From: Tetmemena sp. SeJ-2015
Lineage: Eukaryota > Ciliophora > Spirotrichea > Sporadotrichida > Oxytrichidae
Assembly (NCBI GenBank): GCA_027382625.1
Contig: JAJKFJ010022593.1
Coordinates: forward strand, 1-64,000
Direction of reading: 5' to 3'
Length of the DNA: 64,000 nucleotides
Within the stretch, counting starts at the first letter, position 1. Each line of letters starts with the position of its first letter. Shown in pieces: positions 1-64,000 of this stretch. The position numbers and the translations under genes are program-made. A model generated the notes under the pieces. The model had not been told where the DNA came from and searched no databases. It saw nothing but the letters and a program-made list of their open reading frames with translations.

Positions 1-494
1 AGAAGGGCGCTCCTAAATCTGATTTTCCAGTTATGGGGCCCTGTTCGAACATCTAAGGCTTCATTTTTTGATCCTAATTGGGTCAGTTAGTTTCAGCTGC
101 CCCTTAAATAAAATATTTTTTTCGATTTTTTTTTGCTATTGTAAATAAACTTAAAGGCAATTTTGAAATAGTGCAGTTTTTTAAATAAAAATGCTTCAGT
201 TTAGCCAAAGAAAAAAGCTGAAAATGCAGTTAGTCTTTAATCGAATAAATTTTGGTTTAAAAAAATTCTGCACTTTTAAAAATTTCCCTTTTAAAGTTTT
301 TTAAAATACGAAAAAAATAAAAAATAAGTTTTTTTGGTGAGCTGAACTAACGCCCCAATTGGGATAAAATTGAACCTTTAGATTTTAAAAGGGGCTCTTA
401 ACTGGAAGAATCAGATTTAGGGGGAAAATTACCTTAAACATATTTTTTTTTCCTTTATTCATTATAAATTTTACTGTCGGGGAAAGGCCCCCCC
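1..494. repeat. Fold-back repeat, copy 1 (left part outside window)
   Basis: The first part of this stretch recurs inverted at about 300-420, so the copy can fold on itself. It ends at 481-494 in GGAAAGGCCCCCCC. The same end occurs inverted at 19,973, and the internal sequence matches 20,040-20,160 in direct orientation. The left end lies before the window. No coding potential is seen. It is probably a germline-limited miniature element, but the mechanism by which it moves is unknown. Confidence 0.6.
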
Positions 495-1040
495 AAATTT
501 TTAAACTAATATTATAAAAAAATTAAAAATATTTTAAAATAAATTTTTAAAAATATTGTTTATTTATTATTTATTAAAATTTAAGGAATTCATAATTGAA
601 AAATTCTAATATGGAGATTCATTTAATTGGAAATTGGTTCTAGTTCAACAATTTATTATTGAAATTACGTTATAATTATTAAGCTATAAAGTTATAATAT
701 AGATCAGTGATATGGCACAGAAGTTGGCTTGGCTGGGTTAAGGAGTTTTTATTTGCTGCGCCTAAAAGAAAGGTGTGTGTATTTTGGCGAACTCCATAGC
801 CGTGAGAGAACTACACTACATCCTAAGTTGTAATCCATTGGCACTATATTAGACCACTACCAATCAGTAAGGTGAAAATCCTTAAGGGGACCAGACGGTT
901 TAGGTGTGTAAGAATATATAATTCTTAATACGAGCAGACGCACCCAGTGAAGACGTGCATGTAAGGCTGACTACTAGCGAAAACACTACCCATGTTACTT
1001 AATGGTAATCGCCTAACACCAAGGAGTCATACTGATCTAG
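495..1040. other. AT-rich spacer passing into GC-richer TBE-like block
   Basis: From 495 to about 690 this is AT-rich sequence with no signal. From about 700 the base composition becomes clearly richer in G and C, and stays so to about 6,700. Open frames without UGA exist on the minus strand between 700 and 1040, but none is convincing. I see no telomere-like transposon end here. Confidence 0.3.
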
Positions 1041-1232
1041 TCAATTGGTAAGCTTGTTCCGATTTGTTATCTTATATCCAGGCCTTACCAATGTCTGAAA
1101 TATTTTTGTGCCAAGAGAGCCAGCAGATTTAAATGCACTCAGAGTGAGAGCCGATGGATGTGTCAGAAGTCCTCTAGTGATTATCTCCCGTCCCTTTATG
1201 AGAGGTGCAGCATCACTGATTAACTGACGTCA
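1041..1232 (-). pseudogene. Fragment of a decayed ORF, downstream of the zinc-finger/kinase gene
   Basis: With the ciliate code, the minus strand reads about 63 codons without UGA from about 1232 down to a UGA at 1041-1043, with a protein-like composition (motifs such as GREIITRGLL and GSLGTKIFQTLVRPGYK). It has no clear start and the upstream frame is closed. It lies 3' of the zinc-finger/kinase ORF on the same strand. TBE elements carry a third ORF of about 22 kDa, so this could be its remnant, but that link is inference from position only. Confidence 0.22.
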
Positions 1233-1749
1233 TAGAGTAACAAGTGTTTTGAGACGTAGCTAAACCTTTTATAATCGTACTTTTATTTACCCCCTCTTTG
1301 TTACTCCTTAAATCTGCTTAAATACTTAATTACTATAAATTAAGTAAGAAATATTGAAAAGTAGTTGTTGTTATTAATTTTCTCTATTTAAATGTACTTT
1401 ATATTAAATTTTATATTAATTTAACCACCGATAAGATTGTTTGAGCTTACAGAAAGGATTCATTACTTTTGAATCCTTTCAGTTAGCCTAAAGATTAAAT
1501 TATTATTTACAGTTAATTGGTCAAATTAGTAAAAATATCTTAATATTTAATAAATTAAATTAGCGAATTAATATTTATTTTATTATAATTTAATGTTTTA
1601 AGAGTCCCAGTAATAATTATTGGTTCTTCAAAAAGATCAAATTTAATTAAAAAAATTTCAAGGTAAATAAAACTACTGATTAAGATAATGATTATATAAT
1701 CATGAAAATTTTGACTCAATAAAGTTAATAAAAGAATAAATCTAAGATG

Positions 1750-3273
1750 TCATCCTTGAACTAGTTTTTTTATCTAATTGTAAATTTAATACAGAGTAGG
1801 ATAATCCTCGAAAGGATGAGTTAGCCTTTTGAGAAAGTCTCTCTAATCCTAATTTAGTGATCTCAACTTAAGTTCCTGCATTATCGCTGATTGCACTTCT
1901 TCTTGGTTAGCTGCCACTCGATGCAATGGCTTGCTCATAAAACAAGAAGCCACGATCAAGCATACTGAATAAACATCTTGAAATTTGTCACCATGGAAAA
2001 CAAGTTTTCGGTCCTTGTCGAGGAGCCACACATGCCGAGGGATACCTCCGTCAACAGATACATGATCAGAAATGCACGCATATTAGAACGAGCCGAGAAA
2101 CACCTCGGGCGTATAACCTTTGAGTATCCGGACAGTCTGTGGCGTGATGAAGCGGTGAGTAATGTTCTCGTTGTGCAGAACCTGGATACTCCGGACTAGA
2201 GCCTTCAACACATTAACTAAGTCACTCTGGCTTGGCTTGATTTCCAGGAACACAGCAAGTGTGAGGTTGAAGGATCTCCTCATGAGTATAAAGTTTGACG
2301 AGCACAAGTAAGCATACTCTATCTCGTCACTGCAGCGCGCCCGCCGATCTTCCAAGTAATCCAAGAATTTGAAGTCCCTCCAGAGGTTCAGAATTTCGGA
2401 AGTCCTCTCGCTGAAGGATGTTGCCAGCACTATTTGGATTTCTGGAGTGTCACTAAAGCTCCTCTCCTGATCTGAAAACTCTAATTTTCCTCTCCAGTGG
2501 AGCCGCTGTAGGAGAAGCGAGATCTCCTCTTTGAATGAGAAAGGCATTTTGAGATTCTCTATTTCTTACAGCAGCCTCTAGTTAGGAGAATCTGAGACTT
2601 GACTATTGGCTATAAGTAGTTGATTCTCTCCGCGTGCGATATAATTTTGCTTCTTTACTTCGAAGCCTTCAGCTTGAGCTTATTTGAGATCAGAGGCCTC
2701 ACTTGATAAGGCTTCACCGATATTTTATTCAGCTCTATTAGGAGAGCTCTCTCGAGGCAACAGCTAGTTGGATATCTATAGCTTATGAGAGATGGAAGAT
2801 AACCTTACAAGTGGACTGTAACCTGCATCCATAAGCTACTTTATCGAATGGCTGGTCAGATGCAGCTTGAGCGCTTTTCGATTATTAAGCCGCAACTCTT
2901 GCTTATTGCATACTGAGCACCTGTAATACCCATTCTACTTAAGCTAAGTGTAGGCCCCTTCAGTTCTGAAGTGAACTTGCTAATGCCTCTTGAGCTCTGC
3001 AGGCTTGAATATTTTAGTGCAGAATTAGCATGATTGAAGGACTTGAGGGCTGCTTCGCCCTGCTTTAGATCGTCGCGTTCTTCTCATATGCCAAAGTTCT
3101 AGCCACTCTTCGAAGCCATCGTCGCCCTTCCTTCTTGTTTGAGGAATATTCTAGACTCCAGCGGCGCTACAGACCTGCTCAGCATCCTCACTGGACGAAG
3201 CCAATGGACTCAACTCTCGCTTGCGCCTGCAAGATAGCTGCTTTAGAGCCTGTGAGGTAAGTTTCGTGCTCAT
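1750..3273 (-). CDS. TBE-type C2H2 zinc-finger/kinase-like protein, intact 507-aa ORF
   Basis: Read with UAA/UAG as Gln, the frame is open from ATG (3271-3273) to UGA (1750-1752), 508 codons including the stop. That fits the 57-kDa zinc-finger/kinase protein of TBE transposons. Two C2H2 fingers are visible: C82, C85, H97, H101 and C119, C122, H138, H142. The region from about residue 280 resembles a protein kinase. At the catalytic loop (about residues 366-383), however, HNENITHRFITPQT stands where HRDLKPEN is expected, so the catalytic Asp and Asn are replaced and the domain is probably inactive. The N-terminus is basic. A decayed plus-strand ORF starts close by, suggesting a divergent layout. 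TBE proteins are made by the germline transposon and are implicated in its own elimination; the role of the kinase-like protein is unknown. An uninterrupted frame this long in otherwise decayed DNA implies recent selection or a young copy. Confidence 0.82.
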
Positions 3274-3349
3274 ATTTAATATGAAGCTTATTAAATATTA
3301 AATTCCATAGACATAAACTTATGTATAGCAATTAATAGCAAGCAGGGCA

Positions 3350-5160
3350 GGAGAACTAAGCTTGCTCCTACGAGCTGAAGTCAAGACACCTTATGTGACT
3401 CCACATCAGATAAATCATATGAAATGGCGCTACAACGCTACCAGCTTCTGACCATGGTGGACCAAGCTGGACTAGGTGCATTACTTAGGATGACACGTCC
3501 TAGAGACGAACAAGGCTTTAAGGCTACGGAATGTTACCAAAATTAAATAAGACAAAGCCTTTTGATATTTAAAATCGTTAAAGCTCCACTGTGACAAACC
3601 ATAAAACCGAAAATATCAAGCAGGATGAAGAGTCCATTAATTAGACAACTATGTTCACCATATGCTGACCCTTGGCTACCTCGGAGAGAGTACGAATCCT
3701 TCGCCGGAGCGCTCAGCCAAATGAGACCGCTAAAGTAGAACTCGCGTACTCTTCGTGAATTACGGTGTTAAGTTGACTGACACTATGGATGACGCTGCGG
3801 GTAGATGTGCAGCCTAGACTGACCTTGGGTGATGAACCAAGACCTTGACATCTCATGAGCGTGCGCACCTGTATAATCCACCGAATCTCTAGCATCAAAA
3901 GTACTATGTGAGTTTCCCATACAATGAAGAGCATTAAAGATAATAAGATGAGTTCGCTTGTGGTGAGTCAAAATTACAGCTCGTCTTATCAATTATATGG
4001 GCACTTCTATTTCCTGGCAAATACAATAAAGTAGAAATCTTCCACTTAATTTTACGGGCATTTAATAACTTAGTAGGTCGTTACATGCTAATATTAAAGA
4101 GACTCATCAGACCTTAAAGTGGTCACGAGAAGTGAACATATCCAAGAACAACGATTTTGGCAAACCTTGCAGCGTCACAGCACGTGAACCATGTAAGTCA
4201 GCCTCCAATCCACTCCAAGCAGGCTCGAGGAAAGAGCAGCTCCAAGGTCTGTAACTTGATTCACATAGCTTAATACTCAAGTACTCGTGTTTAAGGACTT
4301 CTTGCCCCAGAATCGCATATTAAATGTAGGAAGGTACAACTCTGTGGCCGTCACTAGGTAAGAAGAAGAAGTGGTGCGGGCGGGAACTAATGCCTGAAGT
4401 TTTTTCGTTGAACGATGTCCGTCTCTCCCAGAAAAACTCATTAAAGCGGGAACGCAACCATCTCTATTCGTGGCTTTATGAGTGCTTCCCAAACTTATCA
4501 ACGCAAGACTACTCATGCGCCAGCAGTGTATTTGAGGAGTAACGGGCAACAAGGGAATGTCTTTGACTAGCATTATATAAATAAAAACACAACTAACTGA
4601 CACCACACTAATAAGATTTAACAATATAAGACGACAACACACCTACATAACCCTAATCAGTACATATCAACACTCCGTAGGGCGGTAATACCTTTATATC
4701 AAACATAAGTACACATTTTACTTGTAAGCAGCTGGCACGACTCATTACAGGCACAGAAATTAGAGAAGAGGAAAAAGACTAGGACACAAAGAGAAATAAA
4801 GTCACAAATAAGAGAGTAGAATCGCTCACACTACAAGCATGTGCAGGACTCTTCACATCTCCTTTTCATACCTAATGCGCTATAATTAGATGAATGACCC
4901 TTATATACGAGACATGAAATTAGAAAGAGCGCTCTCGCATCTTTCAAAAGTCAAAGCATAAGTAGGGAGTCGATACGCAGCAGAAAGAACGAAAGCGCGA
5001 CTTCCGACAGTCTTATGGCCTTGATCTCTAACTTACCAGAGTATAGATGGAGAGAGCGAGACCTAATGATCAGCTAGCATTACTATAATTTCACATGTAC
5101 AAGCTTCTCTCCAGTGAGAGAAATCTACGAACAGATTGTCGATACATAGTGAGTCGGAAA
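3350..5160 (+). pseudogene. Decayed ORF series, possibly the TBE transposase
   Basis: Several protein-like stretches follow one another on the plus strand but in different frames separated by UGA: about 3383-3625 (with TPYVTPHQINHMKWRYN, resembling a helix-turn-helix), 4265-4400, 4400-4570 (with SLKRERNHLYSWLYECFP), and 4790-5155. The arrangement fits a frameshifted gene lying divergently to the zinc-finger/kinase ORF, where the 42-kDa TBE transposase would be expected. I could not identify the DDE catalytic residues, so the assignment rests on position and general look. The open frames on the minus strand in the same place look less protein-like. Confidence 0.28.
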
Positions 5161-5959
5161 TCCAGCGCTTCACGCAGACCTCTAAGAGAGAAAAAAGTGA
5201 ACTATTGAACATCTAGAGCGAGAACAATTCGTTTTTATTAAAATCATACTCCTCAATCAAGCTTTTTAACTTTCTTTAAATTATCACTCACTCTCAATGA
5301 GCATATCAGTCTCTATCTCGTCAGTCGTTTCACTTTTTGAACAGTACTGTACTTGCACGCTCATAATCCTATCTTATATGTTTTCCTCTACAATCCGCAT
5401 CAACGCGTATAGACATATTGACCCGAGTACTGTGACTTTATCATCTTGCTTATGAAGAAAAATTTGAGTCGAGCCAAAAACTTGTCCCTTGTGGTTTTCT
5501 CTTTCAACTCATATGACTAGAGCTCCTATACGAAGAGAAGTATGACTTTAATATTTCAGTCATGTTCTATATAGAGCGTTGTATAGAGTGATCTTCTGGA
5601 TAATTCCAGCTGCCCTAGAAAATCGCATATCGGCTGTTCCATCGGGACTCTCTTGTTGAATTATCTGGAGCGTCTCAGGTAAGTTCAGTGAGAGATATTT
5701 AATTATCTCAATGGAGCTTTTTCTGCGAGTATCTTTTCTCTTTAAGTCTGCCTCTCAGAAGACAAGTATGCAAAGATTAGCGATACTCACTGCAAATGCA
5801 TAAATTATGATTTTCTCTCTGTAATTCTTTCAGTATAGGTAATTCTGAACCACCAATCCTCAGCGCTGTGAGGCATGCTAACCACCCTGGCCTATATTCG
5901 CTTAAGAAAAGGCTCATCCCTACAACCTATGCAATGTCCCTTACTTGTGGAAGCGCGTG

Positions 5960-6720
5960 AGTTTTGGTTGTGTAATCGACTATAAGGCCACTATCAAACA
6001 GGGAGCTACTAGGTTAAGATTGCATTCCATAATGAGAATTCTTGAACATATCGAGCACTGATAGCATATTAGTAAGGTTTGAATCCTAGATCGTCCAAGA
6101 TACATGACAGTGTCACCATCTGCGACGTATGTATGCAATGCACAACTGATCCAACATAAATTTGGTAGTGCATTAATAACTGTTATGTACTAAGTCAGAG
6201 TTTCCAGAGCCGGCCATAGGTGATATACTGAGTAGCTTAGCCAGGTGACCTGATATGATTATCCCAATGAGCATGAAATACTACCTCCTTCTCAACCAGC
6301 TCAGTAGTTCACCTTAATCTGCTATCAGCAAGATGGTATTAATCTGTGAAAGATTAGCACCTGTTGAGCTAGCGAGATGGGTGCTTCATCTACTAATTCA
6401 AGAGTCTGATCGCTCAATAGGTAGCACAGATGCTCAAATGTGAGAATTGAGACAGGATGGACTTTTTTTCTCCAAGACTTCACATCTCGGCTCCCATTAA
6501 CTTGGCAGACCTCAAATATCGTTAGTATATAGCTAATGCCAATACATCAATACGTAGTTTAATCAGAATAGACCTATTGATCTTCCCGTCACGGCATGTG
6601 ATCAGGGTTTCTATCAACTCGGCGAATGGAGGATGTTGAGAATTTCTGTAAATCTTCAGGAGAATACTGAATAGATTAACTTTTACTGTCAGCTTTTTCA
6701 GTCACATACCTTTGAAAATG
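5960..6720 (-). pseudogene. Decayed minus-strand ORF, unrecognised
   Basis: From about 6720 to a UGA at 6480-6482 the minus strand has about 80 open codons of convincing composition (for example PPFAELIETLITCRDGKI and RIDVLALAIYQRYL). Further stretches follow in other frames to about 5960. A segment near 6270 (MLIGIIISGHLAKLLS) loosely recalls the helix before the first active-site Arg of tyrosine recombinases, but no R-H-R-Y set is visible. Frame changes show decay. It lies at the edge of the GC-rich block and probably belongs to the same or a nested mobile element. Confidence 0.25.
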
Positions 6721-6739
6721 GTGGAGTAATATTTGCATT

Positions 6740-8230
6740 TATATTTAATCATCCCTCGCACGGCGGAGCTTAATTAATTAATTTTTTCTACCTTAGATGA
6801 GTCAAAATAATTGCCGATGAATAACTGGTGTTAGCCATGTTGTGTAAAGGAACATATTTAATATTTATTCCAATACATTTTTCTTTGCCGCAGTGTTCCA
6901 AATGAAAAAATTCTACCATTACTCATTCTTAATTCTTTCCCTATGTGGATCTCTCTAATGAAAAAGAGCTGTATATAAAATTTTATATAAATATTTTGCA
7001 ATGATTTCTTTAAATTTAGCATAATATGAGAGTTTTAACACCAATAAATAGACAAAAGAATTTTAAATAAATTATTTAAAAAGCTAGGATCTATGTACGT
7101 GAAATCAAATTTCCTTTTTAGTACTTAAGTTTTTTCGCGAATTCTTGCAATCGTTTGAAATCTCATGTACATCTAAGACAATATATCTGATTGTGCGTCA
7201 CTCTAGGCGCACGTAATTTTATAAAATATTATAAATTAATGAACATAATCTAAATTTCAATTTACATTAATAACCAAATACAATATATGCTTATCCTTAT
7301 TTACAATCAACATTCATTTTAAAGCTTAATATTTATGCCAATTCTTTAAAATATTTTTGTGACAAACATTTGAAATAGTGCGACACATCTTTATTGTCGC
7401 GATATATCATTATCTTCTAATAATTTTATATGTGGGAAATGCATACTGCGTTATTATGCTTTGTTTTAAAATATGAAAATATTTTGATTAACATAATAAA
7501 ATAAAATTTTAATTTTATGAAATTGTTTCCTTTTACTTAGGACAATAATACGTAGAGTTTCTGAAAACTTATGATCACTTTGAAGAAATAAAGTACATAA
7601 TTTGTAGGATTCTATAATTAAATCTAATAACCTACCAATCACAAGAAATTTAGGAGTTGAATAGATACTTAAAAGTATCTTTTGAACGAACTCGCTTTTG
7701 TATTATTACTTGTTAGTGCTAAATTAATCAAAAGATAACGAGATTATGAAATTTAATATTTATATCACTTTATTATCTTTCTTAACAATTAAAACAAGAC
7801 TAATTAAAACGCGGTATCGATTTAGTTTCTATTAAACTCTCGCACATATTCAAAAAATGATTATGTATTAAAATAAAAAACTTAAGGCAAATAAATTAGT
7901 GCAAAGTATAATACAATGGGAAACACAATCAGAATTAATAGACATATGATGCTCTTAGCTCTTTATTTGCGAGGTTGTGTCCAAATTTTTGAGAAAACAT
8001 CTTTATCGGTTAACTCCATTTATACAATTGAAACCTTGATCCCTAAGCTTTCCAACTTCTTTCTCTGCATAATATCTATTTCTTTAGGACTATTCTTGCT
8101 AAGAGACTAAGACAGTTAATTTTGACGCCCACTTTTATGAATAAAATATCACTCGCTCTCTTTTAATTATACAGACCAAGAATATAGGAATCTCTATGTT
8201 TTGAATTATTTAAATCCCATCTTAATATTG
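6740..8230. other. AT-rich germline DNA without recognisable genes
   Basis: Base composition drops back to very AT-rich. A short open frame at 7916-8110 has a hydrophobic end but no other support. No repeats shared with the rest of the window were noticed here. Confidence 0.4.
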
Positions 8231-8237
8231 TAGTTTA

Positions 8238-8609
8238 ATGTACATTTTTTTGAGTATGTATTCAACTTATATAATGTTCGTGTGCTCCAGTGCTCAACAA
8301 CTCCTCTTATTTCCTAATTTAATACTATAAGTTTTCCAAATAAAAGTTATGTGTTCTTATTTTAATAAGCTTATGATACCTTCAGCCTTCTCTAAATTTA
8401 ATGATTATCACAGTTTAAAAATTAATAAACAATTTTTGTTCTCGCCCTATTATGATCAATTCTCCCAATTTAAGAGCCACGCTAGTAGTATCACCAATGA
8501 ATTTATAGTGGTAGAGTCGGCGAAAAGAGGCAACGATAGTTCTGTTTGTTTTGGAGAAGCGGCATGCAAATTAAACACTCATTTTTATTCCGTAAGAGAA
8601 ATGCGTTGA
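8238..8609 (+). CDS. Small ORF of unknown function (doubtful)
   Basis: A frame open for 123 codons with the ciliate code runs from ATG at 8238 (alternative ATGs at 8274 and 8349) to a UGA at 8607-8609. The first part is hydrophobic and could act as a signal or membrane segment. The C-terminal half is hydrophilic with two Cys near the end (CFGEAAC). Codon use is more balanced than in the flanks, which is the only sign that it may be real. It could be a lone segment of a scrambled gene or chance. No homologue is recognised. Confidence 0.22.
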
Positions 8610-8629
8610 TAGAGATGTGTAAAATATAA

Positions 8630-10130
8630 TAATTTGTTATTTTTGGTGACCATCATTTTAACATAACCGATCATAAGCAATTATTTAATAAAGACCTTAA
8701 ACAATCTGTAAGAATAATAATGTGATTAACCCAAACCTTTACTTATAGATAATCAAACAATCTAACATCTCATTTATCCATCAAATATAATTATCATAAC
8801 CTAGAACTCTAACCTACATTAATTTTATATAACTCATCCTATTGCCTTTATTACCTTTGGAATGCTCATTTTAGTCGAGTGCGAAATATAAAATTGAAAT
8901 TTTTAGGGTAATTTATATTTAAATCGAGTTAAATTTATAAAAATAGGAGAAAAAACTAATAATCTTATCAAATAATTTTAAGTTTAACCTTTAATAAAGT
9001 CCTATAATGAAATTTAATTTAACTTGCTATGCTTGCCCTTGCTGGAGGAATTAAAAAATAAAATAAAGATTAATTTAAGTGTTTAAATTTAAATATAGAA
9101 ATATTAATAGATAGGTATATTTTTTATAATTATAAATTAATAATTTTAGATAATTGCACTTTAAAATAAAAATGGACACTCCTAAATAAAAAGATTAAGT
9201 ATTAATCAAATATCTTATCACAAAATTAATTTATAAATTATGATAATAAAGGGTATATGTAGCCTGGACAACCCAACTTCCGTTTCTCCTGGAATATCAC
9301 CATCCATGGCTACCCGCTGCTACCTTGGCTACCGCCACTGCTAGAACCATAGGTATCTCACTATCTGGAACCCAATTTATAATATAATAAAGCATCAGAT
9401 AAATTAAGGATGGGATTAAATAGATTTATATCCTCATCTATCATTAAAAAATATTAAAAATCAACTTTTTTATACAAAATTAGCGATAAAAACATAAAAT
9501 TATTTGACATTTAAGAGCTAATTTTTTAAAAATAAAATGTCGATTTTAAGCATTTTTGTTATGGTAAATTAAAGTTGCTAATCTGTCCTAAGCCTAGTTT
9601 AAATTTTGTAATTTATTGTGCTTTTTCATGTTTTAAATGGGATTATAGATCATTGAAAAGCTAAAGTTCTAATAGGAGGATAGGTATGGTAGCAGGCGGG
9701 TAGCAATGGTGGTAAATATTGAGAAATCTTGGGGCGAGTAGCCAAGGTTTCATCTACTCTATGATAAGTATTGAAATTTATTTAGGAATTTATCAATCCT
9801 ATAATTCAATAACTGATTATGATGCCGACCTCAATAAAATAATTTTAAATAATTATTTGTAAAAATTATCCTATAAATAGAATTTAAATTTATGTTGAGT
9901 GATGACTATTTAAAAAGATTGCTTTATAAATTTAATGAATTGAAATTAAAATTATTCTTTCTTGTATAAACTAAAGATAATTTAGTAACTGAAATCATTA
10001 TATGATTTGCATCTTCAAGGCTATTACATCAATTTTCTTTTTATTTATCAACTTTATGCTGACTTCATACTTAATTACGGTTCTCTAAAATTTAAACTAA
10101 TATAAATTGGCAATAATTTTAGTTTTAATA
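8630..10130. other. AT-rich germline DNA with a small GC-rich inverted pair
   Basis: No genes are seen. Two short GC-rich islets at about 9250-9360 and 9670-9730 share an inverted stretch around GCTACCCGCTGCTACC, so this region could form a loose hairpin or hold the ends of a small element of about 0.45 kb. Confidence 0.3.
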
Positions 10131-10134
10131 TTTA

Positions 10135-10745
10135 GGGAGGCCCCTTCCTAGTCATCCACTTTTTTCATGAAAAAATGAAAAATTTCTATCTAAAATCAGA
10201 TTCCTTAATCCATATTTAAATCCGAAGCGTCTAACCTCCTCATATTCTTCAATTTATATGAAAGATCATAATGTTTGCATGTAGAGGACATAAAAATTAA
10301 TCTTTAAAGCTACCTTATAGACATAATAAATAGGATTTCTTAATTTATCCTGTTTAAATATATAATTATTGAATGAATTATAAATTGATCAAGATACTAA
10401 TTTTTAAAGTCACTAGGCTTTAATGTGTTCTCCAAAGAAAGAGAATTTTAAAGCTCTTATAAATAAGTTTAGCGATCTATGAATTAATTATTACATTAGA
10501 AACCTTAAACTTATTAAGGAATTTAATTTTCTTAAATTAGATTACAAATTCTTTTTAATTAATTTTTTTAAAAAATAAATTATCTTTATAGGTTCTTCAA
10601 AATTGTCTTAATTAAATATTATGAGCAGATTAAACCCAATGGATTTGAATTTGGGTTAAAGAATTGTAGACTTTGACTAATTTTTAGCTTGATCATGATT
10701 TTTTCATTTTTCACTAAAAAAGTGGCTGACGAGGAAAGCCCCCCT
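10135..10745. repeat. Fold-back repeat, copy 2
   Basis: Inverted ends are visible: GGGAGGCCCCTTCCTAGTC at about 10,135 and its diverged complement, GACGAGGAAAGCCCCCCT, ending near 10,745. A further inverted stretch lies just inside each end (CATGAAAAAATGAAAAA near 10,167 and TTTTTTCATTTTTCACT near 10,700). The ends match those of the copies at 494 and 19,973. No ORF is seen inside. Confidence 0.55.
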
Positions 10746-12838
10746 CAATTTTTCTAAAAGTTTTAATTATCAAAATAAAATTTTTTAATGATTCAGGATA
10801 TCAAAAATGGCTACTGTCTATTCAAAGAAGAAATAAGAAATTAGAAATAAATGCAAAATTATTATTACATTAAAGATCTTAATAAAATAAAAGAAATTAC
10901 TCTTTTGGAGAATTAATTTAATTATATAAAGTAAAAGATACTGTGCGATTACTATTCATTTGTTCATTGATTCTATTTTACTTGATAGATAAATATATAT
11001 AATTAGAGAATTTAATTCCATCATCATAATTATTATTTAATAATATAATTAAAGAGTTGACATGGATTTAATCAATAACTATGGTATTTTTTACACATTT
11101 TTTACATTAAGATAATTTTTTTAAATTTATAACTTCTTATTTTTATGATAAATGAAATTTCTTGCTAATATTTATATATGATGTATAATGATATATTTTA
11201 AGCTTTTATGCAAGGTTTAGATGTAAATCTTCATTAAATTATAATTATATACTTATTGATAGAAATATATTTTGTTTCTTTTGTAATAAAACCTCCAGCT
11301 GTTATATGACAAAATAATAGTTAATTTATGTTCCCGAAAAAATCAGTGATAAAAATGTCAACAAGAATAATTAACTTAATTCAGCATGTGAAATTTTTCC
11401 ATTCAAGAATGTCAGACTATTTCAATAAATATTTCTTAAATTATAATAATAAGCTTTTTAGCCTTAATTGAATAAGTAGTGCTAAATAAGATTAAAAAAT
11501 GACATGATCAAATAAATATATTATCAAATAAAAATGAATAACTATATATAATTTTTAAAACCTTTCAAAAAAAATAAATCATTAAAGGAGCATAAATTAT
11601 TAAGCTGATAATTAGTAATTTTATTAAAGTGATAAAGATATTCTGAAATTTAAATTATCTAACTCAACAAAATCTTTGCTCAGCTAAGCAGACACGTAAT
11701 CTTATTTAATTATGAAGCTTTATTAAGATAAGATAAATTAAATTGAATGTAACTAGGAGAGGTCGCTATTCCAATTGATCTTCAAATTCCAGCTTCTTAT
11801 AGCGGCTTCGATTTTGCAAGAGACCTTATCACAGTACACGGAGAAATCGGCTTAGAGAAATTTTATTTTTTAATTAGATTCATAAAATAATCTGGAAATA
11901 TAATTCGATAAAAATGTTTTTTGCTTTTTCTTATAGAGGGATCTACAATTACTCATGCTTCGGTCGCCAGAGCCTTCGAGAGATATGTTCCCGTCTCCTC
12001 ACCAAGTGACTACCAAGAAGAGTTTAAATTTATTTAAGTCATTACAAAATCTGCAATTATATCTTCTGAAATTAAAATAATTTATAATTTAGTACACTCG
12101 CGTAAAAAATTAGACGCTGAAGAAAAAAATAAAAAACAAATTTATAAAATTTAGTCACTTTTTTCAAACGCGAGTTTCTGCTTCATTATTTTTAAATTTA
12201 ATTCTTGGCTCAACGCTGTTTCATTATTTGTCATATTTTCTAATATACTTAATTGGCTCTCTCATATTGCAATTTATTTTAAAAATTAGAAATATTTTTT
12301 AAGGATAATAGCGCAATTAATTTTATTTTCAGTTTTTAATTTTGTGTAAAAGGTTTTCACAGTAAAACCATTTTCTTATCAAGAATTGAAAGAATAATAC
12401 TCATAATTTTGAAATAGATTTTAATTTGTGTCATAGATTAAAGTAGTTGAAAGAATAATTATGGATAATAAATTATTTGAGTTACACATGATTGCAAACT
12501 ACCTTGTTTAATATTTTTTTAAAAAAAATATTGTCTAATTTAAAAAACATACGAAAATAGCTTCTCTATTGAAGAGTTAATTAATTTTATAGTTAAAGTT
12601 TAAGATATTAGAAGTTCCTAATTGTTTTTAAGTAAAGATTTTTAATAATAAAGAGTTATGTAGTATAATCGTGTTTTACTTGAGGAAATATTTCCTTAGC
12701 TTGATAAAAAATATAATTATTTTTATTCACGAAGTATTTAATCAAAAATTTAAAAGAACTATTCAATACATTCAAAGTGCGAAGTATTTTTTTAACTTAA
12801 TAATAATATACTTTAAATATTAATAACTCAATTTCTAT
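10746..12838. other. AT-rich germline DNA, no genes seen
   Basis: Very AT-rich sequence throughout. No open frame with protein-like composition and no clear repeat was found. A slightly GC-richer patch at 11,755-12,010 has no convincing frame. Confidence 0.4.
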
Positions 12839-12839
12839 T

Positions 12840-14312
12840 ATAAGCTAAATATGAATGGAAAAGTGAATAAGAAAAAGAAATACAAATGCATTGAATAAAA
12901 TAAGTGGCAGTTATTTAAATAAATATCTTTCAACTTTCACTTTCAAAATTATAAAGATTTTGACTAATTTATGAAAGATTCTTTCACTTTCAGAATCAAA
13001 AAATAACCGAAAGATGATTTTGATAAATAGCAATAATAAGCAATTAGCCTGTAGAGATATAATAACAAAAAATGAAACCATGCCTAAAGTGCTCCCTATA
13101 CCTCTGTCGAATATATACAGATACCTCAAGTCTTCGCGAACAAGATTTCCATAAAACAGAACAGAAGATAAATAAACTTTCATCAATGGATAAAAAAGCT
13201 AGTCAGGCAACAGAGAGGTACATTTTCTTTATCAGATCCTCTTCGAGGCAAGATCCCAATGTGATATACAATACTATGGAGGATAATCTTCCAGAGGTTC
13301 TGCATACATTCAGTCATAGCTTAGTGTTCCAGATCGAAGAATAGGATGATTTTTTTCTTTCCAGTGCATCTGAGGGAAGACAAGGTCGGGGTTTCGAAAA
13401 ACTACTTCAAGCAGAGTAATTGCAGAGAATTTCAATTTTTTTAGGAGGGTGCAATTAGAATGCACGAATCTGAGCAAGGTAGATCAGAGGAAGCTATTAC
13501 AAAGATCATCTCCATTCAAGCTAGTACAGAGGGCCAAGGAAAATCTTGAAATCTTACAGCAGAGATATATCCCTTAGAGGCATAATTCATCTGATAAGAG
13601 CGAAGTCCGAATCTGGAAGGATCAAAGGAAGTCTTCATGGAGTTTGTTTAGTTCATCTGGGTGAACTTGAAGTATCTACAGCCTGTCCATAGATATGTAG
13701 GCTATCAGGTAGTGATGAAATCCAACGTCCTCCATCTCAGATATCTACAAGGAATTGACTATGAGGCTTCTAGACAAGGTTAAAGGTGATTGAGTTTTAA
13801 AGGCAGCATGCCCACTGAAAAACAGGAAGTTTGCAATCACAGCTTTCAAGATGGCAGACTACTTCAAGAGGAGACTAGATAAGGAAAGAGTAGATCAGGA
13901 GATGGAATAGTGTGAGCAAGGGAAAAAGAAAGTGTATTCCGAAGAGACAGAGAGCGATTCAGAGAAAGAGATTGTAGAGGATAAGGACTTTGCGACATTT
14001 TAGAACGAGAATTAATGAGTCCATTTAGTTATTACTTCTGACCTTTTTATTCTTTAAGCGGAATTAAGCTTTTAATATATCTCTACAGGCTAATTGCTTA
14101 TTTATTTCTATTTCTCAAAGTCCTCTTTCTGTTTTTTGTTTATTTAAAAGATTAAAGTGAAAGAGTCTTTCATAAATTAGTCAAAAATCTTTTTAATTTT
14201 AAAAGTGAAAGTTGAAAGATATTTATGTAAATAACTACCATGATTTGATTTAATGCACTTGTATTTCTTTTTCTAATTCACTTTTCCATTCATATTTATC
14301 TTATAATTGCAA
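12840..14312 (+). mobile_element. Unrecognised 1.47-kb element with about 225-bp inverted repeats
   Basis: The stretch from about 12,840 to 13,062 recurs inverted at about 14,083-14,312 with high similarity. Shared blocks include AAATATGAATGGAAAAGTGA, ATCTTTCAACTTTCACTTT and GCAATTAGCCTGTAGAGATAT. Between the repeats lies one plus-strand coding region. Long terminal inverted repeats around a single gene are the structure of a DNA transposon. The ends are not telomere-like, so this is not TBE. No target duplication could be settled. Confidence 0.7.
13072..14018 (+). pseudogene. Frameshifted ORF of the 1.47-kb inverted-repeat element
   Basis: The plus strand reads as protein from ATG at 13,072 (or the inner ATG at 13,186) to UGA at 14,016-14,018, with about three frame changes near 13,470, 13,650 and 13,800. 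Features in order: an N-terminal Cys-containing stretch (MKPCLKCSLYLC), a central part with YLQPVHRYVGYQVVMKSN, a basic stretch (ADYFKRRLDKERV), and a strongly acidic Ser/Glu tail. It fills the space between the inverted repeats, so it is probably the element's transposase or an accessory protein. I see no DDE triad, zinc finger or recombinase signature that I recognise. The frame changes mean this copy is dead, unless they are sequence errors. Confidence 0.55.
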
Positions 14313-14319
14313 ATTTAAT

Positions 14320-16260
14320 AGATTTTATTTTATAATTTAAATAAGGGACACTTTTTATGCTGTCATTAACATAGTATTTAGATATCCTGAGCTTAATATA
14401 TATTTTTAAGTCAGAGCTAAGAATTTTTATTAGCCCTTAATTTACTATAAATTTTAGTATTAAAATGAAGGGGTCATTAACCTATATATTTCCAATATTT
14501 TTTTTAACATAATAAAATATAGATGGTATGAATTTTAAAAATTCTAGTGTGCTAAGTAAATTTTGCAACTAAAGAAAACTTTATATTTTAGCTCTAAGAA
14601 TTTTTTCTTCAGTATAAGCTTAAGCTTGCAACTTAATATAATAAGGCAGAGCAAATGGTATAATTCAAAGTATTGATATCATAAATAAAAATAAAAGTTT
14701 TAAAAAATATATCATCATCAACCTACGATAAGAATTTTATTTGCTTAGCGAGTTCTTGATTGATTTAAAGTACTCAATTACGGACATTCTTTGATAATAA
14801 AGCTATATACACCTTATAATCGATATAATTTGTTACCATTGTCTTGGAAGTAGAAGATTCTCTCCCAAATGTCTCAATTATTTTAAATCTTGTCGGATAA
14901 TAAGCAAAATTTATGATGTATTCCTCTCTTTAATGGTTTAATCATTTAATTCTATGTGGCGATAATAAAATATTAGCTATCCCTTAATTTTGATTTTTAA
15001 CCTGGAATTTTTTTAAAGATGTAAAAAGTATAAGGAAAATTAACAATTGCTTATTTTATAAATTGTTAAAAAATATTTATTCAATTATTTAGCAAAATTA
15101 AAGGGAAGAAATTATGTAAATCAAATTATTATTTAATGATCTCTTAACTACTCATTTTAATTATTTCTATTTCATTTATAAATTTGCAATAGAATAAATA
15201 TCTAATTCATTAAATTATTAATTAAAAAAGATTTTAACTAAAATTGATTGAAAGCAAAATTAACTCAATATTATAATGACCTTTAAATCAAAATAATGAA
15301 AATAAAGTATAAAAATATATTTGTTTTATTTTACATTGTTATTTTAAAGATGTTATAAAACAAATGATGAATCGAATGATATTATTTGAGCAATACCTCT
15401 TCATACAACGGAGAGTGGGGAAGTTTTTATTTAAAATAATAATAGAATCTTTTAAAAATTAAATTCTAGATCTAGTGGACTTGCCGCTGAAATTTTTGGC
15501 AAATACTTCTATCCATAAACTAATTTTCTTTATAATTAATTTTTATTATTTTATAATGAATAATAAAAATAATTGAAGTTATAGATAAAAAGTTAATTAG
15601 GTGATCTATGGGACCCCTTGAATTTTTTATGACCTCCCCTTTTTATCACATTAAAACATATAAAGGCATATTTCACACAAAAAAAAGTAAACAAATAAAT
15701 TGTAACTTTTAAACCATAAAGTCTATATATACTGGCTTTTTCCTAAGATAAATTTTTGATTAGGTGACTAAAAAGATGGGATATATCAGTATTCAACGTG
15801 GCATTCCTGTTTAAGGTTCCATCTAACGATAAAATTATATAAAAAGAAAAAATCTATGAATATAAAAGCTTAGTTAAAACTAAATCTAATATAAAGTATA
15901 ATATTTATTAATCAAACGTTAAAAATGTCTTTTTAATAAGTTTATTTTTAAATAAGTATAGACATTGAAAGGCAAAAATATTTAAATAAAAACTCTAAAA
16001 ATATTATTTAATTCCCGCTTCTCTCTGTCTTTATTTTTGCTGAGTTTTCAATAAAAAATAGATCTATATTAATAAATATATAATTTAAATGAAAAATGAA
16101 ATCAAATTAAATTTAATTAAAAAAATGAAGAGTTGTAAATTGTTGACTGATGAATTATAAAGTTGCCCCTTAACATGGAGCTTTCTATAAGAGCTTTCTA
16201 TGAAGAGTTTTTGATTTTACAAACTTAGAATTAACAAAGAACTAAAGATAAAAACTTATA
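14320..16260. other. AT-rich germline DNA, no genes seen
   Basis: No protein-like frame was found on either strand and no repeat shared with other parts of the window was noticed. Confidence 0.4.
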
Positions 16261-16264
16261 AAAG

Positions 16265-16445
16265 ATGTAACCTTTTCCACAGTCTTCCTTCGAAGAAGTT
16301 GCAAGGATGAAACCAGCATAGAATTCAATGATTAATTAATAAGTTCAACTATAAAACTAAGACTTCAACTTTTACATATTTTTTATTTTATTTATTAATT
16401 AATTATTAGTTTCATTCACTTTCTATTAAATTCTCATTTATTATT
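16265..16445 (+). repeat. Dispersed repeat R2, partial copy
   Basis: The stretch shares the R2 features GTTGCAAGGATGAAA and a CACTTTCTATTAAATTCTC-like end with the fuller copies at 16,830 and 23,060. It is only the second half of the unit. Confidence 0.4.
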
Positions 16446-16829
16446 AATTCAAGGATGTTGAAGTTGAAATTTGGGATTGATAGTATTACCTGTGAATTAA
16501 GTATGAAGGATTTAAGTAACTTTCCTCCTTGTAGTTTCTCGATAGAAGTGCTAGAAAAAAATTTATACAGAGATTCAATAGCTTTCAAGCAAGTTTCATT
16601 ATGAGCTAATAATCTCTTATTTCTACGGCCAATAATTTAGAACTCTTCATTTCATATTTGAATACAAATCAGATTTTTATTTAGTTTTCGATTATAATTA
16701 TAATGAAAAATAGTTTAGTTTACAAGGATGCCTCTTACAATTTAAATAATTAGTTCTGTATTTATTTTGAAACATTTTTTAGAAATCTTAGGTGTCAAAA
16801 AATTTAACTTAATTTTATTATAGTAGGAA

Positions 16830-17240
16830 TTTTAATTAAAATCGGGTATTGGTTAAAATAATAAATGGAGAGTTGCAACTTCGTGCCAATTGAAATCGCA
16901 GATTCATCCCCTGATCTGCAGCTTGTTTGATAGAGAATCAAAAATTAATAGGAGTTTCTTCTTTAATCATCTTCATAACACCTCTCAGCAGTGAGATATG
17001 ACTCATGCACTCATCTTCATCCTCATCATCATCTTCATAAAAAATTCTGTCGCTTATAATTCTTTACTGAGCCCTCCCACAAAAGTTGCAAGGATAAAAA
17101 GTTCTTAAAATTTCATGCTGAATCGAAAAGTTTAATTATTATTGGAGTTACTTCAAATGCCTCTCATTTATTCAATTTTAATTTAATATCTAATTTTATT
17201 CACTTTTTTATTAAATTCTCAGCTATATTAATTAAATTAT
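16830..17240 (+). repeat. Dispersed repeat R2, full copy
   Basis: This is the best copy of a unit of about 400 bp. Landmarks in order are: a GAGAGTTGCAACT start, GCAGATTCATCCCCTGATCTGCAG (itself a small hairpin), TTCTTTAATCATCTTCATAAC, ACTGAGCCCTCCCACAAAAG, TTGCAAGGATAAAAAG and a T-rich end. The same landmarks recur in order at 23,060 and 41,130, and inverted at 18,390 and 43,250. No ORF. Copies elsewhere sit inside IESs, so it is germline-limited. Confidence 0.65.
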
Positions 17241-18385
17241 CCTATAATTTTTAATTTGAGCATCTAATGTACTTTTGAAAAAACATAAAAAAAGCTATAG
17301 ATCTCAAAATTTAAAAAAAATTCAAGGTCTGGATCGTAACATAGTTAGAAATTAAAACTTTTCATCCTTATTTTGACAGTTAAATAATTTTTATTAAAGA
17401 ACTTTTTAACAATGTGATATGTTTTTACTTAAATTATTCAATATTTTAAAACAAGGTCAGAATTGAAATTGACGGAAGTCTTTACAAGGATATCACCATT
17501 CCTGTGAACTATGTTTCTCCTATGGAGCAATATTTAATACCAATATAATTTATAAGCTAGTTATCAGTCCTACTGTCTTTTCTCAATCAATTCTCAATAA
17601 GTTTAATTAAAAATATATTTCAATCACTTAAATAAAAAAAATACTCAAATTTAATTATTTTTATAAAATATAAAACCTCTTGGAAGTTATTTTAGGTAGG
17701 AAAAAAATGGAAGATCTTGAGTAAATAGGATTTTAAATTAGAGTTATTGTAATTAGTCTGTATATAAAAGTGCCACATAACATCAATGTATTCTGTCAAT
17801 TTCTGTTAGTGGGCTTATATTATTTTTTCTATTCTTCTAATCTCTCCAATGATATGTTGGGGATTTTTACTTTAAAATTAGCGATCATATCACAGATAAA
17901 AAGAGACTTAGAGAAGTTACGAAAGGAATGTGTTAATAGTTTAGCTCTCTGTATTTTACCTATCTTGTATGGAGTGCATCACTAATAATTCTTTAACATT
18001 TTAGGATTGGCAAGATGTACATAGGTGATGGTTACTGATATTAAGTTAGTTAGTGATGTTATTAATTTATTGAGGAATTTCACAAATAGTTCAATTTTAA
18101 TTATTAAAATCTTAATTTTATCAGGTAATCTCTGTTGAATATTAATCTTTAAATTGTTCCTTGCTTAATTGTGTTATTAATTAATGAGAAAAAAAACTTT
18201 AGGGATTTTTGCGAATTTGGGACAATTTATGTTTATATAAGTTCCCTACCTTCTTTCTATTTTCATTTGATTAATTTTAGCTTTGGTTTGGCTTTCTTAC
18301 CTTATTTGTTTTGGTAAATCATATAAATTATATATAAAGAATTTAAATTTCGTATTAATTATAACTGAGAATTTAATAAAGATAA
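17241..18385. other. AT-rich DNA with a doubtful hydrophobic ORF
   Basis: The only open frame of note is at 17,770-17,985; it is hydrophobic and shows no family features. Nothing else is supported. Confidence 0.35.
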
Positions 18386-18389
18386 TTAA

Positions 18390-18660
18390 ATAAGAATGGA
18401 ATAAAATATGACTGTTGAAATAAGTCAAATTTGAATAATTATTAAACCATTGGATTAAGAATGAAACTTCACGACATTTTCATCATCGCAATATTTGTGT
18501 GGGAACACTCAGCTCAAAGTTATAAGCCACTCAATATAAAATAAAATTGCGATGGAAAGCTATTGAAAGGATTTCGAGAAAGCTGTAGATTTAAAGGTGT
18601 ATAAGAGATCTCAACTACCACCATGTGATAACTATTCATTTATTATTTAAATCATTCTAA
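18390..18660 (-). repeat. Dispersed repeat R2, partial inverted copy
   Basis: Read on the minus strand, the landmarks CTGAGTGTTCCCACACAAATATT, a GCGATGATGAAA block and TTAATCCAATGGTTTAATAATTATT match the second half of R2 as seen at 17,060-17,150 and 23,310-23,390. Confidence 0.5.
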
Positions 18661-19970
18661 GATATTAATTAAATCTCAACTTTATTGAGATTTGAAGCCA
18701 GTTTGACTGCTGGACACGCCATTTAAAAAAATAAATAATAATTAAAGTCACTTTTAACATTGATGTTCACGAACTAGAAAATATATTATTAATTAAAATA
18801 TTTGTTCTAGTGACCCCACACACTGTTTAAATTAGTAGTAAATATTTATTAATTTTATGGATATCAAATTATTTATATATTTCAAAATAAAATAGAATTA
18901 TTACCTCAATTAATAGCAAGGACTGGTATGAAATACTTTGTTATATTGCTCCAATTAGGAGAGATTCCTATATATAAAATTTCAGAGTTTATAATATAAT
19001 GAAAATGGCGAAGGACGAGAGCCCTACCTATATGACTTTCTATAATTTTGGGGAATGAGAACTCAGCTACTTAGATAGTCATTTTTGTGACTTCATTCAT
19101 ATTTTATAAAATATAACTTCACTTTAAATCAAATCTAATTTGGGTTTGACTAATAGAAATCTAAATGAAAATTTATGCGAGTAGCAGGAAAAAAGAAAAG
19201 TAAATATATTTTTTTCTTTCTAAAGGCCTCATCTCATGATCTAAAATTTAGGAATTGTTTAGAACTAAATGGAGCATATTTATAACAGCTTCATAATGAA
19301 TATAAGTTGTTTCAATAAATTATTTACTATAATTTAATAAAATATATTTTATTTTCCATTGTCTATAATTTAATTAAAATAATGATTTGTTGAAGCATTA
19401 AATGAGGGGATGCAAGCTACATCATGGGAGCAAATTCAATGATTTACACTGTCATTAGCAATTTTGTTGAAAGCCAAACAAGATTAAGGCAAGTTTTATA
19501 TAGATACTCAATAAATCTTCTTAACTGCTAAATATATCTTGCATACTCATCACTTCTCTTTTGTATTAATTTTTACTTCTTTCCTTTAGTTATTGTTCAC
19601 ACAAAACAGTTTTAAGGATAAGAAATTTATAAGAATTTGAAGCTATCTCTGACCATTATATATCTTTTTATATCTTAAATATTTAATCACCCTTACTAAA
19701 TTTTTTATATATATTTTATTAGAAATTCATAGCTATTTATAAGGAAATTTTTTAGAAATATAAAAATAAAAATCTTTTAAGAATTAATTTTTAAAATTAA
19801 TAATTTAATACTGCAGGAGCTACTAGTGAAGATATTCTTCTCGGTGAAATAAATAAAATATTTAACCTAGGTGTGGCCTTCTTAAAAAAGTTTATATTAC
19901 TCTAAATTTATATATTAATGTGCTATAATAATATTGAGTTCCTTAATAATTAAAAGAAAATTGAAAATAT
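18661..19970. other. AT-rich germline DNA, no genes seen
   Basis: No coding signal. Sequence is AT-rich with no shared repeat noticed until the fold-back copy begins at 19,973. Confidence 0.4.
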
Positions 19971-19972
19971 TT

Positions 19973-20663
19973 GGGGGGGCCTTTCCTCGACAGTAAATTT
20001 TATAATGAAAAAAGTAAGAAAAAATATGTTTTTTGTAATTTTTGCTCCTAAATCTAATTTTCAGTTATAGAGGCTATTCGAACATCTAAGGCTCAATTTT
20101 AATCCTAATTCGTCAGTTAGAGTAGCTGCACTAAATAAAATCTATTTTTTAGCATTTTTTTTTGTAAATAGTAAAGTAAAGTAAGTAAAGTAAAGTAAAA
20201 GTAAAATTTTAGGAATATAATTAATAATCAATTTCTTAAAACAGCACTTATTGTACTGAATTAGAAAATCAGTTATTATCCTATGTAAGTATTGTAAAAT
20301 AAATTTAAAGCGCTATTTTTGAAATAGTTCAACATTTTTTTTAAGCAAAAATTAATTCATGATAAAGGGGTTAATGCTACAATTTTCCAGCTCTATTCTT
20401 TCGGCTTATAGCTGAAGCATGTTATGTATAAAAAATGTTGAACTATTTCAAAAAGCGCTTTAAATTATTTTACAATAGGGAAAAATAGCTAAAAAAATAG
20501 ATTTTATTTAGGTGCAGCTGACCTCTAACTGACTGAAAATTAAAATTAATAATTTAATATGCAGGACTCTACTGAAGAATTATTCTGGGAAAAAATAATA
20601 TCTAAACTATTTTTTTTTATTTATTTTCATTATAATATATAATTTTATCTGTAGGAAAGCCCC
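19973..20663. repeat. Fold-back repeat, copy 3 (complete)
   Basis: It begins GGGGGGGCCTTTCCTCGACAG and ends in the complementary TGTAGGAAAGCCCC. Inside, a block near 20,290-20,350 with AAAGCGCTATTTTTGAAATAG recurs inverted at 20,415-20,475, so the copy can form a long hairpin. The block 20,040-20,160 matches 10-140 of the window in direct orientation. No ORF is seen. Confidence 0.65.
20171..20206. repeat. Short tandem repeat (GTAAA)n
   Basis: Repeated units of GTAAA with small variations lie inside fold-back copy 3; copy 1 lacks them at the equivalent place, so they expanded in this copy. Confidence 0.7.
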
Positions 20664-22530
20664 AAATATTATTTATTAAATAAATTATTCATTAAAAAAT
20701 TTAAGTTGATAAAAAGTTTTCAAAAAATAAAATTATCGAGACATTTTAAAAGCACTTCCTGATTATTTGAGGTCTCAATCAACCCTTTAAATTGTTGGAG
20801 TCTATATTTCTATGGATGAGAGAATATCATTATACTCTAATCAGACACAGAAATATTAAAGATTAATTAAATAAAAATTTGATTGACGATCAAATAAAAT
20901 TAAAGTTACTTCATAATTAGAGGAGCATAAAAGAGAGAGATTAAAATGGTTGATTTAAATTATTAAATATTTAATTTGACCTTTACTAACATCAGAGATA
21001 TTGACGACTATCAACCTTAATTGTAATAAATTTAAAGTTGCAGATATTTTAATAGATATAGCGAATTTTATTATAAAAGAAACTGAATTTATTTGTGGGA
21101 TTATAGCCATCATGGCCCGTCTACACTCATGACCTATCCCTCTCAGTTACTTCTCTTCAACCTATTGCCAACCTTGGCCAAGCTGCCTACCTAGGAGAGA
21201 CATTTGAGTGGAGTAAAAATATAAAGAGCGTTACCGTCGCTAACCAGAATTATTTTCTTTTTTTACAAAAATGTAAAATTATTTAAATTAATAAAATAAT
21301 GATTGTTTTATATAATTGTTAGATTACTTAGGTCGATTTATCTCTAAAGATTTGTATTTTTTATAATTTAATAGAATCTAATATTTTTCTGAAAAATGTT
21401 AAAAAAATATCTCTTATATATTTAGCATAATTAATAGTATTTCTGAGAAAAAAATAAATTAATTTTACAAAAAAATGTGATATATGTGATTATTAAATGA
21501 AATCATAAATACTTTAAATTTTTGAATTTAAGTTTGCAAAAATAATTTGAGCGATATTTTGATAAATAATATTAAAAATTATGTGATTTAGTCTTTAAGT
21601 TTTTTAGTGGAATTAAATTATTTTTTCATCACTTTATTTTTTATAAGTAAAGCAAGTTAAGAATATAAGTCGCTTGATAAATAAAAATATTAGGCCCTGA
21701 GTCCCCCACCGCACATACGGTCCCAGAACCGCACTATAGCCCGTACCACACACACTTTAAAAATTTTGTGGTATTGCATTATCTTGCACCGCCATGTTTC
21801 AAATAAGCTTCAAAGCTTTAGCAACTTTAAATATTCTTATCCAAGAATTAATAATAAGCAAAAGAAATTAAGATAGATAGTTTATATCTTAGACTTGTGA
21901 CGAGATTAATTACGCATTCAATTGATGATATCTTCAAAGTAGTTTTAATGATAGAAAACTTATAAAAAGAATAAGTATTTGTAAATAATATTCTATATAA
22001 AATACATTAATTGTTCATCCATATTTTGATAATGAGTTAGAAGCTGAAACTTTAATATTAGAAATCATCAAACAAAGTCAATTATGAAATTTTACTCATT
22101 TTAAAATTCCTAAACTATTGTAAAAATCTGGAAGTAAATATCATATTCAAACAATTTTAGAGTCAATATAAAATTATTGATTTTTAATGAATCCCAACAG
22201 ACCCACTGGAGGACTTGTTGTAACTGTCAGCCCTCCTGCTTGCATATATATTATACCAAGAAATCTTTTAATAATAAAATTAAATCTTAAGTTCATAATT
22301 TAATTCAGATTTATTCTTAGTTAAAATTATTGAAAGGTATTTTAAAAAAGAGTTAATTCTCCTCCTTAAATTATTTTAATTAAAAAAAGCTAGAGCTTTT
22401 TAATAATCTACAATTGCTCTTTTATCAAGGTAATAAAATGAAACACTGTTCTTATATAATATCTTAAATAAATTAAATTTGATTTAAATATCTTGATCAA
22501 TCCCTCTAAAAAGTTACAATAAAAAATTAA
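20664..22530. other. AT-rich germline DNA with two GC-rich islets
   Basis: No genes. A GC-richer islet at about 21,100-21,210 and another at 21,694-21,800 (runs such as GAGTCCCCCACCGCACATACG) stand out against the AT-rich background, but neither reads as protein or as a tRNA. Confidence 0.35.
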
Positions 22531-22534
22531 ATCT

Positions 22535-22925
22535 GATTTACTGTAAATTTTCTAAAGTATTAAATTTATAAATCCAAATAAATGGGCTAATTTTTGCTCT
22601 TAAATTAAATTCATTCAAGCTATAAAGGATAATAAAATCATTCGATGCCTCAATTTTGGCATTTAGTCAACCCGTAAAAGGCAATTATTCTTAATTTACC
22701 ATTTTAAGCTATTTTCTTTTCTATAGTAAAATATTTAAACAATTATCATTTGATAATAATACAAGAAATAGCTTAAAATGGTAAATTAAGAATAATTGCC
22801 TTTTTATGGTTGATTTGATGCCAAAATTGATGTCCTAAATAATTTTATTATCCTTTATAGCTTGGATGAATTTAAGAGCAAAAATTATCCTATTTATTTG
22901 GTACTTTTGAAAATTTACAGTAAAC
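22535..22925. repeat. Imperfect palindrome of about 390 bp, centre near 22,735
   Basis: The left half (for example GGCAATTATTCTTAATTTACC and the following AAGCTATTTCTTTT-like block) recurs inverted on the right, with a short loop near 22,735. Outer blocks (AAATTAAATTCATTCAAGCTATAAAGGATAATAAAAT and its complement, described by position 22,602-22,645 and 22,840-22,880) also pair. This is the structure of a fold-back miniature element. No ORF. Confidence 0.65.
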
Positions 22926-23059
22926 AAAATATGATGATTAGATACCATACTCTATTGAATGGTATAATAATTATTTAAATTGGAGATTTATATAATTTGT
23001 GATTTTAAGTAAAATGTTCCTTTATTTTTTTTCTCGATAAAATTTTCAACTATTATTCG

Positions 23060-23480
23060 AGTAAAAAATCATTACTATAGCAGGAATTTTAATTAAAATC
23101 GATGATTGGTTAAATTAATAAATAAATGGATAGTTGCAAAATAATGTCAGTTGAAATCGCAGATTTACCCCCCTGATCTGCAGCTTGTTCGATAGCTCAT
23201 AAAAAATTAATATAGAGTTCTTCTTTTATCATCTTCATAGGACCTCTCATTATGCGAGAAAACTCCGATGCTCCAAATATCTGCCTTTAAGAAACTTGTG
23301 TCGCTTGTCTCTCTGTGCTGCGCGCTCCCAAATAAAAGCTGCAAGGATTAGAATTCTATGCTGAATCTAATGGTTTAATAATTATTCAAATCGGAGCTAC
23401 CTCAAGTGCTGCTGATTTATTTCATTTTAATTTAATGTCTAATTTAATTCTCTTTTTTATTAAATTTCAGCTATATTAAA
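23060..23480 (+). repeat. Dispersed repeat R2, full copy
   Basis: The R2 landmarks appear in order: GGATAGTTGCAAAA, GCAGATTTACCCCCCTGATC, TTCTTTTATCATCTTCATAGG, CAAATAAAAGCTGCAAGGAT and the T-rich end. It is the closest match to the copy at 16,830. Confidence 0.65.
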
Positions 23481-24880
23481 GTATAAACTATAATATTTGG
23501 CTTTTCAACTATAAACAAATTATTTTGATTTAAGTTTAATTAAGAATGCATTAAAGTCATTAAAATAAATATTTATGTATCTAAGATTCAACAATATAAT
23601 TGCTTACGTAAAATTAAGAGATGATTAAAAATAAATAATAGGATATTTATCACCATTTTTGATAATATTTGCATTGACTTGGATCCTCTGCAGTTCAATG
23701 AGATAATTTTTATTAAAAGAAAAATTAAAAATAATTTAGATTCTCGGTGGCGGAGTTGAAGACGTTAATTAAATTTGGATGAGTTTAAAGTTTAATTATC
23801 TTATAATTTGATTGTCCATTCGTGGTCTGACCTTCAAAGCAACCACCAGTATGTTGTCTACCTTCGTAACATCCCCGCAGGAGAAATGCAACTATTATTT
23901 TAATGATGACCTTCAACTACTATGGTACTCCTAAAAATATTTATTATTTTTATTACTCAGTCTTACATTTATATTTTTTCATCGGCTCATGCACAAAATA
24001 AAAATAAAAAAATAAGATTTTTTTAAAATCACTATTTGGTAATAAAAAAATTGAATTTAAAATGAATTTGTAAATAAATATTAAATAAAATTATGCGAGA
24101 CAAGAAAGCACGAGGTTGAGTTTTAAAATATTTTTAATAATATTTTGTAGGATTAAATTAAAGATAAGAGATTTATTTAGTTAATACAAAATTTTTTATG
24201 AAGTATATTAATATAGTTCATAATTGGTGGAGCTGAAATTAGAGGTGTAATAAAGGTTTCTTGTAAATAATTTTACATTCAGTTATATATACCCTATTAA
24301 ATTCAAGTCTTCGCTATGCCCGACTTAATATAATTAATCTGTGAAAATATTAAAATAGATAAATGTAGTATTGTTATTTTAGACAGTGACTATAACAACG
24401 GAGTGTGAGCAAGACTATCGGAGACTTATGATGCAAATTCATAGTCTACATAGCAGTTGCCATGAGCACTGTATAAACTTGTTGCAGCTATATAATTCCC
24501 ACGCTGCTTTAAGATTCATGATTTTAATATTATGCTCTTAATTTTCAGTCTAAAAATCAAACTAGCTAGACAGATATTTTAATTGCTAAATTTAACACAA
24601 ATAATTATCTCCTCTCAATTATTTGCTGTAATTATCTCTTAAATTTGGTGAGGGCATAATATATTAGGGATGTTGAGTTTTAATGTTAATTGTAATGGTG
24701 TAAGAATGAGAACTCTTTGTGGTCTGGAGAGACATTAGTCATAATTACTTCACACTAATAAGGCAGTGTTAGTAAGGAATTCCTCAGGAACAGCAGTTGA
24801 TTAAATTATACAAATCTATGAATGACTAGAATATCATTTGAAATATCTAGCTCAGTCTCCCTCACTTCTTTCTTATAGAT
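23481..24880. other. AT-rich germline DNA, no genes seen
   Basis: No convincing coding frame. A GC-richer patch at about 24,400-24,480 has open frames but no recognisable features. The displaced coding segment of the large gene begins right after this stretch. Confidence 0.4.
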
Positions 24881-24882
24881 TT

Positions 24883-25180
24883 TGCTTGAATAGAAAGGCC
24901 TCTGCCTTCATTAGTTTGGTACTAATGCTGGGCAGCTTCAAAAGGCAAATCAACTAATGCAAACACGATAAATGCACTTGCAGCAACATCATTACACCTT
25001 ATAAAGTTTGAAGACAAGAAAGGTTTCTCAGCTGCAAAGTCTGTTGAGAGAAGGTAAGTACCATAGTCAACAAAGAAAGAGTTAGCATTGAATCTCTAAC
25101 TCTAAGAGCTGTAAGTCTTTTGCTTATAGTAGTTCGTTTCTACATACTCAGAAGTCTATTGAATCTCCTCAAAGTTTATA
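24883..25180 (-). CDS. Displaced (scrambled) segment of the large minus-strand gene
   Basis: The minus strand reads about 95 codons of protein (SEYVETNYY, FVDYGTYLLSTDF, FEAAQHQYQTNEGRGLSIQA). As I remember the large conserved protist protein, this block belongs between the low-complexity MAHYGDMFEDDD region (28,690-28,830) and the block starting GNIILFKK (28,668), yet it lies about 1.4 kb past the gene's 3' end. The join is supported directly: TTCAAGCA ends this segment (complement 24,883-24,890) and begins the next (complement 28,669-28,676). Joining on one copy gives an unbroken frame, GLSIQA-AGNIILFKK. The upstream pointer was not found, so another small segment may be missing. Its position implies unscrambling during macronuclear development. 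Confidence 0.8.
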
Positions 25181-25940
25181 TTCTAATTTTAATTCACTAT
25201 TTTTAAATTAATTTATTTTGTGCCTTTAGATTTTGAGAAGATTGTTTTATAATAAAAGAATTTTCTAATGCTAGAATATTATTAAAGATTGATGATATCT
25301 CTTATTGATCTAATTAATTTTTAAAAAAATTATATTTAAATTAATTTGGTTGAATGAGCTATTTAAAATAGGATTTATACATTTGAAGTTGATTCTTGCA
25401 TTTCTCTTTTGATTAAAGATTAGAAAGAGTAATTCTATAATATTAATACATAATGGCGATATCCATAGAGTAAATATCATATTATTGAATTATTAGAGAA
25501 ATTTAATTCATAGATTAGTTAATCTAAATTAAAAAAATTAGAGCCATTTTGTAGCAATAGCAAAAAAAATATTGGAAAAAGGTAGATGTGGAATACAATT
25601 TTTTAGTTTGCAGCATAAATTCTGTACACTAAATGCTGTCAAATTTTTTTATACTGAATTTTACTTCATCTCAAAATAAAAGTGTAGAATTTTTAATGAA
25701 GTTAAGGGAAAAATTAAATATTTTCTATTTAAGGGTTTATTTCCTAAAAGGTTCTTTATCTTAGTTCCTTAATTAGCTCATAAGTATTGCTTTTCTCACA
25801 AAAATAGACCGTACTCTATTAAGCTTACATCAAATCCTTAGGTTAAACTATAAATATATTCAGTTAAATTAACTAACTAATTTAATTATTGCTTTATTTA
25901 TAAAACTATTACAAATCTCTAATTGTATTTCACTCATAAT
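25181..25940. other. IES-like AT-rich DNA between displaced segment and MAPEG gene
   Basis: The stretch is AT-rich with no protein-like frame. It must contain the IES upstream of the MAPEG segment, whose first ATG is not visible. Confidence 0.45.
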
Positions 25941-25943
25941 ATA

Positions 25944-26459
25944 AAATTAGAGCTTCCTGATGAGTATCCATGTTTGGTGCTCGCTCTAGTTACTTACTGC
26001 GCTCTTTCATAAATTGTGGCTATGGGACTAGTCGTTCCCGCACGTAAGCGCACTTTCACAAAAGAAGTGATGACAAAATTCTCAGAAGAACACCATAAGG
26101 CATTTCCAGGAGAGCATACACCTAAGTTGGGATTCCCAGATGCTGGCTCAGGAAGATTTTCTCTATCTTTGAGTTACAAGGACTGGTACAACTTCAATAA
26201 TGTAATGAGAGTCCATCTTAATATCGTAGAATAACTCCCTCTCTTTGTTATCATGCTACTAGCAAATGGCTTGGTAATTCCAACTATAGCAACTTGGGTA
26301 TCTTGGATTGCAGTTTTCGGAAGGGTTGTTTATATAATAGGATATGTTTCCAAAGGACCAGATCAAAGAATTATTGGAGCTCTCGGAGGATTAATCCCTC
26401 TCTATCTCTCTAGCTTTTATGGACTCTACAAGCTAATCAGTCAAATGTCATTTGCATGA
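25944..26459 (+). CDS. MAPEG-family membrane protein (microsomal GST 3-like)
   Basis: MAPEG proteins are small membrane enzymes of glutathione and eicosanoid metabolism in the ER. Reading UAA at 26,232 as Gln joins two open frames into about 170 residues ending at UGA 26,457-26,459. Upstream, the frame continues in protein-like fashion (LPDEYPCLVLALVTYCAL) to about 25,944 without an ATG, so the start probably lies on another segment. Family features: N-terminal membrane segment followed by PARKR, then FNNVMRVHLNIVEQLP (family FNxxxRxHxNxxE), then GRVVYIIGYVSKGPDQR and a last hydrophobic segment. The gene is convergent with the large gene (115 bp between stops) and lies between that gene and its displaced segment. 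Confidence 0.82.
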
Positions 26460-26573
26460 ATACAAACATCTTAATGAATATCTTATTATCTCAATTTAAC
26501 TGTATCATAATAAAAAAGCATAATTTAAAGAGATTGATCATGAAATAAAAACTTAAAGGTAAAGTTGTTGGAA

Positions 26574-29500
26574 TCATCTTTTCTTGTAGTTGGCTTTGTG
26601 CCAATTAGTGTTTTTGATAATTCTTTCCTGCTTCATCATCTGACTTTGAGACTCAGCTCCATAAATGTCACTATCTTTGCTTGCAGGAGCATCAAACTTT
26701 GGAGGATTGCACTCTCTGATTATAGAACCTAGCTTATCACTTAGAACTAAAATGGCGAATTTCTTGACTTGACTTAATTTAGAGCCGCTAGTTTGGGAGT
26801 ATTCGAACTTGCCTCTAATGTCAGTGTAGCCATCTCTGAAGAAATGAGCAGTTCCAGAGTTGTCATCCTTCTTCTGGTAGAAAACCTTGACGTATACTTT
26901 AGGGAGTGGATGCCCATTATTATCTGTAACCTTCAACTCTCCATATGATTCTGTGATTTGCACCTTTATTTAGGTGGAGTAGTAAGTCTTGAAGATCTAA
27001 ATACCTTCACCATTAAATTCAACGACCATATTTTGGTTCTTAAGGTGCTCAGGAACTTCTATTTACAGTTTTTGAGGTTACTGAAGGAATGAAACGGTAT
27101 CAATTGAAGTATTCAGATCGGCATTTCCTAAATCTTTTTCAATAACGTGACAAGGCTTCACATATGAGAATTCTTCAGTATTATCTTTCAAGAATGGAGT
27201 TCTAGAGAATAGGATTTCCGCATCAATAATGTAGAATTTGATAAATTTTAAATTAACTTAAACCATGACTAATCAAAGCTAATTAATTTGATAGCCAGTT
27301 TCTTGATGTTGGCAACTTCAATAGATATGGATTGCTTTTCTCCAGAAACTTCAGGATCAAGTCTAGGCTCTTTTGCAATCGATTGCTTCATCTTCTGTCT
27401 CTTTTGCTCTTCACTTAGATTATCTTCGTCAATCTCTTATACCTCCTCAATTTCACCATCATATTCATTGAGTTGATCTAAAATTTCTAAGAAAGCCATT
27501 CGCCATTGAGCAACATGATAATCCTCATATTTTCTAACTAGAGTTCTGGCAATCTTAAAACTATCTTCTTAGCCTGTAAAGAAATCAAAGTAGGCTGCAA
27601 AATAGTCATACTATAGCTTTAGACTCTTATCTTGTTCTTCATCTTCTAAGGGTTTGATGGAAGCAAATAGCTGCACTGCTTCTTACACTCTATCTTAGAG
27701 TTACAAATAGTAAACCAATTGCAATTTGTCTTTGGTGGAGAAGTCTTTCAATTCTACCAATCGCTTAAGGAGTCTATCGTAGGATTTTCTTACATTTCTG
27801 TTTAGAGTCCATGCTTGAATATCTCCAACTTCTCAAACAATTATAAACTAACTTAATGAGCTCTTGAGTTAATGATTGGATAATAATCCATGTGCTTAAT
27901 ATCTTTATCTAGTTCATCATATGTTAGTAGTTTGTGACTAGAATGTCTTTCCTAATATCTTTTTTATTTAGAGACTTTCTGTCATCTCTAAGTATTCTAC
28001 AAATGACTCCTCATCAAGGTGGTAGTACGAGTAGGCCCATATTTATTCGTAATAGAGGAATCTGTGTCTCAAAACATCAACAACCTTCAGGTAAAACTCT
28101 TCCTCTTAGAGCATCCAAGCAAAAGATTTATGTTAAAGCCACCTTCGAGTTTTGTCAAGTTCTTGGTTCTCAAGAATTCCAAAATGTCAGAATAACTTCC
28201 GCTCTATATCACATCTCTGAAGCTTTCCTTTAATATTTTTATCTATATTGCATTTTGAAAATAATAATCCTTCTTGTTAAGTGAAAGTTTATGGACAACC
28301 TTCAGTTAATTAACTTAAGTGGCTCTGGCGACAACTTTATCCTAGATTGCAATATTAGAAGGGAAATGTGTGAATGCCTAGCCCTCTTCAGGGAAATAGA
28401 AATAGAACAGAAGTTTAGTTGTAGAGTAGGGGGAGAGTGATTGAGGAACTGACTTCATGTATTTAGACTACTCTAATGGCAAAGATCCTTAAGGTATCTA
28501 ATAAAGAACTGAGAACTCTTTCAACATTGCAATCCAATTACAATTAAAGCTTCAAAATGCAGCTGATTAGATACTAGTTTACTAGTTATACTGAACGTAT
28601 CTATGAAGAAATATTTGATAAAGAGAATAATTTGCACTTTCTTTCTTGAACAAAATGATATTACCAGCTGCTTGAAAAAATATGAAAATTATTTAAGATT
28701 TCTCTTTTGATTTTAATATGCATTTTTTATAGAACTAGAATTATAACAGTCATCATCTTCAAACATGTCACCATAGTGAGCCATTTGCTACTGAGGTTAA
28801 TGAAGATTACGAGAAGCAGAAAATGCCTACGGAGAAAGTTATAATATATTAAATTGAATTTTAATAGAGAAGCTCTTCTTCTCATCTAAGGAAATGCAAT
28901 CCTCTGTTGCATCAAACCAGGTGGCATTTGTTATAAGTTAGCCAGGTTTGCAAACAAGTTATTTTGAGCATTCATACCGCCCCCACCAAAATTATTATTT
29001 ATAAAACCAGCGCCTCCAAAAATTTTGCCCCAGGCATAGGATGAGCAAGGGGGAGGAGGCATTGCATTAAATCCAAAATTGGCATTCATTGCAAAATTAA
29101 CAATATTGGGCTAAGCATTAAAACCACCACAGCAAATGGATCTTAATTTAAATTTTTATGTCAAAAAATATTAATTCGCTGATCCATTATCAAACTAAGC
29201 CCATTCGTTCAATTTCAAAGATATAGATTTAAATATAGAATTAGAGATTATGTTGCATCTTCTGGTTTCTACATGTTCATGTTGAGCACTGTGTCAAATA
29301 TCCTATTGATTTGGTTTCTATCAATTAAAAATACTTGTTATAGTTGAAAGAATCGGTGATCTGATTCTATTCTGCTTCAATTTTAAGAAAAGAGAGAATT
29401 CTCTCACCATCTTCTCTTCTGTTATTGCTGATCAGTACCTGTATCAGCAAACATTTTTCAAGAGGATTGAGAGATTTAACTTTTTTCAAACTGAATCTTT

Positions 29501-32500
29501 TCATGCATTCTTCGTGATTGCCTAGAAGATAGAAATCCATGAATGTCTTTTCCATTTTATGAGAGAGGAATGGCTTCACAAATTAAATAATTTATAATTC
29601 GTTGAAGTATTCTTTGTCCTTACAGTAAATGAACAAATTCAACTCGTGACAGTAATTCTTTGAAAAGATCTTATGCTTCTCAATAAACAAATTAATTTCT
29701 CTTCTGTTTTTAATAGAGGGTCCAAGCCAATATTTTTTTTAAATTAATATTAAAATGAATTTATAATTCATTCATTAAAGTTAATCCTTACGAATAAATT
29801 TAAAAAAAAATTTCTAAAAAAATTTTTGAAAGGGGAAAAAATTTTAACTAGACTAATTTTTTTTGTTTTGTTTTTAAAAAAATATTTGATTTAGCCACTT
29901 GCAAAAATCAAAGTTTCTGTTTTATAGTCTGAAGGACTTTTTTTAAATTAAACCATCAAGTACTCCTCTGACTTTCTTTAAATCATCAATTAACTGTATT
30001 TCCGTTGAAGTTATATCTTCAATCTAGATACTTTCATTCTTGAGGATGCACTAGGATATTCTGCTTTCAGTGAACCCTTTCTCCACATCTAATATCTTTG
30101 TAAGACTAAGGTCTCTTTTCTCAATTTTATTGCTCTTTATGTCTACTTTCTTCTCAGCTAAATTTAACAATTTTAATCATTTTAAAAATAACCATCTCAA
30201 ATTTAATGATTGTTTAAAAAAGAAAACCTTGATTAAATAAAATCATTTAAATAAGGATCTTTTATCCATGAATTCAAAAAATAAATGTGTAAAAAAATTT
30301 TTAAAGCGAAATGGACTTTTAGAAAAATTCTATTAAATTAAAAAAGGAAAGTGATATGGGAAGAAATTAGGTATTAAAAGTGAGAGACATCTTGTTAAGT
30401 TTAAAATTATAAATACCAATAGCTTAAACTTAATTTATAAGCCCTTTTAAAAATTTTTTATTAAGGCCAAGGAAAAAAATTAAATTTTTTTAAAATATTT
30501 TTAAATTAAAAAAAAATTTTATTTTTAATTTTTACTCTATATCTAATTTTGAGTTCATATTTTTAGGATTGAACTTCAATTTAAATTAAAGTTTACTGAT
30601 TACTTGTCAATAGCTGTGATAGTTAATTAAGAGTAATATGCCAAATTCGCTTTGAATTTGATTTCTCCATTTTCATTTGGCATGAGATTAAATTTCTGAT
30701 ATGGACTTTGCTTGAGGAAATGCAAAAGTTCTGGAATCGTCAAATGATTCTAAGCACTGCTAATCAAAATATATGTAAAAGTCTGTTGGTTCTCCGAAGG
30801 AGGATCCTGATGATAGATCATATGCTGATCACTAATTTAAAATCTTTTACTTTTCTTGGTCGATAACAGTTCCTCCTACCAGAGTTCAAACCCTTATAAA
30901 ATTATAAATATTGATTTGTATTCTTTTAAATATGCTAATGATTTCTGAAAGAGACATTAAAGAAAAGTCTTAAAATGTATATAAATATACTGAAGATGTA
31001 ATGTAGGAGGGTAATGCCATGGCTTGTTATTGTTGAAAATTGAATTTAAATGCTGACTCGCTATTAAATAAATGGGAATTTGTATCTTGGTGACTGTTAA
31101 AATTTTGTGATTAAGCCCTCGATCTGTAGGTTATTAGAAAGTACTATTAAAGCATGATTTAAATATCTTCCAATTTCATTAAGACTTGGGTGGATTAATA
31201 TTTCTTGAGTGAGCGCTTCTCACAAAACTTTTAAGGGTTTTAAGTTCTTAGAAATATCTTCTGTATGAAAGGACAAATAATTATTTAAATTGATTATACT
31301 TCAACTGTCAATCCTTAATTCCATTTTAATTTAGTTTGTAATTTAATTTTATTTACCTTTTAATTCTTAAGAATATTAATACTGTTACTATTAGATAGGC
31401 TGAATACTGTTTAGCATCATCGATGCCATAGGTTAAACTCTATTAAGCGAAGTGTATGACATGGGAGCAATATTTTAAGAAAAGTGCTATATCTCTTGCA
31501 CTCTCTCCTAAAATATTTATAAATTGGGTTAGTAAACTAAATTTTCTTATTTCTTTACTAGAAGGATGGTCCTTGTTTAAGGTTTTCTTGGCTATTTAAT
31601 TATTCACTACCAGAGTTCTTTTGAGTAAAAGGCGAGGTCGCTCGAGGGTATTCCCTTAATATCTCTCTGCATATTTTCTGTCAAATACGTATCGGAATTC
31701 GTCAGAAAGCTCTCTGTTGCTCATGAAGATATTTTTCCACATTGCGAATGGGAATATTGGGCTTTTGGAAATTTTTCTTAAAAAATTTTTTAAAATTAAA
31801 AATGAACTTTAAAAAATTTTAAATTTCAAAATAAATAATAAATTTAAGGTTTTGAAAATAATTGCTTTACTTTAAAAAATTACTAAATTTTTGGATTTTG
31901 CAAAAACCATTTTTTCCCCTTTTTCCAAAAGCTTTGGGGTCAAAATTTTGTTTTGGGCTTTCTATTTTCAAAGAGACAAGTCTTCTTAAGAATAAATTAA
32001 TCCCCCTGCCAATAGGAACCCTTGTGAACTGTCAGTGTTATCCTTTGATTTATGTCTTTTAGATGTAGTAAATAAGTTCCATCACTCAAACCCTTTATAA
32101 TCAATTTTCCGTAGTTTTATGTTATTTTAAAATTAAATTTTAGTCTACACCTTCCTGAGGAGGCTCTACTTCTAGTTTTTCATCGAAAAGATCTTCTATA
32201 ACAAGAGAGTTGGAGATTCTCAGAAGACCTACTTTGCTTCTCTTTTTAACAGGAAATAGAACAGGCAAGTCCAACTAATCTTGTTCATTAATATCCAAAG
32301 CAACTGGGTAAGACAAGTGCTGCTTATCACTATTGTGGTCAATCATAAACTTAGAATTCAAATTGAAAGCTTTTAAATTTTTCATTTATAAAAAATAAAT
32401 TTTGGAAACGAAAATTTAATTAATCCCTTTTAAAATTTTTTCATATTTTAATTTAAAACAAATAAATTTTTAAATTTTGTTTGACTTTTCCATTTTTATC

Positions 32501-35500
32501 TGTTGTGATGTTTACAGTGATTCCATCGCGTATGGATCCGTTTAGAGATATTTTCTTGAGATGAATGAGTTTGATAGAAAGGTTGACATTCTTTTTGGGT
32601 TCTCCATTTTTACCTAGCAAGTAAAGGTAATAATTACCCTCCTCCTTTCTTAAATAAAGCTCACTCATTTTAACACTGGTTTGGCTTTGCGTGATGGTGA
32701 AGTTTTTGTAGAAATTAAATGGCAATGAAGATTTTTGGGTGATTGAATAAGCCTCAGTTTTAAGACTCAAAGATATCGTACTTAATTGAGGAGGAACTTA
32801 GAAATCTACAATTAGTTCTTAGTTGTCTGTGAACTTAATGTTCTCGAACTTTTTAGTCACTGGAATATTATCAACATAACCAGTTGTGGTGATCTCAACT
32901 TTAGTCTTCTTTAACACTGATAGGGAAGTTGGTCTCTTTGATAGTCAAACAATAACATCAAATAAATTAAAATGACAGTGAGGCTTGGCTTAATCATAAT
33001 ACTTGCCCTTTTGCCAATCAACACGCTCTCAAAATTAAGAAAGGCCAGGCAACTGAATTAGTTCTTAATTTAAAAACTTAAATTTATAAATGAATTAGTA
33101 GTTTTCACTTTATCTTTGGAAGTCACAAAGCTGAGCGAATTAATTATTAATCAGAATAGCTTTAGAGGTAAGACTACTGGTGCCATATGGAATGAACACT
33201 TTTCCAGTTTCTTCTTCTGCAGCAAAATACTAGCCATCAAAGTAGACTCCTGTCTTTGAACTTTTGCAGATTTCTTTATTTTCATCTAAGATATATCCTA
33301 AATGGCCAGCAATAGTTGGCTTATGAATGAGAGATAGTTACCCCTTTTTAATAACTGCCCTTGAGCTGAGTCCGTTTCCAATGAACTCTACTATGAACAA
33401 GCCTACTTTGTCATTAATTTCAGGGAAGTTAAACTTGTGAGTAAACTTCTTGTTTGGAGCAACTGAGCTAAAGTCAAATTGTTTTTCAATAGATGCAATT
33501 AGGCCATCTAGATTGACTCCGGTGTTAAATGGCTGAAGTGTCTTTTTGTAATAGGTCTCTGTATTGAACTCAAATATCTTCACATATAAAGTTTGCACGT
33601 TCTTGATAAGTAGCTCAAGAATCACTTCCTCTTAAACCTTGAACTAGTCTTTATTGCTTTCGAGGAATTTGAGTTGGACTTCGCTGGAAACCTCTTGATA
33701 TTTCTTAACATCAACATTCTGTAGGCTCCTCAAGTCGTCTGAATTGTATATGGCTATCTTCTCTTGTATCATTTAATAATTTAAATCTAAGCTAAGAACT
33801 GGGAGTCAAATTCATCACTGAAAGAGTCAAGAGAGCCATTGTTTTATTAGCAGAAGTGCTCAAGATACTAGTTTATTAGAGTATCTTAGATTTCATTCCA
33901 TTACCCACTGCGGTTTTTGTCTGACTGGACGTTTTGCACGTAGCCTGACCAAACTGTATCTCCGCAAGAATATTTATATCATTAAAAACTAAGTTTAAAA
34001 TTTATTTAAGACATAATTAAGTGGAGTATTTTATCTTTATCATTATCTATCCATAAGCTAAAATAAAAAAAGAGCCATATAAATTTTTCCTCTTCTTAAG
34101 AAATCAGGATCATAGTAGGGAATTTAATTCTGAGGAACAGGTTGCTATTTCACATATTAACAGGAAAATATTAATCATTTCCTATTATAAAATTAAAATG
34201 AAGTATGAGGGACTGATTGAGACTTATGAAAGACTAGAGATCAGATCTACTACTTTGCAGCTCTAAGCTTCTAATTATATTTGGCTGCTCAATATGCTAT
34301 TCAGACGTGAATATTTAAAAATGGTGGTATCTTAAAATAATTTTACACTTTATTTTTGAGAGAGAGAGAGAAGAAGGCAGTAATCAACTCACTGTTTGAA
34401 ATTTGAGTTAACTAAACAAGAACTCCTCCTTCAAATATATTCGCAAGGATAAAATAAACTATCTCGTACTAATGGTTGAAATTTTAGAAGAGAGAGGTAC
34501 ATAGAAATTGTACAATATAATGAAAATAGCAAATACATATTTGATTTTCGCATTTGTTATCTTCGTAATTCTATTCTTCAATCTCTAAAGTACCTTTCTC
34601 TTACAATGTATTTATGAGTAGCTTATATTTTATATACCAACCTACTCTTTAGAATTAAATTCTATAAATATAATTATAAATCTATATTTAATTTTAATTA
34701 TCTATTGCAATATTTAAATTAATAATTAATAAAACCAATTATATGGAAACTTAAAACTTAAACAAATACAAAATAGACGAAGCAAAATTATGTTGTTTTA
34801 TTATTAGAGGTATAATTTACATTCTTTCTATCAAACATATTTTTATAGTAAGGAATTTTATGCCAAGATTATGATGTATTACTAAACTATCATAAATTGA
34901 GTAAGATACAGCTCTAATAATAAATACTAAATTTTATTCATCAAGTAAAAGAACTTGAAATACGATGACATTATTCATGATTGAGAGAAATTAATTCAAA
35001 CTAATTTGTGCTATAATAAAAAAAAATAGATCAGACTCTTCATAACAAAGCGACTAGTGGATTAGACTTAAACTACAAAGATAAAAACGGATAAACTTAT
35101 TTGTGCAAGTATTCTTAATACCTTATCTCTAATGTGTTATTAGTTAAAATCTCCTTTAGATGATTACTTTCAAAATGAAGATGCTCATTTACAATTGATG
35201 TATATTATAGTCAAATTCAACTAATATTCTTTTATTACTAATAGCTCAAGATAGAAGTTAATTGCGGAAGTAGAATAACTTAATACAAGTTCTTTTTTAT
35301 TTCACTGACTCGTTTTATGAGGGGGGGAGTAGTAGTAGTAGTAATACAGCTCTAGTGCCAGAAGACGAGTCAGTGAATTCTTAATTAAAGTCCAATCATT
35401 CTTCCAACTCTGATCACATTAAAAATTAATCGCCAGCCACTCCAATGTCTTAAAAATTAATCAACCACTTTTTAATTAAAGGTGGCTGCCACCTCGACTT

Positions 35501-37232
35501 AGAATAATTAAGATCTCTAATTATCAAAAAACATTCTTAAAACAAACATGGAGTTGACTTTCACTTCCTCCAAGAGTTCCTTGAGCTTTATTCATATATC
35601 TTATCACTTGCATTCATTTATCTCTGCTTTCTACAACCTACCTAATTAACGACAATCGTAACCTATAAGTAAAATACCTCAATCTCAATGGGCAAATTTG
35701 TAATCTTCTGCTATTATGTAAAATAAATATTTTTTTTACTTTTGTTTGACTCAGACATACCCAAATAATAAGTATTCATGTCAATTATTTTAACTAAATT
35801 TCTATCACTTAGTAAGTTTGCATTTTATATTTAAAAAGAATTTTAATTTAGATTTGAATAAGCATTTTATTAATGTTAAAAGATAAGTTTTAGCTAAATT
35901 TTATAAATTTTTATAGATTTTAAGAAATAATTTTTAAAGAATATTTGTGTACATTGAAAATTTTTCTTGCAGTCTAAACGAGAGGACTCTTTATATACTT
36001 CCTGAAGAGATCCTCATCATATTATCCCAGCTTGATTCCCAGTTAAAGAATATCGATCAGGAAGCCTTGTTAGAGGGAAGTAGGAAGGCCTCTAGATTCC
36101 GCAAACTTAAAAAGTTGCAAAAGATTTGCATATTTCTCCTCATTTGTCCAAATTTATTACCTAAATATAAAATACCATTTTATTTCTTGATTTTCAGATG
36201 AAAGTTCCTCTTAAAATTGTTTTTGGAAGTAAGTTCCTATCAAATGATTGTCGCTTTTAATCCAAGGGACTATATTGCATAAAATGTCAGTTTGTTTCAA
36301 AGTTAAGTTTTTCAGAAGAACTTAGTTTACAGTCGCATAAGATTAAGACGCTTTCGTCATAGTGTAATGATTGGCCAGACTCGTAAAGATACAATTATAT
36401 TGCAATTTATGAAAGAATGACTGAGAATTTATATCTGCCACTTTGAAATTGGAGTGCTAGCTTGCCCAGTCGTGCACAGCTTAAGGTGTATACTTAGAAA
36501 AGTCAAGTTTCTGAAGTAATGAATGAGGCATTGATTGCAGCTTTTAGATGTCAATGTGAATAGTTCATTAAATTATTACAAATATACCAATTCCCGAAGG
36601 AGCATAATCGTTTTTTATGATGTCTTTGTGAAAATACTGATCGTAGTTGAATTCGTGAGGCTTGCTCTTTGGTATATTTTGGTTAAGAGACCCAAAATTG
36701 TATTAAGGAGCAGTCCCAAAATCTAAAGTAGCAGCAGGAGTGATAGTCTTTGGAGGAAAATAAATAAATTTAAAGAGATTCATCCTCACTGTGCGAACTT
36801 TGTGAATCATCTTGCCTCCTCATATCTTCTGGTTTCACATGGTTGAAATTAAGATATTTAAACTCTTAAAGTGAGTAGCCTGTGACCTTAATCTACTCGA
36901 GTATCTTTTTTCTTTACTCTGGAGTGGTTCCTTTTTCATCAAGAGAGAGAATCTCCAAACGTGATTAAATTTTCAGAAATTGCCGGGAATGATGATACCT
37001 CTACTTGAATTCAGCCAAGACATTTTTATCTGATTCACTCAAGTTAGACCCCACAGATTTCATTTTGTCCAAAAAGTACACATAGTAATAGATATTCACT
37101 TCAAACTTATATCTTTAAGATGGCTGAACCAGGGATGAGTTTGTTTATCGCATCTTGCCTCTCCTAGTCATTTTAAGCTAAAATGTATGCTTCATATGCT
37201 TTTCTTTCGGAATCGGTTAGGCCTTTGGGCAT
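26574..37232 (-). CDS. Very large conserved protist protein of unknown function, IES-split and scrambled
   Basis: Collinear coding segments on the minus strand run from ATG (37,230-37,232) to UGA (26,574-26,576), separated by AT-rich inserts; one internal segment is displaced to 24,883-25,180. Several blocks recall, from memory, a roughly 2,000-residue protein shared by ciliates and trypanosomatids. Examples are DEFRYVFDRKYAERYQGNTL (31,660), GLSDGTYLLHLKD (32,070), YVKIFEFNTETYY (33,560), KPFLSHKMEKTFMDFYLLG (29,560), YYPIINSRAHQ (27,880) and the C-terminal FRDGYTDIRGKFEY (26,840). Segments lie at about 37,232-35,950, 33,960-31,870, 31,760-31,430, 30,860-30,600, 30,175-29,900, 29,735-28,690, 28,676-27,285 and 27,243-26,574, with smaller inserts inside some. 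No catalytic motif is seen. Parts look like alpha-helical repeats. A few one-base frame changes remain (for example near 28,110, 28,000 and 29,330), from short introns or sequence errors. Confidence 0.75.
27244..27293. other. IES (50 bp) with 9-bp pointer
   Basis: The direct repeat AATTTGATA lies at 27,235-27,243 and 27,285-27,293. Removing the insert and one copy restores the frame on the minus strand as NIKKLAIKFYIIDAE. Pointer length and AT-richness are typical of spirotrich IESs. Confidence 0.85.
28837..28871. other. IES (35 bp) with 5-bp pointer
   Basis: GAGAA occurs at 28,832-28,836 and 28,867-28,871. Removal joins MRRRAS to PQAFSASRNLHQ in frame on the minus strand within the large gene. 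Confidence 0.75.
29736..29897. other. IES of about 160 bp in the large gene
   Basis: Protein-like minus-strand reading stops at about 29,898 (NFDFCKWLN) and resumes at about 29,735 (GPSIKNRREINLFIEKH). The AT-rich stretch between has no coding sense. The exact pointer is unsettled: AAATATT is shared, but joining on it leaves a one-base frame error. Confidence 0.6.
30176..30598. other. IES of about 420 bp in the large gene
   Basis: AT-rich non-coding insert between the segment ending upstream at 30,600 (LAYYSQLTITAIDKQSV) and the one starting at 30,175 (AEKKVDIKSNKIEKRD). The pointer was not resolved. Confidence 0.55.
30862..31428. other. IES of about 570 bp containing a diverged R2 repeat
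   Basis: The insert lies between coding blocks of the large gene. Its part 31,070-31,375 shares R2 landmarks (CTCGATCTGTAGGTTATT, AAAACTTTTAAGGG and the T-rich end). R2 is therefore eliminated DNA here. Confidence 0.5.
33990..35945. other. Long IES (about 2 kb) near the 5' end of the large gene
   Basis: Between the block ending near 35,950 (DEDLFRKYIKSPLVQTARK upstream of it) and the block beginning near 33,965 (GDTVWSGYVQNVQSDK), the minus strand has no coding sense for about 2 kb. This is the largest insert in the gene. It contains a G-run and TAG-repeat hairpin at 35,301-35,377. Pointers were not resolved. Confidence 0.5.
35301..35377. repeat. 12-bp perfect inverted repeat around a G-run and (TAG)n
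   Basis: TTCACTGACTCG (35,301-35,312) is repeated inverted as CGAGTCAGTGAA (35,366-35,377). Between them lie seven Gs and a short run of AGT/TAG triplets. It lies inside a long IES; its function is unknown. Confidence 0.6.
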
Positions 37233-37499
37233 TTATCAATTAATTCAATTCACCATTAATATTATTGAAAACAAAATCAATTGCTAAATATCTTTCTGAG
37301 TTTGGATATGAGTTTTAGTTTATCCTTTGAGGAATAAATTTAATTATAATTAAATAACTATCAGCAATATTTTTAAATCAATATGGCTGCCACAAAATAA
37401 GGATCTATTTCTCTAGATAAGTCTGAATTTGAAAAAGATAGAGAAAGATAGAAAAAACTGAAGTTTAATATCAAAATAATTGGTATTTGTCTATTTGCA

Positions 37500-37725
37500 A
37501 AATTAAATTAATACAAATTAATGCCCACTTAACTCTCTTGAAAGGAACAGCTTTTTTAAAGTTAGTTGTAACTTCGAATGAGGAGTTAGGATATGTTTCT
37601 TACTCATTGATGTCTTCCTTCAGTTTGAATTTTCTTACATATTAGGTTTTTAATATTAAATTCTATGAGTTGTTATAATCATTAAGAGTCATATTGAAGC
37701 TCAAATGTTGCTCCAAAGTGTTCAT
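37500..37725 (-). CDS. Small ORF fragment of unknown function
   Basis: From ATG at 37,723-37,725 the minus strand reads about 75 protein-like codons with the ciliate code (KFKLKEDINEQETYPNSS, FKKAVPFKRVKWALICINLIL) and then runs into AT-rich DNA near 37,490. The end looks like the start of a membrane helix, loosely as in TMEM230-type proteins, so the rest may lie beyond an IES. It starts 48 bp downstream of the MATE stop on the same strand. No continuation was found nearby. It could also be a segment of a scrambled gene. Confidence 0.35.
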
Positions 37726-37772
37726 TTTTTATTTGCATTTAGTTCTGTGATGTTTAGTTAGGCAGGTTTATG

Positions 37773-40259
37773 CTAGAATGATTTTTCACTCTGTCTTCTG
37801 ATTATCGCTTCTTTGATAAGTTGACGCCAATCCACTCTTGCCAGCATTACGAAGTAAGAAATGCTGCAAAATATTATTGCGCACAGAGACCCCAGCCATA
37901 AACCCACCAAGCTCAAGTCAAGATAATATAAATTAATGTGAGATAAAAACCTAGGAACACAGACATCGGTACTCCAAAAAGCCAAAACCCGACAATCGTG
38001 AATTTAGCTGCTCTTGCCTATCTCCCAATTCCAATAATCAGTCCATTTCCCATTCCGCTTATTTATATTACATTATTGCATCGAATAAGACATATATAGT
38101 TAGCAGAGGATAAACTTTATTTACTTCATTAACAACGTCAACCTGGTTACTATAAATTCCCACTAAAATTAGAAAACCTTATACACAATAAACCTTCCAT
38201 AATATTAGTTTATCATATTCTGGAAAAGTGTGAGTATAATAACAAATAGGAGTGCCCAGATTAGAGCTACTACAGTTCCCATCTGGGCAAAAAGTTGAGC
38301 CTCATAAAGTTTTCTCTGCCCAATCAAATTACCAACGAATACCTATGATGCTTAGGCAAGTCCGACTGAAACCATGTAGAGCAGTAAGAATGATACTTCT
38401 GCACACAGTCTAGGCCGCTATAACTGAGAGAGCCATAAATGTATTCCATACATATATTTGTAGTAATTAAGACAATAATCTACATTTGAATTATACTCAT
38501 GAGAGTAAATGAATCTAGAGCCCACTATCCAGCCACGAACATCAAGCTGTTTTAAGCACTGAACTTGAATTACGTTTTAAAGTTCCAAAATGTATCTGGA
38601 TCATTCATTATACATTTACTTATGAATTCAAAGGAACCAAAGCAGAGTTGAATCTGCTAAATCTGATAAACAATCTCATGAACACATATCGAAAGAAAAA
38701 GTGAATAGAAGTCGCTATTCCGAGACCTATTATCTTCATATCTAATACGATTGCTAGGTAATCATTTATGTTAAATTTCTTAATTAAGGTAATAACTTAT
38801 TGGGATGTGTAAAACGAATGCAATAGTATTTATGTACATCGCAAATCTTACTTCTCTCTGAGCTGCTAAGAATCTCTGATAAACATGATAATATTAAATA
38901 TAGCTGAAAATTAATGCAAAATCAAATTAATTTATATAATAAATTAAAATGGAATAAATCAGCTGTAGCTTAAGTGTATCCAATTTAATAATTACTATAC
39001 CATTTGATTAAATATAAATTTTGAACTTTTCATTCTTTCAACTTATTGTGAAAGCGCTCAGCAATGAGTTATTAAGCTGACAAATTTTAAAAAGAGAAGA
39101 ATTGGATATATTAAGTAACAAGATATATCTTAGAGGTTTAGCAATGATTAAAGAAGAAAATCAAAATAAGTTTTAACTAGATCAAGGAATGATTATTATT
39201 TTAACCGATAATCGATTTTAATTCAATTTTAAACTATATTAAGAATAAAAGTTTTGATCGATAGTTTAACAGGTAAACTATCCAAATAAAAAGAATCCTG
39301 GCATAGAACAAAGGAGAAACTGCGATGCTTCTATTGACATTTAAAGTTCTTAACCTATCATGAGGTAAATCTATTTTGAGCTCAGGATTATAATTATCAT
39401 TGGAAATAGTAAATTATAAAAGAATTTGATGGAACAAAAATGATGGCATTAAGAATGAGCTGTCTATTGAGGTAAAGTCCGCAGAGCCTTTGATCTTTTT
39501 AGCCGAATGCTTAAGCCACCAAAGTTCCCAAAGACGTATTAAATCCTACGATAATGGTTAAGATTAGAGTATTCATCAGTAGCATAGAAAGACCGATTAC
39601 TGCTTGAAAATTGAGAGAGTCTGAGTGCATACCCCCCACGATTAAATTGACGGCTTAATAGGCTGGATGTAGAATCATAGTAATGATGGGGTAAACTGAT
39701 AGCTTTAAAATAGATTTCACTGCATCCTGTCTGCTATCAAAATATAAATAAGCTCATTTTAGGTTTTTATTACTCTGGTTCCTTTCATTAAATAAAATTA
39801 TAATAAGTCAAAATTTACACAATTCAAATTCTTTAAATAAGTAGAAATATTCTTATATTATATGTATGCTTAATGAAATTAGCATTTATTCCTTTAAAAA
39901 AAGAAAGTTATAATCTATCTTTGTTTAGCTAATTTTTGTCTTTAATCTAAACAAGAAGACCTATTTTTAAGAAATCTTTATTCTTTTTTAAAATATGGAA
40001 TTGATTGGCAAAGCTCTCTGAGAGTTGAAGTGTCTCAATGATAAAAAGAAATGAGTTTATAGCCTAAGTGAAATATTCATTCCCAACATTTTAATTAGAT
40101 TTTTAATGAATCTGGTTCTTGAAAAATGACTGCCTTCTTGATTGCTTCTTCCGCTTTTTCTGAATCAACAGATACCGGTAGAGATGCTTCACTTGAATCA
40201 GGTATTAAGGGTTCACGTAGATCCTTTCGCAATTATAGTTTTGAAATGTGAAGTGACAT
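37773..40259 (-). CDS. MATE-family multidrug/toxin exporter
   Basis: MATE proteins are 12-helix antiporters that expel organic cations from the cytosol across the plasma or organelle membrane. With the ciliate code, three segments are seen. First, 40,259 to about 40,095: the cytosolic N-terminus from ATG 40,257-40,259, with LREPLIPDSSEASLPVS. Second, about 39,745-39,300: first helices, with VYPIITMILHPAYQAVNLIV and FNTSLGTLVAQAFGQKD, the latter a typical MATE motif. Third, about 38,875-37,773: QRFLAAQREVRFAMYINT, LAQASQVFVGNLIGQRK, MGNGLIIGIGRQARAAK and the last helices, ending at UGA 37,773-37,775. AT-rich inserts separate them. Small frame changes inside the last segment suggest further short inserts or errors. 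The order is collinear. Confidence 0.82.
38880..39295. other. IES of about 415 bp in the MATE gene, with partial R2
   Basis: Non-coding AT-rich stretch between two MATE coding segments. Positions 38,960-39,070 match the inverted second half of repeat R2 (around TGAAAGCGCTCAGCAATGAG). The pointer was not resolved. Confidence 0.55.
39750..40094. other. IES of about 345 bp in the MATE gene
   Basis: AT-rich non-coding insert between the N-terminal cytosolic segment and the first membrane segment of the MATE protein. The boundaries are placed where protein-like reading stops, not from a pointer. Confidence 0.5.
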
Positions 40260-40261
40260 TA

Positions 40262-41820
40262 TTATTTCTCAACAAATTAGCCTTTACGAGGACTTCGTTT
40301 CACTTGGAATCAATATTTATATTCAAAGCAGATATATAATAAATATTGAATTTTAAATTTAATAAAATAGATATAAAAGATTTATTTTATTATACGCATT
40401 ATTGATGAAGTTGATCTTTTTTTAGCAAGAGATGAGTTTTCAAGATATTTAATTTATTTTGATTATAAATTGGATACTTTATAAGAGATGCAAAGAGACC
40501 TACATATTTTTACTATAGAGTGAAGTAAATTATTTTTACTTAAATTTTTCCAATTTAAAAATTCATAGAGCATTAATGTTTTATATACTTATATTTTATT
40601 TGCAGATATTTTCTTTGTGAAAGCAGAAATTAAATATAGTTCCAAAAGAAGAACATATTTTAAATTAATAGATTTAAATTATTTTAAACTTAAAATTTTT
40701 AATGCTATTAAAATAAACTAGTCTTTTGCTGAGACATTTAATTCCTTCTTATGAGATTACAAAATTTACATGAATTAAAGAATAAATTAAAACCTAAAAA
40801 TGAATCTCAATTTTTAATTTATTTTGCCAAATATATATTTCTTAAATAAAAAATAAAGTTTTATAAACAATAAAATTAACACTGGAATAATAATTATGTT
40901 TAAATACAACTTAAATATATAACCTGTAGTGACTACTCTCTTCAGAAATCAATCGATATATAAGTTTTATCATATTTAGGACTTATTTATATTTATTTTA
41001 AATGTGAAATTCTTTAATTTACTATGAGATTTTGCATTCCTAATCTCCTAATATAATAATAATTTGATTAAATTTTGTTATTTGAATTAAATATTAACAA
41101 AGATGTTAAAAATAAACTGAATTACTAACTACTAATTTGAATAATTCAAAAATTAAATTGCAAATTATTAAAGTGGCATTCTTAGTTGATCAGTTTAAGC
41201 AATAAAAGTGAGTAATTTGAAGAAGAGGTAGTCATTAAGTTTTGTCATTTATTCAAATATATTTTAATAAAAAATGATAAATTACTAAATTATAAATAAG
41301 TTTATGCAGCAAACTACCAGCTAAATTTGCAGAATCAACCCCAATCTTCGGCTTGATTGAGATAAAAACTCATAAATTAATATCAGATTTTTCTTTAATT
41401 ATCTTCAAAGCACTTCTCAGCAGCAAGATATGATGAGTTCATTAGAATATTCTTATTAGTCCTAACTTTATATCATTGTAATTTTTGACTGGACTCCCCC
41501 AAAAACTCAAAAATGATAAGACATAAAGAACTAAATATTTTATACTTTATCGCTCTCAATATCACTTTAAATATAAAAAAATGAATATATTTTTCTTATC
41601 TGTATCTTTAAAAAGGAATTTCAAAAATATAAATTTAAAAATGATTATTCTCTATTTTAAGATATTTTTAATTTTGGTAATATTGATATTAATTTGAATG
41701 TCATTCTATTTTTAGCTAGGAGAAAGGTAAATTTTAGGAGAAACCTAGAAAGCCTGATCTCTTTAATTGTTTAGGTAGTCCCAAAAATAATAAGATTCTT
41801 GGAAAAACTAGCTATTTTTG
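40262..41820. other. AT-rich spacer with an R2 copy
   Basis: No coding signal. It contains R2 at 41,130-41,560 (landmarks GCAGAATCAACCCCAATC, TTCTTTAATTATCTTCAAAGC, GACTGGACTCCCCC) and separates the MATE and glycosyltransferase genes, which are on the same strand. Confidence 0.5.
41130..41560 (+). repeat. Dispersed repeat R2, diverged copy
   Basis: The landmarks of R2 appear in the same order as at 16,830 and 23,060 but with more differences. Located between two genes. Confidence 0.55.
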
Positions 41821-41823
41821 AAA

Positions 41824-44800
41824 TCACTTTCTAAAAATGAAAATGATCAGTTTTATTTTATTTCCACCAAACAAAGACGCCAAGAGAAATGCAGAGCAAT
41901 AAATAAATAAAAGCAATACGAACAAATGTAAGTCTAAGTCTTGCAACTAGAATGATGTGAAATGGTGGAATTGTCTATAAATAAATAATAATCTGAGTGA
42001 GTATTTGCTAGTGCCTATAGTAAGCAAATGGTTAACCCAATAGGAGAGGCTTCTTGAATCAGTTTCTTGCCATTTTATCAACTCTGAAAACTCTAAACAA
42101 TTTAATATAAATTGATAACTCTTTCAGTTACGTTTAGAAGTAGTTGTTTTACTCAATAACAATAGCTGCCTTGACAATTAAGTCTGCCCTGAATTAGGGA
42201 ATACATACCCCAACCTACTAAATATGAACAATTTCACAATTAAGAGGCTAGTCAAGCCCTTGTAACTATCTAAATTGAATTATCATAACTTGATTATAAA
42301 TTATTTGTAGTGGGCTTGAGAGAAGAGGTATGCGATTTTAGACTGATTCAAACATGCTGTTTGTTCCTCCATGGGAATAAATAATGATAATTGGGAGATG
42401 AACATCTTAATTCTATGAAAAATAAATGTAATATTCTCTAGTCTTTCATAAGAGTGGGTTGAGGGATCCATTGCTTGAAGAGGAGGTTAGGCGTTTGTTT
42501 AATTTTTGAAATGAGTTCTGGGTGAAACTTGTAGTTTTTTGAGCACAAAATGAACCCATAGCGACTTTTGTATTAGTTTTTGCCACTCTACTAATTTACT
42601 CTATCGTTACTTTAATCTTTGGAGAGCATATTAATAGCCACAAGTATTTATTCAAGCTAATATCACTCAAATATTTTCATAGCAAAAATATAGGGCTGGA
42701 ATCTTAATTAATAGTTAAATATAACAATCTAAAAAATTATTCAGTTTTGAAATATAATGATTGCCATAAAAATAATAAATGTTGACTAGGGAGAAGAAGA
42801 GTACCAAAAGATATGTAAATTACTTAAGAATGAACATCCAAGAAATCCAAAGTTTCCTCGTCAAGTTGATAAATTAAAATACAAATTTGCATTTCTTCTG
42901 CAGATAATTGTTGTTTGTACTTCGGAAATACTAAAAATTAAGAAATGTTAGATAAAATATCAATTATGTCAAGTTCTCATAAAAGATAAATTTATTTTAA
43001 CTCAATTTTTATTAAACTATAATTTTAGAAGAAAAAAAAACACTTTTCTTATAATTTTTGAATTTTAATTAGAAAAAAAGATATCTAAATCATCAAAAAT
43101 TGTTAATTATAAATAGTGTTAAGAGCTTTTAAAGAGGCATTATTATTAATTATTTACAAATATTATATAATTTGATCATTTTTAGTTTCATCTTAATGAT
43201 AAAATATTTAAAAATTATAGACAAAAATTAATTAAAAACAATCAATTATATATAAAATTAAAATTGAATAAATCAGTTGCAGTACAAGGTTGTTAGATTT
43301 TAACAATTATTACATCATTAGATTAAGAATGGAATTCTAAAAACTTTAGAACCTTGCAACTTTTGTGTTGGAGAACTCAGTCCATAGATATTAGCAGCAA
43401 AACAGTATATAGAAGTGATATTTGAACTTTAGTATAATGCGCATCAAATCTCGATACTAGATGATGCTATATTATTAAAGTAGAAACTCATATTAATTTT
43501 AATAGATATCAAACAAGCAGCAGATGAGTTGATCCTGTGATTTCAACTGACACGAAATAGCAACTATACACCTATTTATCATTTTAAAAATCACCTATAT
43601 TAATTAAATATTCTACTCTAATTGAAAGGAAATATAATCTGCTGGTTGGCTTGGAGTTGGTGGGTGTAAACAAGCCTTAAACACCATAGAAAGAGTCAAG
43701 TTAGTCTCCCTATCTTCCCAAAAGAATTAAAATAATTTTGTTATTAAAGAATGATCTCATATTTTGGGGAGCTGACTATTCAAGGTATTTCCTCAATATG
43801 TATTTGGCTGGTCCACTCCAAATGAACTGCACTGCAAAATTAGTGAACCTTACCCAAAAGCTCATAGCGTTTTCGAGCATTGTGGAATGAGATTGTTCGT
43901 AGTCCCTTTGAATAGCCTATCTGTCTGACTAGGTGATATAGGTGTAATTAGATATTTATGTACTAGACACTAAGAAATTTCTCATCCCAAACAGCCCTGA
44001 TCTTAATGCTCCGAAATTAGAAGAATGGTGTGAGTGAGCCCCAATCTCAAAAAACAAGCATGAGTCTGGTTGCACATCAAAGACTTTAATCTTAAATAAA
44101 TAATATATAGTCAATCATAGTAGGTATTTGAAGGTAGTTATTCAAGATTTTATCATTATCTTTTACATAAGAAACTTATATTAAGAGAATAGAATGAGGG
44201 GATGTTCCATGAAAGTATAAATCAAATTTCAAGTCCTTGAGAAATTAATTAATAAAATTGAGTTGCTAGAGGAGAGCCTCTGACTTGAATAACTCTTCTA
44301 CTTCCACTGAAATCATCTTGAAAATGGCTAGAGGGTTATCAACGTCAAAATAAAAATCACAAAGTCTTTGGTCATGATTTCCTCCATTAGTTTGCACTTC
44401 TCTACTGTTAATCCAATATTGGAAATATTAAAGTTATTAATTAAATTATCCAGGAATAGTAATAACTTTAATTCCATAAGTCTCAGCCTTTTCAATTAAG
44501 TGGCTTTAATAAATATAAGATCTTATTCTCTAATATGAGCATTTTATGTGAATATAATCAATTGATGGCTACTACATTTGGGGTATATTGAATAGACATC
44601 ATAGAGTCCAGTTTATGCTAGGTCCTTTGCCATGCCAAGAACCATTTTAGCATGACTAAAGAATGCGTACCCGTAAACATTAAACAAATAATTTATGATT
44701 TAAACCAATATCTTCTTTTTAGTAAGTAGATTAGTATCAGATGTGCTCTAAAGTTCAGAAGACTAATCTTAGAGCTCATTAAACTTAATAAAGCCATAAA

Positions 44801-45216
44801 TTTATCCAACAAGTTGAAATATTTAATTTACTAAGAGAGCTAAAACGACTGATTTATTTAAGTTTTAAGCTTAATACCAACTTAATTTAACTGTTCATAT
44901 AAAATTAATGCGAAATTTAAACACATTTTCTTAGTCTTGCACCTCGTTATATTTTTAATAAGATTATTTAATATTTAGAAGTATTGAAAATGAAATATAA
45001 TAAATATGGAGTAAGAGTAATGAATACTTATATTTTTATTTGATGAATACTGGGTAATGATTTGAGTTGATGAAAAGAATGATTTGAAAGCTGAATGTTT
45101 GGAAATTGCACCCTTAGATCTTCGTATGCTAGTAAGGAAGTGATTATGTGAGCAAGTAGTATCAGCATTCTGAATTTAGGGAGTGAATGCTTTTTGAAAT
45201 TAGTTGTGTGTTTCAT
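41824..45216 (-). CDS. UDP-glycosyltransferase (GT1-like), membrane-anchored, IES-split
   Basis: UGTs transfer sugars from UDP-sugars to lipophilic acceptors, usually in the ER lumen. Segments on the minus strand: 45,216-45,030 (ATG; a hydrophobic signal-like stretch, FRMLILLAHIITSLLAYED); 44,840-44,540 (FFSHAKMVLGMAKDLAQ, resembling the N-terminal GH-xxP-xx-LAKxL motif); about 44,500-44,200 (HLIEKAETYGIKVITIPG, FDLYFHG); 44,060-43,730; and about 42,680-41,824. The last carries SHGGTNSMFESVQNRIPLL, the UGT donor-binding HGGxNSxxE signature, then SYWVNHLLTIG and a C-terminal membrane helix ending at UGA 41,824-41,826. Inserts include one of about 1 kb (42,690-43,640) with an R2 copy. The segment order is collinear. 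Pointers are mostly unresolved apart from a possible GGA near 44,380. Confidence 0.72.
42690..43640. other. IES-like insert of about 0.95 kb with an inverted R2 copy
   Basis: Non-coding insert in the glycosyltransferase gene. Positions 43,250-43,620 match R2 inverted (AAACAAGCAGCAGATGAG, CAACTTTTGTGTTGGAGAAC). This shows that an R2 copy lies inside DNA that must be removed. Confidence 0.55.
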
Positions 45217-46235
45217 TGGTATGAAATATGAGTAACTTTACGACGATTGAAGTTTCTTGAGAATTGACTGTTTAACCTATTATTACTTAAATAAAGTTAT
45301 TTATAAAACATCTATTGCCACAAATTTATTAATACATATAAAATGATTAGGTAATTGTACCATATTATATTTAATATAATAAATTTAAATAGGAGATTGA
45401 TTTCGATTGCAGAATATTTATAATACTTATCATCAAGTGAAATTCCAGTTTAATATATCACCAATGCCAGAAATGAATAGTGCTTGCTTATAATTCTGAC
45501 AATTTAATAATTACAAGTTACTCTTCTATTTTTAACTGTAATTTAGCATTTAAAAGTATTCTCAATTAGTCTTTTTCCTTATGTTTCTTAATTTATAAAT
45601 AGTTTCAAATTAAATCATATTTGCATTCTCGGAATATGAAACAATCTCAAATATGGTTTCATTCAACAATAAAAGAAATTTAATTTTAAATTATCTTTAT
45701 TGGAGTAAGTATGAACATGGGATGATTATATTTCTTTTTAAATTGCTTAAATTATTAATTTAATAAATGATTTTTATAAATATTTTAGCATAGATAGAGG
45801 CCTAATAATGAATGGAATTGCAGTAAAGAATATAAGATAATTAAATAGTCAATAATAATCAATCTCCTTTATTTTTGTTTCTTTTCTTTATATTTAGCAA
45901 TAAATTCTGACCGGAACATAATTAATACAAATAATAAGGATTTTATATTGATTGCCGTTTATTTTCATTAGATGTTTTTGTAAGACATTCAATAAAATTT
46001 ATAAGTTAAATTTTTAATTTTTTATGCATATATTAAATGACTGAATGGGTGAAGTTATAAATTAAATGATAGAAAACTAAATAGCATCGATGTAAATAGA
46101 GAGCAGAAACACTAAAAGTAAGTATGCAACTATAAGTGCTGTGATTTCTAAGTAGCTAAACTTAAATATTATATAGTTTTGAGAATTACAGAGAGAAAGA
46201 AAAAGCTGAGTCAGGGATCAAGATTTTGCCAATTA
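45217..46235. other. AT-rich spacer, no genes seen
   Basis: Divergent intergenic region between the glycosyltransferase (minus) and the next gene (plus). No coding frame or shared repeat was noticed. Confidence 0.4.
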
Positions 46236-46239
46236 TGCT

Positions 46240-47256
46240 TTTGTCCTTTTCATTTTAGAGTGCCAGAAGAAGCGGTTCTTGAAGGAGTATTTTTAATCAA
46301 TTAAAATAAAAAGGAAATGGTGATGTTTCTGACTTATTTGTTCTCAAATAAAAATACCTCGTGTGCCATTCCTGCTAGAGCCAACATTATTTAATAATTT
46401 CAGATAAAATTATAATAAACTTCAAACACTTAAAGGAGAGTTTATTTTGGATAAGAATGAGTCCAATGTAAAGTTAATAGCTCTGGATAATGAAAAAGAA
46501 GTTAAAATGGTAAAAGAACAAAGTGAGCTTGAGTCAAAAGCAAAGGCATATTTAACTCCATTTAGACTCCCATAAATGCCTTTTCAAGTCTAAAAACTAC
46601 CCAACACAAATTATAATTATATTGCAATATCAGGGCTTTTAGGAAATTTTTTTTAAGAAGTTTATTTAGAAATTTTAATTTTTTAAACTTTAAACTTTAA
46701 AAAATTTTTAAACAAAAAGAAAATGAGAAATAACCAATTCAAACTTTTGAATTTGTTTTTTAAAATTTTATTTAAATTTTCTTTATAAATAAAAATTTAT
46801 TAGTATTCTTTTGACATATAGATTTAAATATCATAATTTATAGGAGAGCCCTAGTCACTTAATAAAAATTTATATTAATTTGATATCAAACTTAATTAAC
46901 CAAATTGCTGTGCTATAGATTCCTTGTTTAATACTGCAATTTAAGCTTGGAGGCAGCTCTTGATGAGATGGAAAGAGACTATAGATTAATAATTTCTTTT
47001 ATATATCCTAATTTATTACTACAACGAAGATAAAACTTTCGTAAACTTTAAATACGATAAGTGCTTTCTAAAACCAGAAGAAGGGGGAGAGAAGTCTAAG
47101 CAAAAGGTTAAACTCGTTTATAAAAATCTTCTTGCAGCAGCTTCCTAACTGAATGACTTGTCTCTTCTTGATTATATATAAGCTATAATTAATTATATGC
47201 AAGCAAAGCTAGGACAAAAAGATTCTAAGTTCATTGAGAAATATTCACTGCTTTGA
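46240..47256 (+). CDS. 3' part of an unrecognised gene, IES-split
   Basis: Protein-like plus-strand reading with the ciliate code occurs in three blocks. These are 46,258-46,395 (VPEEAVLEGVFLINQNKKEM), 46,440-46,630 (KLIALDNEKEVKMVKEQSEL, then a Pro-rich stretch) and about 47,025-47,256 (FKYDKCFLKPEEGGEKSKQ, LDYIQAIINYMQAKLGQ), ending at UGA 47,254-47,256. AT-rich inserts lie between, notably 46,640-46,800. The start was not found. It converges on the glutamine-rich gene, with only about 195 bp between the two stops. No family is recognised. Confidence 0.5.
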
Positions 47257-47451
47257 AGATCCTACTAATCCCTAATTACTACCACAAGATTTGAAAGTGA
47301 CGATGTATTACTTAATACTAACCATATACCAAACATATTCTTAACTCAAAATAAATACAATCAATTTAAAATTTCTTAATTAAACTCTTGATCCTTATTA
47401 ATTTATGAAAAAATTTGTCTGAAGAAGTACCCTTTCCTAAATATAAACAGT

Positions 47452-50400
47452 TCATTCGTTATAATACTCGTCAGTTATTGAATCTTTAGATACTTCATTT
47501 ATATTCTGAAGATTCTTCAATAAACAAAAATAAATTTTACTTATTAGATTCCCTTCAAAGTTTTGGCCATAATCATCAGAGTGGCCCTGCTCTTCATTGA
47601 GTAATTAAGACTGCAATGGGTTGGAATATGTGTATTCTGGGTTCTAATTCTAATCCATGAATAGTCTCTGATCTTGAGAATAATGGCCATTAATTAAAGA
47701 CACACCTTAAATAGGTCTTTGAACTGAAATTAAGGCGTGCTGATCTTCAGGGAGATCATCATAATTAAAAGTATAAAAATAAATAGATATAAATAGTGCA
47801 AATTACTAGACTAGGATTTGCTTGCAGATTCACTTCTGACAGGAAGTCTTGATTGGATGTTAATGATTTGAAGCTGCTCTTGTTCTGATAAGTCATGATC
47901 TCTTTGCTATGAGTACTACTCATACTGCATTAATTGCTCATATTGAATCTACTAATGGAGTAAGTTGCTGTTTAGTCCTCTGATGTCTCCAAGATTGAGC
48001 TGCCAGTCCTAATTAACTTCCTCAATGACTATTTAGCCTTATAAAATTATGAAGACTTTCTTCTTCTTTGTTTTCTTTTTGCTCTAATTTACATAAAGAA
48101 TGGATTATATTAAAAATCTGATTTGGCTGCTTCTTGAACTTATTGACTCTGAACTAATTGTCTCTAAGGTATTTGAGCTACTTCTGCTCTTCCTACTACT
48201 CAATAATTTGTTAAGCTGTCCTCCTTTTGTGGGCATCTTCAGCTAATCGGAGGTGGCACTTCTGCTTCTGTTTCTTACTTATTCTCTCTATACAATTAAA
48301 TACAAAGTAAATATAATTAAGTATACTATAAATTCAAAATAACAATTATTTCATTAAGAGACTTTAAAATATTAAAATCTAGCAAATAATTAGTAGATAT
48401 TTAATACTCCTTTAAAGCTAATTAAATAAATAAATTAAAAAAGAGATAGTGTCAAAATAATGTTAATTCAATCTTAACATCGAATAAAATCTATTTGTTA
48501 TGAAACTTAAGTCATTGATTAAATTCCAAGTAATAGATATTTAATCTTATATTTTTAAGAAAGAATTTACAAAAGAACAGCATTTAAAATCACGCTACTT
48601 TCTATAGTTGGAGAAGTAATAGTAGATTGGAATATTTTCATTGGATATAAAGAATTGATTAAATTTAAATGATTAAATATAAATGATAAGTAAATATATT
48701 ACTGTTTCCAGTAGCCTGTAGATATTCAGCGTCTTCATCCTTGCGTTTGGCCTCTTGGAGCATTTCGATTGCTTGTTATCTGCTTGCCTCTTTTGTCATA
48801 AGTCTAGCGAATAAATGTCCGCATTCTTGCTTCTTAAGCTTGGAGTGACCACTCTAGGGAGTCATTAGCATTGACTGAATGTTTTAAAGACTTCTAGTTG
48901 GAGAAGTAAATAATGGACTAACATGATCAATTAAATAATAAAAATACTATAAAAAATGATTAACAAGATTTTATTCAAGGAAAGTTAACCCATTTAATAT
49001 GGGACAAATACAAATAGATGATCTGGGAAATTACTTACTTTAATTTAAGCGAGCTTGAAAATATCAAAAGTAATCCAGATTATAAGCTGAAAATAAGTTA
49101 TTTTTTTATGAAAATGAATGCCTAGCAAATAAAGGATGCATTTAACTTTATTCAAATACAAGACCAACAGAAGGAAATAGCCAGTCTTGGCTTGCCCTAC
49201 ACATACTCTGACCTGCAAGATTTCCTGAGGCCTTTGAAATATCAAAACCTTAATTTCTTGAAAATTGAAAAGCTGGCAACATAGTTGAGTGGTATTAAGG
49301 TTCCAATACATGTAAAACCTTGTCTTTTGATTCAATTTTCTAGGTGAATGAATGAGATTATGAATTTATGATCACAAATTCTTGTCAGCTTGCGTTTTCT
49401 GCTCTATAAATGTGTATTTTAAAGTCTATTTCCCAGATAATCTATTTGTATTTGTCCCATATTATTGCTTCAATTAAAGATAATCTCTCTCAGATAATAA
49501 TAAATTACCTAATTATAGCATATTTCTTTGAAAACTAATTTAGGAGTAATCCTCTTTATTATGCTTCTCTTAACTAATAATAAAGTCTGTTTTAATTTGA
49601 GATTCTGAATGCAAAAGTATGATAAAGAAATTTCATAAAAAATTTGAAAATTAAATAATTTGATTTTGATTAACTTTGTTAAGTTTTCTTTTCGATTATT
49701 TTTGCAAAACTTTAAAATTGTAAGATGATCTTGCTAATTTAATGAAGTTAAGTTAGTTCTGTCTAATTAGTTTGGCTGTTAGTTTTGTATATGGCTTTGA
49801 TAATTCTTATTAGGGGACATCTGATTGTAATTAGCATTCTTGAGAGGGGATTGAGCAGTAGTATCACCGTTTGTTTTTATATTTTGGAATGAGTGATCTC
49901 TCCTATTAGGAGAAGTTGACTTGCTTGCAATTGAGTTATGATCATGGTTGCACTTCATCTCTACCACATACTGTAATTCCTAGAAAGACTTTTCCCTTTT
50001 TTCTCGCTAACAAACATCTAACACCATTCTTCTCACAAACTTTTCCTTTCCTCTCTTAAAATTTTCATTTCTTCTCTCTGCATCCTCTTCAATATTCTTG
50101 AATTAAAATATAATTTTAAACATTTTTACATTTTAAAGTTTTTAACTATCTTCTTAGGAGATGGGTTAAAGCTAAATCATTAAATTTTTTAATATGAACT
50201 TAGATAAAAATAAAATTAAAATCTATTAAGAATCTCTATGGGAATAAATATATTCTTGGTTGCCTGCTTGCAAGTTTACTTAATTAAAGCGTACTTCTCA
50301 TAATCTTAGAGTCCTTAATAGAAGTTCATCATGGAGGATCTAAGCGGAGAAGATTATTTATCATTTAAAATTCAATTAAATAATTATATGTTTTATTGAG

Positions 50401-52858
50401 CTTTAGTTTCTGGTGATCTGAACCTATCAAGTCTATGCTCTCTATTAGACCTCTTTGTCTTTTTATTTGTAGTTTGCGCTTGAATTTAATTAGAGTGAGG
50501 ATTTTGAAGAGATTTTTTCTCTGCTGGAAGACATCTTGAGCTTGATAGCTGGTTTGATTGTATCTGGGTACCTGTGGGGACATCAACCTCATTCTGCTCT
50601 TTTAATAGTTGGGATCAAACATATACTCAAACTCATCAGCCACATCAGAGTCTTCGAAACTGCTATTGTTCGTTTGCTTAGCTGCCCTTTGGTCCTTTGT
50701 ATTAGTATTGCTCGTATATTTCCAAGCTTCCACTTCCGATGTAAGGTGCTCCTAACTTTAAATCGTCTCACCGCTGTTTAAAACCACTTCCAATCCAAAT
50801 GTCTAAATATAGATTGGAAAAATATAAATAACATTTTTAATTAATCATTTAATTAAAGATAAATAAGTGAAATGAATCGGAAGTTTGAGAAATAAGATCA
50901 GAAATGGCATTCTTAATTGATAAGTGATTAGTTTAATAGTGAAAGCAAGATAATGATTGGTTAATAATTTTAAAACCTAATATAGTTGGTTGTTTAATAA
51001 TTTATTTATATATAAAGTTAATTAATTCCAGCCTGATTGGTTTACTCTATCAGGAATCGTAATTAACCAATGGGGTGGCAAAGTTTGATTTATAATTAAT
51101 AATATTTCCTCTATTTTTTAATATTTTAAACACCCTTTTTTTTCTTTGAAACCTGAAAATGTGCTGATAGACAAGGAACTGCCTTATTATTTTAAGAAAG
51201 ATCTTATTTCTCAAACTTCCGATTCATTTCACTTATTTATCTTTAACTAATTCATTATTTCCTAATTGTTAGTTATTAAAAACGCAATTGAGGAAACTTT
51301 AGGTATGAATAGGGTCTGCAATTACACATTTTAGGGAAACATTTAACAATATTTTTCAATTCAAAGCTAAAAAAGAGTACAGCACTTAACTAAAAACCCC
51401 AATTCCATAATTAATTAATTTACTATCAATTAATTTAAGATAATTTCATAATCGAAATAAATTAAGCTTATTGCGAAATGCATTTTAGGGTCTTATTTTA
51501 ATTAAACTTTTAGGTTTTCAACTTTCAGCAAGCTTAAGTACTTTAAGCTGATTTTAAAAGTATATAGTCTAAAAAATATATAAAATGGAAGACAAGATAT
51601 TTCAAGCTGCACTCTAGCGCATTGCTTTTATTTATGAATATACTATCTCTAAAATTATTTTTTAAAACTTTAATTATTTATAGTTATGTTTATTTTATAT
51701 TAAATTCTTGCTTATAATAAGTAAATATGCTAATCTGCTTTTTTGAGCTCCTTAAACCTTTAGATTTGGAAGCAGATTCTAAACTTAAAAGCTTTGATAT
51801 TTATCTACTTTTGTCCTCTATCTATTAAATAAAAATACACAATAAAATTGCTTTTGTGAGAGTCTTTTGCTGTTTTTCTATTTCTGAGTTTGAGCCTTTT
51901 AGCTTTTTTACTATTCTGGTTGCTAGTTGAAATCTTGATTATTCTGATTGTTTGGAGCCAGAATACTGCTGGTAAACTCATCGTCAATATCAGTATTAAA
52001 ATAATTTGATAAGGATTTGAATATCTCCCTATAAGACTTGATGATTGATGTCTTCAAGAGCCTGCATATGAATTGGGGGTTAGTTCTAATCATCTGTTTC
52101 GAATCTTCTTTTTATGGGCTGCTTTTCCTTAGATTGAGATAGCTTATAAAATAAATTGAATTAGCTGATTTCCTGGAGTCTTAAGTTCAGATGATAATCC
52201 ATTAGAGAAAGAGCTTTTCCTGCCATCTTGAGAATAAAATGTATATATAATAAAGATGGTGATCTGCCTATTTTAGGTGTGATGGAGTTACTGTTGAATT
52301 GGTTTACATTTTCTACTTGAGCTTTCCTGGTAGATGGAGTGAGCTCTTGTTATCTTAAATCAGAGATTAAATAAAATGAAGAGCCTTGATAGAAGGGTTG
52401 TGTTGAAGCAGAGTAGTTGTGTGATCTGGTGTCCTGATTTTGAGATGGCTTTTAGATCAACTGTCCTGGAGTGAAGCTACTTTACTATTATTTTTGGTGT
52501 TCAGCAGCAATAAGTCTTTCATCACTCTGTTGTGGAAGAAGAGGCTAAGATTCTTATTGTAGGTTAAGTTAATAAGCAAGTTGCTGCATTTGCATTGAGT
52601 TTAGTTGTTGCTGAAGTCTCATCTCATTACAAATAATTTTATAATTTTAAATTAGAAGGAGTGAGATTTCCACTAGGAACATGCACTTGATGTAAATATA
52701 TTTTTATATTAAAAGATGGGAGCCTTGAGACTGATTTTAAGGTGTAAAGTTTGCAGATGCATAGCATTCTTCTGTGTCCTCTTGAATGTTAGTTAACCCA
52801 ACATTTGGATTAATAAATACTATAGATTGCTTTGCTTCTTAGACTGAAAGTTCATCAT
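47452..52858 (-). CDS. Glutamine-rich, coiled-coil protein of unknown function (left arm, with IESs)
   Basis: Starting near ATG 52,856-52,858, the spliced reading gives a low-complexity protein rich in Gln, Ser and Asn (RLQQQLNSMQMQQLAYQL; RSPSQDGRKSSFSNG), then MFDPNYQKSRMRLMSPQ (50,580-50,640). A basic and acidic stretch (49,780-50,095) follows, then a Lys/Glu/Arg coiled coil (GHLFARLMTKEASRQQAIEM at 48,780; CHLRLAEDAHKRRTAQQIIE at 48,200). The C-terminus ends at UGA 47,452-47,454. Gln is encoded largely by UAA/UAG, so standard ORF calling destroys the gene. At least eleven IESs interrupt it, listed separately; most were confirmed by the right arm, which lacks them. No enzyme domain is seen; a structural or scaffold role is a guess. 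It is head to head with the EF-hand gene, with about 345 bp between the starts. Confidence 0.7.
47515..47550. other. IES (36 bp), pointer AGATT
   Basis: AGATT lies at 47,510-47,514 and 47,546-47,550. Removal joins NFEGN to LQNINEVSKDS in frame on the minus strand. Confidence 0.75.
47768..47805. other. IES (38 bp), pointer AATTA
   Basis: AATTA lies at 47,763-47,767 and 47,801-47,805. Removal gives SKSQSSNYDDLPEDQHA in frame on the minus strand. Confidence 0.8.
48995..49464 (+). mobile_element. 470-bp mini-element with 37-bp inverted ends and one ORF
   Basis: The left end TAATATGGGACAAATACAAA (48,995 on, repeat to 49,031) is repeated inverted at 49,428-49,464 with one or two differences. Between them lies one ORF that almost fills the unit. 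It sits inside an IES. I do not recognise the family. A segment of a scrambled gene with chance inverted flanks is less likely, given the length of the inverted ends. Confidence 0.62.
49018..49347 (+). CDS. 109-aa ORF inside the mini-element
   Basis: With the ciliate code the frame is open from ATG (49,018-49,020, inside the left inverted repeat) to UGA (49,345-49,347). Composition is clearly protein-like, with balanced hydrophobic and charged residues: SNPDYKLKISYFFMKM, KEIASLGLPYTYSDLQDFLR, KVPIHVKPCLLIQFSR. No motif is recognised. The ATG and ORF lie within, not across, the inverted ends, which suits a mobile mini-element or a toxin-free cargo ORF of unknown role. Expression would have to occur from germline or developing macronuclear DNA before IES removal. 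Confidence 0.5.
50805..51736. other. IES (932 bp), pointer TCT, containing a smaller TIR element
   Basis: TCT lies at 50,802-50,804 and 51,734-51,736. The right arm has the flanks joined with one TCT near 62,936. On removal the minus-strand frame runs SSKKQTFGLEVVLNSGETI. The insert holds the element at 50,853-51,246. Confidence 0.85.
50853..51246. mobile_element. 394-bp miniature element with 47-bp perfect inverted repeats
   Basis: Positions 50,853-50,899 and 51,200-51,246 are perfect reverse complements (for example AATGAATCGGAAGTTTGAGA and its complement). No ORF lies between. It looks like a miniature inverted-repeat transposable element, nested in a larger IES. TTAA-like bases flank it, but a target duplication is not certain. 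Confidence 0.7.
52145..52166. other. IES (22 bp), pointer TAGCT
   Basis: TAGCT lies at 52,140-52,144 and 52,162-52,166. The right arm carries the precise junction. Confidence 0.85.
52234..52256. other. IES (23 bp), pointer AGA
   Basis: AGA lies at 52,231-52,233 and 52,254-52,256. The right arm carries the precise junction (CTTGAGATGG). Confidence 0.83.
52366..52383. other. IES (18 bp), pointer AGAG
   Basis: AGAG lies at 52,362-52,365 and 52,380-52,383. The right arm carries the precise junction. Confidence 0.83.
52630..52654. other. IES (25 bp), pointer ATTA
   Basis: ATTA lies at 52,626-52,629 and 52,651-52,654. The right arm carries the precise junction. Removal, together with the next IES, restores GNLTPSNEMRLQQQLN in frame. 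Confidence 0.87.
52693..52718. other. IES (26 bp), pointer GATG
   Basis: GATG lies at 52,689-52,692 and 52,715-52,718. The right arm carries the precise junction. Removal gives QGSHQVHVPSGN in frame. Confidence 0.87.
52812..52828. other. Candidate IES (17 bp), pointer GATT
   Basis: GATT lies at 52,808-52,811 and 52,825-52,828, and the right arm lacks the 17 bp. Unlike the others, the insert also reads as protein when kept, in frame with a different upstream reading. It may therefore be coding sequence lost from the right arm rather than an IES. Confidence 0.55.
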
Positions 52859-53126
52859 CTAATTTAGATATTTGCGCTTTTTTTAGAGTTTTATTCTAAG
52901 TGGTTGTGCTGCTTCTAATTGATATGAGGTAATTTTATTTTGTTAAAACTAAATTAAATTAATAAGATGAGATATTGAATAAATTAAAACATTTAGCACA
53001 CATCAAATCAATTTAATAGTTATAACAACAATGAATTCACACAGCGGTTAGGAAAAAAGTGAAAAGAACATTGGTTCTTCTTAGAATCTTAACTCCTCAT
53101 TTAAAATGGTGCAAGACATCGCAATT

Positions 53127-53154
53127 CTCTATTTTATTAATTATTTTAGCAATT
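53127..53154. other. IES (28 bp), pointer GCAATT
   Basis: GCAATT lies at 53,121-53,126 and 53,149-53,154. The right arm has one copy at the junction near 61,677. It lies just upstream of the likely start of the EF-hand gene. Confidence 0.83.
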
Positions 53155-53203
53155 AGGGAGAATAGTAAGCCAAAATCATTTAAGATAATTTGTAGGGGAC
53201 ATA

Positions 53204-56184
53204 ATGAGCAAAAGTGCAACCAGGCTAGGAAGTGTAATTAATGATTAACAATCATATGAGCAAAAACTCAAACTTGCTTCTCGCTCTAAAGATCTATTGA
53301 ACATCGTAAGATCTCTTTCTTTTCAAACTTAATAATTTACACTCTTATTTTTACATATAAAATTAATATTAATTGATAAGTATGTCAACTATCAAAGAAA
53401 TTTACTTTTTGAGTGACTTATATAGATTGGGAGCACCTGAACTCTTTATTACTTTTTATCATGATAATTTATTTGATCATTTCTCTGATTTAAGTTGTTG
53501 CACAATTTAAAATGTAAAGACAACAGACTTCTGCAATTCTTACATTCATTTATTATATACTTTTGTCCAACTATTGCTTTTTTAGAGGAGCTGAATTCTG
53601 ATAATTTGACTGCCCTTTACTCTAGATAATGAAATTTTTTATGTTTCATTGGATTTAAAATTTATTGACAAATAGCAAATGAATTAGTTGTAGTCGAGCA
53701 TTTCTGATCCTCCCATTACTAATTTGCATATATGTCTAGTCTAGCTCAATTAAATTAATTGTGTACTGTTAGGAGTCTATTGTTTCTTAGTGAATAATTA
53801 GCCTACAAATTAATAGAGGTCAAATTCATCATCTAGAGCAATCATGAAAACTTTGGTTGGAGGATTCAAAAATGAAAAGCAATCAACTATAGACAATCTC
53901 AAGGTTCCTCTTTTTAATAACGAAAAATGTTAATAAGAAAACTGTTACAGGCCTTAGTACAAGCTAAGGTAATTTCGTACACATTTAATGATGAATTTTA
54001 GTTAATGTAAACAGCATTTCAGCAAACTTGTAAAGCAAGCTTTAAGGAAGCACTTACGATTGCTTTATAGAGGCCCTGAAAGAGCATATGCATCCATGGA
54101 TTTTTATGGAAGAGGATACATTACTGAGGAAGATCTACTAAATCATTCAGTCCTCATGTCAAGGATCAAACCCTTTACAAAAGAAGATGTTAAAGAGTTT
54201 AGTCGCATGTTTAATCTCTTCAAAAGCAAGTCATCAAATAAAGGAGGAGCCAGCGGGATAGCTTCAGCTGAGGGCTCTAGCAGATATGTAATTGGCCAAG
54301 GCAATATGAAAAACAGCAGTACAAATATTAGTCTCACAGTTTAGCATATTTTACGATTTTAAAGAGCATACTATGCCAGTGAGTACGCCAAACAATCTAG
54401 AATAAGCAATCTCTGCTGCAGGAATGAATTTTGACTAGTTTAAGCGTATGTTCTTTCCACAGCTATTTCTAATTAATGAGGAGTAAGACTCAGAAAATGA
54501 GCGAGCTAACTAACCTAAGTTGTTAAAAATACATTTAGTGATTATCTTAATTTGGACAAGAAGATAGATATAAATCAAAAGGAAAGAAGTAGCTCAGCTA
54601 TCGAAAAAGAAGAACCTGAATCTGTCATAACAGAGAGACTTAAAAAACTAGAGAGAATTCTTAAGAATAAATTTTAAAATCAGTGGGAGTCTGTCAGAAA
54701 GGCATTTTTAGCATTAGACAGTATTTATTATTTGACACTGACTATGATGGTTACATCACTGTTGAAGACATTTTGCGCCATTTTGGTTAGGGAGAGAAGG
54801 ACTTAAATTATAACGATTTGAAGAAGCTTATAAGAGATAAAGATTCTAAGAAAATAGGAAAGATTGGTTATACAGACTTCTCTAAGTGGGTTGGCAACTC
54901 AATTCATCAGTCCGAAGGCTTTTATTTCAGGCATGATTCGGTCAAGAATCCTTAGCTTTAATTTAGTATTTAGTACGAGGCTAATATTGAGAGAAATGAA
55001 AAAAATAATAACAACATGTCTAAAAAGAAGGCTTAAGAGTCTCTAATTATAGAATAATTTTAAGTAGACTAATCATATCTAATTATGATAGATTTAAGAA
55101 TAACTAAAATTTGGAGAAGACAGTGCTTGATAAGATTTAATTTCAGTGGAAGACTCTGAGAAAGGCATTCATGGATTTGAATATGGAGAAAAGTGGGTCT
55201 ATAATGCCCGAAGAACTCAGATTTTACTTTTAGCATTGGGGTCTGAATCTTACTTTTTAATGAGAATTATTAAATTACAGATGAGCAATTCAAGTATTTG
55301 TTTGATAAGTTTGATTTGGACGGAGATGGGAAAATTAGCTACAAGGACTTTCAGTTGACAGTAGGATCTGAAATCCATCCAGCAGAAGGACTGTATTTCA
55401 GACAAGATAAACCTTAACAGATTAAGATTAATTCTTGCAAGCATGACAAGTGTTGGTATACTTTTTTCATGAATGAAAAATATACGGTAAGTTTTTAGCA
55501 ATGTTAATCAACTCTAAGATAAATAATTTTAAATGATATATTTTTAACTCAGGGCTCATAGTAATACTGCAGTCTTCATTTGAAGCTCCATCAGGATGAG
55601 TGTAGCCAGCTGTTTGGGAATTTCTTTTCTCAGCTGAAAACTTAGTGGCCTAAATTCACTGACACAATGAAAAAGTACGCAGATAAAGATGACAAGAATT
55701 AGATTTTCCTTTCTGATTTCTTGCATGTTTTGTCAAAGTTCAAGTTAGACCTGTAAAAAAAGCATCAAGAAATAACTGAATATATATGTATAGTTATTTT
55801 AAATGCTGTTAGACTCTTTCCCAGGAAGAGATGAGGGAGAGAAAAGGAGGATAAACATTTCTAAACTGTACGATCACAAATACACAATTCAGCTTTAGAA
55901 GGTGTACTAGAAAGTAGATGTGCATGATAATGATGGAGAGGATGACCCAGTTGACTAAAGTGGTTATACTGGCTAGTTCTACAGACCATAGAAAGAGCCC
56001 CTAAAAAAGATTGATGAGAGTGAGTTGGTGGCTATCATAGCAAAAAATAACAAATTGGTTCATTTTTTTAATATTTGTAATGGTTGAGGTGATCAGAACT
56101 ATTAAAGAGATCGACAAGCAGCACAATGGATTCATTACAATATAATATCTATGTTATTACAACTACCGAATTAGATGACATATT
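53204..56184 (+). CDS. EF-hand calcium-binding protein (left arm), interrupted by half TBE
   Basis: The likely start is ATG 53,204 (MSKSATRLGSVIND). After the 467-bp IES it continues with MKTLVGGFKNEKQ (53,844), then LRKHLRLLYRGPERAYASMD and YGRGYITEEDLLNHS (54,040-54,150). Clear EF-hands follow: DTDYDGYITVEDIL (54,738), DKDSKKIGKIGYTDF (54,840), NMEKSGSIMPEELRFY (55,170) and DLDGDGKISYKDF (55,315). EGFYFR and EGLYFR motifs follow the second and fourth. A further EF-hand, DKQHNGFITTTELDDIF, forms once the 22-bp IES at 56,140-56,161 is removed. Coding stops abruptly at the TBE telomere-like end at 56,185, so the 3' end of the gene is missing from this window. Tandem EF-hands suggest a Ca2+ sensor. 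No kinase domain is visible, so it is not a CDPK as seen here. Confidence 0.75.
53322..53788. other. IES (467 bp), pointer TTTCTT
   Basis: TTTCTT lies at 53,316-53,321 and 53,783-53,788. The right arm joins the flanks (near 61,530) with one copy and a few changed bases. It interrupts the N-terminal part of the EF-hand gene. Confidence 0.75.
55500..55552. other. Short IES in the EF-hand gene, present in both arms
   Basis: AT-rich, non-coding insert between the coding blocks ending WYTFFMNEKYT (55,490) and starting near 55,555 (CSLHLKLHQDECSQLF). The same insert is at 59,768-59,820 in the right arm, so it was present before the duplication. The pointer was not resolved. Confidence 0.5.
56140..56161. 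other. IES (22 bp), pointer ATTACA, shared by both arms
   Basis: ATTACA lies at 56,134-56,139 and 56,156-56,161. Removal restores an EF-hand (GFITTTELDD). The right arm keeps the same insert at about 59,156-59,177, unlike the IESs farther out. Confidence 0.87.
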
Positions 56185-56329
56185 CAAAACCCCAAAACCC
56201 CTATAATATGATAAGAAAGTTGGAATAAAATTGTGTATAAATTAATTTCTTTATTAATACTTATAATCATTCGAGTATAAATTTTAACCCTAAACAGCAA
56301 TCTAAAGTCTTCTAGGAAGGTGATCTTGA

Positions 56330-57735
56330 CGTCGGTCTCATATTCTCTGAATTTTATACCTTTAAGTGCTTCTCTATCTCAGATAACTGAGTGTTAGGTT
56401 TCATAGGTTGCTTGATTTATTACTCTCTAACTTTTTCAAAGGTTCTGATACCTTGTCTATCTTTACAATGTCTTGTTTGCGAATTATATTGCATCATCTT
56501 CACTTCACACTAGGTAGTATTCCTCTGTTTCATATCGCATTCAAGTATTATTGCAACTATAGACCAAAATGTCCCACTGCACTGAACCGTTGGCTCTTCC
56601 GATCTTCTATGGGAAGTAGCCTGCAGTTTCCTTGCACGATGCTTCCTCACATGTTTCTCCTTCTTACAACTCTGTTGGAAGTACTATGACAGTTGCTCTG
56701 ACGCGTTCAAAGTTTATCATGATGTTCTCTGGCTGAATCTCTGTGGCAGCGAATCCCAACTATTGCAACTCCATCACTCCTCTAACGAGGTTCAGTGAGA
56801 TAGCAGTAAGTAGTACTTGTTGCGCCCGTCTGAGAAAATCTCTTAGCTGTGATCTCCCATTTAGAAGGCGAATTGGCGATGTAATCATGATGATAAAGAA
56901 CACCAGCAAGATGAAGAACGTACTTCAAGTTTTGTCCCTGCTTCTCTCAACACTGTCAATTCGTTCTTGAACTCAAGATCTCTCTCTTCCTTCTTTCCAA
57001 TGTTTTCGTAAGGGAAGATCTCGTAAGCATACTCTTCTTGTATGATGGTGTCTCTTCGCTTCGCATCAGCAAGGTGGAGGTAATTTTGAACACACTCCTC
57101 CAAAGTAACAACTCTCAAGCATGGAGTCTTGCTTTGAGCTAGCTGAAAACTTACTGACACCATACACTAAGGCTTCTGATTCATTAACTCAATCTTCCTC
57201 TTCTTCCCCTCTTGCTTCCTTTTTAGTTGAACCTTGTCAAGGTATCGTGCTTGCTTCTTAGCTGGCACCATCTTTAAAGTATCTTTATCCTCAATTACGA
57301 ATCCAGCCATGTGCTTCTTCTCCATGTGTTTCTTGAGGAAAGCAGAGTGAGAGAATGTCTGCTCACAAGTTGAGCAAGGATAGCGACCGCCCACTTTCTA
57401 ATGCTTCATATAGATCTTAGGTTTGTCTGAGTGGACTTCCTTGATGTGCCGCTTGAGACTCTGAGGATATTCGAACTGTCGTTGACATTACTCGCATTAA
57501 AAAGGTTTCTTCTCCTCATTGATCTCGGGAGCAGCAACAAGAGGAGCATCAGGTGCGATAGATTTTAAACGCCCCACCGACTTTCAACTCTTAGCTTTGA
57601 CAATTTAAAACACAGAGCTCGAGCCAAGTTCAGAGAGCTCTCCCTTGCATTTAGTGCACACAGCATCTTGTTTGGTGCTGTTCCGAACATTTAGTTTTAA
57701 GCTTGTGTTGCTAAGGTTGTACTTGTCACTTAAGA
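56330..57735 (-). pseudogene. TBE zinc-finger/kinase gene, left half, decayed
   Basis: Read on the minus strand from the unique core: a possible CxxC (VCTKCKGEL, near 57,640), then two C2H2 fingers (CEQCQRQFEYPQSLKRHIKEVH at 57,425-57,500, shown by its C, C, H, H pattern, and CSTCEQTFSHSAFLKKHMEK at 57,320-57,385), then a kinase-like region (from MVSVSFQL at 57,163; ELTVLREAGTKL). At the catalytic loop this copy has FAATEIQPENIM, so His, Arg and Asp are lost. There is a frame break near 57,590 and UGAs later on, so the gene is broken. Compared with the 507-aa ORF at 1750-3273 it is the same family but distant. Confidence 0.72.
57601..57734. other. Unique core of the palindrome
   Basis: About 135 bp that is not mirrored. 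On the minus strand it continues the left half's zinc-finger gene (NVRNSTKQDAVCTKCKGEL), so it belongs to the left half; the right half is truncated at this point. It marks the joint of the inverted duplication. Confidence 0.7.
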
Positions 57736-57764
57736 GTTGAGAAGTCGGTGGGGTTTAAACTATC

Positions 57765-59000
57765 GCACCTGAATGCTCCTCTTGTTGCTGCCCCAGAGTC
57801 AATGAGGAGAAGAAACCTTTTTAATGCGAGTAATGTCAACGACAGTTCGGATATCCTCAGAGCTCAAGCGGCACATTAAGGAAGTCCACTCAGACAAACC
57901 ATAAGATCTATATGAAGCATTTGAAAGTGGACGGTCGTATCCTTGCTCAACTTGGGAGCAGACATTCTCTCACTCTGCTTTCTCAAGAAACACATGGAGA
58001 AGAAGCACATGGCCTGAGTTCGTATTTGAGGGATAAAGAAAACTTTAAAGATGGTGCCAGCTAAGAGGCAAGAACGATACTTTGACAAGGTTCAACTAAA
58101 GAGGCAGCCTCAAGGAGGAGAAGAAAGAGAAGATTGAGTTCATGAATCAGAAGCCTTTAGTGTATTGGTGTCAGTAAAGTTTCAGCTAGGCTCAAAGCAA
58201 GACTCCATGCTTGAGAGTTGTAACTTTGGAGGAGTGTGTTTCAAAATTAACCTCCACCTTGCTGATGCGAGCGAAGAGACACCATCATACAGGAAAAGTA
58301 TGCTTAGAAGATCTTCCCTTACGAATACCTTGTTAAGAAGGAAGAGAGAGGTCTTGAGTTCGCGAACGAACTGACAGTGTTGAGAGAAGCGAGGGACAAA
58401 AACTTGAGTTAGTACGTTCTTCATCTTGCTGGTGGGCGTTCTTATCGATCATGATTACATCGCCATTCGCCTTCCTAAATGAAAGATCACACTAAGAGAA
58501 TTCTCAGCACGAGGCGCAACAAGAACTAGCTACTGCTATTCTCACTGACCTCGTTAGAGGAGTGATGGAGTTGCATGAGTTGGGATTCGTGCACAGAGAT
58601 CTCAAGCCAGAGAACATCATGATAAATTTTGAACCAGTCAGAGCAACTGTCATAGACTTCAACAGATTTTAAGAAGAGAAAACATTGAGGAAGCATCGGT
58701 GCAAGGAACTGCAGGCTACTTCCCATAAAGACAGACTTGGCTCAACGGTTTCAGTGCAGTGAGACATTTTCTATAGTTGCAATAATACTTGAATGCGATA
58801 TGAAAACCAGGGAATACTACTAGTGTGAAAGTGAAGATGATGCAATAAAATTCGCAACAAGACATGGTAAGATAGACAAGGTATCAGAACTTTGAAAAAG
58901 TAAAGTAGTAAATCAAGCAACCTATGAACCTAACACTCAGTTATCTGAATAAGGAAAGCACTTAAAGTATTAAATCAGAGAGATATAACAGACTCAAGAT
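57765..59000 (+). pseudogene. TBE zinc-finger/kinase gene, right half, decayed
   Basis: This is the mirror copy of the left-half gene, on the plus strand, with many one-base insertions and deletions (for example near 57,960, 58,070, 58,250 and 58,300) that break the frame. The kinase catalytic loop is intact here: FVHRDLKPENIMINFE at 58,588-58,640, followed by VIDFN, as in active kinases (DFN replacing DFG). The indel density is much higher than in the adjacent EF-hand arm. Confidence 0.72.
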
Positions 59001-59132
59001 CACCTTCTAGAACGATTAGATTTGCCTGTTTAGGAGTTAAAATTTATCATGATTTATAAGTATTAATAAAGAAATTAATTATACCAATTTATTTTTAACT
59101 TTCTTATCATATTATGGGGTTTTGGGGTTTTG

Positions 59133-61626
59133 AATATGTCATCTAATTCGGTAGTTGTAATAACATAGATATTATATTGTAATGAATCCATTGTGCTGCT
59201 TGTCGATCTCTTTAATAGTTCTTATCACCTCAACCATTACAAATATTTAGAAATAAATGAACCAATTTGTTATTTTTTGCTATGATAGCCACCAACTCGC
59301 TCTCATCAATCTTTTTGAGGGGCTCTTTCTATGGTCTGTAGAACTAGCCAGTATAGCCACTTTAGTCAACTGGATCATCCTCTCCATCATTATCATGCAC
59401 ATCTACTTTCTAGTACACCTTCTAAAGCTGAATTGTGTATTTGTGATCGTACAGTTTAGAAATGTTTATCCTCCTTTTCTCTCCCTCATCTCTTCCTGGG
59501 AAAGAGTCTAACAGCATTTAAAATAACTATATATAGATTCAGTTATTTCTTGATGCTTTTTTTACAGGTCTAACTTGAACTTTGACAAAACATGCAAGAA
59601 ATCAGAAAGGAAAATCTAATTTTTGTCATCTTTATCTGCATACTTTTTCATTGTGTCAGTGAATTTAGGCCACTAAGTTTTCAGCTGAGAAAAGAAATTC
59701 CCAAACAGCTGGCTACACTCATCCTGATGGAGCTTCAAATGAAGACTGCAGTATTACTATGAGCCCTGAGTTAAAAATATATCATTTAAAATTATTTATC
59801 TTAGAGTTGATTAACATTGCTAAAAACTTACCGTATATTTTTCATTCATGAAAAAAGTATACCAACACTTGTCATGCTTGCAAGAATTAATCTTAATCTG
59901 TTAAGGTTTATCTTGTCTGAAATACAGTCCTTCTGCTGGATGGATTTCAGATCCTACTGTCAACTGAAAGTCCTTGTAGCTAATTTTCCCATCTCCGTCC
60001 AAATCAAACTTATCAAACAAATACTTGAATTGCTCATCTGTAATTTAATAATTCTCATTAAAAAGTAAGATTCAGACCCCAATGCTAAAAGTAAAATCTG
60101 AGTTCTTCGGGCATTATAGACCCACTTTTCTCCATATTCAAATCCATGAATGCCTTTCTCAGAGTCTTCCACTGAAATTGAATCTTATCAAGCACTGTCT
60201 TCTCCAAATTTTAGTTATTCTTAAATCTATCATAATTAGATTTGATTAGTCTACTTAAAATTATTCTATAATTAGAGACTCTTAAGCCTTCTTTTTAGAC
60301 ATGTTGTTATTATTTTTTTCATTTCTCTCAATATTAGCCTCGTACTAAATACTAAATTAAAGCTAAGGATTCTTGACCGAATCATGCCTGAAATAAAAGC
60401 CTTCGGACTGATGAATTGAGTTGCCAACCCACTTAGAGAAGTCTGTATAACCAATCTTTCCTATTTTCTTAGAATCTTTATCTCTTATAAGCTTCTTCAA
60501 ATCGTTATAATTTAAGTCCTTCTCTCCCTAACCAAAATGGCGCAAAATGTCTTCAACAGTGATGTAACCATCATAGTCAGTGTCAAATAATAAATACTGT
60601 CTAATGCTAAAAATGCCTTTCTGACAGACTCCCACTGATTTTAAAATTTATTCTTAAGAATTCTCTCTAGTTTTTTAAGTCTCTCTGTTATGACAGATTC
60701 AGGTTCTTCTTTTTCGATAGCTGAGCTACTTCTTTCCTTTTGATTTATATCTATCTTCTTGTCCAAATTAAGATAATCACTAAATGTATTTTTAACAACT
60801 TAGGTTAGTTAGCTCGCTCATTTTCTGAGTCTTACTCCTCATTAATTAGAAATAGCTGTGGAAAGAACATACGCTTAAACTAGTCAAAATTCATTCCTGC
60901 AGCAGAGATTGCTTATTCTAGATTGTTTGGCGTACTCACTGGCATAGTATGCTCTTTAAAATCGTAAAATATGCTAAACTGTGAGACTAATATTTGTACT
61001 GCTGTTTTTCATATTGCCTTGGCCAATTACATATCTGCTAGAGCCCTCAGCTGAAGCTATCCCGCTGGCTCCTCCTTTATTTGATGACTTGCTTTTGAAG
61101 AGATTAAACATGCGACTAAACTCTTTAACATCTTCTTTTGTAAAGGGTTTGATCCTTGACATGAGGACTGAATGATTTAGTAGATCTTCCTCAGTAATGT
61201 ATCCTCTTCCATAAAAATCCATGGATGCATATGCTCTTTCAGGGCCTCTATAAAGCAATCGTAAGTGCTTCCTTAAAGCTTGCTTTACAAGTTTGCTGAA
61301 ATGCTGTTTACATTAACTAAAATTCATCATTAAATGTGTACGAAATTACCTTAGCTTGTACTAAGGCCTGTAACAGTTTTCTTATTAACATTTTTCGTTA
61401 TTAAGAAAGTAGGAACCTTTAGATTGTCTATAGTTGATTGCTTTTCATTTTTAATCCTCAAAAATTTTCATGATTGCTCTAAATAATTTACTCTATTAAT
61501 TTGTACAATTATTGCTTAAGAAGAAAGAGATCTTACGACCTTCATTAATTTGTAGAGCTAGATTAGCAATTTGATGTCATATGATTGTAATCATTAATTA
61601 ACTTCCTAGCCTGTTCATTTGCTCAT
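59133..61626 (-). CDS. EF-hand protein (right arm copy), truncated by half TBE
   Basis: This is the mirror of 53,204-56,184. The block 59,960-61,258 is essentially identical to the left copy, including EF-hands (DLDGDGKISYKDF near 60,000; DTDYDGYITVEDIL near 60,570). The likely ATG is at 61,624-61,626. The N-terminal part (61,400-61,626) is diverged and lacks the 467-bp and 28-bp IESs of the left copy, while inner IESs (for example 59,156-59,177) are kept. The 3' end is cut at 59,133 by the TBE tip. Whether it could ever be expressed is unclear. Confidence 0.7.
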
Positions 61627-61943
61627 TATGTCCCCTACAAATTATCTTAAATGATTTTGGCTTACTATTCTCCCTAATTGCGATGATCTTGCACCATTTT
61701 AAATGAGGAGTTAAATTCTAAGAAGAACCAATGTTCTTTTCACTTTTTTCCTAACCGCTGTGTGAATTCATTGTTGTTATAACTATTAAATTGATTTGAT
61801 GTGTGCTAAATGTTTTAATTTATTCAATATCTCATCTTATTAATTTAATTTAGTTTTAACAAAATAAAATTACCTCATATCAATTAGAAGCAGCACAACC
61901 ACTTAGAATAAAACTCTAAAAAAAGCGCAAATATCTAAATTAG

Positions 61944-64000
61944 ATGATGAACTTTCAGTCTAAGAAGCAAAGCAATCCAAATGTTGGGTTAACTAACATT
62001 CAAGAGGACACAGAAGAATGCTATGCATCTGCAAACTTTACACCTTAAAATCAGTCTCAAGGCTCCCATCAAGTGCATGTTCCTAGTGGAAATCTCACTC
62101 CTTCTAATGAGATGAGACTTCAGCAACAACTAAACTCAATGCAAATGCAGCAACTTGCTTATTAACTGAACCTACAATAAGAATCTCAGCCTCTTCTTCC
62201 TCTACAGAGTGATGAAAGACTTATTGCTGCTGAACACCAAAAATAAAAGTAAAGTAGCTTCACTCCAGGACAGTTGATCTAAAAGCCATCTCAAAATCAG
62301 GACACCAGATCACACAACTACTCTGCTTCAACACAACCCTTCTATCAAGGCTCTGATTTAAGATAACAAGAGCTCACTCCATCTACCAGGAAAGCTCAAG
62401 TAGAAAATGTAAACCAATTCAACAGTAACTCCATCACACCTAAAATAGGCAGATCACCATCTCAAGATGGCAGGAAAAGCTCTTTCTCTAATGGATTATC
62501 ATCTGAACTTAAGACTCCAGGAAATCAGCTATCTCAATCTAAGGAAAAGCAGCCCATAAAAAGAAGATTCGAAACAGATGATTAGAACTAACCCCCAATT
62601 CATATGCAGGCTCTTGAAGACATCAATCATCAAGTCTTATAGGGAGATATTCAAATCCTTTTCAAATAAATTTAATACAGATATTGACGATGAATTTTCC
62701 AGCAGCGTTCTGGTTCCGAACAATCAGAATAATCAAGATATCAACTAGCAACCAGAATAGTAAAAAAGCTAAAAGGCTGAAACTCTGAAATAGAAAAACA
62801 GCAAAAGACTCTCGCAAAAGCAATTTTATTGTATATTTTTATTTAATAGATAGAGGACAAAAGTAGATAAATATCAAGCTTTTAAGTTTAGAATCTGCTT
62901 CCAAATCTAAAGGTTTAAGGAGCTCAAAAAAGCAGACATTTGGATTGGAAGTGGTTTTAAACAGCGGTGAGACGATTTAAAGTTAGGAGCACCTTACATC
63001 GGAAGTGGAAGCTTGGAAATATACGAGCAATACTAATACAAAGGACCAAAGGGCAGCTAAGCAAACGAACAATAGCAGTTTCGAAGACTCTGATGTGGCT
63101 GATGAGTTTGAGTATATGTTTGATCCCAACTATTAAAAGAGCAGAATGAGGTTGATGTCCCCACAGGTACCCAGATACAATCAAACCAGCTATCAAGCTC
63201 AAGATGTCTTCCAGCAGAGAAAAACATCTCTTCAAAATCCTCACTCTAATTAAATTCAAGCGCAAACTACAAATAAAAAGACAAAGAGGTCTAATAGAGA
63301 GCATAGACTTGATAGGTTCAGATCACCAGAAACTAAAGCTCAATAAAACATATAATTATTTAATTGAATTTTAAATGATAAATAATCTTCTCCGCTTAGA
63401 TCCTCCATGATGAACTTCTATTAAGGACTCTAAGATTATGAGAAGTACGCTTTAATTAAGTAAACTTGCAAGCAGGCAACCAAGAATATATTTAAGATCC
63501 CATAGAGATTAATAGAAATTATTTTTATAAGTAAATTAAAAATTGTGAAGAAAATGTCTTGAGATAGTTGTAACGAAAAAATGTGAAAAGTTTTCTAAGA
63601 ATTACAAGAATATTGTAGAGATGAAGTGCAAGCCATGATCAAACTCAATTGCAAGGCAAGGCAAACTTCTCCTAATAGGAGAGATCACTCATTCCAAAAT
63701 ATAAAAACGGGAAACTACTGCTCAATCCCCTCTCAAGAATGCTAATTACTTTCAGATGTCCCAATCAAGAATTATCAAAGCTCATATTACAAAACTACAG
63801 CCAAACTAATTAGACAAAACTAACTTAACTTCATTCAATTAGCAAGTCATGTTAGTCAATTATTATCTAACTTAAAGTTTTAAAACATTACAGTCAATGC
63901 TAATGATCTACCCTAGAGTTTTCATCGAATGCTTAAGATAAGCTAACAAATGCGGACACTTGTTATTAGACTTATGACAAAAGAGGCAAGTAGATACAAA
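61944..64000 (+). pseudogene. Glutamine-rich gene copy without IESs (right arm), partly decayed
   Basis: From ATG 61,944 (MMNFQSKKQSNPNVG) the plus strand reads directly, without any IES, through the Gln-rich part (to about 62,600) and MFDPNYQKSRMRLMSP (63,118 on). The left-arm gene reads only after its IESs are removed. Beyond about 63,500 many small indels break the frame, compared with the left copy at 49,780-50,100. The copy continues past the window end. One shared frame change near 62,640 (also in the left arm, about 52,030) points to a further short intron or IES common to both. The IES-free state is what macronuclear DNA would look like. Confidence 0.65.

Follow-up and report, generated by a model that had tools for sequence, protein, structure and literature searches.

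Our data show that contig JAJKFJ010022593.1 of Tetmemena sp. SeJ-2015 ends in an inverted duplication whose right arm combines germline and somatic states, and we judge it very probable that this structure does not belong to the germline but is a chimera with which a hybrid long-read contig terminates. The left arm, read on the reverse strand from 57,593 to 47,313 (10,281 bp), is in the germline form with its IESs present. Arm-to-arm alignment shows that it recurs as a right arm of 7,215 bp, running on the forward strand from 57,731 to the final base of the contig, 64,945. The window that we analysed spans bases 1-64,000 of this contig and therefore holds the right arm from 57,731 to 64,000. 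Between the arms lies a fold-back loop of 137 bp (57,594-57,730, forward strand), in which TBE sequence continues that of the left arm and then changes suddenly to the inverted strand. An earlier note on this DNA had placed an inverted duplication at 48,770-64,000; the duplication is present and larger than claimed. A genome search with part of the IES-free block of gene 2 (block A) matched only the left and right arms. Searches with other parts of the arms likewise listed only the two arms, apart from one that also listed TBE copies (40 of 1,860 candidates scored).

We aligned the two arms and found 23 left-only gaps of at least 12 bp, all of them falling from ~61,505 onward on the right arm, but no right-only gap of this length. 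For 13 of the 23, the borders could be placed. Given by their positions on the left arm (reverse strand, from the arm alignment), these are inserts of 28 bp (53,127-53,154, pointer AATTGC), 17 bp (52,812-52,828, AATC), 26 bp (52,693-52,718, CATC), 25 bp (52,630-52,654, TAAT), 18 bp (52,366-52,383, CTCT), 23 bp (52,234-52,256, TCT), 22 bp (52,145-52,166, AGCTA), 932 bp (50,805-51,736, AGA, with a nested repeat of ~392 bp), 383 bp (48,316-48,698, direct repeat TATATTTACTT), 34 bp (48,091-48,124, AAAT), 18 bp (48,041-48,058, AAG), 38 bp (47,768-47,805, TAATT) and 36 bp (47,516-47,551, GAATCT). Direct repeats of 3-11 bp border every one of the 13, and a single copy is retained on the right. The chance of a border repeat of at least 3 bp is 8.1% per insert, as estimated from 20,000 random draws with lengths taken from all 23 gaps. 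The earlier note's description of at least ten left-arm inserts with border repeats, each leaving one pointer copy on the right, is thus borne out at all 13 placeable inserts (17-932 bp). The remaining ten gaps cluster at three noisy sites (61,505-61,516, 63,546-63,560 and 63,850-63,879), where the repeats are 0-1 bp and the borders unplaceable.

Judged by their sequence, the left-arm inserts are ordinary conventional IESs. A weak reading-frame test leans the same way for five downstream inserts and lends no support for eight upstream ones. Excising the five downstream inserts gives a longest open frame of 296 aa, versus 277 aa unexcised, and 2,000 random removals in this part have a 95th percentile of 274 aa and a maximum of 331 aa. 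Excision of the eight upstream inserts gives 293 aa versus 348 aa unexcised, the unexcised frame being the longer (random median 253 aa, maximum 584 aa). One way to obtain arms with and without inserts is an ancient germline duplication followed by IES gain in the left arm, and such gain over evolutionary time does occur in ciliates. Such a history would nonetheless demand 13 or more separate gains, every one of them in the left arm, despite long near-identical blocks; this is not credible, and we assign it a negligible probability.

The part of the right arm nearer the fold retains the germline form. An EF-hand gene occupies 53,844-56,150 of the left arm (forward strand), where it carries two IES candidates, and 59,141-61,403 of the right arm (reverse strand), where the IES candidates are kept. 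The left-arm piece matches the EF-hand_7 profile at 1.3e-8. The first candidate, a 17-bp unit with GACA, is present in both arms (54,717 on the left, 60,581 on the right); the second, 25 bp with TGGTT, lies at 56,056 on the left and has a 28-bp variant in the right arm. By eye, several further interruptions of the gene resemble GT-AG introns, and its last readable frame on the left arm terminates just short of the TBE. We considered that this block might hold introns only and rejected the idea, because the 17-bp GACA unit has neither a GT start nor an AG end and its removal, judged by eye, restores an EF loop. Across the EF-hand block the right arm differs from the left by 11 substitutions and two small indels (5.7 edits/kb). 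The TBE end and the two EF-hand IES candidates on the right arm support the earlier note's further claim that IES-free sequence is joined here to germline DNA with a TBE and kept IESs. We infer that the IES-free part is macronuclear.

Each arm begins at the fold with one end of a TBE. On the left this end spans 56,180-57,593 (reverse strand) and contains the 57-kD zinc-finger/kinase ORF; on the right it spans 57,731-59,140 (forward strand) and finishes in a Tetmemena-type terminal repeat. Profile matches identify zf-C2H2 in the left piece (5e-9) and Pkinase in the right piece (2.6e-10). The published 85-bp Tetmemena TBE terminal repeat (PMC4724952) matches one arm at 80 of 87 aligned columns and the other at 81 of 86. 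For four of the other published TBE terminal repeats the fit is far poorer, with only weak or short-core matches. Among the genome matches listed (40 of 1,107 candidates scored), 40 of 41 places carry the 85-bp repeat at 100% identity. We also observed that 17 of these listed places lie within 217 bp of a contig start.

The TBE sequence of both arms is unusually rich in private differences, with 70.4/kb on the right and 84.3/kb on the left versus 0-44.3/kb in 29 other copies. The arms thus stand at 5.5 times (right) and 6.5 times (left) the median of those copies (12.9/kb), which are among the best-scoring and so may be less divergent than an average copy; four of the 29 have no private states, and two (L027 and L040) are overlapping loci on one contig. 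The arms have just three states in common that all other copies lack; the dense changes thus belong to each arm separately, and they adjoin a 2.26-kb block at 5.7 edits/kb. In the many-copy alignment the private states are mostly substitutions (56 of 100 on the right, 93 of 120 on the left). Direct alignment of the two arms over the same part gives 97 edits/kb, with 84 indels versus 53 substitutions, and which type of change dominates depends on the alignment used.

We compared the fold point with other TBE loci, rather than with other reads of the contig's own locus. A search of 29 loci yielded 18 alignments that reach the fold point, some of them from one contig, after those ending before it were dropped. 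None of the 18 folds at the loop position; by eye, 14 proceed beyond it in similar TBE sequence and four in other sequence. We therefore rejected a natural TBE palindrome as the source of the fold. The available text of PMC12870357 describes a fold-back long read as one with a second segment on the opposite strand within 200 bp. Here an inverted second copy begins after a 137-bp loop, within ~200 bp, and is missing from the other copies at this point (0 of 18). The portion of that 2026 study that we draw on also states that systemic foldbacks were not seen in three PacBio data sets.

Beyond the EF-hand gene, the right arm alternates between noisy patches and quiet blocks. The first patch (61,404-61,717, forward strand) has 95.5 short edits/kb, with 22 indels versus 8 substitutions; it breaks the N-terminal frame of the EF-hand gene and holds the first missing insert (61,505-61,516), which its onset at 61,404 precedes by ~100 bp. 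The second (63,495-64,000 within the window, forward strand, reaching 64,067) has 113 short edits/kb, with 42 indels versus 23 substitutions, and introduces frameshifts where the left arm is open. These patches probably represent uncorrected long-read sequence of very low depth. The differences in the EF-hand block and in block A of gene 2 appear, from their pattern in the sequence, to be haplotype-like and not read errors. Since the arms differ by substitutions in these quiet blocks, the right arm is not a plain re-reading of the left-arm molecule. We likewise rejected the possibility that the arms are the two strands of one otherwise sound molecule, because both IES state and substitutions differ between them. 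The 28-bp insert sits in the quieter edge of the first patch and the 383-bp insert at the edge of the second, and absent inserts of several hundred bp occur at noisy sites as well. The underlying read, and not polishing, was therefore probably without these inserts, and we rejected IES loss through polishing on the ground that inserts of this size are also missing at noisy, apparently uncorrected sites.

Gene 2, which we handled as a single gene by assumption, follows the first noisy patch. Its IES-free block A (61,718-63,494, forward strand) lacks seven of the left-arm inserts and differs from the left arm by 20 substitutions and two single-base indels (12.4 edits/kb). We checked two stretches of this block with the frame taken as coding. 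The first has five substitutions, with three codons synonymous and two not, and the second has 15, with five codons synonymous and nine not, so that 8 of 19 changed codons are synonymous. After the second noisy patch, a final block (64,068-64,945) shows 9.1 edits/kb, made up of three substitutions and five single-base indels, and single-base indels at 64,384, 64,436 and 64,517 shift the frame of gene 2. The right arm thus differs from an exact copy of the left-arm coding parts. A search for homologues of the gene 2 protein returned none at E <= 0.001.

Gene 2 stops at a TGA at 64,804, and the contig ends 139 bp later. A convergent open frame of the left arm reaches to 47,256, which is 57 bp past the point matching the contig end and makes a chromosome boundary near that point plausible. 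The final base of the contig is G, its left-arm counterpart is A, and the G4T4 telomere begins with G; this one base is a weak telomere hint. Telomere repeats were found nowhere on the contig, including between the EF-hand part and gene 2; the 18 overlapping matches to the repeat lie on three other contigs.

These features bear on the first of two readings offered in the earlier note, in which processed DNA was copied back into the germline. As genuine germline DNA, the structure would contain a processed copy of gene 2, somatic or template-derived, inserted beside an inverted EF-hand gene and TBE. The exact absence of all 13 inserts with placeable borders, each leaving one copy of its repeat, and the presence of a TBE and kept IES candidates on the same right arm, agree with such a copy. 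Its coding parts, however, carry frameshifting indels, its error-like patches adjoin near-identical blocks, and it ends with the contig at 64,945, so that germline DNA flanks it on one side only. We consider this reading very unlikely, and we see nothing in favour of soma-to-germline transfer that a chimera lacks. In a narrow literature search, we met no description of a ciliate germline into which somatic DNA had been reinserted. The other reading of the earlier note, an assembly join of macronuclear-derived and germline reads, is much better supported. It is favoured by the dense, independent noise that flanks the fold and adjoins the switch, the frameshifts on the right arm, the fact that the copy ends where the contig does, and a hybrid pipeline that worked on mixed DNA.

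According to the parts of PMC9797194 that describe the Tetmemena germline pipeline, PacBio reads were corrected by FMLRC, assembled with wtdbg2 and polished with Pilon, and the PacBio assembly was then joined to an Illumina assembly by quickmerge to give a hybrid draft. Within such a pipeline, a chimera could have arisen in the following steps. The germline contig, in haplotype A with its IESs present, would run out within the TBE, a many-copy repeat. The path would then be reversed after the 137-bp loop, either by a long read that folds back or by TBE reads overlapped wrongly, and the locus would be appended again in reverse, initially in the germline form of the other haplotype. At ~61,404, in the first exon of the EF-hand gene, the layout or the read would shift to an IES-free macronuclear copy of the neighbouring gene, and the somatic copy of gene 2 would then be followed to its end. 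Because the arms differ in IES state and in substitutions, one fold-back read would be insufficient; the explanation also requires either a mixed molecule or another join. The germline/somatic join may date from a single chimeric read or from the layout step of the assembly, and in both cases probably no intact molecule has the assembled structure.

Several observations count against a chimera. The clean borders of the 932-bp and short missing IESs imply that the IES-free form there may draw on two or more sources of data. The read filter outlined in PMC9797194 drops reads with terminal telomeres or a better fit to the macronuclear genome and should thus have eliminated any read of plain macronuclear origin. 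The predominance of substitutions among the private states of the two TBE ends, the lack of systemic foldbacks in the 2026 PacBio study and the absence of an adapter core from this contig also weigh against it. Since the filter lowers the likelihood of a pure macronuclear read, it is worth considering a mixed read that originated either in the library or inside a developing nucleus.

We therefore weighed the possibility that the sequence derives from a real, partly processed molecule of the developing macronucleus, in which gene 2 had been freed of its IESs, the EF-hand gene and TBE were still unprocessed, and the fold alone is an artefact. This would account for a mixed-state read passing the filter and agrees with the lack of a telomere pattern between the EF-hand part and gene 2. 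The sections of PMC2394655 on which we rely report partly processed molecules in Stylonychia and Oxytricha development, and in them one survey detected no specific order of conventional-IES removal. In the available description (PMC9797194), however, the Tetmemena DNA came from a clonal strain in vegetative culture, with no developmental sample described there. The distance of 139 bp from the stop codon to the end of the right arm would moreover suit a finished chromosome, and the noise of this arm begins ahead of the first missing insert. On balance we consider a developmental molecule unlikely.

For the preferred reading, a chimera, we also searched for direct traces of the artefact and for further cases. 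The SMRTbell adapter core, used in the form generally known, was absent from the contig at up to two mismatches; four places with two mismatches lie on other contigs. Six contig starts (8 kb each) showed only a local self-inverted stretch of 444 bp, at L045. The contig ends that we viewed comprised these six, the small contig C3078 and loci from search matches. We rejected C3078 as a second case, because the inverted and direct TBE copies that it contains have no unique flanks in common. If true, the soma-to-germline reading would directly document the entry of edited somatic DNA into a ciliate germline. Screening contig ends for inverted copies that differ in IES state would offer hybrid germline assemblies an inexpensive quality control.

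Like conventional hypotrich IESs, the left-arm inserts are AT-rich, have direct repeats of 3-11 bp at their borders and leave one copy after removal; the inserts themselves are unremarkable, and the sole oddity is that both forms occur within one contig. With Tetmemena-type TBEs, as represented in the available material of PMC4724952, the arms share the terminal repeat and the zinc-finger and kinase domains, but each arm has just the 57-kD end and the fold cuts the element. Partly processed development molecules (PMC2394655, in the sections cited above) similarly have IESs removed in one stretch and kept in another, whereas this contig shows inversion and noise, and stops at a plausible chromosome end. 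As in fold-back long-read artefacts (PMC12870357; PMC6218980), the second arm returns to nearly the same place on the opposite strand; here each arm has independent noise and the fold is missing from other TBE copies; the contig departs from those artefacts in that its arms differ in IES state and by haplotype-like substitutions.

The 932-bp IES of the left arm (50,805-51,736), which is missing from the right arm, contains a nested repeat of ~392 bp (50,854-51,245) bounded by ~46-bp terminal inverted repeats. Among the best 40 of 301 candidates, this repeat has matches on other contigs at 72-97% identity and nearly full length. A related stretch on C3079, another contig of the same assembly, does not carry the repeat: there, positions 4-46 and 438-924 of the query are separated by 2 bp. 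Judged from this related sequence, the ~392-bp repeat looks like a small transposon that inserted into an older repeat.

The window also holds a repeat family, with members of up to ~420 bp in both orientations at 16,817-17,241, 23,072-23,479, 31,175-31,380, 38,887-39,088, and 43,206-43,622, and with 68-80% similarity in the listed pairs. Beside the left arm, an open frame of 307 aa (46,333-47,256) lies convergent with gene 2, the neighbor of the EF-hand gene, and ends 57 bp from the stopping point of the right arm. A Pfam search with this frame matched no family at E <= 0.01.

Copies of the TBE, the transposon in which the fold of the two arms sits, occur in both inverted and direct arrangements on contig C3078 (loci L050/L051; 16,093 bp). 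On this contig, 6,121-14,279 is an inverted repeat of itself (93%), and 14,274-16,083 matches 7,905-6,087 in inverted orientation (94%).

Near the start of the window, we identified an open frame of 507 aa in the ciliate code (1,750-3,273). DNA at 2,001-3,353 recurs on other contigs with up to 99% identity among the best 40 of 66 candidates. The frame gave weak kinase (0.0089) and C2H2 (0.039) matches, both below the curated cut-offs, and is possibly a distant relative of the zinc-finger/kinase 57-kD gene of the TBE.
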